From: a virus
Length of the DNA stretch: 44,187 nt
Virus record (IMG/VR): IMGVR_UViG_3300006922_000048
Coordinates: 1 to 44,187 of that record
Direction: 5' to 3' (one strand)
The notes under the pieces are model-generated. The model saw only the letters and a program-made list of their open reading frames with translations, did no database searches and was not told the origin of the DNA. How positions within the stretch are numbered: the first letter of the stretch is position 1; each line of letters starts with the position of its first letter. Below are positions 1 through 44,187 of the stretch, piece by piece. The position numbers and the translations under genes were made by a program.

Positions 1-381
1 AGTTATGTTTTAAATACAGCAGGGATTGAATGTTTGCGAACTCTAAGTAGCCAAGGCTATAAACAATATGGTTCAGAAATTGACTGGAGGACATTTGAAA
101 ATGTTCGCACTAATGACATAGTGGTTTTAACAAGAAATGATGACCCACGCTTCGGACATGTTGGATTTTTTAGAGGTTATAATCCGTCAACAAAACGAGT
201 ACAACTGTTAGGCGGAAATCAAAAGGATACTGTAAAGTTAAGTAATTTTTTAGTAAGGGGCAATAGAATGACATTAACATCAATAAAAAGAAATTGGACT
301 GTTCCGGAGAAATATGATTTTCCAGTTATTGGAACAGATTTGGCTTCGGGTAACCTTGATAGTTATGCAAGTACGAGGTAA
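1..381 (+). CDS. NlpC/P60- or CHAP-like cell-wall peptidase, 3' part (5' end outside window)
   Basis: The reading frame is open from base 1 to the stop at 381, so this is the C-terminal about 126 residues of a longer protein; the TTG at 34 is internal. The visible part begins SYVLNTAGIECL and continues to GHVGFFRGY and VQLLGGNQ. A helix ending in a small residue, then a His-containing GHVGF strand and a GGNQ turn, is the pattern of papain-like NlpC/P60/CHAP amidases, including the TIGR02594 type common in phages; the His of GHVGF would be catalytic. The nucleophilic Cys would lie upstream and is not seen. The gene ends 3 nt before the gp25-like gene. That placement suggests the peptidase end of a baseplate hub or tail lysin that opens peptidoglycan during injection. 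Family assignment is moderate; role is inference. Confidence 0.68.
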   Translation, partial: SYVLNTAGIECLRTLSSQGYKQYGSEIDWRTFENVRTNDIVVLTRNDDPRFGHVGFFRGYNPSTKRVQLLGGNQKDTVKLSNFLVRGNRMTLTSIKRNWTVPEKYDFPVIGTDLASGNLDSYASTR

Positions 382-384
382 AAA

Positions 385-819
385 ATGGAACAAGATTTAT
401 ATAAAAATATTAAGGTTGTAGGGTACGAAGATAAAACATCTCAAATATCAAAGAGGTATAGAGGTATTAGTACAGTTAACAACAAAAATGAAAGTAAGGT
501 ATTATACGATGTTTCTATTATCAAACAAGATATAATAAATCACTTTCATATACGACAAGGCGAAAAGTTAGAAAATCCTACATTTGGAACTATAATTTGG
601 GACGTTATATTTGAGCCGTTAACTGACGACCTTAGAGAAGCAGTATTAGAAAATGTAACAGATATTATTAACTCAGATCCACGTGTTCAAGTTGATAGTG
701 TTTTTGTAGAACAGCAAGAAAGTGGTATTTCGATAGAATGTACACTACGATATTTGTCGTACAATATATCTGAAAAAATGCGTTTAGATTTTGATCAAGC
801 AAATGGTCTCATTAGTTAA
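385..819 (+). CDS. 25: gp25-like baseplate wedge protein
   Basis: A 144-residue protein of the GPW/gp25 family; T4 gp25 is 132 residues. The diagnostic centre is around residue 67, FGTIIWDVIFEPL followed by an acidic helix with LREAVLENVTDII, then a SDPRVQV strand. The preceding stretch YDVSIIKQDIINHF is the usual lead-in. In T4 this protein is part of the wedge core and binds gp6 and gp53 next to the sheath, which fits its position directly before the gp6-like gene. The family is sometimes labelled lysozyme-like, but there is no sign of enzymatic activity here. It starts at ATG 3 nt after the previous stop. A 45-nt gap carrying a late-promoter-like box separates it from gp6. Confidence 0.93.
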   Translation: MEQDLYKNIKVVGYEDKTSQISKRYRGISTVNNKNESKVLYDVSIIKQDIINHFHIRQGEKLENPTFGTIIWDVIFEPLTDDLREAVLENVTDIINSDPRVQVDSVFVEQQESGISIECTLRYLSYNISEKMRLDFDQANGLIS

Positions 820-838
820 GTGCGTATATATTTCAAGC

Positions 839-848
839 AAATAAATAC
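839..848 (+). promoter_or_regulatory. T4-type late promoter-like box (AAATAAATAC)
   Basis: The gp25-gp6 gap holds AAATAAATAC 17 nt before the gp6 start. T4 late promoters consist of a TATAAATA -10 box read by the phage sigma gp55, and marine T4-like phages use related ATAAATA boxes. The same ATAAATAC core recurs before the genes at 18356 and 22751. Function is inferred from this match and position. Confidence 0.55.
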
Positions 849-864
849 ATTGTAGGAGAAACGT

Positions 865-3800
865 ATGTCAGTAACTGATAGACAAAATAAGTTAATTGTT
901 GCAGAAGATTGGAAAAGAATTTATCAATCATATAGGAATGCGGACTTTCAAAGTTACGACTTTGATAGCTTAAGACGCACAATGATCAATTATCTAAGGG
1001 AAAATTATCCTGAGGATTTTAACGATTATATTGAAAGTTCAGAGTACCTTGCACTTATTGATTTAATTGCATATCTTGGACAAAATTTAAGTTTCCGTAT
1101 AGATTTAAATGCAAGAGAAAATTTTCTCGAAACAGCAGAGCGTAGAGAAAGTATCTTACGTTTAGCAAGACTTATTAATTACAATCCAAAAAGAAATTCA
1201 GCAGGTAACGGATTTCTAAAAATACAAAGTATACAAACAAGTGAAGATATTATTGATAGTAATAATATTAATCTTAACAATCAAAATATTGTTTGGAATG
1301 ATAGTTCTAATTTAGATTGGTATGAACAGTTTATTAAAATTTTAAATAGTTCTTTAACAACAAGTAACAAGTTTGGTAATCCAATTGCATCAGATATAGT
1401 TAGTGGGATTAATTCGGAACAATATAGAGTTGCAGGCGTATCGTCAGATGTACCAGTTTTTAGTTTTTCTAAAGCCATTAACGGATCAAATTTACCTTTT
1501 GAAATTACAAGTTGTCAAATACAAAATGGAAAAATTACAGAAGAAGCACCTTATCCTGGCAATAGTTTAAGTTTTGTTTATAAAGATGACGGCAAAGGTG
1601 CAGCAAGTTCTAATAACGGATTCTTCTTACATTTTAGACAGGGAACGTTACAAAACGGAAACTTTAATATTAGTAACCCAAGTTCTAACCAAGTTGTAAA
1701 TATAGAATCTACAAATATAAACGACACAGATGTATGGCTTTATAAATTAGATGACTCAGGTAATGAAATTGAACTATGGAACAAAGTAGATAGTTTAACA
1801 GGAAATAACATTATATACAACACACTTACATCTGGCTCTAAAAATATTTATAATGTATTAACTAAAGCACAAGATAAAATTAACGTTATATTTTCAGATG
1901 GAATATTTGGTAATTTACCTAAGGGTAATTTTAAAATTTATTATAGAACAAGTGCAAATTCAAGTTACCAAATTGTTCCAAACGAAATTAGAAATATTTC
2001 AATTAAAGTTCCTTATATAAATGCTAACGGAAACTTGCATAATTTAACAATTACAGGAAGTTTAGAATACACTGTTACTAATGCATCAACTACAGAAACA
2101 AATGAAAGTATTAAGCGTAATGCACCTGCAACATATTATACACAAAATAGACTTATAACAGCTGAGGACTATAACATTGGTCCTTTAAGTACCAGTCAAG
2201 ATATTATTAAAGTAAAGAGTGTTAATAGGAATGCAAGCGGCATAAGCAGATACTTTGATCTTAAGGATAGTACAGGAAAGTATTCTAACACTAACGTATT
2301 TGCTGATGATGCTATTATATACAAGCAGGAAATAGTAGAAAAGACTGCATTTAATTTTGAAACAAAAACAGATATTGAAAATGTATTAATTAATACAATA
2401 CAACCTATTATAAAAGAAAATAATACAAGAAATTATTACTTTGAAAAATACAACGAAATTCTTCTTACAGAAAATAATGTAGTATGGACACAAACTACAA
2501 CGGATACAAATAGAGATACAGGGTACTTTAAAGATTTAAGTGACAATGTGTATAATCTTGGTAGCTTTACAAGTGGCAATTTACAGTATGTAGAACCAAG
2601 TGCATTAGTTAAATTTTCTGCTCCTACTGGTTATCATTTTATGACAACAGATAATAATAAACTTATGCTCGGAGATGCAGATCATCCTGGAGCAGTTTCT
2701 TATATATGGACAAAAATCATTAATGTTGTAAATGACGGAACAGCAAATTCAACTGGAATTTTAGACAACGGCGATAGTCCTGTAGTTATTACTGATAAAA
2801 TTCCATCAGGCGCAATACTTACTGCTATAAGACAAAAATATACAAAAGAGTTTGGTACAGATATTTTAAGTAAAGCAATTGATTTAATTTTTGCATTTAA
2901 AACTTTTGGATTACGTTATGATGCAATATTGCGTCAATGGAAAATAATACTAAATGAAGATTTAGATATTATAAATCCTTTTAGTTTAGGTAAGTCCGGC
3001 GACACAACAAAGACAAATCAAGATAGTAGTTGGATAGTATTGCTTGAAACAAATGGCATTAGTTATACAATTACTAATAGAAAATTAGAATACGTTGCTG
3101 AAAGTAAAGATCAAGTTAGATTTTTGTTTGAAAAAGATAACACAGTATTTGATACAAAAACAGGACAGTATGTTTCCGATACAGTTAAAATTTTAAGTAT
3201 AAACAAGCAGCCTAATAGTCTTATACCTTTTACAAAAGATTACACTTGGCAAATAATTGATGTGTTTAACAATGTCGAAGGATATGTCGATAGTAGAAAA
3301 GTTAAAGTAGACTTTTTTGATAGTGACTTTGATAATACGATTGACGATCCTGATATTTTTAATACATTAGTTGATCAAACAGCAAGTAACCTTAATAGGT
3401 TTGTATTTCAAAAGCAATATATTACTTCAGAAAACTTAGAAGATTTTAAGTACGTATCACAAGCTGACGAAGGTATTATTATTGTCAATAATGAAGGACA
3501 AATTGGACCATTAACTAATGCATACCCTGATGGACAAATATTCTATCTTGTAGAATCTAATTTATTTAAAAAATATACAGCATCGGCATCTTCGCTTTCA
3601 ATTGTTAGTAATTACAAAGCATTTGTTGGCAGAGACGGATTAAAAGTACAATATACTCATAGTGCTGATCAAACAACAAGAATCGATCCAAGTGTAAGTA
3701 ATATAATTGATACATATGTTTTAACTAAATCGTATGATATAGATTTTAGAAAGTACCTTTCTGGTGCAACAACAGTAAAACCTAATCCGCCAAGTAGTGA

Positions 3801-4350
3801 TGAATTATTTTTAAATTATGCTGAAAAAATTAATGCAATTAAAAGTATAAGTGACGAAGTTATTATGCAGCCAGCAAAGTATAAGGTTTTATTTGGTAAT
3901 AAGTCTAATACTAATTTACAAGCAACTATAAAAGTTGTAAAAAATCCTGCAATTACTATAAATGATAATTTGATAAAGAGTCAAATAATCGATTATATGA
4001 ATGTTTATTTTGCATTAGACAATTGGGATTTTGGCGATACATTTTATTTCCAAGAAATGGCAACTTATATTATGAACAAAATGTCGCCTATAATTGTTAG
4101 TATGTTAATTGTACCAAACGACCCAGCACTATCGTTCGGCGGCCTTTTTGAAATAACAAGTGAAGATAATGAAATTTTAATAAGCGGAGCAACAGTTGAA
4201 AATATTGATATTATATCAAGTAATACAGAATCGCAATTAAGAAGTTTAGGATCACAAGTAATATCTTATTCTGAAGCAGGATCAACAAGCGGATCTTTAG
4301 CAGTTAATAATAGTGCAGTTAATAATAGTAATAGAGGAAGTAGTTACTAA
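865..4350 (+). CDS. 6: gp6-like baseplate wedge protein, enlarged
   Basis: A 1161-residue homologue of the T4 wedge protein gp6 (660 residues in T4). The N-terminus has the clear signature: IESSEYLALIDLIAYLGQ at about residues 56-73, then FRIDLNARENFL and RLARLINYNPKR. The C-terminal part has a YKVLFGN stretch and a PALSFGGLFEI motif near residue 1085, like the baseplate-J/gp6 family. gp6 dimers form the ring joining wedges around the hub. The extra length lies mostly in the middle (about 150-950), rich in Asn, Ser, Thr and Tyr, and looks like inserted beta domains. The last about 25 residues are a low-complexity Ser/Asn/Gly tail. It has a good AGGAGA site (854-859). The stop overlaps the start of the next gene by one base. 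Confidence 0.93.
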   Translation: MSVTDRQNKLIVAEDWKRIYQSYRNADFQSYDFDSLRRTMINYLRENYPEDFNDYIESSEYLALIDLIAYLGQNLSFRIDLNARENFLETAERRESILRLARLINYNPKRNSAGNGFLKIQSIQTSEDIIDSNNINLNNQNIVWNDSSNLDWYEQFIKILNSSLTTSNKFGNPIASDIVSGINSEQYRVAGVSSDVPVFSFSKAINGSNLPFEITSCQIQNGKITEEAPYPGNSLSFVYKDDGKGAASSNNGFFLHFRQGTLQNGNFNISNPSSNQVVNIESTNINDTDVWLYKLDDSGNEIELWNKVDSLTGNNIIYNTLTSGSKNIYNVLTKAQDKINVIFSDGIFGNLPKGNFKIYYRTSANSSYQIVPNEIRNISIKVPYINANGNLHNLTITGSLEYTVTNASTTETNESIKRNAPATYYTQNRLITAEDYNIGPLSTSQDIIKVKSVNRNASGISRYFDLKDSTGKYSNTNVFADDAIIYKQEIVEKTAFNFETKTDIENVLINTIQPIIKENNTRNYYFEKYNEILLTENNVVWTQTTTDTNRDTGYFKDLSDNVYNLGSFTSGNLQYVEPSALVKFSAPTGYHFMTTDNNKLMLGDADHPGAVSYIWTKIINVVNDGTANSTGILDNGDSPVVITDKIPSGAILTAIRQKYTKEFGTDILSKAIDLIFAFKTFGLRYDAILRQWKIILNEDLDIINPFSLGKSGDTTKTNQDSSWIVLLETNGISYTITNRKLEYVAESKDQVRFLFEKDNTVFDTKTGQYVSDTVKILSINKQPNSLIPFTKDYTWQIIDVFNNVEGYVDSRKVKVDFFDSDFDNTIDDPDIFNTLVDQTASNLNRFVFQKQYITSENLEDFKYVSQADEGIIIVNNEGQIGPLTNAYPDGQIFYLVESNLFKKYTASASSLSIVSNYKAFVGRDGLKVQYTHSADQTTRIDPSVSNIIDTYVLTKSYDIDFRKYLSGATTVKPNPPSSDELFLNYAEKINAIKSISDEVIMQPAKYKVLFGNKSNTNLQATIKVVKNPAITINDNLIKSQIIDYMNVYFALDNWDFGDTFYFQEMATYIMNKMSPIIVSMLIVPNDPALSFGGLFEITSEDNEILISGATVENIDIISSNTESQLRSLGSQVISYSEAGSTSGSLAVNNSAVNNSNRGSSY

Positions 4351-7300
4351 TGGCTTATAATGATAACCAAAATGAAAATGAGTTGCCTACAGGAAACGTT
4401 AAAAAGACATCAAGCCAGTTTCTTCCAAGATATTTTAGAAGTGATTTTAACAAAAAGTTTTTACAATCTACAATAGATCAATTTATTAGTAATGGTAATA
4501 TTGAAAAAATAAACGATTATGTAGGTAAGCGCAGCGCTCGAAGTGTAATAGAACAAGATACGTTTCTTCCTGATGTTTCAAAAGAACGTGAAGATTATCA
4601 ACTTGAACCAGCCTTAGTTAATTTTGACGAAGTTAACAATGTTACCTTTTTCAAAGATTATAACGATTTTCTAAACCAGTTAAAAGTATTTGGCGCTGAC
4701 ACTACTAACCACAATAGATTGAACCAACAAGAATTTTATAGTTGGGATCCAAAGATTGACTTTGATAAATTTACTAACTTCCGTGAATACTATTGGTTAC
4801 CAAATGGTCCTTCGGCTATTACAGTAGTTGGTCAAGAAGAAATTATTGAAAGTACGTATACTGTAAAATTAGGTGACGACCTTGATAATACACCTTATAT
4901 ATTTGATCCAAACGGATTAACAAGAAACCCTACACTAACTTTGTACAAAGGAAGAACTTATAGATTTGAAGTAGACTGTAAAGATGCTCCATTATTCTTT
5001 AGAACGTCAAACATTAATGATGACGATTATAATTTTGGTATGGCTGTTAATAATGGTGCTGAAGAAGGCATTATTGAAATTAATTTATTAGACACTGCAC
5101 CTGATACATTATATTATATAAACGGAAATGATCAAAATCAATCCGGCATAATAAATGTTTTGAAAGCAGAGGACGCATCTTCTTTAGATGTTGAGTTAGA
5201 AATTTTAGGTAAAAAGAACTTTAAACTTTCAAACAACGTTGAAATATCAAACGGAATGAAACTAAACTTTGCTGGAAAAACAAATCCATCAAAGTACGAA
5301 GAGGGTAATTGGTATGTTGAAGGTGTTGGTAACAGTATAGTTCTTGTCTCAGATAAAGATTTAGAAATACCAGCAAAATATTCAGATGCAACTCAAGTTG
5401 AATTTGATAATGTGCCGTTTGATAGCATACCTTTTTCTGATCAAGCAACTTTTGCTGGAACTAAAGATTACATTGTTATAAACAGATCTTCACCAGAAAA
5501 ATCGCAATGGAGTAGATATAATAGATGGTATCATAAAGATGTAATAGAAACAAGTGCAAAAATTACTAATACTACAGCAGAACTTAATCAAGATAATAGA
5601 GCATTTAAGCCTATCATTGAATTTAATTCAGGCTTAAAACTATATAATTATGGTACTCGAAATATTACTAATGTAGATCTTATTGATACATTTACAAATG
5701 ATGTTTTTAGTATTATTGAAGGTCAACAAGGTTACAACATCGACGGTGTTAACTTAGTTGATGGCATGAAAATTATTTTTAATGCCGATCCAGATATTAG
5801 AGTACTTGGAAAAATTTATCAAGTTAAATTTATTAATTTTAAAAATAATAATCAATTAACATTAGTTGAGCTCGAAAGTCCACAACCAGTATTAAATGAC
5901 ACAGTATTAGTTCAGCAAGGAACTAATAATTCAGGTACAGTTTATTGGTTTAATGGATCTAAATGGATTAAGGCTCAAGAAAAGACAGCAGTAAATCAGT
6001 GTCCGTTATTTGATCTATTTGACGAAGACGGTAATAGTTTTGCTGACGAAACTGTTTATAATGCAACTTCATTTAAAGGTAACAAAATCTTTAGTTATAG
6101 TGAAGGCACTGGAACCAACGATGATGATTTAGGATTTCCTCTATCGTATAGAACTATTGAAAATACAGGTGACTTATTATTTAATTTTAACTTTATTAAA
6201 GAAACATACAATTATACAACGTCTAATTTATTGTTAACTGAGAAAATTTCTTCAAACTCTTATGTAAGAGTGTATGATAGAATAGGAAATTATACAACTG
6301 AAAATGCTTGGAAAAAGTCTAAAGTTACAAATACACAGCGTATTGTATTACAATATTTTGCTAATATTGACAATCAAAATGATTTTGAAATCAATTGTTT
6401 TGATACGATTCCGTTAGATGTAACTGCACAGGTGTATGTTGACAATGACTTAAAATTTGAAAATACTGACTATAACTTAGTTAATGAAAATAATAAATTG
6501 TATGTAAGATTTTTACAAAATCAATTAGATAAATCGATAACTATTAAAGTTTCTTCTAAACAGGATAAAAATTCTAACGGAACTTATGAAATTCCTATAA
6601 ACTTAGAAAGAAATCCTAAAAACGAAGAACTACCAGAATTTACATTTGGTGAAGTGGCAGATCACGTATTATCGATTGTTGAAGAGCATCCAAAGTTTTC
6701 AGGAATATTTCCAGGAACAGGCAATTTAAGAGATTTACCTGATAATTGTTTATATGGTAAAAAGGTAGTTAGGCACAGTAGTCCATTTATGTTATCTGGA
6801 TATCATATCTTAAATAAAGATGCAAACATTATAAAATCTTTAAGATATGCAAAAAGAGAATATTCTAAATTTAAAAGATTACTTTTGCAAACAGCAATGA
6901 CTTTAGGATATGAAGGTAGTGCTGGCAATCATCTTAATATAATATTAGGCGAAATTACTAAAAATAAAACTAACACAATGCCTTTCTATTTTAGTGATAT
7001 GATTGCATATAAAGGATTTGTTACTGTTGAACATCTTGTAAAGGATAGTAGAATATTAAATTATCCGATGAATCAACAATTTAGTTTAACTAACTTAACT
7101 GACAAATCTGTATTAGTTTATAAAAATGATATATTACTTACACATGGTAAAGATTACACATTTAATCAAGACTTTGTAAAATTAACTGAAGTGTCACGTA
7201 ATGACACTATCAAGATACAAGAATATGAAACTACTAATGGTAGTTTTGTACCACCTACTCCTACTAAATTAGGTCTTTATCCGGCAACTGAACCTTTAAT

Positions 7301-10300
7301 ATTTGTAGACAATACTTATCAAACTCCTACAAAGATGATACAGGGACACGACGGCAGTCTTACAAGGGCATATGATGATTTTAGAGATGACATAATACTT
7401 GAATTTGAAACAAGAATATACAATAATTTAAAAGTTTCGTATAATACAAGATTTTTTGATTATGATAAATTATATGTTAGTGCAGAACGAAAAGACGGTC
7501 TTAGTTTAGAGTCACTAAACACATCGTTGTCAATTGATTTTGGTCAATGGTTAACATTTACTGGTGGAGTTGATTATCAAAAGAATTCTTATCTAAATTT
7601 AGATAATGCATTTACATATAACTATAACAATTTTGCATTATTCAATAATGACCCAGCTCCTGGATTCTGGCGCGGAGTGTTTAATTATGTTTATGATACT
7701 GATAGACCGCATACACATCCTTGGGAAATGTTAGGATTTAGTGTTAAACCTAACTGGTGGGAAGAACAGTATGGTCCAGCACCGTATACTGACGGCAATA
7801 TGGTTCTATGGAGCGATATTGCACAAGGTAAAATTAAAAAACCAGGCGTACCTGTAACTACTATTAAAACAAAAATAAGACCTTGGCTACTAACACATAT
7901 TCCTGTTACTGAATTTGGAACTCTCAAAACACCATTAGAAGCAGGCTTGATAAAACAATACAGTAATGCTTTGGCAACTGGAGATTTTAGATTTGGCGAT
8001 ATGTCTCCTGTCGAAAATGCTTGGCGTAAAAGTAGTGAGTACCCGTTTGCATTACTTGCAGCAACAATTGTAAATTATCCGCACTTAGTGTTTGCAACAG
8101 GATTCGACAAGTCCAGACAAGTAGTATCTTCACAGGATCAAATAGTTTATAATCCTACAAATAATCAGATTACAATGCAAGATATTATATTTCCAAACAT
8201 TGCAACAGATACATCAAAGTCAAACACTATAGGGTTAATAAATTATATACAAAATTATTTAACAAGTAAAAGTCAAATTCCAATAAGTGTTTATCAAAAT
8301 GAATTAACAAATATGGATATACGTATTTGTAGTAAGTTAGGCGGATTTACAAATAAAGATAATTTTAAATTAATACTCGATAGTAGAACACCATTAAATG
8401 AAGGTAATGTTTTTGTTCCTTCAGAAAATTATGACATATTTTTAAATACAAGTTCTCCTATAAATCAAGTAATTTATAGCGGTGTTATAATTGAAAAACT
8501 TGAGAATGGTTATTCTGTAAAAGGCTATGATAAAGAAAAAAGTTTATTTTATATTAATGAGCATTTAGAATCAGCTAACGATTCTACTTTTGTTACAGGT
8601 GGCGTGTCTGATACATATAGTGATTGGCGAGCAACTACTTGGGGCAAAGGACAAATAGTCTTATACAATGGCAATTATTATAGAGCATTAGATAATATTG
8701 AATTAGGTGAGTTTAACCCAGACGAATGGCAAAAATTATCAAGTCTTCCTGTAGTTGGAGGAGTCAGGGCTACTGTAAGAAAGCGTTTTACAGATAATGT
8801 AGTTACTGTGCCTTATGGAACAGTATACGAGACTGTACAAGACGTAGTTGATTTTCTATTAAGTTACGAAAAATATTTACAGACTTCTGGGTTTGAATTT
8901 AATACCTTTAACAAAGAATTAGAATTAGTTGCTAATTGGTTAACAAGTGCAAAAGAATTTATGTTTTGGACAACACAAAACTGGGAAGTAGGAAGTGTAA
9001 TTACTTTATCGCCGTCGGCGGACAGATTGGTTTATAATAATAAAAATGCTGTTATAGATAATATATTTGATCCGTTTTACGGAAACGAACTATTTAAAGC
9101 AGACGGTACAAAATTAGACAGAAGTACACTTTCTACATACAGACAAAATAGTGAATTTGTCATTGAAACAAAAACTAATGACGGATTGTATTTCTGTAAA
9201 TTGTACCCAGTACAAAAAGAACATGTATTAGTATTAGACAATCGAACAAAATTTAAAGATTATATTTACGATCCAGCAATGGGCTATAGACAAGATAGAG
9301 TTAAAATATTAGGTTATAGAACAAGTGATTGGAATGGCGGATTTGATATACCCGGTTTTGTTTATGATAATATTAAAGTTACATCTTGGGAAAGTTACAA
9401 AGATTATAAAATTGGCGACACAATTAAATTTAAAGAGTACTATTATGTTGCAGATAAAAATATAACAGGTACAGAAACGTTTGACGCAAGTGTTTGGGTA
9501 CAATTATCCGAAGCACCAACACCTAAACTAAAACCTAATTGGGATTATCGATCAGCACAATTTGCAGACTTTTATGATCTGGATACTGATAATTTTGATG
9601 CTGAACAACAAAAGTTAGCACAGCATTTGATAGGCTATCAGCCAAGAAAGTATCTTGAAAATATTATTAATGACGAAGTTTCTCAGTATAAATTTTATCA
9701 AGGTATGATAAGAGAAAAAGGTACTAAGAATAGTTTAACAAAATTATTTGATAGCTTAGGAAAATCTGATAAAGATAGCCTAAAGTTTTACGAAGAATGG
9801 GCAGTACGTACAGGCCAATACGGAGCAGTTGATAATTTTAGAGAAGTAGAATACTTAATTGACGAACAAAAATATATTTTACAACCGCAACCTGTAAAAT
9901 TAACTAATTTAATTAGTGCGTCAGACACATCTTTAGTATACAAAATACCAGAAGCTGATGTTTATACTAAACCATTAGACTATAATCATAGTAATTCTTT
10001 TGTTAGTAAAACTGATTACTCGCAATTTTTAAAAGATGCAGGGTATGTTGCTGAGGAAGATGTCGCTTTTGTAATAAAAGAAATAGACGAAATTTTAAAT
10101 TTAGATTTTTCACAAGTAACAAGATCATCATATATTTGGGTATCTAATAATAATGGTGACTGGGACATACTAAAACCAACGAAAACAGAACTTGTAATAG
10201 AAAGCATTACAAGTGAAGCTCGAGAGGTAACTTTTGATACTAATATACAGGTTACTGATATAAAAGTAAATGATTATATTGGCGTTTATGGTATTGTAGA

Positions 10301-13300
10301 AGATGCAGGTCTTATTAATGACGATAAAATAGGAAGATGTTTCAAAGTTAAGAAAATACAAGGAAGTGCAATTACAGTAGATAGTATTGCACAGGCTCCT
10401 GAATCAATTACTACAGGAAGTGCATTTATATACAAATTTGTGTCATATAGAACAAAAGACATAGAAACATTTAACAATAATCTTAATTCAAATTATCTAA
10501 CAACTAATGATAAAGTTTGGATCGACAGTGTTGACAACAGTAAATGGAATGTAGTTTCTAATACTAATCCGTACTATCAACATCAAGAAATAACTACTGA
10601 GCTTACATTTAAAGATGTTTGGGTAGCAGATACTCGATATAAGAGAAATGACATTGTGTTGTTTAGCGGAGATCGTTATATTGCTATTAACGAAGTTACC
10701 AGCGCAGTTGATCCAAGTGCAGATACAACAAACTGGCAATTAACAGAGTTTGTTGCAGACGGATTTGGTAGTAAAGTAGTAAGTGGTAAAAAGAATCAAA
10801 ATGTATTTGTCCTTGCGCAAGATTCGTACAACGGATTAGGCACTATTTTCTATTATCAAAGAAACAGCGAAACTTTAAATTTAACATATATGAATAAGTT
10901 TGAAGCATTAGAAGAATATGCTACTAACTTTAAATATGATAACATTGCAGTCAGCGACGACGAAGAAATCGTTGTTGTGTCGTCGAGCCAAGCATCAAAT
11001 GTAAAAACAAATTATAAAGGTCTGTTTAATGAGTCTGCACCTGGCGGAACTTATGTAGAAGGCGATATTGTAGAATATCAAGATACATTGTGGAAGTTTA
11101 ATGCAGATTATATAGACGATGCAAGTACATTGTTTACTGAAGTTCAAGATGTAGTACCAGTCAATAACATACCTGTAGAAAGTTTAGGATCTACAGGTTA
11201 CGGAACTTATAGCGAACAGGGTGTAATTTTTGTTTATAAAAAATCTGGACCAAGATCATACGCTTTAGTTAATAGTACAATTAGTAGACGTCCACAACTT
11301 TCTGAATTTTTTGGTAAAGAAGTAGTTATAACACAAAAAGACGGAACATACGAATTATTTGTAAGTGCTCCAGGCACAAATACAAATAGAATATACTTTT
11401 TAAAATATGACGGCGAAAACAATATTTTAAGTTATAATGAAGACAGAAGATACAAAGGTCAATTTGACGAAAATAAAAGTTATAGAAAAGGTGACATTGT
11501 TCAATTACTTGTAGAAGGCCAGTCAGCACAACAAGGGCAGCAACTATTTGTAGCAAACAATACATTACCTGCACAGACATCATTTTCACTTGATAATTGG
11601 GAATTACAAGACCCAGATATAAACTACTTAGAGTATGTTCCTAATACGTTATTTCCTGTTTTAAATGACGATAGTACTGTTCTATCTGATGAAGAAAAAG
11701 AAAACTTCGGAGATGCATTTGCTGTATCAAGTAACGGAGAAGTATTAGCAGTAGGTATATCAAATTATGCAAAATACGATAACGAAGCAACTTATTTAAC
11801 TGGTGACATTGTAAGCAATAATGGAAAAACTTACGAAGCAGTTTCGTCTGTGCCTCCTGTAGTTGAACGAATAATATATTTAGATAGTGCTGGAATTAGT
11901 ACAAAAGTTGATATTGCTCCGGGAAGTATTCTTACTCAAGCAAATACTAACGCAACTGGCGTTGTAAAAAACTTAGTTGTTGATAGTAATAGAATTTTGC
12001 TTACTGAAGTTTCTGGAGTATTTGATACTCAATCCGGTAACGAAGTTACAGTTACAACAACAGACAGTTCTCAATTAGAAGATGCACCATCTGGTAGATT
12101 TATCGGAGAGATTGTAAATATTCCTAATGCAGACACTACAAATACAAGTGCTTGGAGAGAAATTGCCGCAGAAAAAGTTGCAATTTACAGAAAAAATAAT
12201 ACAAGATTTGCATTAGCACAAGTAATTAATGGCACAGTTGAAAATCAAGGCTTTGGCTCAAAGATTGAAATATCAGATGACGGAAATACTTTATTAATAG
12301 GTGCACCGTTAGCTGATGTAAACAATTACGACGATAGCGGAAAGATTTATGTTTATAAATGGCAGTTACAAAACTGGACATTAACACAGACAATTGAAGC
12401 ACCGCAAGATTTAAGAAATCAAAAGTTTGGTGATAAGTTTTCGTTTAATGAAGACACTCTTTTTGTAATAACAGAAGGTACTTATAAGTTTGATAACGAG
12501 GTTACAGACATAACACTTGATGGTAACTTTACAAGATTTGGAGAAAAAAGCAATAACTCAACTAATCTACATGTTTATGATAATTTGCAAGGCGGATTAC
12601 TTTATGCTGGTAAAATTATTTTAGATAAAGTTACTAACTTTATTGATTATAGTGTATATGCAAAAAATAATCATGTTTACATCGGACTTCCGTATGCAGG
12701 ACCTGTTAATGATTATGGTAAAGTATTTGATATCCGCCGACAGATAAACACAACAAGCTGGAAAGTAGATAAAGAACAAACAGATATTATAGATACTACA
12801 AAATTAAAAACAGTATTTGCATACAATAAAGATACTAAAGAACTAATAAGTGATATAGATTATATTGATGTATTGCAAGGTAAAATTGCTGCTCCGCTGG
12901 AACAGGAAATTAACTTTAAAACACATTATGATCCTGCAATTTATGACATAGGAAATGATAGTGTTGTTGTAGATAGCAATCAAAGTTGGGCTGAAAGATA
13001 CATAGGAACAGTTTGGTGGAACCTATCATCGAGTAAATTTTATAATCCTTATCAAGGCGATGTATTATATAAAACAAATTATTGGAACAAAATATTCCCA
13101 GGTTATAACGTAGAAGTATGTGAATGGGTTGAAAGTGATTATATACCGAGTCAGTGGGATAGTTTATCCGGAACATCTGAAGGATTTGCGCAAGGTATAA
13201 CAGGTGATACAAAATATGGTGATGACGTTTATGCTACTGGAAGAAAATATGATCCAGAGGCACAAGCATTTACAACAAAATATTATTATTGGGTTGCTCA

Positions 13301-16300
13301 GAAGAAAACATTACCTAACAATAATCCATATAGAAAACTAACAGCACAAGAAATTGCGTTAATGATTGAAGATCCTGCAGGACAAGGATATCGCTTTGTA
13401 GCATTATTAGATAATGACGAATTTGCAATGTTTAATCTTAAAGGACTAATTAGTGGTAAAACTACAGCACTTAATTTTAGTTACTATGTAAAAGACAATA
13501 TCAATACAAACATTCATACACAATATAAAATATTTACAGATGGGCTTGCAACAAGTGTGCCGTCAAACGATTTACAAGAAAAATGGTTTGATAGTTTAAT
13601 TGGTTATGATAAGTTCTTTAGAGATGTGCCTAACAAAGATCTATCAGAAAAGCAAAAATACGGAACATTAAACACACCTCGACAGTCAATGTTTAAAAAT
13701 AAATTTGAAGCTCGTAAACAATTTTTTGAAAGAGTAAATTATGAATTAAACAAAAGAATAATATTAGATGATTACGATTTATCTAATTTACTTTTAAGTG
13801 ATATCGAGCCTGACTTTAAAGAAAACAAGTATGATGTAGTTATTGATAATAATTTGCAATTAGAAACTATTAGTTTAGATAATAAAACCACAGCTGAGAT
13901 ATCAATAGAATTAGTTGATGGTAAAATTAATAAAGTAAAAATTACAAATCCTGGTATTGGGTATGTAACAGCACCAAGTGTAACTATCGGTGGTGACGGA
14001 CAACAGGCTGTTTTAGAAACTGAAATTACAGATGGTAAAGTAACTAATGTTATAATCAAAAACAAAGGCAAAAACTATAATACTATTAGTGCAGTAGTTA
14101 GACCGTATACAGTTTTAATTCGAGCAGATAATACAGTAGAAAACAAATGGTCGTTGTATAGTTATGATTATGTTGAATTTACGTGGAAAAGAATAACAGG
14201 ACAGCAATATGATAATACATTATACTGGTCTTATAAAGATTGGTATGCAGCAACCGTAAGTGAATTAACATCTATTGATTACGTTGTAGAAAATAATTAT
14301 GAATTAGAATTACTAAGTGATAAAATTGGTGATATTATTAAGATTCAAACTATCGGAACTGGCGGCTGGCTGTTATTAAGAAAGGTTGATAATACTAATA
14401 CTGACACAAGTATTGATTATGAAACTATAGGTAGACAAAACGGCACAATAGAATTTAATAAAAGTTTATGGGACTATAATCAGCAACAAATTGGTTTTGA
14501 TTTAGAAAGTTTTGACACTCAGTTATATGATAACGAACCTGTTAGAGAATTAAGAAATATTTTAAATGCTTTGGCAAATAATATATTTGTAGATGAGTTA
14601 CGTCTTGAATGGAATCAATTATTCTTAGCAGGTATTCGTTATGTATTTACAGAACAGCAATATGTAGACTGGGCGTTTAAAACAAGTTTTGTAAAAGCAG
14701 AACATAGACTTGGAGAATTTGAGCAAAAAATTACATTCCAAAATGATAATTTATCCAGCTACGAAGATTATGTACGTGAAGTAAAACCTTATAAAACTAA
14801 AATTAGAGAATATTTAAGTACATATGAAAAAGTAACTAATACAAATACATTAGTAACAGACTTTGATCTTATGCCGTTGTTTAATCCTATTAGTGGTAAA
14901 ATTGAACCTTTAAATATTAAATTACAACAAGGACAGATATTTGTACAAGAAGGAAAAGCCAACAGCGTTAATAGGAACTGGGCAAATAATGTAGGGTTTC
15001 AAGTTGAAGAAATCAACGTTTATGATGGCGGAAGAGGATATACTTACACACCTAAAGTTACAATAGAAAGCGTTTCAGGTACAGGCGCCGAGGCAAGAGC
15101 AATAATGCGTAACGGCGAAATTCTTAAAATTGAAGTACTAAAATCTGGCACAGGATATTTGACACAGCCACAAGTAGTTATTGAACAACCGACTGGTGAA
15201 GATGCAATTAATCCTGTAATTGTTGCACGTATTGGAACAGGACTTCCTCGAGCATTTACAAATAAAATTAAATTTGATAGAATATCAGCATTGTCAGATT
15301 ACGATAGTATATCTGTTGTTGATGAAACATTTACAGGAGTTTCAAATTCACAAATTTATAATCTTGAAAATTCTATGGATTTAAATAAAGCAAATGTTTT
15401 AGTAAAAATTGACGGTATTGAATTGTTATCAAGTGAATATACTTTTGGCAATACTACAGAAGTTGGTACTACAACATTAAGAGATACTTATGATCTTACA
15501 ACTGGCAATAATTATTATAATAACTTTAATAGCTTAATAACAAGCGGTACAGATGTTGAACATGGATTTATTAACTTAACAAATACTCCTGCACAAGATA
15601 GTGTAATAACAGTTTCATATAAGAGATCAGTTGATTCGTTAAATGTAGCAGATAGAATTAGTAATTACTATAAGCCGGCTGTTGGAATGTATGGCAATGA
15701 GTTAACTCAATTAATGGAAGGTGTTGACTACGGAGGCGTAGAAGTTACGTCATTTAACTTTGAAACAGAAAATATTGTAGGATGGGACCAAGGTGCATGG
15801 GATACAGTTGCATGGTCAACTTATACTGAAACTGGCGATGAATTTACATTTTTAAGTGACGGTATTACAACATCGTTTACACTACCGGAAGGATCAACAC
15901 TTGAACAGGATGTAGAATATAATGTTTATATTAATGGTGTGAGAATTGACGCACCTGATTTTGTAGCAGGGACACCCGGAACATCGGCTACTAATGAAAA
16001 TGCAATTATGCTTACGATTACAGGTAACGGTACTAATGTATTTGAATTCCCAGATGCAGCAGAATTCCAAGCATATGTGAGTGATAAGCCTGATGCAGAA
16101 ATTACTTTACGAAAAGAAACATTTGACGGAGGAACACTACCGGATGAAACATCGTATGACACTTTATTAACGGGCGGTGATTTAGCATATGCTTCAGCAA
16201 CTGGTGTTGCATCAGAAGATATTGTAATTGACGGCGACGGATTTGTTACAATAGCTACAAGTGCAGGACCTGAAGAAGTTGTTCCTGGACATGTTGCAGA

Positions 16301-18335
16301 TACTCTTGATATAAGAGTTTACAATAGGCCTGATGATGGCGGCAATGTAATTACTACAAGGACATATACATATACTGATACTTCTACTTTTGACATTGGG
16401 TTAAATCCGTCATCAACTGAAGGATTCATTGTAAAAATTAATAAAATTATTGTTGATAGTACAAATTATACTCTTGACTTTGCACAACGTCAAGTTACTA
16501 TTACAATGCCACTTTCGGCTAACGACGAAGTAACAATATATTCAATAAGCGGCGGCGCAAGTAATATATTAGATGTTGATAATTTTATTGCAGATGGTAG
16601 TACAAGTGAATATATTACAAATGTATTATATAGAGAAGATGCAAATGCATTAGTAACAGTAAATGGTACTGAGGTTATATTTGAAATATTTAAAACCGAC
16701 AGCAGTTACGGTAGTGAAGCTAATTTAGTTGGTATTAGATTTGGTGAAGCACCAGTTGCAAATGATTACATTTATTTTGCAATAGTGGCAGGAACAACTA
16801 TTCCACACTCACAAGTTAAGATACAAAACTTTACTGGCGACGGATCATCTACACAATTTTTGTTAGAACAATTACCGTATACACTAACTACACCAGTTTA
16901 CACAAATACTATTATTAATGTAGGCGATGTATTCTTAAATCAAGGATATAATAAAAAGTTTACAGTCAACAATGCATTAAACCAATATCAACTTGATGTA
17001 TGGCAAATACCTACAGGAAGTTTTGATATTCAATCTGCAAAAGTATTTTTAAATAATAGATTGTTAACTTATGAAAATGAGTTTTTATGGGACGAGACAA
17101 CTAATATATTCTCACTTATATCAGGCACTGCCCAAGATGGCGATGATTTAAAAATCTTTATTTTAGGTGAAGAAGAATTTAGTATAGACACTACAAATAA
17201 TCTAACAACATTAGTATTAGGAAGTGCAGCAGCACTTGATACAAATATTGTAGTTTACTCATTAGGTGACGATAGAACTCAATTATTTGAAAGATTCCAT
17301 TACGATATTGCAATTGATCAAAGTGTATCAACTGATTCAGCACAATTTAAATTATATCAAAGACTAAAATCAGGAAAAATTAAATTAAGAAATAAAGCAG
17401 CAAGTCCTGATTTTGTTTGGGTATTTGTTAATGGTATATTACAAACACCAAATCTTGATTATGTATTATCTGAAGAAATGAACGAAGTAATATATAAAGA
17501 ATCATTACAGTTAAATGACAAAATAGAAATATTAGAATTTACTACTGGAGGAATTGGCCGTAGATTTGGTTATAGAGTATTCAAAGATGTAACAAATAAA
17601 ACTATATACAAGCGTCTTACAGATGACAGAATATATAAAGTAGCAAAAGATTTTAACTTTTATGATAAAACACTTGAGCTTAATACAACTGCTGGTTTAC
17701 CTACACCAAGCAAAGATGAAAACATTCCTGGAGTTGTGTTTATTGAAGGCGAAAGAATAGAATACTTTATTAAGTTAGGCAACACTTTACGTCAATTACG
17801 TAGAGGAACAAGAGGTACTGGTGTAGGAGAATTATATACAGCTGATACACCAGTTACGGACCAGAGTTTCATCCATACTATTCCATATAATGATAATATA
17901 GAAGTAGTAAATGAAACAGGAGATTCTACATCATATGAATATAACTTGCCATATGTACCTAATGTAGTATCTAATACATTGAACACCTCAGCATGGAATA
18001 GAAGTACTATACCATTAACGTTTGGACAGTGTAACGAAATAGAAGTATTTGTAGGAGGCAAGAGGTTGCACAAGGAGCCATATACAGTTTATGATGTAGT
18101 TACAAATACAAATATTACCTATGAAGCAGAATTTTCTGTTAATGGGTATAACTATGGAACACAAGATAACCCAATGGGAAGAGTCAGATTAACTAACCCT
18201 GCAGGCGATAATACAAATGTAAAAATAGTTAGAAAAATAGGTAAAACTTGGATCAAAGATGGCGAAAAACTTTCAGATGCAAATAATTTAATAGCAAGAT
18301 TTATAAGATCTACAACACAGGGACTACCCGAATAA
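4350..18335 (+). CDS. Giant gp7-like baseplate wedge / tail protein with adhesin-like repeats
   Basis: One uninterrupted frame of 4661 residues in the slot of T4 gp7 (1032 residues), the outer wedge protein. The N-terminal 160 residues (LPRYFRSDFNKKF near 25, FREYYWLPNGP near 145) look like the conserved start of large gp7-type proteins in marine T4-like phages. Near 1785, IREKGTKNSLTKLFDSL resembles the conserved helix late in T4 gp7 (STKGIEASYKFLFKVL). Around and beyond this are CBM5/12-like units with a GDIV-x-YxxxxYxA core and a trailing Trp (about 1425, 1681, 2091, 2231, 2369, 2476). FG-GAP-like beta-propeller strands lie near 2138, 2453, 2635 and 2693. Two Gly-Tyr-rich beta repeats (GxGYxxxPxVTI) lie near 3190-3240 and 3555-3615. 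Fibre-like units (DGxxTxFxL) occur near 3831 and later. A GERIEYFIKLGNTLRQL motif near 4467 precedes the C-terminus. Probably a wedge arm fused to a surface-binding array. No signal peptide or membrane segment is seen. Confidence 0.8.
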   Translation: MAYNDNQNENELPTGNVKKTSSQFLPRYFRSDFNKKFLQSTIDQFISNGNIEKINDYVGKRSARSVIEQDTFLPDVSKEREDYQLEPALVNFDEVNNVTFFKDYNDFLNQLKVFGADTTNHNRLNQQEFYSWDPKIDFDKFTNFREYYWLPNGPSAITVVGQEEIIESTYTVKLGDDLDNTPYIFDPNGLTRNPTLTLYKGRTYRFEVDCKDAPLFFRTSNINDDDYNFGMAVNNGAEEGIIEINLLDTAPDTLYYINGNDQNQSGIINVLKAEDASSLDVELEILGKKNFKLSNNVEISNGMKLNFAGKTNPSKYEEGNWYVEGVGNSIVLVSDKDLEIPAKYSDATQVEFDNVPFDSIPFSDQATFAGTKDYIVINRSSPEKSQWSRYNRWYHKDVIETSAKITNTTAELNQDNRAFKPIIEFNSGLKLYNYGTRNITNVDLIDTFTNDVFSIIEGQQGYNIDGVNLVDGMKIIFNADPDIRVLGKIYQVKFINFKNNNQLTLVELESPQPVLNDTVLVQQGTNNSGTVYWFNGSKWIKAQEKTAVNQCPLFDLFDEDGNSFADETVYNATSFKGNKIFSYSEGTGTNDDDLGFPLSYRTIENTGDLLFNFNFIKETYNYTTSNLLLTEKISSNSYVRVYDRIGNYTTENAWKKSKVTNTQRIVLQYFANIDNQNDFEINCFDTIPLDVTAQVYVDNDLKFENTDYNLVNENNKLYVRFLQNQLDKSITIKVSSKQDKNSNGTYEIPINLERNPKNEELPEFTFGEVADHVLSIVEEHPKFSGIFPGTGNLRDLPDNCLYGKKVVRHSSPFMLSGYHILNKDANIIKSLRYAKREYSKFKRLLLQTAMTLGYEGSAGNHLNIILGEITKNKTNTMPFYFSDMIAYKGFVTVEHLVKDSRILNYPMNQQFSLTNLTDKSVLVYKNDILLTHGKDYTFNQDFVKLTEVSRNDTIKIQEYETTNGSFVPPTPTKLGLYPATEPLIFVDNTYQTPTKMIQGHDGSLTRAYDDFRDDIILEFETRIYNNLKVSYNTRFFDYDKLYVSAERKDGLSLESLNTSLSIDFGQWLTFTGGVDYQKNSYLNLDNAFTYNYNNFALFNNDPAPGFWRGVFNYVYDTDRPHTHPWEMLGFSVKPNWWEEQYGPAPYTDGNMVLWSDIAQGKIKKPGVPVTTIKTKIRPWLLTHIPVTEFGTLKTPLEAGLIKQYSNALATGDFRFGDMSPVENAWRKSSEYPFALLAATIVNYPHLVFATGFDKSRQVVSSQDQIVYNPTNNQITMQDIIFPNIATDTSKSNTIGLINYIQNYLTSKSQIPISVYQNELTNMDIRICSKLGGFTNKDNFKLILDSRTPLNEGNVFVPSENYDIFLNTSSPINQVIYSGVIIEKLENGYSVKGYDKEKSLFYINEHLESANDSTFVTGGVSDTYSDWRATTWGKGQIVLYNGNYYRALDNIELGEFNPDEWQKLSSLPVVGGVRATVRKRFTDNVVTVPYGTVYETVQDVVDFLLSYEKYLQTSGFEFNTFNKELELVANWLTSAKEFMFWTTQNWEVGSVITLSPSADRLVYNNKNAVIDNIFDPFYGNELFKADGTKLDRSTLSTYRQNSEFVIETKTNDGLYFCKLYPVQKEHVLVLDNRTKFKDYIYDPAMGYRQDRVKILGYRTSDWNGGFDIPGFVYDNIKVTSWESYKDYKIGDTIKFKEYYYVADKNITGTETFDASVWVQLSEAPTPKLKPNWDYRSAQFADFYDLDTDNFDAEQQKLAQHLIGYQPRKYLENIINDEVSQYKFYQGMIREKGTKNSLTKLFDSLGKSDKDSLKFYEEWAVRTGQYGAVDNFREVEYLIDEQKYILQPQPVKLTNLISASDTSLVYKIPEADVYTKPLDYNHSNSFVSKTDYSQFLKDAGYVAEEDVAFVIKEIDEILNLDFSQVTRSSYIWVSNNNGDWDILKPTKTELVIESITSEAREVTFDTNIQVTDIKVNDYIGVYGIVEDAGLINDDKIGRCFKVKKIQGSAITVDSIAQAPESITTGSAFIYKFVSYRTKDIETFNNNLNSNYLTTNDKVWIDSVDNSKWNVVSNTNPYYQHQEITTELTFKDVWVADTRYKRNDIVLFSGDRYIAINEVTSAVDPSADTTNWQLTEFVADGFGSKVVSGKKNQNVFVLAQDSYNGLGTIFYYQRNSETLNLTYMNKFEALEEYATNFKYDNIAVSDDEEIVVVSSSQASNVKTNYKGLFNESAPGGTYVEGDIVEYQDTLWKFNADYIDDASTLFTEVQDVVPVNNIPVESLGSTGYGTYSEQGVIFVYKKSGPRSYALVNSTISRRPQLSEFFGKEVVITQKDGTYELFVSAPGTNTNRIYFLKYDGENNILSYNEDRRYKGQFDENKSYRKGDIVQLLVEGQSAQQGQQLFVANNTLPAQTSFSLDNWELQDPDINYLEYVPNTLFPVLNDDSTVLSDEEKENFGDAFAVSSNGEVLAVGISNYAKYDNEATYLTGDIVSNNGKTYEAVSSVPPVVERIIYLDSAGISTKVDIAPGSILTQANTNATGVVKNLVVDSNRILLTEVSGVFDTQSGNEVTVTTTDSSQLEDAPSGRFIGEIVNIPNADTTNTSAWREIAAEKVAIYRKNNTRFALAQVINGTVENQGFGSKIEISDDGNTLLIGAPLADVNNYDDSGKIYVYKWQLQNWTLTQTIEAPQDLRNQKFGDKFSFNEDTLFVITEGTYKFDNEVTDITLDGNFTRFGEKSNNSTNLHVYDNLQGGLLYAGKIILDKVTNFIDYSVYAKNNHVYIGLPYAGPVNDYGKVFDIRRQINTTSWKVDKEQTDIIDTTKLKTVFAYNKDTKELISDIDYIDVLQGKIAAPLEQEINFKTHYDPAIYDIGNDSVVVDSNQSWAERYIGTVWWNLSSSKFYNPYQGDVLYKTNYWNKIFPGYNVEVCEWVESDYIPSQWDSLSGTSEGFAQGITGDTKYGDDVYATGRKYDPEAQAFTTKYYYWVAQKKTLPNNNPYRKLTAQEIALMIEDPAGQGYRFVALLDNDEFAMFNLKGLISGKTTALNFSYYVKDNINTNIHTQYKIFTDGLATSVPSNDLQEKWFDSLIGYDKFFRDVPNKDLSEKQKYGTLNTPRQSMFKNKFEARKQFFERVNYELNKRIILDDYDLSNLLLSDIEPDFKENKYDVVIDNNLQLETISLDNKTTAEISIELVDGKINKVKITNPGIGYVTAPSVTIGGDGQQAVLETEITDGKVTNVIIKNKGKNYNTISAVVRPYTVLIRADNTVENKWSLYSYDYVEFTWKRITGQQYDNTLYWSYKDWYAATVSELTSIDYVVENNYELELLSDKIGDIIKIQTIGTGGWLLLRKVDNTNTDTSIDYETIGRQNGTIEFNKSLWDYNQQQIGFDLESFDTQLYDNEPVRELRNILNALANNIFVDELRLEWNQLFLAGIRYVFTEQQYVDWAFKTSFVKAEHRLGEFEQKITFQNDNLSSYEDYVREVKPYKTKIREYLSTYEKVTNTNTLVTDFDLMPLFNPISGKIEPLNIKLQQGQIFVQEGKANSVNRNWANNVGFQVEEINVYDGGRGYTYTPKVTIESVSGTGAEARAIMRNGEILKIEVLKSGTGYLTQPQVVIEQPTGEDAINPVIVARIGTGLPRAFTNKIKFDRISALSDYDSISVVDETFTGVSNSQIYNLENSMDLNKANVLVKIDGIELLSSEYTFGNTTEVGTTTLRDTYDLTTGNNYYNNFNSLITSGTDVEHGFINLTNTPAQDSVITVSYKRSVDSLNVADRISNYYKPAVGMYGNELTQLMEGVDYGGVEVTSFNFETENIVGWDQGAWDTVAWSTYTETGDEFTFLSDGITTSFTLPEGSTLEQDVEYNVYINGVRIDAPDFVAGTPGTSATNENAIMLTITGNGTNVFEFPDAAEFQAYVSDKPDAEITLRKETFDGGTLPDETSYDTLLTGGDLAYASATGVASEDIVIDGDGFVTIATSAGPEEVVPGHVADTLDIRVYNRPDDGGNVITTRTYTYTDTSTFDIGLNPSSTEGFIVKINKIIVDSTNYTLDFAQRQVTITMPLSANDEVTIYSISGGASNILDVDNFIADGSTSEYITNVLYREDANALVTVNGTEVIFEIFKTDSSYGSEANLVGIRFGEAPVANDYIYFAIVAGTTIPHSQVKIQNFTGDGSSTQFLLEQLPYTLTTPVYTNTIINVGDVFLNQGYNKKFTVNNALNQYQLDVWQIPTGSFDIQSAKVFLNNRLLTYENEFLWDETTNIFSLISGTAQDGDDLKIFILGEEEFSIDTTNNLTTLVLGSAAALDTNIVVYSLGDDRTQLFERFHYDIAIDQSVSTDSAQFKLYQRLKSGKIKLRNKAASPDFVWVFVNGILQTPNLDYVLSEEMNEVIYKESLQLNDKIEILEFTTGGIGRRFGYRVFKDVTNKTIYKRLTDDRIYKVAKDFNFYDKTLELNTTAGLPTPSKDENIPGVVFIEGERIEYFIKLGNTLRQLRRGTRGTGVGELYTADTPVTDQSFIHTIPYNDNIEVVNETGDSTSYEYNLPYVPNVVSNTLNTSAWNRSTIPLTFGQCNEIEVFVGGKRLHKEPYTVYDVVTNTNITYEAEFSVNGYNYGTQDNPMGRVRLTNPAGDNTNVKIVRKIGKTWIKDGEKLSDANNLIARFIRSTTQGLPE

Positions 18336-18339
18336 ATAC
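18332..18339 (+). promoter_or_regulatory. T4-type late promoter-like box (ATAAATAC)
   Basis: ATAAATAC overlaps the stop codon of the giant gene and lies 17 nt before the next ATG. Box and spacing match those before the gp6 start, which supports a real element rather than chance in AT-rich DNA. Confidence 0.5.
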
Positions 18340-18355
18340 ATATAGGTGAAGGACT

Positions 18356-18970
18356 ATGATGAAACAAACAGATGAACACAGCGGCATTTACGTAAAAGGA
18401 CACATCAAAATTAGTGATCCAGATTCGGGTGAGGTTTATATTGATAAACCAAATGCTATACACTATGAGAACATGAGTATTGCACTTGCTGAAAGTATCG
18501 GCAATGCAGGTCAAGGATTTATATTTGAAATGGCATTCGGCAACGGTGGCACAAATGTAGATCCAACAGGTATTATTACATATCTTACTCCAAACAGTAC
18601 AGGAACAAATGCAAGTTTATATAAACAAACATTTTCGAAAGTTGTAGACGATAGGAGCGTTAATAACACAGATCCTATAAGAAATAAGATCGAAACAAGA
18701 CACCTTAGCGGAACTAATTACACCGATATCGTAATAAGTTGTTTATTAGATTACGGCGAACCAGATGGCCAAGATGCATTTGACACAGCAACTAATACAG
18801 AAAGTTTATATGTATTTGATGAATTAGGACTCAAAAGTTATTCACCTACTGGTGAAGGAAGATTACTTACACATGTTATTTTCCATCCTGTACAAAAGTC
18901 ACTTAACAGACTTATACAAATTGACTATACTGTAAGAGTACAAAGTTTAACAGGGTTTAACGAGGAGTAA
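18356..18970 (+). CDS. Virion structural protein, probably baseplate/tail (gp8 slot)
   Basis: A 204-residue protein starting MMKQTDEHSGIYVKGHIKI. The stretch GEVYIDKPNAIHYENMS (about residues 25-41) and the helix after it, ALAESIGNAGQGFIFEMAFGNGG, look like a structural protein that recurs next to the wedge genes of marine T4-like phages; I recall the pattern but cannot confirm a family name. It occupies the position of T4 gp8 (334 residues) but is shorter and I see no convincing gp8 signature, so I do not use that symbol. The second half is beta-rich. The second ATG at 18359 may be the true start because it sits better behind GAAGGA (18348-18353). A late-promoter-like box lies just upstream. 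It ends 2 nt before the collar-domain fibre gene. Confidence 0.65.
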   Translation: MMKQTDEHSGIYVKGHIKISDPDSGEVYIDKPNAIHYENMSIALAESIGNAGQGFIFEMAFGNGGTNVDPTGIITYLTPNSTGTNASLYKQTFSKVVDDRSVNNTDPIRNKIETRHLSGTNYTDIVISCLLDYGEPDGQDAFDTATNTESLYVFDELGLKSYSPTGEGRLLTHVIFHPVQKSLNRLIQIDYTVRVQSLTGFNEE

Positions 18971-18972
18971 TA

Positions 18973-20991
18973 ATGGCAATAATAATTTATCATACTGACG
19001 GTACAAGATCGTTATCCATTACTGACAATACTGTTAATAATGACACAAGTTTAGATTTACCCGGCAGAGGGTATACTGGTTATGGCACCAAGGTTAATGA
19101 AAACTTATTACACTTATTAGAAAACTTTGCTAATACTTCCGAGCCCCGCGGTCCAGTTGTAGGACAACTTTGGTACGACACAGGCGCAGCAGGCGGCCTA
19201 AAAGTGTTTAACGGCTCGGACTTTTTGGATGCTGGCGGATTAAAGTCAGGAGCAATTAGACCTGCTGATGCTAAAAGTGCTCCTGGAGACTTATGGGTTG
19301 ATACAACTAATGCACAATTATATTTGTGGAACGGAACTAAATGGATATTAATTGGTCCTGAATATTCCGATGGTTTAATTACCGGAGCAAAACCAGATAC
19401 AATTACTGATGTTAGTAATTTAGAAAAAACGGTTTTATTTTTATATGTAGCTGGACAACCACTTGCTATATTATCAACTGAAAACTTTACTCCAAAAACA
19501 GCGTTATCTGGTTATACTCAAATAAAATCAGGATTAAATATTTCATCTAACGTGGTAATGAACGGAGTTGCTGAAAAAGCAAATAGTTTGTTAGTTGACG
19601 GAACAAGTGTTGCTGGTAATCAGTTTTTAAGAAAAGACACTGCTAATATAACAAACGAATCACTAACAGTTCGAAATAACCAAGGTATTTCTGTAGGACT
19701 TGATAGTTCTATGAGATTAGAAGTCGGCGGAGTTACAGGTACAATCAAACACCCGTCAGCTAATAGTAACATCAATCTTTCAGTTACTACAGCACAAGGT
19801 TTAGCAAAAAATGTTTTAAGAGTTAGTGGAAGCGAAAAAGTTGGTATTAATCGAAACCCTGATGTTGCATTACATGTAGCAGGTAACATACAAACTAATT
19901 TAGGCAATGCTGGTGAAAACGGCGATTTAATTATTGCTGGAGATGCTAACATAGGGGAAAACTTAGATGTTTCTGGAACATCGTTATTTGACGGTCTTGC
20001 TACATTTGGAACAGCAACAGCTACTAACTCTTTTTCAACTGAAACATTATTACCAGTATCAGAAGATTCAAATATTGGTGCAGCAAATAATAGATGGAAT
20101 ACAGTATATGCACAAACAGTAAGAGCTGATACAATTGAAGGACAGTTTTCTGGTTCAGCAAGTACAGCAGGTAGATGGTCAAGTCCTATATCGTTGCAGT
20201 TTGGCGGTGGTAATAGTGATATTACAAGCTCACCTATTGAAATTGATGGATCTGATAATGTTACAATTAGTGCAAGTGTTTCAAGTAGTTTTATTGTAAA
20301 CAAGAGTACAGTTAGCGATGCGGCTGTAGACGATTTGTTGTTAATACAGCGAGGCGGCCAATTATTTAAATTAGCATATAGATCAATACAAGATGCATTA
20401 CCTACTATTCCAGTTGGCACTATTATGCCGTACGGTGGCCCGACAGCTCCTGTTGGATATCATCTATGTGATGGAAGTCAAAAAATTATATCAGAATTTG
20501 AAGATTTATACGCAGTTATAGGTTATAATTATGGATCTATTAATAGTGTATCAGCAGGTAGTTTTAAACTACCCGACCTTAGAGGTAGAGTACCGTTAGG
20601 TGTTGATAACATGGGAGGATCAAGCGCAAATAGAACACTTGATACTTCAGCAGACACACTTGGATTATCAAACGACGGCAAATCAAGTGAATTACTAATT
20701 CAACAAAGAAATTTACCTGAACACCAGCATACTTTTGAATCCTTTCCTGAAGGTAGCAATGTTGCAGTAGATACATTTTATGCATTAAACGATAGTGTAT
20801 CTGATACTACTGCTGTAGGTGTTAGTAATGATTTAGGCGTACAAAAAGACCCAGGAGGTACTACATCTGCTATAGATAGAACAGGTAAAATTTATAGACA
20901 AAATATTAACGAACCAGTAAATGAAGCCGTCAATATTATGCCTCCGTATCAAACATTTAATTATATTATCTATCACGGAGTACTATCATGA
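18973..20991 (+). CDS. Tail fibre protein with phage tail collar domain
   Basis: A 672-residue fibre protein. Residues 1-85 are a module shared with the next two genes: GRGYTGYGTKVNENLLHLLE, FANTSEPRGPVVGQLWYDT and a KVFNGSDF strand. The middle (about 200-470) is beta-helical fibre sequence with phrases such as LHVAGNIQTN and NLDVSGTSLF. From about residue 481 there is a tail-collar domain: VGTIMPYGGPTAPVGYHLCD, then GSFKLPDLRGRVPLGVD near 535-550. This domain occurs in T4 gp12 short tail fibres and in many receptor-binding fibres. The C-terminus ends PPYQTFNYIIYHG, as is usual for collar proteins. A GAGGAG ribosome-binding site precedes the start. The stop overlaps the next ATG (ATGA). Likely a trimeric fibre attached to the baseplate; the receptor is unknown. 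Confidence 0.88.
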   Translation: MAIIIYHTDGTRSLSITDNTVNNDTSLDLPGRGYTGYGTKVNENLLHLLENFANTSEPRGPVVGQLWYDTGAAGGLKVFNGSDFLDAGGLKSGAIRPADAKSAPGDLWVDTTNAQLYLWNGTKWILIGPEYSDGLITGAKPDTITDVSNLEKTVLFLYVAGQPLAILSTENFTPKTALSGYTQIKSGLNISSNVVMNGVAEKANSLLVDGTSVAGNQFLRKDTANITNESLTVRNNQGISVGLDSSMRLEVGGVTGTIKHPSANSNINLSVTTAQGLAKNVLRVSGSEKVGINRNPDVALHVAGNIQTNLGNAGENGDLIIAGDANIGENLDVSGTSLFDGLATFGTATATNSFSTETLLPVSEDSNIGAANNRWNTVYAQTVRADTIEGQFSGSASTAGRWSSPISLQFGGGNSDITSSPIEIDGSDNVTISASVSSSFIVNKSTVSDAAVDDLLLIQRGGQLFKLAYRSIQDALPTIPVGTIMPYGGPTAPVGYHLCDGSQKIISEFEDLYAVIGYNYGSINSVSAGSFKLPDLRGRVPLGVDNMGGSSANRTLDTSADTLGLSNDGKSSELLIQQRNLPEHQHTFESFPEGSNVAVDTFYALNDSVSDTTAVGVSNDLGVQKDPGGTTSAIDRTGKIYRQNINEPVNEAVNIMPPYQTFNYIIYHGVLS

Positions 20992-22709
20992 GCTATATTA
21001 TTAACACTACAAACGGTTCTATTTTAACTACATTGGTAGACGGTACACGAGATACATCTACTACAAGTATAAGTTTAATAGGAAAAAATTATACAGGTTT
21101 TGGAGAAAGCATAAATGAAAATTTTGTTAATATACTCGAAAACTTTGCTAATACATCAGCACCAAGTGCTCCATTAGCTGGACAACTTTGGTGGGATACA
21201 AGTGAATCTCGATTAAAAGTTTACGATGGAACAACAAAAAGTTGGAGAACAAGTGGTGGACCTATACTATCTTCAGAAGAACCAATTATGGTTGCTGGCG
21301 ATTTATGGATAGATACTTTTAATAGACAAATCTATTTTAAAGACTCTGCTGGATTAGATCCAGTATTAGTTGGACCAAGTTATAAAAACAGCCAAGGTAA
21401 AACTGGATTATTTTCAGAAGATATAATCAACGATGCAGGCTTAGAAAAAACAGTAAGTTCGTTGTATGTAGCTGGATTAAAAATTGCAATTGTTTCAAAG
21501 GAAACAATTACTCCAAATGGTGTAATTGTAGGACTTACTGGAGATATTAAACCTGGTATAAATTATTTAAACGTAACTGGAGAAACTAATCCTAAACTAA
21601 TCGGTACAGCAACAAATGCAGAAAGTATAGGCGGCGTTAATATAAGTAACTTATTAAGAGGCGACTCTAATGATCAAACAGTTGGTACTTTGCGTATAAA
21701 AAATGATGGAGGATTATCAATAGGTAATGCTCAACCATATCATCAAATACTTATAAATGGTACACGAGATACAGTTTTTAAAAATAGTAGTAGTGGTTCA
21801 AAGATATCATTTGAACTGCGTAATGCACAAGCACAAAGTGAAACAGCTATTGATATTAACCCTTCAGCAAGACAAGTTAAATTTTATCCTGTAACAGGCG
21901 ATGCAGACGTAAATGTAAATGGTGATCTTACAGTAGAAGGCGATCTTACAGTTAACGGATCAACTACAACAGTAAACTCAACAGAGCTATCAGTAGACGA
22001 CAAGAATATTGAGTTAGCAGCTACCGATACTCCATCAGACGCTGTAGCAGCCGGCGGCGGCATCATACTTAAAGGTAGTTCAGATCATAGTATTATTTGG
22101 AACTTAGATATTGCGAACGGCGATTACTGGACAGTCAATGATCATTTCAATATTACAACAGGAAAAGCATTTAAAATTAATAATACAAGTATTTTAGATG
22201 AAGTTAGATTACATAACTCTGTTACAGAAAGTAATTTAGAAACATTAGGAGATTTGAATAATCTTCAAATTAGTAACGGCCCGTTTATAAACGGAAACAA
22301 TATTAGTACAACAGCGTCACTTACATTTGACGTAGACGGTATTGTTACGTTTACAAATAATACAGCTGATATTAATATTAGAGGTATAGCAAGCCCTGCG
22401 GCTAATAACGATGTTGCAAACAAAGCATATGTTGATATTAAAACACGAGATACAAAGGTATCATTATCCTTTGATGCAACAAACTATAACGTAGGGCCTT
22501 ACGCAAAATACGATCAATCAATTACACAAACTTGGTTACAACAGATTGCACCAGCATCTGACAGAAACGCAACAACTACAGCGGCACTTCATTGCATCTT
22601 TTACTTACCTGGCGGTATAGAAAGAGAAGTAAGAAGATATGTAGTATCAATCATTAACAATGTAAAAACGTGGGATTTTCAAGGTGTTGAAACTATCTCA
22701 CAGCCATAA
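20988..22709 (+). CDS. Tail fibre protein, paralogue of the upstream fibre
   Basis: A 573-residue protein whose N-terminal 85 residues repeat the module of its neighbours (GKNYTGFGESINENFVNILE, then PLAGQLWWDT and KVYDGTT). The central part has the DLTVEGDLTVNGSTTTVNS repeat near residue 313, followed by DDKNIELAATDTPS and GGGIILKGSSDHSI, sequence commonly found in long trimeric beta-helical fibres of marine T4-like phages. There is no collar domain; the C-terminus (about 490-573) contains ANKAYVDIK and then a separate domain with ALHCIFYLPGGI that may be a tip or chaperone-like region. It is translationally coupled to the previous gene through ATGA. The shared N-terminus suggests that all three fibres dock on the same baseplate or fibre-joint site. 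Role as fibre is well supported; target unknown. Confidence 0.83.
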   Translation: MSYIINTTNGSILTTLVDGTRDTSTTSISLIGKNYTGFGESINENFVNILENFANTSAPSAPLAGQLWWDTSESRLKVYDGTTKSWRTSGGPILSSEEPIMVAGDLWIDTFNRQIYFKDSAGLDPVLVGPSYKNSQGKTGLFSEDIINDAGLEKTVSSLYVAGLKIAIVSKETITPNGVIVGLTGDIKPGINYLNVTGETNPKLIGTATNAESIGGVNISNLLRGDSNDQTVGTLRIKNDGGLSIGNAQPYHQILINGTRDTVFKNSSSGSKISFELRNAQAQSETAIDINPSARQVKFYPVTGDADVNVNGDLTVEGDLTVNGSTTTVNSTELSVDDKNIELAATDTPSDAVAAGGGIILKGSSDHSIIWNLDIANGDYWTVNDHFNITTGKAFKINNTSILDEVRLHNSVTESNLETLGDLNNLQISNGPFINGNNISTTASLTFDVDGIVTFTNNTADINIRGIASPAANNDVANKAYVDIKTRDTKVSLSFDATNYNVGPYAKYDQSITQTWLQQIAPASDRNATTTAALHCIFYLPGGIEREVRRYVVSIINNVKTWDFQGVETISQP

Positions 22710-22721
22710 ATATTATATTGG

Positions 22722-22730
22722 CATAAATAC
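22722..22730 (+). promoter_or_regulatory. T4-type late promoter-like box (CATAAATAC)
   Basis: CATAAATAC lies 20 nt before the ATG at 22751, in the 41-nt gap after the second fibre gene. A second weaker copy (CATAAATAT) overlaps the upstream stop codon at 22705-22713. The core is identical to the boxes before 865 and 18356. Confidence 0.55.
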
Positions 22731-22750
22731 GTTATACATAGGGGTCAACA

Positions 22751-24304
22751 ATGGCATATAGCATACAAAAAACAAGTGGTCAAACGTTATCTACAATTGC
22801 TGACGGCACAGTAGATAACACAACTGACTTAAAACTAATAGGTAAAAACTTTGCAGGGTACGGCGAAATACAAAACGAAAACTTTGTATTTTTATTAGAA
22901 AACTTTGCAAGTGCGCAACAACCACCACGTCCGATAGCAGGGCAAGTTTGGTTTGATAGCGGAGAGAATAAACTTAAATTTTACGACGGAAGTGCGTGGA
23001 AAACTACCGGCGGAACTACAAGTACTACTACACAACCTGTAAATTTATCAGAAGGTGATCTTTGGTTTGATAACGTAAATCAAAAATTGTACATTTATAA
23101 CGGCGCTGACTTTTCATTCATTGGACCCCAGGATGCAGGTGATGGCTTAACACAAATGCAAAGTAGAGAAATAATTGCTACAGATAACACATCTAAGGCA
23201 GTTGTTGTTGCTACTATAGAAGATGAAGAAATTGCAATTTTTAGTAATACTAATTTTACTATTAAAGATACAGGAACACAATTTGCTGATTTTGCAGGAT
23301 TTGTTGATAATAACAGAACAGTCAAAAAAGGTATTACATTAAAAGGTAATGACGAAAATGGTGTTAACACTGAAACATTCTTTTACGGCACAGCAACTAA
23401 TGCAAATAAGTTAGGTGGATTTAGTGCAGCTAATTATGTAAGATCAGATCAAGCAAACTTTTCTGGCACAGTAGTTAACTTTGATGATAACGGTATTAAT
23501 ATTGGTAATGATCAAGATATGTCTATTGTTATAGATGGCAGCGGCGGCAATGAAGGTCATGTAAAAATGAACCAACAGTTGTTAAAGTTCAGTACTTATA
23601 ACGGTGCAACATATAATGAAGTATTTAGAATTAACGGATCGCAAATATTGCCAGGCGGAACACCAGTAAGCCAAGTTAGTCCAAGATCAATTGGCGATGC
23701 AACAAGTCAGTTTAGCGAAGTTCATGCACAGTCATTTAAAGGTACATCGGATAGAGCAAACGAAATGCGTGTAGGTTTACCTGCAAATAATGAATATATT
23801 ACAGCAAGCTATACATATGCTGGAGCAGCCGATGCTAATACAGTTGTAGCAAGAGACGACAACGGTAATATTGCTGCTAATGAACTTTATGGCGTATCAA
23901 GTCGTGCAAAATATGCTGACCTTGCAGAAATATATAAATCAGAAAATAATGATATTCCTATGGGAACAATTGTTGGTATTACAGGTGGCCGAGGCGATAC
24001 AGAAATAGGCCCAGCATTTATAAACGGTGCATCTGCATCTGCTATCGGCGTAATTAGTACAGCGCCAGCATATTTAATGAATGCTGATGCTTCCGGACAG
24101 GCAGTAGGATTAATAGGCAGAGTTCCAACACTTGTAAAAGGTGTAGCAAAAATGGGAGCTTCGGTGTATGTAAGTAATGATCCAGGTATAGGTACAACAG
24201 AACCAGACCCGGATGGACCATTATGTCTTGTAGGATACATATTAGAAGAGGACGCCGGCACTTCAGAAGCCGCACGATTAGTTGAATGTTTTATTAAGTG
24301 CTAA
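22751..24304 (+). CDS. Tail fibre protein with a distinct C-terminal tip domain
   Basis: A 517-residue protein with the third copy of the shared N-terminal module (GKNFAGYGEIQNENFVFLLE, PIAGQVWFDS, KFYDGSAWKTTGG in the first 90 residues). The middle includes RSIGDATSQFSEVHAQSFKG near residue 315, a typical fibre phrase. From about residue 388 there is a conserved C-terminal domain beginning YADLAEIYKSENNDIPMGTI, followed by Gly- and Ala-rich strands and ending in ECFIKC. Related YADLAE-type domains are common at the tips of phage fibres. It has its own late-promoter-like box and a GGGGTC leader 10 nt before ATG. Compared with its paralogues it lacks the collar domain, so the three fibres differ in their distal halves and probably bind different ligands or form different parts of one appendage. 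Confidence 0.83.
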   Translation: MAYSIQKTSGQTLSTIADGTVDNTTDLKLIGKNFAGYGEIQNENFVFLLENFASAQQPPRPIAGQVWFDSGENKLKFYDGSAWKTTGGTTSTTTQPVNLSEGDLWFDNVNQKLYIYNGADFSFIGPQDAGDGLTQMQSREIIATDNTSKAVVVATIEDEEIAIFSNTNFTIKDTGTQFADFAGFVDNNRTVKKGITLKGNDENGVNTETFFYGTATNANKLGGFSAANYVRSDQANFSGTVVNFDDNGINIGNDQDMSIVIDGSGGNEGHVKMNQQLLKFSTYNGATYNEVFRINGSQILPGGTPVSQVSPRSIGDATSQFSEVHAQSFKGTSDRANEMRVGLPANNEYITASYTYAGAADANTVVARDDNGNIAANELYGVSSRAKYADLAEIYKSENNDIPMGTIVGITGGRGDTEIGPAFINGASASAIGVISTAPAYLMNADASGQAVGLIGRVPTLVKGVAKMGASVYVSNDPGIGTTEPDPDGPLCLVGYILEEDAGTSEAARLVECFIKC

Positions 24305-24308
24305 ATAG
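24301..24308 (+). promoter_or_regulatory. Possible late promoter box (CTAAATAG)
   Basis: CTAAATAG overlaps the stop of the third fibre gene and lies 21 nt before the next ATG. It is one base off the ATAAATA core of the other boxes; a CTAAATA variant is reported for T4-like cyanophages as I recall. Weak evidence by itself, but the position repeats the pattern of the other structural genes. Confidence 0.35.
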
Positions 24309-24329
24309 TACGTATAACGAGGAAAAGCA

Positions 24330-25382
24330 ATGGCAGTAAATGTTGGAGATTTAATCACTGATACGGATTATAATAATATGCGTACAACAGTAGAATCAGT
24401 TTTAGGAGCACCGGTAGGGACACACGGAAGTCCAGCTACTAACTTAGGTTATGGTCAACCTTTAGAAAGTTCAACAGTAGCCAACGGCGCAACTGTTACT
24501 GCTGATGATTTAAATAAACTTTATCTTGATATATATGCATGTAAATTACACCAAGTAGGTGGCACAGGGTTTACAGTGCAAGAAGTTTCTGTTGGTAACA
24601 TTATTGGGGCAGACGCAAGTGGTACTTCAGTAGCAAATCTTAATCTAACACAACAAGGCGTTAATGATTTTATAAACGAGTCCGATCAAATTTTTACTGA
24701 CCGTGAAGATAAAGATACAGGATACATGCAAGCGTTAGCAGCTAATACTCGATCACGTACTACAGCTTGGGGATACGGCGGCCTAACAACAATAACACAT
24801 ATTTTCAGTGTAAGTTTTGGCGGACAGACAAAGTCAGCTGACTCAGGTAATACTCAAGTGCTTACAGCAGCCGATCATTATCGAGCATTTTTTAATACTG
24901 GCGGAGAAATTCGCTGGTACGGTAGTCGTTCAGGCGGCGCCGCTCATACTAAAAACACTGACTGGACAAATATGTTTGCTGACTTAGGAACAGTCAAAAT
25001 GGATCGTGATACTGTTACAGTTACTGGTAATACTACAAATACAACAGTAACATCAAAAGGCGGATTTGAATTATCTACAACATATCAAGATATAATAGTT
25101 CGAACTGGTGCTAATTATTCTGTTAACAATTTAACATTAGCAGCTAAAGTTGATAGTAATACTAATCCAACAGTAGTTACAATGCGTTTACAATTAACTG
25201 ATACTGATGATGATTACGGAGGCGCAACTTTTGACGACGGTTATGTAGAACCAGCAGTTGATCCAAGTGTTGACGGTACATTATCAAGTAATACTCAAAT
25301 ATATCTTGCTCAAGATAGCAATAATATTATTGAAATAACAGCGCCATCAGTTAATACGAATGTTTCTGGAACTGATCTTTAA
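24330..25382 (+). CDS. Virion structural / tail fibre-like protein
   Basis: A 350-residue protein unrelated in its N-terminus to the three fibre paralogues. It begins MAVNVGDLITDTDYNNMRTT, followed by a region with GAPVGTHGSPATNLGYGQPL (about 28-47), then TADDLNKLYLDIYACKLHQ. Around residues 152-205 is the stretch ITHIFSVSFGGQTKSAD with HYRAFFNTGGEIRWYGSRSG, a pattern I associate with structural proteins near the fibre genes of marine T4-like phages. The C-terminal third (about 230-350) is a beta-sandwich-like region with repeated Thr/Asn strands. GAGGAAAA lies 6 nt before the ATG. It is the last gene of the structural block; the next gene lies behind its own sigma-70-type promoter. Probably a tail appendage or decoration protein; the exact role is not visible. 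Confidence 0.68.
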   Translation: MAVNVGDLITDTDYNNMRTTVESVLGAPVGTHGSPATNLGYGQPLESSTVANGATVTADDLNKLYLDIYACKLHQVGGTGFTVQEVSVGNIIGADASGTSVANLNLTQQGVNDFINESDQIFTDREDKDTGYMQALAANTRSRTTAWGYGGLTTITHIFSVSFGGQTKSADSGNTQVLTAADHYRAFFNTGGEIRWYGSRSGGAAHTKNTDWTNMFADLGTVKMDRDTVTVTGNTTNTTVTSKGGFELSTTYQDIIVRTGANYSVNNLTLAAKVDSNTNPTVVTMRLQLTDTDDDYGGATFDDGYVEPAVDPSVDGTLSSNTQIYLAQDSNNIIEITAPSVNTNVSGTDL

Positions 25383-25389
25383 ATTTTAA

Positions 25390-25418
25390 TTGACAATTTG
25401 TATTTAAGACTGTATACT
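25390..25418 (+). promoter_or_regulatory. Near-consensus sigma-70 promoter
   Basis: TTGACA at 25390-25395, a 17-nt spacer, and TATACT at 25413-25418 with a TG one base before the -10 box. This is a full -35 match and a 5/6 match to the -10. It lies in the 55-nt gap between the structural block and the accessory run. The predicted start near 25425 would leave a leader of only about 13 nt containing GGAG (25427-25430) before the ATG at 25438. This is the only host-type promoter of such quality that I see, which suggests that the accessory genes can be expressed early, separately from the late structural genes. Confidence 0.75.
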
Positions 25419-25435
25419 AACAGTATGGAGTATAC
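25412..25435. repeat. Inverted repeat across the -10 box and initial leader
   Basis: GTATACT at 25412-25418 pairs with AGTATAC at 25429-25435, with 10 nt between. The left arm includes the -10 hexamer and the right arm overlaps the end of the ribosome-binding site region. Such a dyad could be an operator. A short dyad in AT-rich DNA can also arise by chance. Confidence 0.35.
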
Positions 25436-25437
25436 GT

Positions 25438-25791
25438 ATGGATAAAAAACTTGAAGCGGCATTAGACTTTACTAATTATTCGCTTACATTAGAAAAACAA
25501 AAACTTATAGCAAAAAACCATTTCAAAAAATCTATTATTTTGAATTACGAAGGCGGCATGTTTACAGTATCAATGGAGTTATTGTCTTATTGTAAATTGA
25601 TGGAAAAAGACAGTAATTACGAACAATACATTATTGTTGACGATAATGATATCCCAATTGAAATAACAAACTTAGATGAGTTTTACACACAGGCTCGTAG
25701 ATTATATTACAAACACTGTAAACAATATCTAAATGAGTATAAACGTTTAATTAGTAAAAAAGACGTAAAGGGTATTGTATTTGATGAGTAG
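25438..25791 (+). CDS. Small conserved-looking phage protein, unknown function
   Basis: A 117-residue protein, highly charged and mostly helical, with a central VDDNDIPIEI stretch (about 64-73) and a basic C-terminal helix (YYKHCKQYLNEYKRL). The N-terminal helix starts MDKKLEAALDFTNYSLTLE. I see no enzyme motif, signal peptide or membrane segment. The layout (two helices, a short beta hairpin with an acidic turn, then helices) is consistent with a small regulatory or scaffolding protein. It reminds me of a short protein often encoded close to structural genes of T4-like cyanophages, but I cannot name it. It is the first gene behind the sigma-70-type promoter, has GGAG 7 nt before ATG, and its end overlaps the next gene by 8 nt. 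Confidence 0.6.
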   Translation: MDKKLEAALDFTNYSLTLEKQKLIAKNHFKKSIILNYEGGMFTVSMELLSYCKLMEKDSNYEQYIIVDDNDIPIEITNLDEFYTQARRLYYKHCKQYLNEYKRLISKKDVKGIVFDE

Positions 25792-26602
25792 CGGAGTATT
25801 AGTCTTTGCTAACAATAACGGAACTATAGATTATTGTAAGCAAGCCAGTTTCCTTGCTAAACGCATAAGCAAGTATATGGACTTGCCCACTTGTATAGTT
25901 ACGACTGACAAAGACTATAACTTTGAAACTGGTGTGTTTGATAAGATCGTGTATGTTGATGATACAAAAAAGATTAATAATCGAATATACAATGATACAA
26001 CTAAATCTGTTACATTAAATTTTAAAAATAATTTACGCCCATTAGCGTACGATCTTTCACCGTACGATAATACGTTTTTAATGGATACTGATTATATAGT
26101 TTCCAGTAATTATTTAAAAGGATTTTTGCAGCAGTATGAAGATTTTTTAATTTTTAAAGATGGTATTAATATAGGATATGAAGATAGTGCTGATACGTTT
26201 AAGTACATAGGTAAAAATAGTATTGACTTTTATTGGGCTACAGTAGTTTATTTTACTAAATCAAATAAAAATAAAGTATTTTTTGACTTATTAAAACATA
26301 TACAAGAAAATTATTATAATTATGCAGTAAATTATAACTTACAAAATACAATGTATAGGAACGATCATGCATTTAGTATTGCAATTCACATAATGAATAA
26401 TTTTGGACAGTCTAATATTTTCAAAACCTTTCCAACGCCTATAATTTATACTTTAGACAAAGAAGAGTTATTAGAAATTAATGATACAGAATTGACACTA
26501 TTGTCTCGAAACTCAGATAAAGTTAATACTATATTACATAAAACAAAAGATATAGATGTTCATGTAATGAATAAGTTTAGTTTAGAAAAGTTAATATCAT
26601 GA
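25784..26602 (+). CDS. Glycosyltransferase-like protein (GT-A type, DTD motif), copy 1
   Basis: Using the ATG at 25784, 272 residues: MSSGVLVFANNNGTIDYC. A TTG three codons upstream is possible but less likely, because ATG overlaps the upstream stop by 8 nt as elsewhere in this run. The architecture is that of nucleotide-sugar GT-A enzymes: an N-terminal strand, a TCIVTTDKDY strand near 39-48, and a metal-binding-type DTD at residues 101-103 in FLMDTDYIVSS. The C-terminal half contains NDHAFSIAIHIMNNFG, resembling the acceptor-side region of GT8-like enzymes. It is clearly paralogous to the next gene (both start with SxGxLxFAxNNxTxDY). It would transfer a sugar from a nucleotide sugar to an unknown acceptor. 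Family is fairly supported; substrate unknown. Confidence 0.62.
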   Translation: MSSGVLVFANNNGTIDYCKQASFLAKRISKYMDLPTCIVTTDKDYNFETGVFDKIVYVDDTKKINNRIYNDTTKSVTLNFKNNLRPLAYDLSPYDNTFLMDTDYIVSSNYLKGFLQQYEDFLIFKDGINIGYEDSADTFKYIGKNSIDFYWATVVYFTKSNKNKVFFDLLKHIQENYYNYAVNYNLQNTMYRNDHAFSIAIHIMNNFGQSNIFKTFPTPIIYTLDKEELLEINDTELTLLSRNSDKVNTILHKTKDIDVHVMNKFSLEKLIS

Positions 26603-27453
26603 GTAAAGGATTTCTTTTATTTGCTCAGAATAACTCAACAACGGACTATGTGCGACAAGCATATGCATTAGCATGTAGTATAAAGGCTACGCAAAAAACT
26701 CACTCTAATGTTTGTTTAATTACTGATAAAACTGTTAGTGACAAGTATTCAAAAGTTTTTGATCAAGTTATAGTAATACAGTCTGACGATGCATTAAACA
26801 GTGAATGGAAGATTGAAAATAGATATAAAATTTATGATCTTAGTCCGTATGAAGAAACTATTGTGTTAGACACTGATATGTTAGTATTATCAGATTTGTC
26901 AGACTACTGGCAAGACTTTTCAACACACGATATTTGCTTTACTACTGATGTAAGAACATTTAGAAATAAACCTATAACAACTGGACTATGGTATTATAGA
27001 AAAGCATTTGTAAGATTTGAGCTACCTAATACATATGTTGCACTACATTATTTTAAAAAGACAACTCTAACAAAGATGTTTGCAAAATATTTAGAAATTA
27101 TTAATAAAAATTGGGAAGTAATATATGGCACATTTACCGGCGGCAATGCTTTTCAAAAATGGGCAAGTATTGATGTTAGTGCTGCATTAGCAATTCGAGT
27201 TTTAGATATTGAAAAGGAAGTTACACCAAAGAATTCTGTAATTAATTTTACTCATATGAAAGTATACCATCAAGAGTTTGATAATTTACAAAATAATTGG
27301 CAAGATTATGTTACTGCTTATATGACAGACGAATTAGAACTTTTTATTGGCAACTATAAACAAGACGGAGTTTTTCATTATATTGAAGATTCGTTCTTAA
27401 GCGATAAAATTATAAAAAAATATGAAAAGTATTTGAATTATGCAGAATTATAA
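26599..27453 (+). CDS. Glycosyltransferase-like protein (GT-A type, DTD motif), copy 2
   Basis: 284 residues, paralogue of the preceding gene: MSKGFLLFAQNNSTTDYVRQ, then ALACSIKATQKTH and NVCLITDKTV. The DTD is at residues 91-93 in IVLDTDMLVLSDLSDYW, a typical strand-turn of GT8-like GT-A enzymes in which the DxD binds a metal and the nucleotide sugar. A TFTGGNAFQKWASIDVSAA region near residue 175 and a late FTHMKVYHQ stretch match the two distal segments expected in this fold; the late His could be a further metal ligand. The gene is coupled to the previous one by ATGA. Two adjacent related enzymes suggest successive additions to one acceptor, possibly a glycan on the virion or host surface. 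The acceptor is not shown by the sequence. Confidence 0.68.
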   Translation: MSKGFLLFAQNNSTTDYVRQAYALACSIKATQKTHSNVCLITDKTVSDKYSKVFDQVIVIQSDDALNSEWKIENRYKIYDLSPYEETIVLDTDMLVLSDLSDYWQDFSTHDICFTTDVRTFRNKPITTGLWYYRKAFVRFELPNTYVALHYFKKTTLTKMFAKYLEIINKNWEVIYGTFTGGNAFQKWASIDVSAALAIRVLDIEKEVTPKNSVINFTHMKVYHQEFDNLQNNWQDYVTAYMTDELELFIGNYKQDGVFHYIEDSFLSDKIIKKYEKYLNYAEL

Positions 27454-28015
27454 AAAGAGAATTGCTTATCTAAATAAAATTAATAATAAAGTACCTATCT
27501 GGTATTGCGAATATGATAGCGAGTCTAACGATATTATATGCTTTACAACACTTGATAATAAAACGTCTACACGAATTGAAGTTTCACATGATACTGCAAT
27601 GAAGTTTAATAGTGGAGAAAACCATTTATATCAATATTTTGTTAATATTGAAAATAATACTGTCGAAATTAAACAACAATTTTTAAAGCCTAAAACAACA
27701 ACGTTTTTTGAAGTAACACAACAAACAGACATATGTGATATTACAATACAAAAAGACTATAAAAACAACAAGTGGAAATTTATTTGTAATAATGTTGAGA
27801 ACAATATTGACGGATTATTACATTTCAGCATTACTCAGAAAGACAACCCAAATTTGCTATATAGAAGTATAACCATTTCTGTAAATGAGATAACTGATAA
27901 TACTGTAGAAGTTGACTTTACAGAACATGATAAAAATACTAAAGACTACAGTGTGTTCACAGTTAAAAAGTTTCAATCGTATACATTAGAGGAAAAACAT
28001 GCATCAAACACTTAA
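27440..28015 (+). CDS. Beta-rich protein of unknown function
   Basis: 191 residues; I do not recognise the family. The N-terminus is basic and short (MQNYKKRIAYLNKINNKVP), then alternating hydrophobic strands dominate: WYCEYDSESNDIICFTTL, LYQYFVNIENNTVEI, WKFICNNVEN, LHFSITQKDN, SITISVNEITDNTVEVDFTE. This is the look of one or two beta-sandwich domains. There are four cysteines and no metal-binding or catalytic motif. There is no signal peptide. It overlaps both neighbours (14 and 17 nt), lying between two glycosyltransferase-like genes. It could be a carbohydrate-binding or accessory subunit for them, or the protein that is modified; both are inference. The start has only a weak GAAAAG site. 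Confidence 0.55.
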   Translation: MQNYKKRIAYLNKINNKVPIWYCEYDSESNDIICFTTLDNKTSTRIEVSHDTAMKFNSGENHLYQYFVNIENNTVEIKQQFLKPKTTTFFEVTQQTDICDITIQKDYKNNKWKFICNNVENNIDGLLHFSITQKDNPNLLYRSITISVNEITDNTVEVDFTEHDKNTKDYSVFTVKKFQSYTLEEKHASNT

Positions 28016-29615
28016 AGTAAAAGATTTAGATATAATATATCTATCTTACGACGAACCAAACGCAGAAAAAAATTATGAAGACTTACTTACAAAAGTGCCT
28101 TGGGCAAAGCGTGTACACGGAGTAGAAGGCAGCGATGCTGCACACAAAGCATGTGCTAAACTTAGTAATACAGATCGATTTATCACTATAGACGGCGACA
28201 ACATAATTAATCCTAAGTTTCTGCAAGAAGAAATACATTTCTATGATGGTGCAGATATTAACAAGGCTGTTATTAGTTGGACTGCTAAAAATTCAATTAA
28301 CAATTTAATGTATGGTAATGGCGGCATTAAGTGTTGGCCGAAAGCTCATGTTTTAAATATGCAAACACATGAAAATGCTGAACCAGATAATGTCAAAGCA
28401 CAAGTAGATTTCTGTTGGGATATGGAGTATATACAACAAGATACTTGTTATTCGATGATAATGAATAATTATACTCCTCATCAAGCGTGGCGTGCTGGGT
28501 TTCGTGAAGGGGTTAAGATGGCACTCAACGAAGGAACACAACTGTCTAAAGACGGATTGTTATCTCAACATTGGAAAAATCTAAATAGACTCTATATTTG
28601 GACAATGGTCGGCTGCGATACTATAAACGGCGACTGGGGAGTACTTGGGGCAAGAGCAGGTTTGTATATGACTATGTGTACAGATTGGGACTTTGTACAA
28701 GTAAGAGACTTTGAACATTTAAACGACTTATGGAAACAGTCTTTTGAATCGATTGAAAACGTTGAAGATGAAATTATTGAATACGGTATTAAACTGATTA
28801 ATGCACTCGATCTTCCAATTGCTGAAAATCCGTTATCGGCTCAACAGAGTAAATTCTTCAAAACAGTGTATCGAAACCCTCCAAGATTGGTGTCTCCTAA
28901 AGTTGTCAAAGCACCTCCAGTAGCAAAAACAGAATACGATATTGTAATGATAACATATAATGAAGAACATATGAATCAAAATTACAAGAGATTATTAGAA
29001 AGATTTCCTTATGCAAAGCGTATACACGGAGTAGATGGAATTCATAATGCACATATAAAAGCAGCGGAGATATGCACAACTGATATGATTTGGATAGTTG
29101 ACGGTGATGCTGTTATTGCCGACGATTTTAATTTTAACTATTCAGTTCCTAAATGGGATTTAGACACAGTGCATGTATGCAATAGTAAAAATCCCATTAA
29201 TGATTTAATTTACGGTTACGGTGCTATTAAACTATTTCCAAGAGAACTTACTCTTAATATGGATAAGTCTAAGCCGGATATGACTACAAGTATAAGTAAT
29301 AAATTTAAAAAAGTATACGAAATAAGTAATATTACTGAATTTAATACAAGTCCGCTAAACACTTGGAAAAGTGCATTTAGAGAATGTTGTAAACTTTCAA
29401 GCAAAGTAATAGACAGACAAAAAGACGACGAAACAAATGAACGATTAAATATTTGGTGTACAGTTGGCAACGATAGACAATACGGAGAATATGCAATCGA
29501 CGGTGCCAACCAAGGCAGAAAATACGGTGAATACTATCGTGATTCACTGCAAGATCTGCGTAGAATAAATGATTTTATGTGGTTAGAGGAGAGATTTAAT
29601 GAGCATTACAAATAA
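27999..29615 (+). CDS. Tandem-duplicated glycosyltransferase-like protein (two DGD domains)
   Basis: 538 residues made of two homologous halves offset by about 303 residues. Half 1 starts DLDIIYLSYDEPNAEKNYED and has AKRVHGVEGSDAAHKAC, then a DGD at 65-67 in ITIDGDNII and NSINNLMYGNGGIKCWP. Half 2 starts EYDIVMITYNEEHMNQNYKR and has AKRIHGVDGIHNAHIKA, DGD at 368-370 in WIVDGDAVI, and NPINDLIYGYGAIKLFP. The strand-DxD-strand layout is that of GT-A nucleotide-sugar transferases, and both halves keep the DxD. Each half also ends with an aromatic Trp/Arg helix (AWRAGFREGVKMAL versus TWKSAFRECCKLSS). The two domains may carry two transfer activities or one may be a binding domain. It has a good AGAGGAAAA site and overlaps both neighbours by 17 nt. 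Confidence 0.62.
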   Translation: MHQTLKVKDLDIIYLSYDEPNAEKNYEDLLTKVPWAKRVHGVEGSDAAHKACAKLSNTDRFITIDGDNIINPKFLQEEIHFYDGADINKAVISWTAKNSINNLMYGNGGIKCWPKAHVLNMQTHENAEPDNVKAQVDFCWDMEYIQQDTCYSMIMNNYTPHQAWRAGFREGVKMALNEGTQLSKDGLLSQHWKNLNRLYIWTMVGCDTINGDWGVLGARAGLYMTMCTDWDFVQVRDFEHLNDLWKQSFESIENVEDEIIEYGIKLINALDLPIAENPLSAQQSKFFKTVYRNPPRLVSPKVVKAPPVAKTEYDIVMITYNEEHMNQNYKRLLERFPYAKRIHGVDGIHNAHIKAAEICTTDMIWIVDGDAVIADDFNFNYSVPKWDLDTVHVCNSKNPINDLIYGYGAIKLFPRELTLNMDKSKPDMTTSISNKFKKVYEISNITEFNTSPLNTWKSAFRECCKLSSKVIDRQKDDETNERLNIWCTVGNDRQYGEYAIDGANQGRKYGEYYRDSLQDLRRINDFMWLEERFNEHYK

Positions 29616-30498
29616 AGAATTTTTACACGGATTACAAGAATATAGTGAATTTAAGACAGAAGGTTCGGTTGCACGAAATGTAAAATCTTTCTTAGATATT
29701 TTATATGCAGAAGATCAAAAGTCTGCTTTTGTTAATCATTTCTTGCCAAAAGATCTTGCAAACATTTATGGATCTGATAATTTTGAACAAGACCTTATTG
29801 TATATCTTTTAAATAATTATGAAGGCAACGATACTCGTTATTTTAGATTTATTAAGGACTTTATCAAAAAAGATAAAGATATGAACATACTCTCAGATGC
29901 ATTAAGTAGAAGTCAAATCAAGAGTAAGATATGGTTAGTAAATGAGCTTGAAAAAATATCTAATCATTATGGCAATGTTGTACTATTAGCTGGCTGGTAC
30001 GGACAGTTAGTTGAGTTGTTTGGAGATAGTGTAGACAAAATTACATTTAAAAAATTTAGAAACGTTGAAATTGATATAGATGCATGTAATGAAAGTGACT
30101 ATAATTTTAATTTACGTCGAATGGATGATTACAAAGTAAAGTCTATACACGGCGATATTAATAATCTTAATCTGCACGGAAGCGGGTATCAGTGGGACGT
30201 AGAAAATTTTAAAACTGAAGAAAAATATAATGAGCAATTTTACCCAGACCTAATTATAAACACAAGTGCTGAACATATGACAACTGAATGGTTTAATCAA
30301 ATTAGATTTAACCCTTGGAAAGATCATAAACCTATTGTTGCTATACAAAGTAATAATTATTTTGACTTAGAAGAACACGTAAATTGCGTACATAGTATTA
30401 ATCATATGAAAAAAATATTTCCTATGAGTAAAATATTATACGAAGGTGAATTACAACTTAAAGGTTATAAGAGAGTTATGTTGATTGGTGAAGCATAA
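29599..30498 (+). CDS. Class I SAM-dependent methyltransferase-like protein
   Basis: 299 residues. The first 110 are helical and charged. Residues 125-135 read GNVVLLAGWYG, a glycine-rich strand-loop at the position of methyltransferase motif I, followed by KKFRNVEIDIDACNES with Asp159/Asp161 at the end of the next strand, as expected for the ribose-binding acidic residue. A later INTSAEHM (about 219-226) matches the motif IV region, and HKPIVAIQSNNYFDLEEH begins the distal strands. The glycine loop is shorter than the usual GxGxG, so the call is moderate. It could methylate a sugar, lipid or protein; context among glycosyltransferase-like and SGNH proteins favours a glycan or peptide substrate. 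AGAGGAGAG (29585-29593) precedes the ATG, which overlaps the previous gene by 17 nt. Confidence 0.55.
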   Translation: MSITNKEFLHGLQEYSEFKTEGSVARNVKSFLDILYAEDQKSAFVNHFLPKDLANIYGSDNFEQDLIVYLLNNYEGNDTRYFRFIKDFIKKDKDMNILSDALSRSQIKSKIWLVNELEKISNHYGNVVLLAGWYGQLVELFGDSVDKITFKKFRNVEIDIDACNESDYNFNLRRMDDYKVKSIHGDINNLNLHGSGYQWDVENFKTEEKYNEQFYPDLIINTSAEHMTTEWFNQIRFNPWKDHKPIVAIQSNNYFDLEEHVNCVHSINHMKKIFPMSKILYEGELQLKGYKRVMLIGEA

Positions 30499-31172
30499 TG
30501 AAACGAATACTATGTATCGGCGACAGTCATACTGCTGGACATAATAGACATACCAAAGTATTTGGTCCTAACGATATTGTAACTCCTAAGAATTGGCCAG
30601 CCTATTTACAAAAAACATTTCGTGATTCAGAAGTTTGGAATTTAGCATTATCGGGTGCAAACAACTTTTTCTCTGGTATAATGCTTGATAGTTTTTTAGA
30701 AACTTATACTCCTGATTTAGTAATTTATCAGATATCTGATCATAGAAGATTTATAAAAATAAAAAGTACAGCTAAATTAAATTTATTAGAAAGTGCATCG
30801 TGTGTTGCTCCTAATCATTATATATTAAACAGACAATCTTTCCCCTTTGGACTGATAGTTAGTCCAAATAGCCTTGCATCTGCATCACGTAAAGAGATAA
30901 GGCAAGTGTATACAGCATTATCAGATGACGACATTGTATATTTAAATAACATTGCAGTAGAAAGGAACCTTCTAAAATTACAGAATATTCCACATTACGC
31001 ATTCTATTGGCGTAAAGAAGATGCTGTTATGACGGGCTACGACAGTATAGATGATATATTAGGATCACAATTTCATAGTTTTGTTGAGGATAACGGATGT
31101 CACTTAAATACTACAGGACATGGACTTATTTACAATAACATTATTCATACAAAGGTAGTAAACTTACTATGA
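30498..31172 (+). CDS. SGNH/GDSL-hydrolase-like protein 1
   Basis: 224 residues starting MKRILCIGDSHTAGHN. The GDSH at 8-11 is block I of the SGNH/GDSL superfamily with Ser10 as nucleophile. NLALSGANN (about 50-58) supplies the Gly/Asn oxyanion region (block II/III), and DNGCHLNTTGHG near the C-terminus supplies the catalytic Asp/His region. SGNH enzymes act as esterases, or as O-acetyl-ester hydrolases and transferases on glycans. No signal peptide is seen, so a cytoplasmic action on a glycan or peptide precursor fits better than secretion. The stop of the previous gene and the start of this one share one base. It is one of four SGNH-like genes in this run. Confidence 0.72.
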   Translation: MKRILCIGDSHTAGHNRHTKVFGPNDIVTPKNWPAYLQKTFRDSEVWNLALSGANNFFSGIMLDSFLETYTPDLVIYQISDHRRFIKIKSTAKLNLLESASCVAPNHYILNRQSFPFGLIVSPNSLASASRKEIRQVYTALSDDDIVYLNNIAVERNLLKLQNIPHYAFYWRKEDAVMTGYDSIDDILGSQFHSFVEDNGCHLNTTGHGLIYNNIIHTKVVNLL

Positions 31173-31396
31173 TAGATTTAAAAGATCTCCCTGTTAGGGA
31201 ATTACAAAAAGAAAGTGCAAGAGCCCTAAGCACAATACAGGCTACTAATAATAATATTTGGCAGTTTAATAAAAAAGCTCATCACAATAGTCATAATTGG
31301 TATTGTGCTGTAATAGACTGGTATATTGATCAATATGGAGATTTGCCCAGTAAAGCAGGCCCTGGTAAAGATGTAAAATTGGTGTTAGATGTATGA
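31169..31396 (+). CDS. 75-residue protein of unknown function
   Basis: A short protein, MIDLKDLPVRELQKESARA onwards, with an amphipathic N-terminal half, a central HHNSHNW patch (about residues 38-44), one Cys, three Trp and a GPGK segment near the C-terminus. I do not recognise it. It is tightly packed, with ATGA overlaps at both ends between two SGNH-like genes, which supports that it is real and translated. Its size would allow it to be a small subunit, a carrier-like protein or a peptide substrate, but there is no double-Gly leader, no Cys-rich core and no phosphopantetheine Ser motif to support any of these. Confidence 0.55.
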   Translation: MIDLKDLPVRELQKESARALSTIQATNNNIWQFNKKAHHNSHNWYCAVIDWYIDQYGDLPSKAGPGKDVKLVLDV

Positions 31397-32025
31397 GAAA
31401 AAATATATTCTGTTTTGGATGCAGCTTTACTAACGGTAACCATTTTGAACAAAAAGACTGGAGAGCTTCATATCCGTATCAGCTATCTCTACTCATGCCG
31501 GACGTAGATGTTTATAATCTTGGGGTATCTGGTGGAAATAATATACTGAATGATATGATAATAAAAAAAGCACTTGAGGAATATTCCGTAGATTTTTCTA
31601 TTGTACAGTTTACATTTCCAAATAGATTTTATATTTCGTCATCTGATAGTTCTGAAAAAATAGGCATTAGGCACGGGGTTAAGCAGCTAAGTGATAATTA
31701 TTACTTGTTATCCATGGACTACGTAGCAGAATATTTTAAAGTTTTTACGCCGAGCAACTTCAAAGGAGGTGTTCAAAAGATTAGACAACTGTATAAATTA
31801 CTACCAAAAAGACAAATAGAACATATAAATGAAGCAGCTTATTTGTCAACATTATATAGATTAAAAGACTCACATCATTATACTTGGTCTTGGAGCAAAG
31901 GCACGTTAGGCACTAATGTAGTACCTGATAGACTAAAATTAGAACAATTTGATGACGGTACTGGACATTTGACTCAATTAGGTAATCAAGTACTTGCAGT
32001 ATATTTAAAAGGTGCAATAGTATAA
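31393..32025 (+). CDS. SGNH-hydrolase-like protein 2
   Basis: 210 residues, MRKNIFCFGCSFTNGNHF. Block I is FGCSFTNG with Ser11 as probable nucleophile; the usual Asp before Ser is replaced by Cys. VYNLGVSGGNNILND (about 40-54) is the Gly/Asn block. The C-terminal DDGTGHLTQLGNQVLAVYL holds the Asp/His pair of block V. The middle third is variable, aromatic and charged, and could form a lid for the acceptor. It is more distant from SGNH-like proteins 3 and 4 (which start MIYVGGDSY) than those are from each other. The gene begins with an ATGA overlap and ends directly against the ATG of the first radical SAM gene, so it is likely translated together with it. Confidence 0.68.
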   Translation: MRKNIFCFGCSFTNGNHFEQKDWRASYPYQLSLLMPDVDVYNLGVSGGNNILNDMIIKKALEEYSVDFSIVQFTFPNRFYISSSDSSEKIGIRHGVKQLSDNYYLLSMDYVAEYFKVFTPSNFKGGVQKIRQLYKLLPKRQIEHINEAAYLSTLYRLKDSHHYTWSWSKGTLGTNVVPDRLKLEQFDDGTGHLTQLGNQVLAVYLKGAIV

Positions 32026-33108
32026 ATGTATAGATACGAAGACATCAAAGAAGTACACTTAGAAGTTACGCAAAAGTGTCAAGCCGCTTGTCCTATGTGT
32101 GACAGAAATATGAATGGCGGAGACGACAATCCGCATATTACTAATGCAGAGCTTAGTTTAGAAGATACAAAGCGTATGTTCAGCCCAGAGTTTATTGCAC
32201 AACTAAAGGTTATGTATATGTGCGGCAACCTGGGCGACCCTATTGTAGCACGAGATACGTTAGAAATATTCAAGTACTTCCGTGAACACAATGATAAAAT
32301 GTGGTTAAGCATGAATACTAATGCTGGAGCCAAGAGTACAGAATGGTGGACAGAACTTGCAGGAGTTATTGGTCGCAAAGGAGCAGTAATTTTTAGTGTA
32401 GACGGTTTAAAGGATACAAATCATCTATATCGACAGAACGTTGTTTGGGATAATGTTGAACGTAACATGCGAGCATTTATTAATGCTGGAGGCAGAGCCC
32501 GTTGGGACTTCTTAATTTTTGCACACAATGAACATCAAGTAGATGAAGCAGAAGCACTTGCTAATCAATGGGGATGTGAAAAGTTTATTAAGAAAAAATC
32601 GGGTAGATTTATTACAAGCGATATTAAACCTAAAAAATCTCATCAAGCAGTAAATCGCAAAGGTGCAGAAACACAAAAATTAGCACAGCCTAAAGATGAA
32701 AAGAATAAAAACATAGCATTACTAAAACAAAAAGAAATTGAAAAGTCTTATGGTAGTATGAAAGAGTATTTAGATAAGTGCAGTATTACTTGTAAGGTTG
32801 CAAAACAAGGAAGTATTTTTGTAACAGCAGAAGGACTATTAATGCCGTGTTGTTGGACAGCTGGCCGTATGTACAAGTGGTGGCATGCAAATCCTCGTGT
32901 AGAGCAAGTATGGGATCATATAGATAATGCTGGCGGAAAACAAGGCATAAGTATTATAGACAATGACATTAAACACGTGGTTAATGGAAAATTAATAGAT
33001 AGTATCACTGCAAGTTGGCAAAAAAATAGTATTGCTGACGGAAAACTTGGCGTTTGCGCTCAAAAATGCGGTAGTGAATTTGACCCGTATAAGGAGCAAT
33101 TTGTATGA
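32026..33108 (+). CDS. Radical SAM enzyme with C-terminal SPASM-like domain (type A)
   Basis: 360 residues. CxxxCxxC at Cys18, Cys22 and Cys25 (VTQKCQAACPMC) ligates the radical SAM 4Fe-4S cluster. The strand-2 motif usually written GGEP is here CGNLGDP. NTNAGAKS and IFSVDGLKDTNHLYRQN follow as the usual barrel strands. After a Lys-rich linker (about 200-250) comes a SPASM-like auxiliary cluster region with Cys252/256, Cys275/276 (MPCCW) and Cys344/348 (CAQKC). This architecture is known in enzymes that modify peptides or other large substrates by radical chemistry. Its closest relatives here are the pair at 33814/34442 and the gene at 42896, which share YRxxVxxD-type and FAHNEHQ-type stretches. 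It is followed at a 4-nt overlap by SGNH-like protein 3, forming a cassette repeated downstream. Substrate unknown. Confidence 0.85.
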   Translation: MYRYEDIKEVHLEVTQKCQAACPMCDRNMNGGDDNPHITNAELSLEDTKRMFSPEFIAQLKVMYMCGNLGDPIVARDTLEIFKYFREHNDKMWLSMNTNAGAKSTEWWTELAGVIGRKGAVIFSVDGLKDTNHLYRQNVVWDNVERNMRAFINAGGRARWDFLIFAHNEHQVDEAEALANQWGCEKFIKKKSGRFITSDIKPKKSHQAVNRKGAETQKLAQPKDEKNKNIALLKQKEIEKSYGSMKEYLDKCSITCKVAKQGSIFVTAEGLLMPCCWTAGRMYKWWHANPRVEQVWDHIDNAGGKQGISIIDNDIKHVVNGKLIDSITASWQKNSIADGKLGVCAQKCGSEFDPYKEQFV

Positions 33109-33821
33109 TATATGTAGGCGGCGACAGCTATGCATTTGGATCAGAATTATTAGATATATCAAATCGTTTTGGTGATATTGTATCAGATGCTATGGGAACA
33201 ACAAATCAAAACGATGCATTAGGCGGCGCAAGTAATCAAAGAATTTACCGTAAATTTTTTGAAGCGTTTGATCCTAATAAATTTTCACATGTAATTTTAG
33301 GATGGACTGGCCTAAACAGATTTGAACATTATTCTGTCTTTGATCAAGATTATGACGGTTATAGAAGAATAACCGCACATCGATTACTTCCTTCTAACAA
33401 ACATGAAGATTACATAGATGAAAAACTTAGAAAAAGAATTGCAAAAACGCAACGAGATGTAAAAGTATCTAAAGAAAATAAAGTGTTATTGCAGTATATG
33501 GCTAATGTACGGACTGACAGAGTTATACATGCTGAAATTTTAAATATGATACTGCAAGTACAAAAGATGTGTAAATATACTGACACAAAATTATGCATGT
33601 TTTTTGGAGTACAGAATAATATCATAAAAGTCGATGAATTAATGACAGATCATTTAATGTACAACAGTGTAGACTGGAATGATACATGGCTTCATCGACC
33701 AGATTATTCTTTACAGGAATGTATGAATGATTTAAAATTACCAATAGGCCCAGGTAAACACTTTTTAGAAGAAGGTCATCAAGTTGCTGCTGACAAAATA
33801 TTGGAGCACTTTCGTGTCTGA
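33105..33821 (+). CDS. SGNH-hydrolase-like protein 3
   Basis: 238 residues, MIYVGGDSYAFGSELL. GGDSY gives Ser8 as nucleophile, DALGGASNQRIYRKF (about 37-51) is the Gly/Asn block, and GPGKHFLEEGHQVAADKI near the C-terminus provides the His region; an Asp is not obvious immediately before it. VILGWTGLNRFEHY is a conserved strand after block II. It is plainly homologous to the SGNH-like gene at 34836 (same GGDSY start, GGASNxRIxRKF, and xHxLEExH end). It overlaps the radical SAM gene on each side (4 and 8 nt), indicating co-translation. Possible role: ester cleavage or acyl transfer on the same substrate that the radical SAM partner modifies. Confidence 0.68.
   Translation: MIYVGGDSYAFGSELLDISNRFGDIVSDAMGTTNQNDALGGASNQRIYRKFFEAFDPNKFSHVILGWTGLNRFEHYSVFDQDYDGYRRITAHRLLPSNKHEDYIDEKLRKRIAKTQRDVKVSKENKVLLQYMANVRTDRVIHAEILNMILQVQKMCKYTDTKLCMFFGVQNNIIKVDELMTDHLMYNSVDWNDTWLHRPDYSLQECMNDLKLPIGPGKHFLEEGHQVAADKILEHFRV
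33803..33806 (+). promoter_or_regulatory. Ribosome-binding site fixing a GTG start
   Basis: GGAG lies 7 nt before GTG at 33814. Upstream in-frame TTG at 33784 has no comparable site, so GTG is the better start; it gives the GTG/TGA overlap of 8 nt seen elsewhere in the run. Confidence 0.6.
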
Positions 33822-34449
33822 TAAATGTTTTCAACTTTCAATCTCAACATATTGTCAAGCTAAATGTCGTAGTTGCTTACGTACTAATAGCGAAACAGGT
33901 GAGCCGGAAGATTGGCTTACGCCTACACATATGAGCGTAGAAGCAGTACAAAATTTAGTATCTGGCGATTATTTTAAAAAGAACAAAATGGGATATTTAC
34001 TTCTTTGCGGAGAATTAGGTGATCCAATGATGCATCCTAATATAGATAAAATTTTAGATATTACTCTTGCTGTTGTTCCTCGAGTAGAACTTTCGACAAA
34101 CGGTGGTCTGCGTCAACCAGAATGGTATGCAAAGACAGCGCAAAAATATGGAAGTCGTATTCATATTAAATGGGCAATAGACGGCACTGACCATGAGACA
34201 AATTGGAAATATAGAGAAGGTGTTGACTATTATCGAGCAATGGATAATATGAAAGCATGGATTGAAAACGGTGGTAACGGTGATTGGCATTATTTAATTT
34301 TTGAGTGGAACTGGAAACAGGTAAAAAAAGCTAAACAAATAGCTAAAGATATAGGGATTGAAATACTATTTAAAATAAACAACAGGCCGTTTGGATTAAT
34401 TAATCCAATTCACAAACGTAAAGTAATGGAGGAATTGGCTAATGGCTAA
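33814..34449 (+). CDS. Radical SAM core domain, split from its SPASM domain (type A)
   Basis: With the GTG start, 211 residues. CxxxCxxC at Cys14, Cys18 and Cys21 (STYCQAKCRSC). The glycine motif is CGELGDP, followed by ELSTNGGLRQPEWY and IKWAIDGTDHETNWKYREGV, matching the proteins at 32026 and 42896. Unlike those, this protein stops after the barrel, in the segment where they have a charged linker (ending KVMEELANG); the SPASM-like part is the next gene, in another frame and overlapping by 8 nt. It most likely works as a two-protein complex with that product. It could also be a recently broken gene, but the downstream piece has its own good start, so I favour a functional split. Confidence 0.78.
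   Translation: MSDKCFQLSISTYCQAKCRSCLRTNSETGEPEDWLTPTHMSVEAVQNLVSGDYFKKNKMGYLLLCGELGDPMMHPNIDKILDITLAVVPRVELSTNGGLRQPEWYAKTAQKYGSRIHIKWAIDGTDHETNWKYREGVDYYRAMDNMKAWIENGGNGDWHYLIFEWNWKQVKKAKQIAKDIGIEILFKINNRPFGLINPIHKRKVMEELANG
34428..34433 (+). promoter_or_regulatory. Strong ribosome-binding site inside the radical SAM core gene
   Basis: GGAGGA ends 8 nt before ATG at 34442. It lies within the end of the core gene and provides independent initiation of the separate SPASM-like gene, which argues against a sequencing frameshift as the only explanation of the split. Confidence 0.6.
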
Positions 34450-34834
34450 ACAGCAAAAAATTATGTGTATGTTTCATGATGGCACTCGAAGTGAATACGA
34501 TATAACTGTTGACGGTAGAGTGTGGCCGTGTTGTAAATTTGTAAATGTAATAACAAAGATCGAAGCCGGATTGCAAAAAAAAGGTGCTCTCGACGGAGAC
34601 GAGTATTTTTTTAAATTACAAAAAGATGATCCTAATTGGAATAGTTTAGAGCACCATTCATTAGAAGAAATATTAGATCATGACTATTTTTCTACATATG
34701 TAAACAATGAAGGATGGGAAAGTGGAAACACCAGCGTATTGTGTAAAAAACGATGTACAGCAAATATGCACCAAGACGGAACTTATACCTATGTAGCAGA
34801 TACAAGTAACAAAATACATAAGAGGATAAAATAA
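34442..34834 (+). CDS. Stand-alone SPASM-like iron-sulfur domain protein
   Basis: 130 residues beginning MAKQQKIMCMFHDG. Cysteines are placed as in the C-terminal domains of the type A radical SAM genes: Cys9, the Cys30-Cys31 pair in GRVWPCCKF, and Cys101/Cys105 in LCKKRC. The gene at 42896 has the same GRVWQCCYF and RCSKFC, and 32026 has MPCCW and CAQKC. Also shared with 42896 is the NxxxLxxILxHDFF/YF-type stretch (SLEEILDHDYFSTY). There is no CxxxCxxC barrel here. It would hold the auxiliary cluster and the substrate-facing surface for the core encoded just upstream. The end is 1 nt before the next ATG. Confidence 0.75.
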   Translation: MAKQQKIMCMFHDGTRSEYDITVDGRVWPCCKFVNVITKIEAGLQKKGALDGDEYFFKLQKDDPNWNSLEHHSLEEILDHDYFSTYVNNEGWESGNTSVLCKKRCTANMHQDGTYTYVADTSNKIHKRIK

Positions 34835-34835
34835 A

Positions 34836-35585
34836 ATGATATACGTAGGCGGCGATAGTTATACATACGGAATTGAATTAAATAATCCTCTGAAAAGTCG
34901 ATATTCTTTTTTGATGCAACAAAAATTAAAAATGTCTGTAGTAAATGATGCTTGGGGCGGAGCAAGTAATGACAGGATAGCCAGAAAATTTTTAGAGTTT
35001 ATGAACGGTCATAAAGTAAAACCTGACTTGGTGTTTATTATGTGGGCTCCTATTACAAGATCAGAGCAGTATGCTCCTGAGGAAAATATGTGGGAAGAAC
35101 AAGACGGATTTAGACAAGTAAGATCGCCTGATATTTTTTTACCTGCCAAAGCTAAGCCGACAAAAAAGCAACTACACTGGCGTCGATCTCTTTCTCAGTT
35201 AAGTGCTACGCAAAAATGGTGGCTTAATATATTTGACCAAAAAGGAGCAATTGATAGTTATATTAGAAATATAATGATAGTTCAAACTGTTTGTCGTGCA
35301 GGAAATATACCGTTTATAATGACTAATTGTAATTCTTCAATGACACTCAAACAAGTTGATAATTTTATAAGTCGTAATAAAACAGTAGAAAACTACACTC
35401 AACAACGAGTAAATCTCATTGATAGTAGTAACTGGTTATTTGATAAAACATGGTCTTTTGCTGAATGGGCAAAAGATAACGAATATCCAATAGGCCCACA
35501 GTATCATCCGTTAGAGGAAGCACATAGAAACTTTGCTGATATATTAACAGACAAAGTTAAGGAGAGAGTAAATGCCTCCGATTAA
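34836..35585 (+). CDS. SGNH-hydrolase-like protein 4
   Basis: 249 residues, MIYVGGDSYTYGIELNNP. Ser8 in GGDSY, the NDAWGGASNDRIARKFLEF block (about 37-55) and GPQYHPLEEAHRNFADIL near the end are the SGNH blocks. VFIMWAPITRSEQY parallels VILGWTGLNRFEHY in the copy at 33105. The two are therefore paralogues, each directly after a type A radical SAM unit. Additional aromatic and basic residues in the middle (about 105-135) may bind the acceptor. GAGGATAAA precedes the start. The C-terminus overlaps the next radical SAM gene by 14 nt. Confidence 0.68.
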   Translation: MIYVGGDSYTYGIELNNPLKSRYSFLMQQKLKMSVVNDAWGGASNDRIARKFLEFMNGHKVKPDLVFIMWAPITRSEQYAPEENMWEEQDGFRQVRSPDIFLPAKAKPTKKQLHWRRSLSQLSATQKWWLNIFDQKGAIDSYIRNIMIVQTVCRAGNIPFIMTNCNSSMTLKQVDNFISRNKTVENYTQQRVNLIDSSNWLFDKTWSFAEWAKDNEYPIGPQYHPLEEAHRNFADILTDKVKERVNASD

Positions 35586-36786
35586 ATGCTTCTTTGCAAA
35601 AAATGCAATTAATTACAAGCCCAATGATAGAATAACTGCGTGTCCCAGAGGTCATGGATCTTTGGCTAAAATTAGTGACTCTGTAAAACCAAGTGATTTT
35701 TTAAATAACGAAGGATTTAGAAATCTTAGGAAAACTTTACAAGATGGTGAATGGGATACATCGCATTGTGATACCTGTATGGAAAGAGAACAACGAAATA
35801 TCACAAGTATGCGTCAAAACATCAACTCTGAATTTAATCCTAACACTAAAATTAATGCAAACGGCAAAGTGCGTTATAGAGAATTAAAATTTATAGAGCT
35901 TAGATTCAGTAATACTTGTAACTTATGCTGTTTGCATTGTGGTCCTGATTACAGCAGTCAATGGGCATCACTTATAAAAAATAATCCCTTACAAAAAGAT
36001 GACGTTGCTCATAATATTAGAGGATGGGTTAATCCGAGTAAAAATACAAATTGGACAAGTAAGCAAGTAAGAGACTTTGTAGAAGACTTAAATAAAAACT
36101 TTCCAAATGTTGAAAGATTTGATATTGCCGGCGGCGAGCCATTGTATCAAAAACAATTTTGGCTATTTTTAGATTTAATAAAAGACCATCCTAATATAAA
36201 ACGTATGACTATTAGTATTACTTCTAACTTTAATGTTGACATTAATTATAAAGATCTTGCTAAAAAACTTAATAAATTTAAACGTGCAAATGTGCGAATA
36301 AGTTTAGATGCTGGAAAAAACTTATACGATTATTTTAGAGGCGGTAGCTGGGAAAAAGTAGAAGACAATATAAAACAGTTTAACAAAACCAGAAGGAATA
36401 CACAATTAGAGGTTACAAATACAATCGGAGTTCATCAAATTTTAGATCTTGAGGATGTAATTGTAAGTATGTTAGAACTTCCAGTTGACAAATTACATCA
36501 TAGTATTATACAATATCCTGACTATTTAAGTCCGCACGTATTTGATTCTAACAATCAAAGAGTTATTGATGAAATTGATAGGGCTAAAGCAGCAATTGAT
36601 TGTTATAAAAGTGATATAAAATACGTTAGCGCTCATAGAATGATTAAATCACTTGAAAAGGAGTATAGTAACTCAAAGTATAAATCTACTTTACTAAAAA
36701 GTTTCCAATACTATACTAATAAAATGGATAAAATTAAAAATACAAATTTTGAATCAGTGTTTGGATATAAAATAGATGAACTCTAA
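35572..36786 (+). CDS. Radical SAM enzyme with N-terminal twitch-like domain (type B1)
   Basis: 404 residues. The N-terminal 90 hold Cys6, Cys24 (TACPRGH) and Cys66/Cys69 (HCDTCMERE), a twitch-like half-SPASM placed before the barrel rather than after it, as in the N-terminal-twitch radical SAM family. The barrel motif is Cys116, Cys120, Cys123 (CNLCCLHC), then GGEP at 187-190 and SLDAGKNLYDYFRGGSWEKV. The C-terminal about 130 residues are helical with no cysteine cluster. In place of the usual CC pair there is a single Cys24 followed by ProArg, so its auxiliary cluster ligation may differ from the paralogues. It is first of five consecutive genes of this type. Overlaps are 14 nt upstream and 11 nt downstream. 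Substrate unknown. Confidence 0.82.
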   Translation: MPPIKCFFAKNAINYKPNDRITACPRGHGSLAKISDSVKPSDFLNNEGFRNLRKTLQDGEWDTSHCDTCMEREQRNITSMRQNINSEFNPNTKINANGKVRYRELKFIELRFSNTCNLCCLHCGPDYSSQWASLIKNNPLQKDDVAHNIRGWVNPSKNTNWTSKQVRDFVEDLNKNFPNVERFDIAGGEPLYQKQFWLFLDLIKDHPNIKRMTISITSNFNVDINYKDLAKKLNKFKRANVRISLDAGKNLYDYFRGGSWEKVEDNIKQFNKTRRNTQLEVTNTIGVHQILDLEDVIVSMLELPVDKLHHSIIQYPDYLSPHVFDSNNQRVIDEIDRAKAAIDCYKSDIKYVSAHRMIKSLEKEYSNSKYKSTLLKSFQYYTNKMDKIKNTNFESVFGYKIDEL

Positions 36787-37870
36787 CTATTGTGTCCTTC
36801 CTTTTGTTCATAGTTGTACAAACGTAGGCGGCAGAAATAAGCCTTGCTGTAGATTTTCTGACCAAAGTTATAACGATCAAGTTAGTCCGTTAGATTATTT
36901 CAATGGAGATAAGATAAATTTACTTAGAAATAAAATGCTTAACGGAGAAATAATAAAAGGATGCGACAAGTGTCACGCAGAAGAGTCGTTAGGTAAACAA
37001 AGTTATAGGCAACGGTCAAACAATCAATATAAAGAATATATTGACAAACAACCTACTTTAAAATTTATCGAAATTGGACTAAGCAATGCCTGTAATTTTG
37101 GATGTGTAACTTGTGATGCAGCATATAGCACAACTTGGTGGCAGGATATTGATGATGTAAATGCTATAGGCGCTAATAAAGCAAAACCTGATCAAAAAGT
37201 TGTATACACAGATAGTAAGTTTAATGACTTTTCTAATATAGATAGAATAAAAATATTAGGCGGCGAACCATTTATGGAGCCGAGAAACTTAGAGTTTTTA
37301 AAAAAATGTAATTTAAAAAATATCGAATTAGAACTTGTTACAAATGGTAGCATTTTGCCAAACAATGAGTGGCAAGAAATATTGCAACAACTAAAATATG
37401 TAAACTTAGATATAAGTTTAGACGGCCATGGTGAAATTGCCGAGTATGTGCGTTATGGAACAAACTGGAAAAAATTAGAATCTAATATTAATTGGTGGAA
37501 ACAGTGGTGGAGTAATAATAACAATATCACTATAAAAAGTCATTTTGTAGTTCATGCTCTAAATGCATTTGATTTACATAATTATTTAGAATGGCAAAAA
37601 AAGTTTAAATGGAAAACTACGTTTGATATACTACAAATGCCAGAATATTTAAATATTAAAATTCTGCCAACAGAAATGAAGAAAGAAATTTTAGAAAAGG
37701 TAGATATTAAGAATGTTACAAACTATTTAACTAAGCATATGAACATTTTTGACAAGGACCAGTGTAGTCTGCTAACTAACTATGTTAGTGTTTTAAATAA
37801 AAAACGTAATCATGACTTACAACAAATTAACAAACTAATGGATAGACTTAATGAAGCAACCAACAGATAG
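36776..37870 (+). CDS. Radical SAM enzyme with N-terminal twitch-like domain (type B2)
   Basis: 364 residues. N-terminal twitch cysteines: Cys6 in NYCVLPFVHSC, the Cys24-Cys25 pair (NKPCCRFSD) and Cys63/Cys66 (GCDKCHAEE). The core motif is Cys106, Cys110, Cys113 (CNFGCVTC), then GGEP at 162-165 and DISLDGHGEIAEYVRYGTNW. The LPFxH start, PCC pair, CxxC and barrel order is shared with the genes at 37851, 39083, 40458 and 44123. The last about 80 residues form a helical cap with repeated Lys/Asn. Starts within the previous gene (11-nt overlap). A radical SAM iron-sulfur enzyme is well supported; reaction and substrate are not. Confidence 0.85.
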   Translation: MNSNYCVLPFVHSCTNVGGRNKPCCRFSDQSYNDQVSPLDYFNGDKINLLRNKMLNGEIIKGCDKCHAEESLGKQSYRQRSNNQYKEYIDKQPTLKFIEIGLSNACNFGCVTCDAAYSTTWWQDIDDVNAIGANKAKPDQKVVYTDSKFNDFSNIDRIKILGGEPFMEPRNLEFLKKCNLKNIELELVTNGSILPNNEWQEILQQLKYVNLDISLDGHGEIAEYVRYGTNWKKLESNINWWKQWWSNNNNITIKSHFVVHALNAFDLHNYLEWQKKFKWKTTFDILQMPEYLNIKILPTEMKKEILEKVDIKNVTNYLTKHMNIFDKDQCSLLTNYVSVLNKKRNHDLQQINKLMDRLNEATNR

Positions 37871-39095
37871 TAAAACTTTTTGTATTTTACCTTGGATACA
37901 TGTGAATGGTAGTGTCGGCGGAGGTTATCGACCATGCTGTAATAGTGAAAGTTATTTTGATTTTAAAGACGACAACAACAGTATCAAACAAGCGTTTGAA
38001 AGCAACAGTATGGACGAAATCCGCCAGTTTATGCAGCAGGAAAAAGAACATCCTGCATGTGAAGTTTGCTATTCAAGAGAGCGCAATAATGGATTAAGTT
38101 TTCGACATACATACACAGTTGATAAGTTTAAAGAATTTGTAGATCCGAATGCAGACGAAAAAATAAAATATTTAGACTTACGTTTTGATAACACTTGTAA
38201 TCTTGCTTGTAGAATGTGTGATCCAAGTAGTAGTAATCAGTTATATAGTAGTATCGAATGGTATAGGCAAGAGGATAAACCACTACCAGAACACTGGAAA
38301 GGGTTTACTAATTATAAACAAAAAGATCAAACACAGATTAGTGCAAATCGTAAAGACTATGTAATAGAATTATTACCGGGTATAGAAGTTTTAAAAGTAA
38401 CCGGCGGCGAACCTTTTATTAGCAAGGATTTTTTAGAAGTATTAGATCATGCAATTGAAAATGATTATGCAAAAAATATTAGATTGCTAATAACTACAAA
38501 TGGCACTAAGTTTGTAAAGGCAGTTTTACAACGTCTTAAACATTTTAAGGGCGTTGACATGAATGTAAGTGTTGACGGAACCAGTCATGTGTATGACTAT
38601 GTTAGATATCCTTTTACATGGAATAAATGGAATGATAGATTTTTAGAGTTTTTAAATTTTGCTGATGAAAACGAAATGTATAAAAACAAATACTTTCGAA
38701 TTCGAACAAGTACAGTTGTTACAATGTACAATTGGTTGAATTGTCCAGAGCTATATACACATTTGAAATCTTATACTGAACAATTTCCGTGGTTAATTAA
38801 TAAAAATTATATACCACGTATAGATTTTAATTTAAATCTGCGCCCAAAAGATAGTGAAATGTCGGCCAAGTGGTTACCTAATAACATTTTAGATAAGGGT
38901 TTAGAGTTATGGCAGCATACTGATTGTAGACAATATAAAGAATTTGAAAAGTATGTAGTTAATGCAAAAAAACTAAATTCAGACGATAAAAATCTTTATC
39001 GAGAAAAAATTAAATACACTACTACGACATTAGACAAACAGCGGAAACAAACTTTTGCTGTATTAGATAGCGAGATTGTTAAATGGCTAAAATAG
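37851..39095 (+). CDS. Radical SAM enzyme with N-terminal twitch-like domain (type B3)
   Basis: 414 residues. Twitch cysteines Cys11 (TFCILPWIHVNGS), Cys29-Cys30 (YRPCCNSES) and Cys70/Cys73 (ACEVCYSRE). Core cluster Cys116, Cys120, Cys123 (CNLACRMC). TGGEP at 184-188, LITTNGTKFVKAVL, and NVSVDGTSHVYDYVRYPFTW follow. This is the most canonical member of the group: the CILPWIH opening and PCC pair are the usual signature of the N-terminal-twitch radical SAM family. The C-terminal part (about 290-414) is long and aromatic, with LRPKDSEMSAKWLP. It overlaps the previous gene by 20 nt and the next by 13 nt. The product of the partial gene at 44123 starts almost the same way (TFCLLPWVH). Confidence 0.87.
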   Translation: MKQPTDSKTFCILPWIHVNGSVGGGYRPCCNSESYFDFKDDNNSIKQAFESNSMDEIRQFMQQEKEHPACEVCYSRERNNGLSFRHTYTVDKFKEFVDPNADEKIKYLDLRFDNTCNLACRMCDPSSSNQLYSSIEWYRQEDKPLPEHWKGFTNYKQKDQTQISANRKDYVIELLPGIEVLKVTGGEPFISKDFLEVLDHAIENDYAKNIRLLITTNGTKFVKAVLQRLKHFKGVDMNVSVDGTSHVYDYVRYPFTWNKWNDRFLEFLNFADENEMYKNKYFRIRTSTVVTMYNWLNCPELYTHLKSYTEQFPWLINKNYIPRIDFNLNLRPKDSEMSAKWLPNNILDKGLELWQHTDCRQYKEFEKYVVNAKKLNSDDKNLYREKIKYTTTTLDKQRKQTFAVLDSEIVKWLK

Positions 39096-40486
39096 ATAAA
39101 AAAGAAGCAGAGCGTTTAGAAAGTTTAGTACCAAATAAAAAGTTTTGTCCTGCTCCCTTTATGCATACATATATAAATTCAAATAATAGAGGATATAAAC
39201 TTTGCTGTATGAGTCATATTGTTGGTCGTTGGGATACTGAACAAAGTCTTAAAGAACAACACGAAGAATTTTGGACTGGTGAAACTATGCAAAGTATTCG
39301 CCAAGATTTTCTTGATGGCAAAATGCCAGAATCGTGTGAGTGGTGGTGCGGTCGTTGGGAAAAAGAAGGTATATATCATAAGAGTGATAGATTAGATTTT
39401 ATAAAACGCTATGAATTAGAATTAAAAGCAGGATTTACAGAAATAAATTGGGACATAACTCATGGTACCCTTGAATTCCAGAAGCCAGTCGATATTGATT
39501 TACGACCAAGTAAAATGTGTAATTTAAAATGTCGTAGCTGTAATAGTCTTTGGTCCGATAAGATTGAACAAGAAGTACTTGCTAATCCAGAAATACAAGG
39601 ATGGAGCCATTGGGACATGGTAACACAAAGCCCTAATGCTATGCGTAAAGCAAAACAGATTGATTACTCAGATCCTAAGTTTGATGTTGTTAGTAATTTA
39701 GACTTTTCAAATGTATTTCGTTTAAAAATGAGCGGAGGAGAAACGTTAGTTGATCCAAGAGTTTATAATATTATGAAAAAACTTGTTGATAGTGGCGAAG
39801 CAAAGAATGTACGTCTTCATCAAATTACAAACTGTACCAGCCTTCCAAGCAGAATATACGATCTACTGGCACAGTTTAAAGAAGTTAGTTTCAATATTAG
39901 TGTAGATGGCGTAAAAGAAACAGATGAATTTTTACGTGACGGAACCAGATGGGATCGAAAACAAAAAGTATTTGATAAAATCTTTACATTACCTAATTTA
40001 AAATGGGCTGGCATAATGCATGTCTTCCAGCCTGTTAGCGCATTTCAAGTAAAGCGTAATGTAGAATGGTTTTTAGAAGGATACAGAAAATATACAAAAC
40101 AACATAACGGTGTTACTTTTAATCCTATTGTTGATCCTTGGTATCTAAGTGTAAGTTGGTTAGATGAAGATCATAAAGATTACATAAGACAGCAAGTAAA
40201 AGAATGTATAACAGAATTTAATATGTGTAAACAAGAACAACAATGGTTTGATCTGTTACATAGTGAATTAGATAAGACACAAACTGACGAGCGTCGAAAA
40301 AGATATGCAAATGATTATGTGCGAGCAGAGTTAGCATTGGATAAAATAAGGAATACAAGTTCTCTTACTATAGAGCCTATGCTACAACGATATTTTGATA
40401 GATACGATCCAAACAATGTTACACACGGTGACAAAACAGGAAGACCAGGAGCCCACTTTGACGGAAAACCAAAACCAACAGTCTAA
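39083..40486 (+). CDS. Radical SAM enzyme with N-terminal twitch-like domain (type B4)
   Basis: 467 residues. Twitch cysteines Cys22 (KFCPAPFMHTY), Cys41-Cys42 (YKLCCMSH) and Cys85/Cys89 (SCEWWCGRW); the last pair is CxxxC where the others have CxxC. Core cluster Cys146, Cys150, Cys153 (CNLKCRSC). The glycine motif is SGGETLVDP, with Thr in the Pro position of GGEP (217-221). NISVDGVKETDEFLRDGTRW is the usual later strand. The C-terminus is long, with a helical region and a low-complexity HGDKTGRPGAHFDGKP tail encoded where the next gene begins in another frame. The 13-nt upstream overlap is typical of the run. Substrate unknown. Confidence 0.84.
   Translation: MAKIDKKEAERLESLVPNKKFCPAPFMHTYINSNNRGYKLCCMSHIVGRWDTEQSLKEQHEEFWTGETMQSIRQDFLDGKMPESCEWWCGRWEKEGIYHKSDRLDFIKRYELELKAGFTEINWDITHGTLEFQKPVDIDLRPSKMCNLKCRSCNSLWSDKIEQEVLANPEIQGWSHWDMVTQSPNAMRKAKQIDYSDPKFDVVSNLDFSNVFRLKMSGGETLVDPRVYNIMKKLVDSGEAKNVRLHQITNCTSLPSRIYDLLAQFKEVSFNISVDGVKETDEFLRDGTRWDRKQKVFDKIFTLPNLKWAGIMHVFQPVSAFQVKRNVEWFLEGYRKYTKQHNGVTFNPIVDPWYLSVSWLDEDHKDYIRQQVKECITEFNMCKQEQQWFDLLHSELDKTQTDERRKRYANDYVRAELALDKIRNTSSLTIEPMLQRYFDRYDPNNVTHGDKTGRPGAHFDGKPKPTV
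40447..40451 (+). promoter_or_regulatory. Ribosome-binding site supporting a TTG start
   Basis: AGGAG lies 6 nt before TTG at 40458. The resulting protein begins 13 residues before its first twitch Cys, similar to the sister proteins. Alternative in-frame starts at 40416 (ATG) and 40395 (TTG) lack a comparable site. Confidence 0.5.
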
Positions 40487-41720
40487 AAAGGTATTTTGTA
40501 CAGCACCTTTTTTTAATTTATATTATAAGGGTAATAAGGATTATAATAAAATAATGCCTTGTTGTGAAGGTCGTTTGGGATCTTTAGGTAACTTTAGCCA
40601 TTATGAAGAATATAGTAAAAGTAAATGGTTACGAAATATAAGAAAGAAAATGCTTAACAACGAACCTGCAGAAATATGTACTCGATGTGTATCTGTTGAA
40701 GAAGCTGGCGGGTTCAATGCGAGAGAACATTATAGAAATTTACTTGAAAAAATAGAATTTAGGACAAAGGAAAAAGTAGAGTTTAACTTTAAAAACGGGA
40801 ACCAACACGGCCATCCGATGGCATTAGATTACAGAGGTAGTAATCTTTGTAATTTAAAATGCAGAATGTGTCATCAAGGAAGTAGTTCGGAAATTGCTAA
40901 AGAAATTAATAAAAATCAAGATCTGTATCGTCCAATGGGATACGGTAACGGAGTAAGTCATTTATATATTAATAACAAACTGCCTAACGAGTTTATAGAC
41001 GAGCTTAAATTAGACAACGTGTATAGATTTAAAATCTTAGGCGGAGAACCGTTAATGCAAGAAGATGTGTACATAGGATTAGAAAAAATGGCACAGTTGC
41101 CACACAGGAAGGAAGTTGATATAAGTTTTACAACTAATGCAACTAACTTTCCAAAAAGATTCTATGACTTAATTGGAAAATTTAGACGTATATTGATGCG
41201 AGTAAGTCTTGACGGTGTTGATGATGTATTTGAATATTGTAGATCAAACGGCAACTGGGACAAAATTATGAAAAATATAACTTCGTTGTCTGAGCGGGGT
41301 TATACACAAAATGAATTAGCTCTCGGTTTTAGTTTTGTTATACAATTTTATAATGTTTTTAGGATTTATGATATAATGGAATGGTGTGCTAAATGGGAAG
41401 ATGAACATCCTGTAGAAACTTCGATATGGTCAATGCATACATTTTTTAGTCCAATTGAACAAAATCATTTATCAACAGCAATGTGTACTACAGAAGATAG
41501 AGAATTTCTTAGACAAGAGCTTGACAGATTCCTTAAAGATTATGGACGTAGGTCCTGGTTTGATCGTGTAGAAAACATTATATTCAATTTTGATGAAAAT
41601 AGAAATTTTGATAAAGAAAAAGCCAAAGAAACACTAATTGTATACAGTAAAAATTTAGATAAAATTAGAAAAACTAATTTACCAGATTTACATGAAAGAT
41701 ATAGCAAATATTATGAATGA
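40458..41720 (+). CDS. Radical SAM enzyme with N-terminal twitch-like domain (type B5)
   Basis: From TTG at 40458, 420 residues; ATG at 40416 would add 14. Twitch cysteines: Cys14 (VFCTAPFFNLY), Cys35-Cys36 (IMPCCEGR) and Cys74/Cys77 (ICTRCVSVEE). Core cluster Cys131, Cys135, Cys138 (CNLKCRMC). GGEP at 195-198, TTNATNFPKRFYDL, and RVSLDGVDDVFEYCRSNGNW follow. It is closest to the gene at 39083 in its APF-type opening and in the C-terminal region before the linker. The 29-nt overlap with the previous gene is the longest in the run. The C-terminal half includes a long helical region (MEWCAKWEDEHPVETSIW). Radical SAM function is clear; the substrate is unknown. Confidence 0.84.
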   Translation: MTENQNQQSKKVFCTAPFFNLYYKGNKDYNKIMPCCEGRLGSLGNFSHYEEYSKSKWLRNIRKKMLNNEPAEICTRCVSVEEAGGFNAREHYRNLLEKIEFRTKEKVEFNFKNGNQHGHPMALDYRGSNLCNLKCRMCHQGSSSEIAKEINKNQDLYRPMGYGNGVSHLYINNKLPNEFIDELKLDNVYRFKILGGEPLMQEDVYIGLEKMAQLPHRKEVDISFTTNATNFPKRFYDLIGKFRRILMRVSLDGVDDVFEYCRSNGNWDKIMKNITSLSERGYTQNELALGFSFVIQFYNVFRIYDIMEWCAKWEDEHPVETSIWSMHTFFSPIEQNHLSTAMCTTEDREFLRQELDRFLKDYGRRSWFDRVENIIFNFDENRNFDKEKAKETLIVYSKNLDKIRKTNLPDLHERYSKYYE

Positions 41721-42903
41721 AACATACAATAGTATTAATCCCAGTAAAACAAATGAATTTATCATAACATGGGACACCGGCAAACGATGTAATTTTGACT
41801 GCGGCTATTGCGGCGATGACAGACATGACTTAGTGAGCAAGTTTCCAGACTTCGACGAGCTTGTTAAAGGTGTTGACTTTATTAAGAAATATTTAACAGT
41901 AATGATGCCGCATAGGAATAATCAAGTTGCTACACTTAGTTTAACAGGTGGAGAACCTACAGTTAATCCTAATTTTTTACGATTAGCAACATATCTAAAC
42001 GATCAATTTAAAGACTTTGAATACGAAGTTAAAACTATCTTAACTACAAACGGCAGTTTCCCTCAAAAAAATATTCAACATTTGGTAGATAATTTTAGAG
42101 GAATCACTCTTAGTTATCATTGTGATAGTAAAGAAAAACTTAAAGAAAAAGTAAGAGAAAATATCCTTATTTTACATAAGAGTATGAAAAGTTTTAAAGT
42201 AAATCTTATGATGCATCCGTATGATAATTATTGGCAAGAATGTTTAGATTTAATCGATGTAATGGACGAGCATAAAGTTAAGTATGTTCCGAGAGTAATT
42301 AATGGTTTAAAATATAGTCCAGAGCAAAGTGAATTTCTTACAAATTATTGGCAAAGGAAAAATAAAACTAAAACTGAAATAAAAGTAGAAAAAGTTGAAT
42401 CAAAGCCGCAAGAAGTTAAAAAAGAAAATGTCATACATCGAAAAATGAAAAAAGATGTTGAAAAAACATTTAACGAATTACGAAAAGATGAAACTAAAAC
42501 TAATGTTATTCACGGCAGGCATTGTTGTAGTAAACACGAATTATCCTGCGGGTCAATGTGTGGATCTACACAAAATCTTACATATGTTACCGATACAAGA
42601 TTTCCAGAATGGTACTGCGGTGTAAATTGGTTCTTTTTACATCTTGAAAGTCAAACAGATCAAATATTTCATCATCAAACCTGTCAAGCACAATACGGCA
42701 AGGGTAGGGGAGCAGTTGGTAAAATAAGTGAGTGGACAACTTTTACTGACAAAGTTGAAACTATGATAAACACAGGTAAAATGGAAACTATTCAATGTCC
42801 AAATAAAAAGTGTGGTTGCGGATTGTGTGCTACAAAGAGTATAGATAAAAATATGTTTAACAACTTAATGTCTAATCATATTAAGGGCGTAACATATGTC
42901 TGA
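41713..42903 (+). CDS. Radical SAM enzyme with ten-cysteine C-terminal domain (type C)
   Basis: From ATG at 41713 (an 8-nt ATGAATGA overlap), 396 residues; ATG at 41692 would add 7. There is no N-terminal twitch: the core cluster comes early, Cys26, Cys30 and Cys33 (CNFDCGYC), with TGGEPTVNP at 78-86 and ILTTNGSFPQ. A Lys/Glu-rich linker (about 216-266) is followed by a cysteine-rich region with ten cysteines, from Cys271-Cys272 (RHCCSKHELSCGSMC) to Cys367, Cys369 and Cys372 (KCGCGLCATKS). This is more cysteine than a standard SPASM and could hold two auxiliary 4Fe-4S clusters or one plus a metal site. It differs from both type A and type B, so it may perform a distinct step. Confidence 0.83.
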   Translation: MNETYNSINPSKTNEFIITWDTGKRCNFDCGYCGDDRHDLVSKFPDFDELVKGVDFIKKYLTVMMPHRNNQVATLSLTGGEPTVNPNFLRLATYLNDQFKDFEYEVKTILTTNGSFPQKNIQHLVDNFRGITLSYHCDSKEKLKEKVRENILILHKSMKSFKVNLMMHPYDNYWQECLDLIDVMDEHKVKYVPRVINGLKYSPEQSEFLTNYWQRKNKTKTEIKVEKVESKPQEVKKENVIHRKMKKDVEKTFNELRKDETKTNVIHGRHCCSKHELSCGSMCGSTQNLTYVTDTRFPEWYCGVNWFFLHLESQTDQIFHHQTCQAQYGKGRGAVGKISEWTTFTDKVETMINTGKMETIQCPNKKCGCGLCATKSIDKNMFNNLMSNHIKGVTYV

Positions 42904-44122
42904 TAATAGTCTTGGTATTCATATCGAAATATCTTCTAACTGTAACAGCAGATGTTTAGACTGTGGACGATTTGTCAAAGGTACGGACACTATTAATCCG
43001 TATGTTGATATTGGAAGTAAAGGCAATATTAGTATTTCGGCTATAGAAAATATTTTTGATAAATCTATATCAGAAACTGCACGATACGTAAATTTTACTG
43101 GAACTTATGGTGACTTTACCTTACATCCTAATGCATTAGATATAATGAAATGTATTTCTAATAAAATACAGCCGCACATAAAAAATAGAAATAAAAATGA
43201 GTTAACAGATAAAATAAGATTACTTGCTGAAACAAATGGCGGAGCAAGAGACGACGAATGGTGGCACAAGTTTGGTGACTACATCTTAAAATATTTTGAT
43301 AAAGGTAGTTTAGTTATATTTGCATTAGACGGCACCGACAACGAAACGCACCAAATGTATCGTCGAGGTGTTGACTTTGATACAGTGTTACGACATGCAA
43401 AAATTTTAATTGATAAAGGTATACGAACACGTTGGAGCTTTATAAGTTTTGCGCACAATGAACATCAACTCGACGAAGCAAAGCAAATGGCTAACGAAAT
43501 AGGATTTACACAATTTCGAATTAGAAGATCAAGGCTACGCCATAATCCAAAAACAATTACAAATGTAAAACAAAAAAAGAAAAACATAAGTGATAAACAA
43601 ATATCAAAGTCTCAGATGTATACAGACTTAGTAAAAGAAAAAGAACATAGTGTTGTAAATGATGTTCCTAAGCCGTGGTATAAAAAGAAGATTGACGATT
43701 ATGTAAATGAAACTTCTATTGAGTGCGAATGGAAAAAGAAACAACAAATTAGTATAGACTATACAGGCAGAGTTTGGCAATGTTGTTACTTTAGTAATTT
43801 TTATCATTATAACTTAAATCTGCCAGACTACGAACATGTGTCAAATAATGCATATGATTATAATTATAATAACCAAAACTACGAACGGTTAAGTGTCTAC
43901 GAGGATAGATACAATGACAAATGGAATAATATAAATCATAGAACACTTAGTAATATTTTAGGACACGATTTCTTCACAACAGATTTGCCTGATAGTTTTA
44001 ATAACACTACAGAGCATAAACATAATCCAAGAATTGTACGATGTAGCAAATTTTGTGGAGAAAAGTCAAGAACTTTAGATAAGAAGCTAACATCTATTAA
44101 TAAAGAAAAAGAGGAACAATAA
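42896..44122 (+). CDS. Radical SAM enzyme with C-terminal SPASM-like domain (type A)
   Basis: 408 residues. Core cluster Cys16, Cys20, Cys23 (CNSRCLDC). The glycine motif is GTYGDFTLHP, again not GGEP. AETNGGARDDEWW and IFALDGTDNETHQMYRRGV match the proteins at 32026 and 33814. ISFAHNEHQLDEAKQMANE is nearly the same as LIFAHNEHQVDEAEALANQ in 32026. After a Lys-rich linker come Cys277, Cys296-Cys297 (GRVWQCCYFSN) and Cys383/Cys387 (RCSKFC), so both halves of the split pair at 33814/34442 are present here in one chain. It overlaps the previous gene by 8 nt. Its stop is followed directly by the ATG of the partial gene. Confidence 0.84.
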   Translation: MSDNSLGIHIEISSNCNSRCLDCGRFVKGTDTINPYVDIGSKGNISISAIENIFDKSISETARYVNFTGTYGDFTLHPNALDIMKCISNKIQPHIKNRNKNELTDKIRLLAETNGGARDDEWWHKFGDYILKYFDKGSLVIFALDGTDNETHQMYRRGVDFDTVLRHAKILIDKGIRTRWSFISFAHNEHQLDEAKQMANEIGFTQFRIRRSRLRHNPKTITNVKQKKKNISDKQISKSQMYTDLVKEKEHSVVNDVPKPWYKKKIDDYVNETSIECEWKKKQQISIDYTGRVWQCCYFSNFYHYNLNLPDYEHVSNNAYDYNYNNQNYERLSVYEDRYNDKWNNINHRTLSNILGHDFFTTDLPDSFNNTTEHKHNPRIVRCSKFCGEKSRTLDKKLTSINKEKEEQ

Positions 44123-44187
44123 ATGACTTACAAATCGCCGTCAGACACATTTTGCTTACTGCCCTGGGTACATTTAAGTACAAGACC
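44123..44187 (+). CDS. Radical SAM enzyme with N-terminal twitch-like domain, 5' fragment
   Basis: An ATG directly after the stop of the previous gene (no gap), behind GAGGAA (44111-44116), opens a frame that runs off the right edge. The 21 complete codons begin MTYKSPSDTFC and continue LLPWVHLSTR. This is the same opening as the gene at 37851 (TFCILPWIH), the signature of an N-terminal twitch domain, with Cys11 as its first ligand. It indicates that the radical SAM run continues beyond the window. The rest cannot be judged here. Confidence 0.65.
   Translation, partial: MTYKSPSDTFCLLPWVHLSTR

Follow-up and report, generated by a model that had tools for sequence, protein, structure and literature searches.

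The window, by which we mean the whole 44,187-nt stretch of viral DNA analysed here (IMG/VR record IMGVR_UViG_3300006922_000048), carries an island in which ORF reading and profile searches identified nine complete radical-SAM genes at 32026-44122 and the start of a tenth at 44123 (Table 1). Tail and structural genes adjoin the island on its left; an earlier note on this DNA had placed the array in a tail-gene neighbourhood, and the array described in that note was confirmed: it consists of intact, diverged radical-SAM genes of three architectural types, with a C-terminal SPASM-like half (A), an N-terminal twitch (B) or a ten-cysteine C-terminal part (C). Sequence comparison indicates paralogues that parted long ago and have been kept by purifying selection. 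As to function, there is about an even chance that the phage uses the island to tailor surface glycans.

Table 1. Features of the window and the evidence for each assignment.
Feature	Position	Strand	Evidence
Baseplate wedge (gp6-like), lineage marker	865..4350	+	phrog_10646 6e-288
Structural and tail genes that border the island on its left	18356..25382	+	PHROG tail/virion matches for 18973, 20988, 22751
Putative glycosyltransferase (family 4)	25784..26602	+	D101/D103 (DxD) invariant in alignment A7; function by eye; no Pfam match
GT8-like glycosyltransferase (family 5)	26599..27453	+	profile A6; no Pfam match by itself
'YLSYDE' family protein, GT-A-like, with two halves related to each other	27999..29615	+	weak match to PF00535 (5e-4, below its cut-off)
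Putative SAM methyltransferase (family 14, by eye like family 2)	29599..30498	+	no Pfam match
SGNH/GDSL hydrolase-like	30498..31172	+	PF13472 1.6e-5, under cut-off
S, conserved 75-residue protein	31169..31396	+	AF2 three-helix model, pLDDT 89
SGNH-like protein	31393..32025	+	low-identity alignment with other SGNH-like copies; no Pfam match
A1, radical SAM, C-terminal SPASM-like half; copy found most widely	32026..33108	+	PF04055
SGNH-like protein	33105..33821	+	alignment A10; weak DUF6071
A2, radical-SAM barrel, split gene	33784..34449	+	PF04055 33.3 bits
A2s, separate SPASM-like half of A2	34442..34834	+	PF13186 17.2 bits, under cut-off
SGNH/GDSL-like protein	34836..35585	+	PF13472 5e-5, under cut-off
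B1, N-terminal-twitch radical SAM	35572..36786	+	NF033640 230 bits
B2, N-terminal-twitch radical SAM	36776..37870	+	NF033640 256 bits
B3, N-terminal-twitch radical SAM	37851..39095	+	NF033640 258 bits
B4, N-terminal-twitch radical SAM	39083..40486	+	NF033640 234 bits
B5, N-terminal-twitch radical SAM	40395..41720	+	NF033640 246 bits
C, radical SAM whose C-terminal part has ten Cys	41692..42903	+	PF04055 38.8 bits
A3, radical SAM, C-terminal SPASM-like half	42896..44122	+	PF04055 40.8 bits; PF13186 16.6 bits (under cut-off)
B6, start of tenth gene, cut by window edge	44123..44187	+	reading frame, begins MTYKSPSDTFCLLPWVHLSTR...

Each of the nine radical-SAM ORFs contained exactly one CxxxCxxC motif, which was absent from every other ORF among the 30 window ORFs examined and was kept in 599 of 631 homologous ORFs of relatives (cut ORFs counted in). 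Enzymes of the radical-SAM superfamily cleave SAM to give a 5'-deoxyadenosyl radical. The barrel profile PF04055 matched all nine proteins (E<=7.5e-6), seven of them above the Pfam cut-off; the two below it were A1, whose orthologues in L036 and L028 exceed it, and B4, which exceeds the cut-off of the N-terminal-twitch model NF033640 (N_Twi_rSAM). All of B1-B5 passed this model (cut-off 170 bits, whole-protein score), while A1, A2 and C stayed under the cut-off and A3 gave no match. The NF033640 family is thus represented by five window proteins; its model names no function, and in these phages its members occur as tandem copies. For B5 the start may be either TTG at 40395 or ATG at 40416. The ten cysteines of C all lie beyond residue 270, in line with the domain proposed earlier, and C had no match among isolate phages at E<=1e-3. 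The SPASM assignment fared less clearly: PF13186 matched A2s and A3 under its cut-off of 21.5 bits, and the Pfam search found no match in A1. Relatives of A1 are encoded in 276 viral stretches, and its cysteine pattern was conserved in 43 A1 relatives.

The nine genes of the earlier note were borne out in motif and barrel, but A2 is in fact two ORFs, a barrel and a SPASM-like half, whose reading frames overlap by 8 nt (inspection of start codons gave GTG at 33814 as an alternative start of A2). The same split is common to contigs L014, L015 and L016 and is also found in families 63/64 and in Pelagibacter phage Mosig, with an 8-nt overlap in each examined case, so we regard it as real and not as a sequencing error. 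Likewise, the ten genes reported in 12 kb are real, but position 44187 is no boundary of the array: in the near-identical contig G002 it continues, and the 15 PF04055 matches there take up about 24 kb and include a complete B6 orthologue (56752-58158, 468 residues) with the CxxxCxxC motif.

Copies of the same type within the window shared 24-30% pairwise identity, and in the tree they joined orthologues of other phages first and not one another; recent amplification is therefore rejected, as the earlier note had argued from their divergence. Decay is rejected as well, since dN/dS against G002 was 0-0.21 for every radical-SAM gene (B2 and B3 with few changes, dS 0.01-0.02). More distant comparisons, with L031 and L032, were near saturation; there gene C gave a ratio above 1 at 65% identity, which was taken as an alignment fault and left unused. 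Chimeric assembly is unlikely, because L014, L015 and L016, which have different IMG sample numbers, share the order of genes from the tail region into the array. The island recurs, with 3-20 radical-SAM copies, in 38 related viral contigs; in a group of ocean phages a dense series of some ten to twenty such genes is often found beside tail genes and genes that act on sugars.

The label T4-like stands at superfamily level only, as both the gp6-like protein and a second structural protein have their closest matches in jumbo phages. The best isolate matches of the gp6-like protein (32-35%) were to SCTP-2, Phosso, Munch and Atu_ph07; cyanophages made up a small part of its 74 matching records (Synechococcus 6, Prochlorococcus 4), with none among the best listed. 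The product of the 18356 gene, with a PHROG match to a family of unknown function, was 56% identical to Phosso and 55% to Atu_ph07, and for the tail genes the nearest phages were jumbo ones, among them Phosso, Atu_ph07 and RaK2 (the 24330 gene had no PHROG match). Position beside VrlC marks the pelagimyophage host-recognition cluster; the giant neighbouring protein in the window, of 4661 residues, did not match VrlC of Mosig significantly (E 1.9), which suggests a lineage other than that of Mosig. On these comparisons a cyanophage/VrlC lineage is not favoured.

Phages rich in radical-SAM genes had been published in 2010 and 2017, so the remark in the earlier note that such a pathway was undescribed is too strong. 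According to the available text of Timms 2010 (PMC2853527), the Campylobacter phages CP220 and CPt10 have 11 and 12 radical-SAM genes, five of which form an exchangeable module, and the authors proposed a boost to host metabolism; in the accessible part of PMC3322345 this phage group is described as distantly related to T4-like phages. Our own count for CP220 was also 11. These phages resemble the window in the number of genes per genome and in the clustering of five of them; however, A1 identity was only about 23%, and in the 40-kb CP220 stretch (L009) no B-type row passed the tree filter. The T4-like ocean genome TARA_ERS488813_N000010, known here from Nishimura 2017 (PMC5332604), is likewise a marine tailed phage with a similar number of genes, 12, which were handled as Fe-S proteins; the available text is silent on architecture, on the order of the genes and on any link to glycans. 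The pelagimyophage host-recognition cluster, as described in PMC7029224, is likewise an island in which radical-SAM cassettes and GT8 glycosyltransferases occur together with tail fibres. Mosig (EXVC030M) shares the split barrel/SPASM-like pair, but has two PF04055 matches against nine in the window. Literature searches on N-terminal twitch with radical SAM, or on phage-encoded radical SAM by that phrase, found nothing.

Glycan tailoring is suggested first by the company of the array. The gene run 25438-44122 is tightly packed, with gaps between neighbours never above 1 nt, and it combines the radical-SAM genes with a GT8-like profile match, weak GT2 and SGNH matches and a methyltransferase-like gene. 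Profile A6 matched glycogenin-1 structures (2e-7) over the first 106 of its 278 positions; the 'YLSYDE' GT-A-like protein is a repeated neighbour of the array in relatives, and family A8, by eye similar to it, had no PDB match. A family-2 protein aligned with the annotated Mosig methyltransferase (24% over 55%), and profile A10 found esterases at about 1e-3, ranked below one kinase chain taken for chance. Seroconversion-type phage cassettes have a glycosyltransferase in the same gene run and change the host surface polysaccharide after infection, and the GT8-like match in the packed run shares the first of these features. In related viral records the carbamoyltransferase PF16861 was present in 12 of 38, and also in Mosig, whose radical SAMs have it as a neighbour together with an epimerase and an aminotransferase of the DegT sugar type. 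Two radical-SAM genes of Vibrio phage K566 flank a GT8 gene. In viral samples from the Tasman Sea, glycosyltransferases, RmlD and radical SAM were reported to be prevalent together (PMC7150976).

Several observations speak against glycan tailoring. Neither G001 nor G002, to which the window is most closely related, had a carbamoyltransferase, and in G009 and G033 it lay far from the array. Sugar-nucleotide genes were rare (over cut-off, PF02348 in 2 and PF01370 in 4 of the 38 viral records), and Pfam did not confirm the annotations as PagP and NDP-sugar transferase in K566 and CP220.

Bacterial relatives point again to glycans, in few cellular examples. In G381 an O-antigen locus has RmlC, RmlD and an ABC-2 exporter ahead of an array from this same family. 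One N-twitch copy there forms a single protein with Wzt, the exporter subunit, including Wzt_C, a domain that binds O-antigen; this fusion is a single case, and after it come three further copies together with TylF, a methyltransferase and WbsX. The G414 copy is near GT2 and epimerase genes, and G039:C12, judged by eye to have families 4, 5 and 6 in common with the phages, encodes a CMP-sugar-type cytidylyltransferase and two sulfotransferases, one over cut-off. The G056 and G603 loci showed no glycan context by eye, which counts against the reading. In contrast to the Wzm/Wzt loci, where in G381 the exporter is fused to and then trailed by N-twitch radical SAMs, Pfam scanning found no exporter among the window island genes, and the phage would need that of its host. 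Alternatively, the same chemistry could act on the tail fibres or virion of the phage itself, on glycosylated or side-chain-modified adhesins, instead of the host surface. The tail genes directly left of the island and a G002 gene at 75816, past the island and by eye a tail fibre, would fit this; with the bacterial array tied to an O-antigen exporter, we consider it quite unlikely.

If the island tailors surface glycans, the GT8-like and GT-A-like glycosyltransferases would attach sugars to a surface glycan or lengthen those already there, the likeliest target being the O-chain or core of host lipopolysaccharide. The N-twitch and SPASM-like enzymes could then alter these sugars by C-H activation, through dehydration, epimerisation, deoxygenation or C-C joining, with a different position or step for each copy, and methyltransferases, SGNH proteins and, in relatives, carbamoyltransferases may complete the decoration. 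The changed surface might block adsorption of superinfecting phages or free the progeny. Intact, diverged genes of three architectures beside tail genes, in an order that relatives keep, are consistent with the dedicated virus-encoded pathway proposed in the earlier note; that it runs stepwise, we infer.

The model of the B6 orthologue aligned with radical-SAM enzymes among solved folds at Z up to 9.4. DesII, BlsE and MoaA (9.3-9.4) were among them, which is in favour of glycan tailoring, but peptide maturases scored about equally (sactipeptide maturase 5why 9.4, anSME 8.9, SkfB 8.8). The single Foldseek match under E 0.001 was the RiPP maturase SkfB, and the nearest solved sequence was 8vpo, a structure titled TigE. 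On all the evidence, the choice offered earlier between peptide and glycan-like substrates can be narrowed towards glycans, though it is not settled. Viperin folds were found at Z 8-9, and the viperin NCBIfam model matched B2 (8e-14), B3, B4, B5 and C. Together with PP-loop proteins that recur in relatives and with a redoxin, a nitroreductase and an FMN reductase in G002, this would agree with nucleotide or small-molecule chemistry, such as viperin-like chain terminators, modified bases or synthesis of a cofactor aiding replication. However, none of the proteins reached the viperin cut-off, the weak similarity of the PP-loop proteins to solved enzymes is mostly confined to the ATP-site stretch, and the island sits among tail and GT-like genes, making such chemistry improbable.

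The S protein bears on a peptide or protein pathway, in which S would be a ribosomal scaffold, carrier or docking partner, and A1 and other radical SAMs would assemble a modified product on it or with it, RiPP-like or mycofactocin/PQQ-like. S had no Pfam or PHROG match, its model found no fold with E under 1, and it apparently represents a new protein family, the sole conserved short gene found beside A1. It was present in 62 of 80 A1 loci, and in 12 of these its reading frame overlaps that of A1 by 8 nt. All 83 S-baited loci had a radical SAM, and A1 was found in 43 of the 44 with 4 kb downstream; all 75 residues were identical to those in G002 at dS 0.13. These data, the peptide maturases among the best fold and sequence neighbours and the weak scores of A1 with mycofactocin and tungsten-cofactor maturase models lend a peptide or carrier pathway some probability, and the role of S is unexplained by glycan tailoring. 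Nevertheless, S was absent from 18 of the 80 A1 loci and so is not an obligate partner of A1; it is compact and conserved along its whole length, with no variable or repeated core; and the packed run has no same-strand gap to hold another precursor gene. A PqqD-type recognition domain (PF05402) was found in 0 of 41 records, although not all RiPP systems have one. On balance we regard a peptide pathway as unlikely.

If glycan tailoring is right, phages with an unusually dense set of radical enzymes remodel bacterial surfaces by a sugar chemistry unexpected of viruses. Through the Wzt fusion the N-twitch family becomes testable, the predicted substrate being an exported O-chain, and isolates with radical-SAM clusters (Mosig, K566, CP220) open the question to experiment. 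We also entertain, with considerable doubt, a broader idea, that marine jumbo-type phages possess their own virus-specific multi-step radical pathway, leading to a new glycan class or to a product carried by S as dedicated carrier or partner, and that phages and not bacteria are the main N-twitch reservoir. B3 as sole bait returned two viral loci, and B3 and one bacterial copy as queries gave no plasmid match at the limits used. The B6 family was present in 61 of 93 overlapping sequence sets, and G013 contributed 14 B-type rows to the tree from a single record. Longer S-bearing records contained 9-22 radical-SAM enzymes, and one 382-kb record had 14 copies.

The radical-SAM array is genuine: it is conserved and widespread in this phage group, and in part it was known before. 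In the window, an IMG/VR viral fragment of 44,187 bases, it lies within one packed run of 21 genes on one strand, where the largest intergenic gap is 1 nt (Table). Among the 30 ORFs examined, the CxxxCxxC motif occurred exactly once in each of nine and in none of the others, and PF04055 matched all nine (seven above the curated cut-off), which bore out the earlier note's claim of nine intact radical-SAM genes; the tenth gene that it had placed at the right edge does start there. It proposed three architectures. B1-B5, of the N-terminal-twitch type, all scored above the cut-off of NF033640 ('twitch domain-containing radical SAM'), and gene C has a C-terminal part with ten cysteines. In A1, A2/A2s, and A3 the barrel comes first with a SPASM-like Cys-rich half behind it, but the Pfam SPASM model matched A2s and A3 only under its cut-off and A1 not at all.

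Beyond the window edge, the array could be followed in G002, a near-identical viral contig of 84.6 kb whose radical-SAM proteins are 96-100% identical to those of the window. It continues the array with two more B-type (N-twitch) proteins and two further radical SAMs, then a nitroreductase, another B-type protein on the opposite strand, and a 502-residue radical SAM, with 15 PF04055 matches in total. Among and after these extra radical SAMs are FMN reductases, a redoxin, oxygenases of the TauD and Asp/Arg-hydroxylase types, a methyltransferase, and a desaturase.

The A2 and A2s reading frames share 8 nt. Three separate families have the barrel and the SPASM-like half split in this way over two genes (Table); the arrangement of A2/A2s is seen in families 63/64 (e.g. 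L048) and in Mosig_00084/85 of a Pelagibacter phage, whose barrel shares 27% identity with A2 over 184 columns. In the simplest reading, A2/A2s would be a radical-SAM/SPASM enzyme made of two chains whose translation is coupled.

A tree was built from 82 N-twitch-type proteins; deep branches had weak support and long branches were flagged. In it, B1-B5 each paired with the G002 counterpart and next with the related viral locus L031, so that window copies grouped first with orthologues and not with one another; the four copies of the bacterial locus (see below) formed one clade. Against G002, dN/dS was 0-0.21 in every radical-SAM gene, compared with 0.29-0.98 in the SGNH-like genes; therefore, the latter seem to evolve faster.

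A relative of A1 was encoded in 276 viral stretches, of which the best 80 were kept. Thirty-eight contigs of this set, hand-picked and mostly long (at least 11 others over 23 kb were left out), were scanned whole and had 3-20 PF04055 matches (median 11), none being without a match. A B6 orthologue followed downstream on the same strand in 41 of 48 A1 loci having 7 kb downstream. Because A1 is itself a radical SAM, we repeated the search with the baseplate wedge gene gp6, keeping 80 loci and scanning every one whose contig reaches 29 kb (21 in number), many of them fragments that may stop before the island. At least one match was found in 14, at least five in 7, and none in 7; four contigs overlap with the A1 set, and the remaining 17 gave 10 with at least one match and 4 with at least five. 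When the small protein S served as bait, a further 12 long records had 9-22 matches each. The 382-kb record has 14 matches, and the 12 listed of these fall within 241.6-271.2 kb. The island is therefore a common and localised feature of this phage group, and not necessarily a universal one.

The 75-residue protein S matched nothing in Pfam, PHROG, isolate-phage, or fold searches. Confirmed copies were counted in 506 viral stretches and on three contigs from MAGs. It was present in 62 of 80 A1 loci (A1 stood without it in 18). All 83 S-baited loci fetched, at least six of which repeat contigs of the A1 set, had radical-SAM genes (median 6), and A1 was present in 43 of the 44 having 4 kb downstream. 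S apparently represents an undescribed family tied to radical-SAM islands, with a three-helix model.

The company of the array is sugar-related. A1 sits among GT-A-like, methyltransferase-like, and SGNH-like genes, labels that are mostly weak or made by eye, and the profile of family 5 is GT8-like. A carbamoyltransferase is encoded by 12 of 38 relatives and by Mosig, whereas neither G001 nor G002 has one; Mosig also has a DegT aminotransferase and an epimerase, and in Vibrio phage K566 a GT8 gene is flanked by radical-SAM genes. Modelled with AF2 (pLDDT 76), a B6 orthologue aligned with radical-SAM enzymes, with level scores (Z 9.3-9.4) for DesII, a sactipeptide maturase, BlsE, and MoaA; the single Foldseek match under E 0.001 was SkfB. 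The fold is thus no arbiter between sugar and peptide substrates. The island is best filed with phage-borne surface-modification gene sets, as a putative role. PP-loop proteins that have SGGxDS and end in CxxCxxCxER appear repeatedly within the islands (alignment A9); a sequence search found no close solved relative. Directly before S and A1, a single 1058-residue protein of family 19 combines, by eye, two GT-A-like halves with short repeats and a methyltransferase-like domain.

Among the cellular genomes searched, members of the N-twitch family are rare (at limits of 1e-20 to 1e-30, with scoring confined to the top candidates of each genome): 2/274 genomes in one class, one being the MAG with the phage contig; 4/398 in a phylum sample, 3 above cut-off; 1/78 in one order, namely G381 itself; and 0/14 controls above cut-off. 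G381, the clearest cellular case, encodes RmlC, RmlD, and an ABC-2 exporter. Next comes a fusion of Wzt, including Wzt_C, to an N-twitch radical SAM, and behind it lie another three N-twitch proteins, TylF, a methyltransferase, and WbsX. This fusion, one instance in one genome, is direct evidence of an O-chain link for that protein. G414 has an N-twitch copy near GT2 and epimerase genes; no glycan context was found by eye at the G056 and G603 loci.

The earlier note knew of no description of such a pathway, but 11 and 12 radical-SAM genes with an exchangeable module are reported in two Campylobacter phages (PMC2853527) and 12 in an ocean phage (PMC5332604). Host-recognition islands with radical-SAM cassettes and GT8 (PMC7029224) and the joint prevalence of radical SAM, RmlD, and glycosyltransferases in viral samples (PMC7150976) are also on record. 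The available portions of these four papers and of PMC3322345, PMC10783043, and PMC11002830 do not mention the recurrent gene order, S, the split enzyme, or the Wzt fusion.

The label 'T4-like' applies only in a broad sense: gp6 and the gene at 18356 are nearest to jumbo phages (Salicola SCTP-2, Sinorhizobium Phosso, Agrobacterium Atu_ph07, and the Munch/121Q/RaK2 group), and a structural protein of a related locus is nearest to PA5oct-type phages. For the untyped 4661-residue protein after gp6, BLASTP against Mosig VrlC gave no significant match. By tblastn against isolate phages, A1 matched 4 records (Mosig and Campylobacter phages) and B3 matched 24, 22 of them Vibrio phages. L129 (NZGL01000008.1), L130, and L131, filed as bacterial MAG contigs, resemble phage DNA that carries this island, clearly so for L129, whose gene order matches L062.

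Table. Positions of features in the window and in related loci
Feature	Record	Positions
4661-residue protein	window	4350-18335
Packed run of 21 genes	window	25438-44122
S (relatives in L014-L093, L129-L211)	window	31169-31396
Split A2/A2s	window	33784-34834
Split, families 63/64	L048	11083-12091
Split, further family	L010	19968-20934
Tenth radical-SAM gene	window	start 44123
Wzt O-antigen exporter subunit/N-twitch fusion, bacterial, three further copies behind	L227 (G381:C19)	8579-11089
PP-loop protein	L036	14878-15702
PP-loop protein (and others)	L063	11730-12434
Family 19 protein	L026	6062-9238
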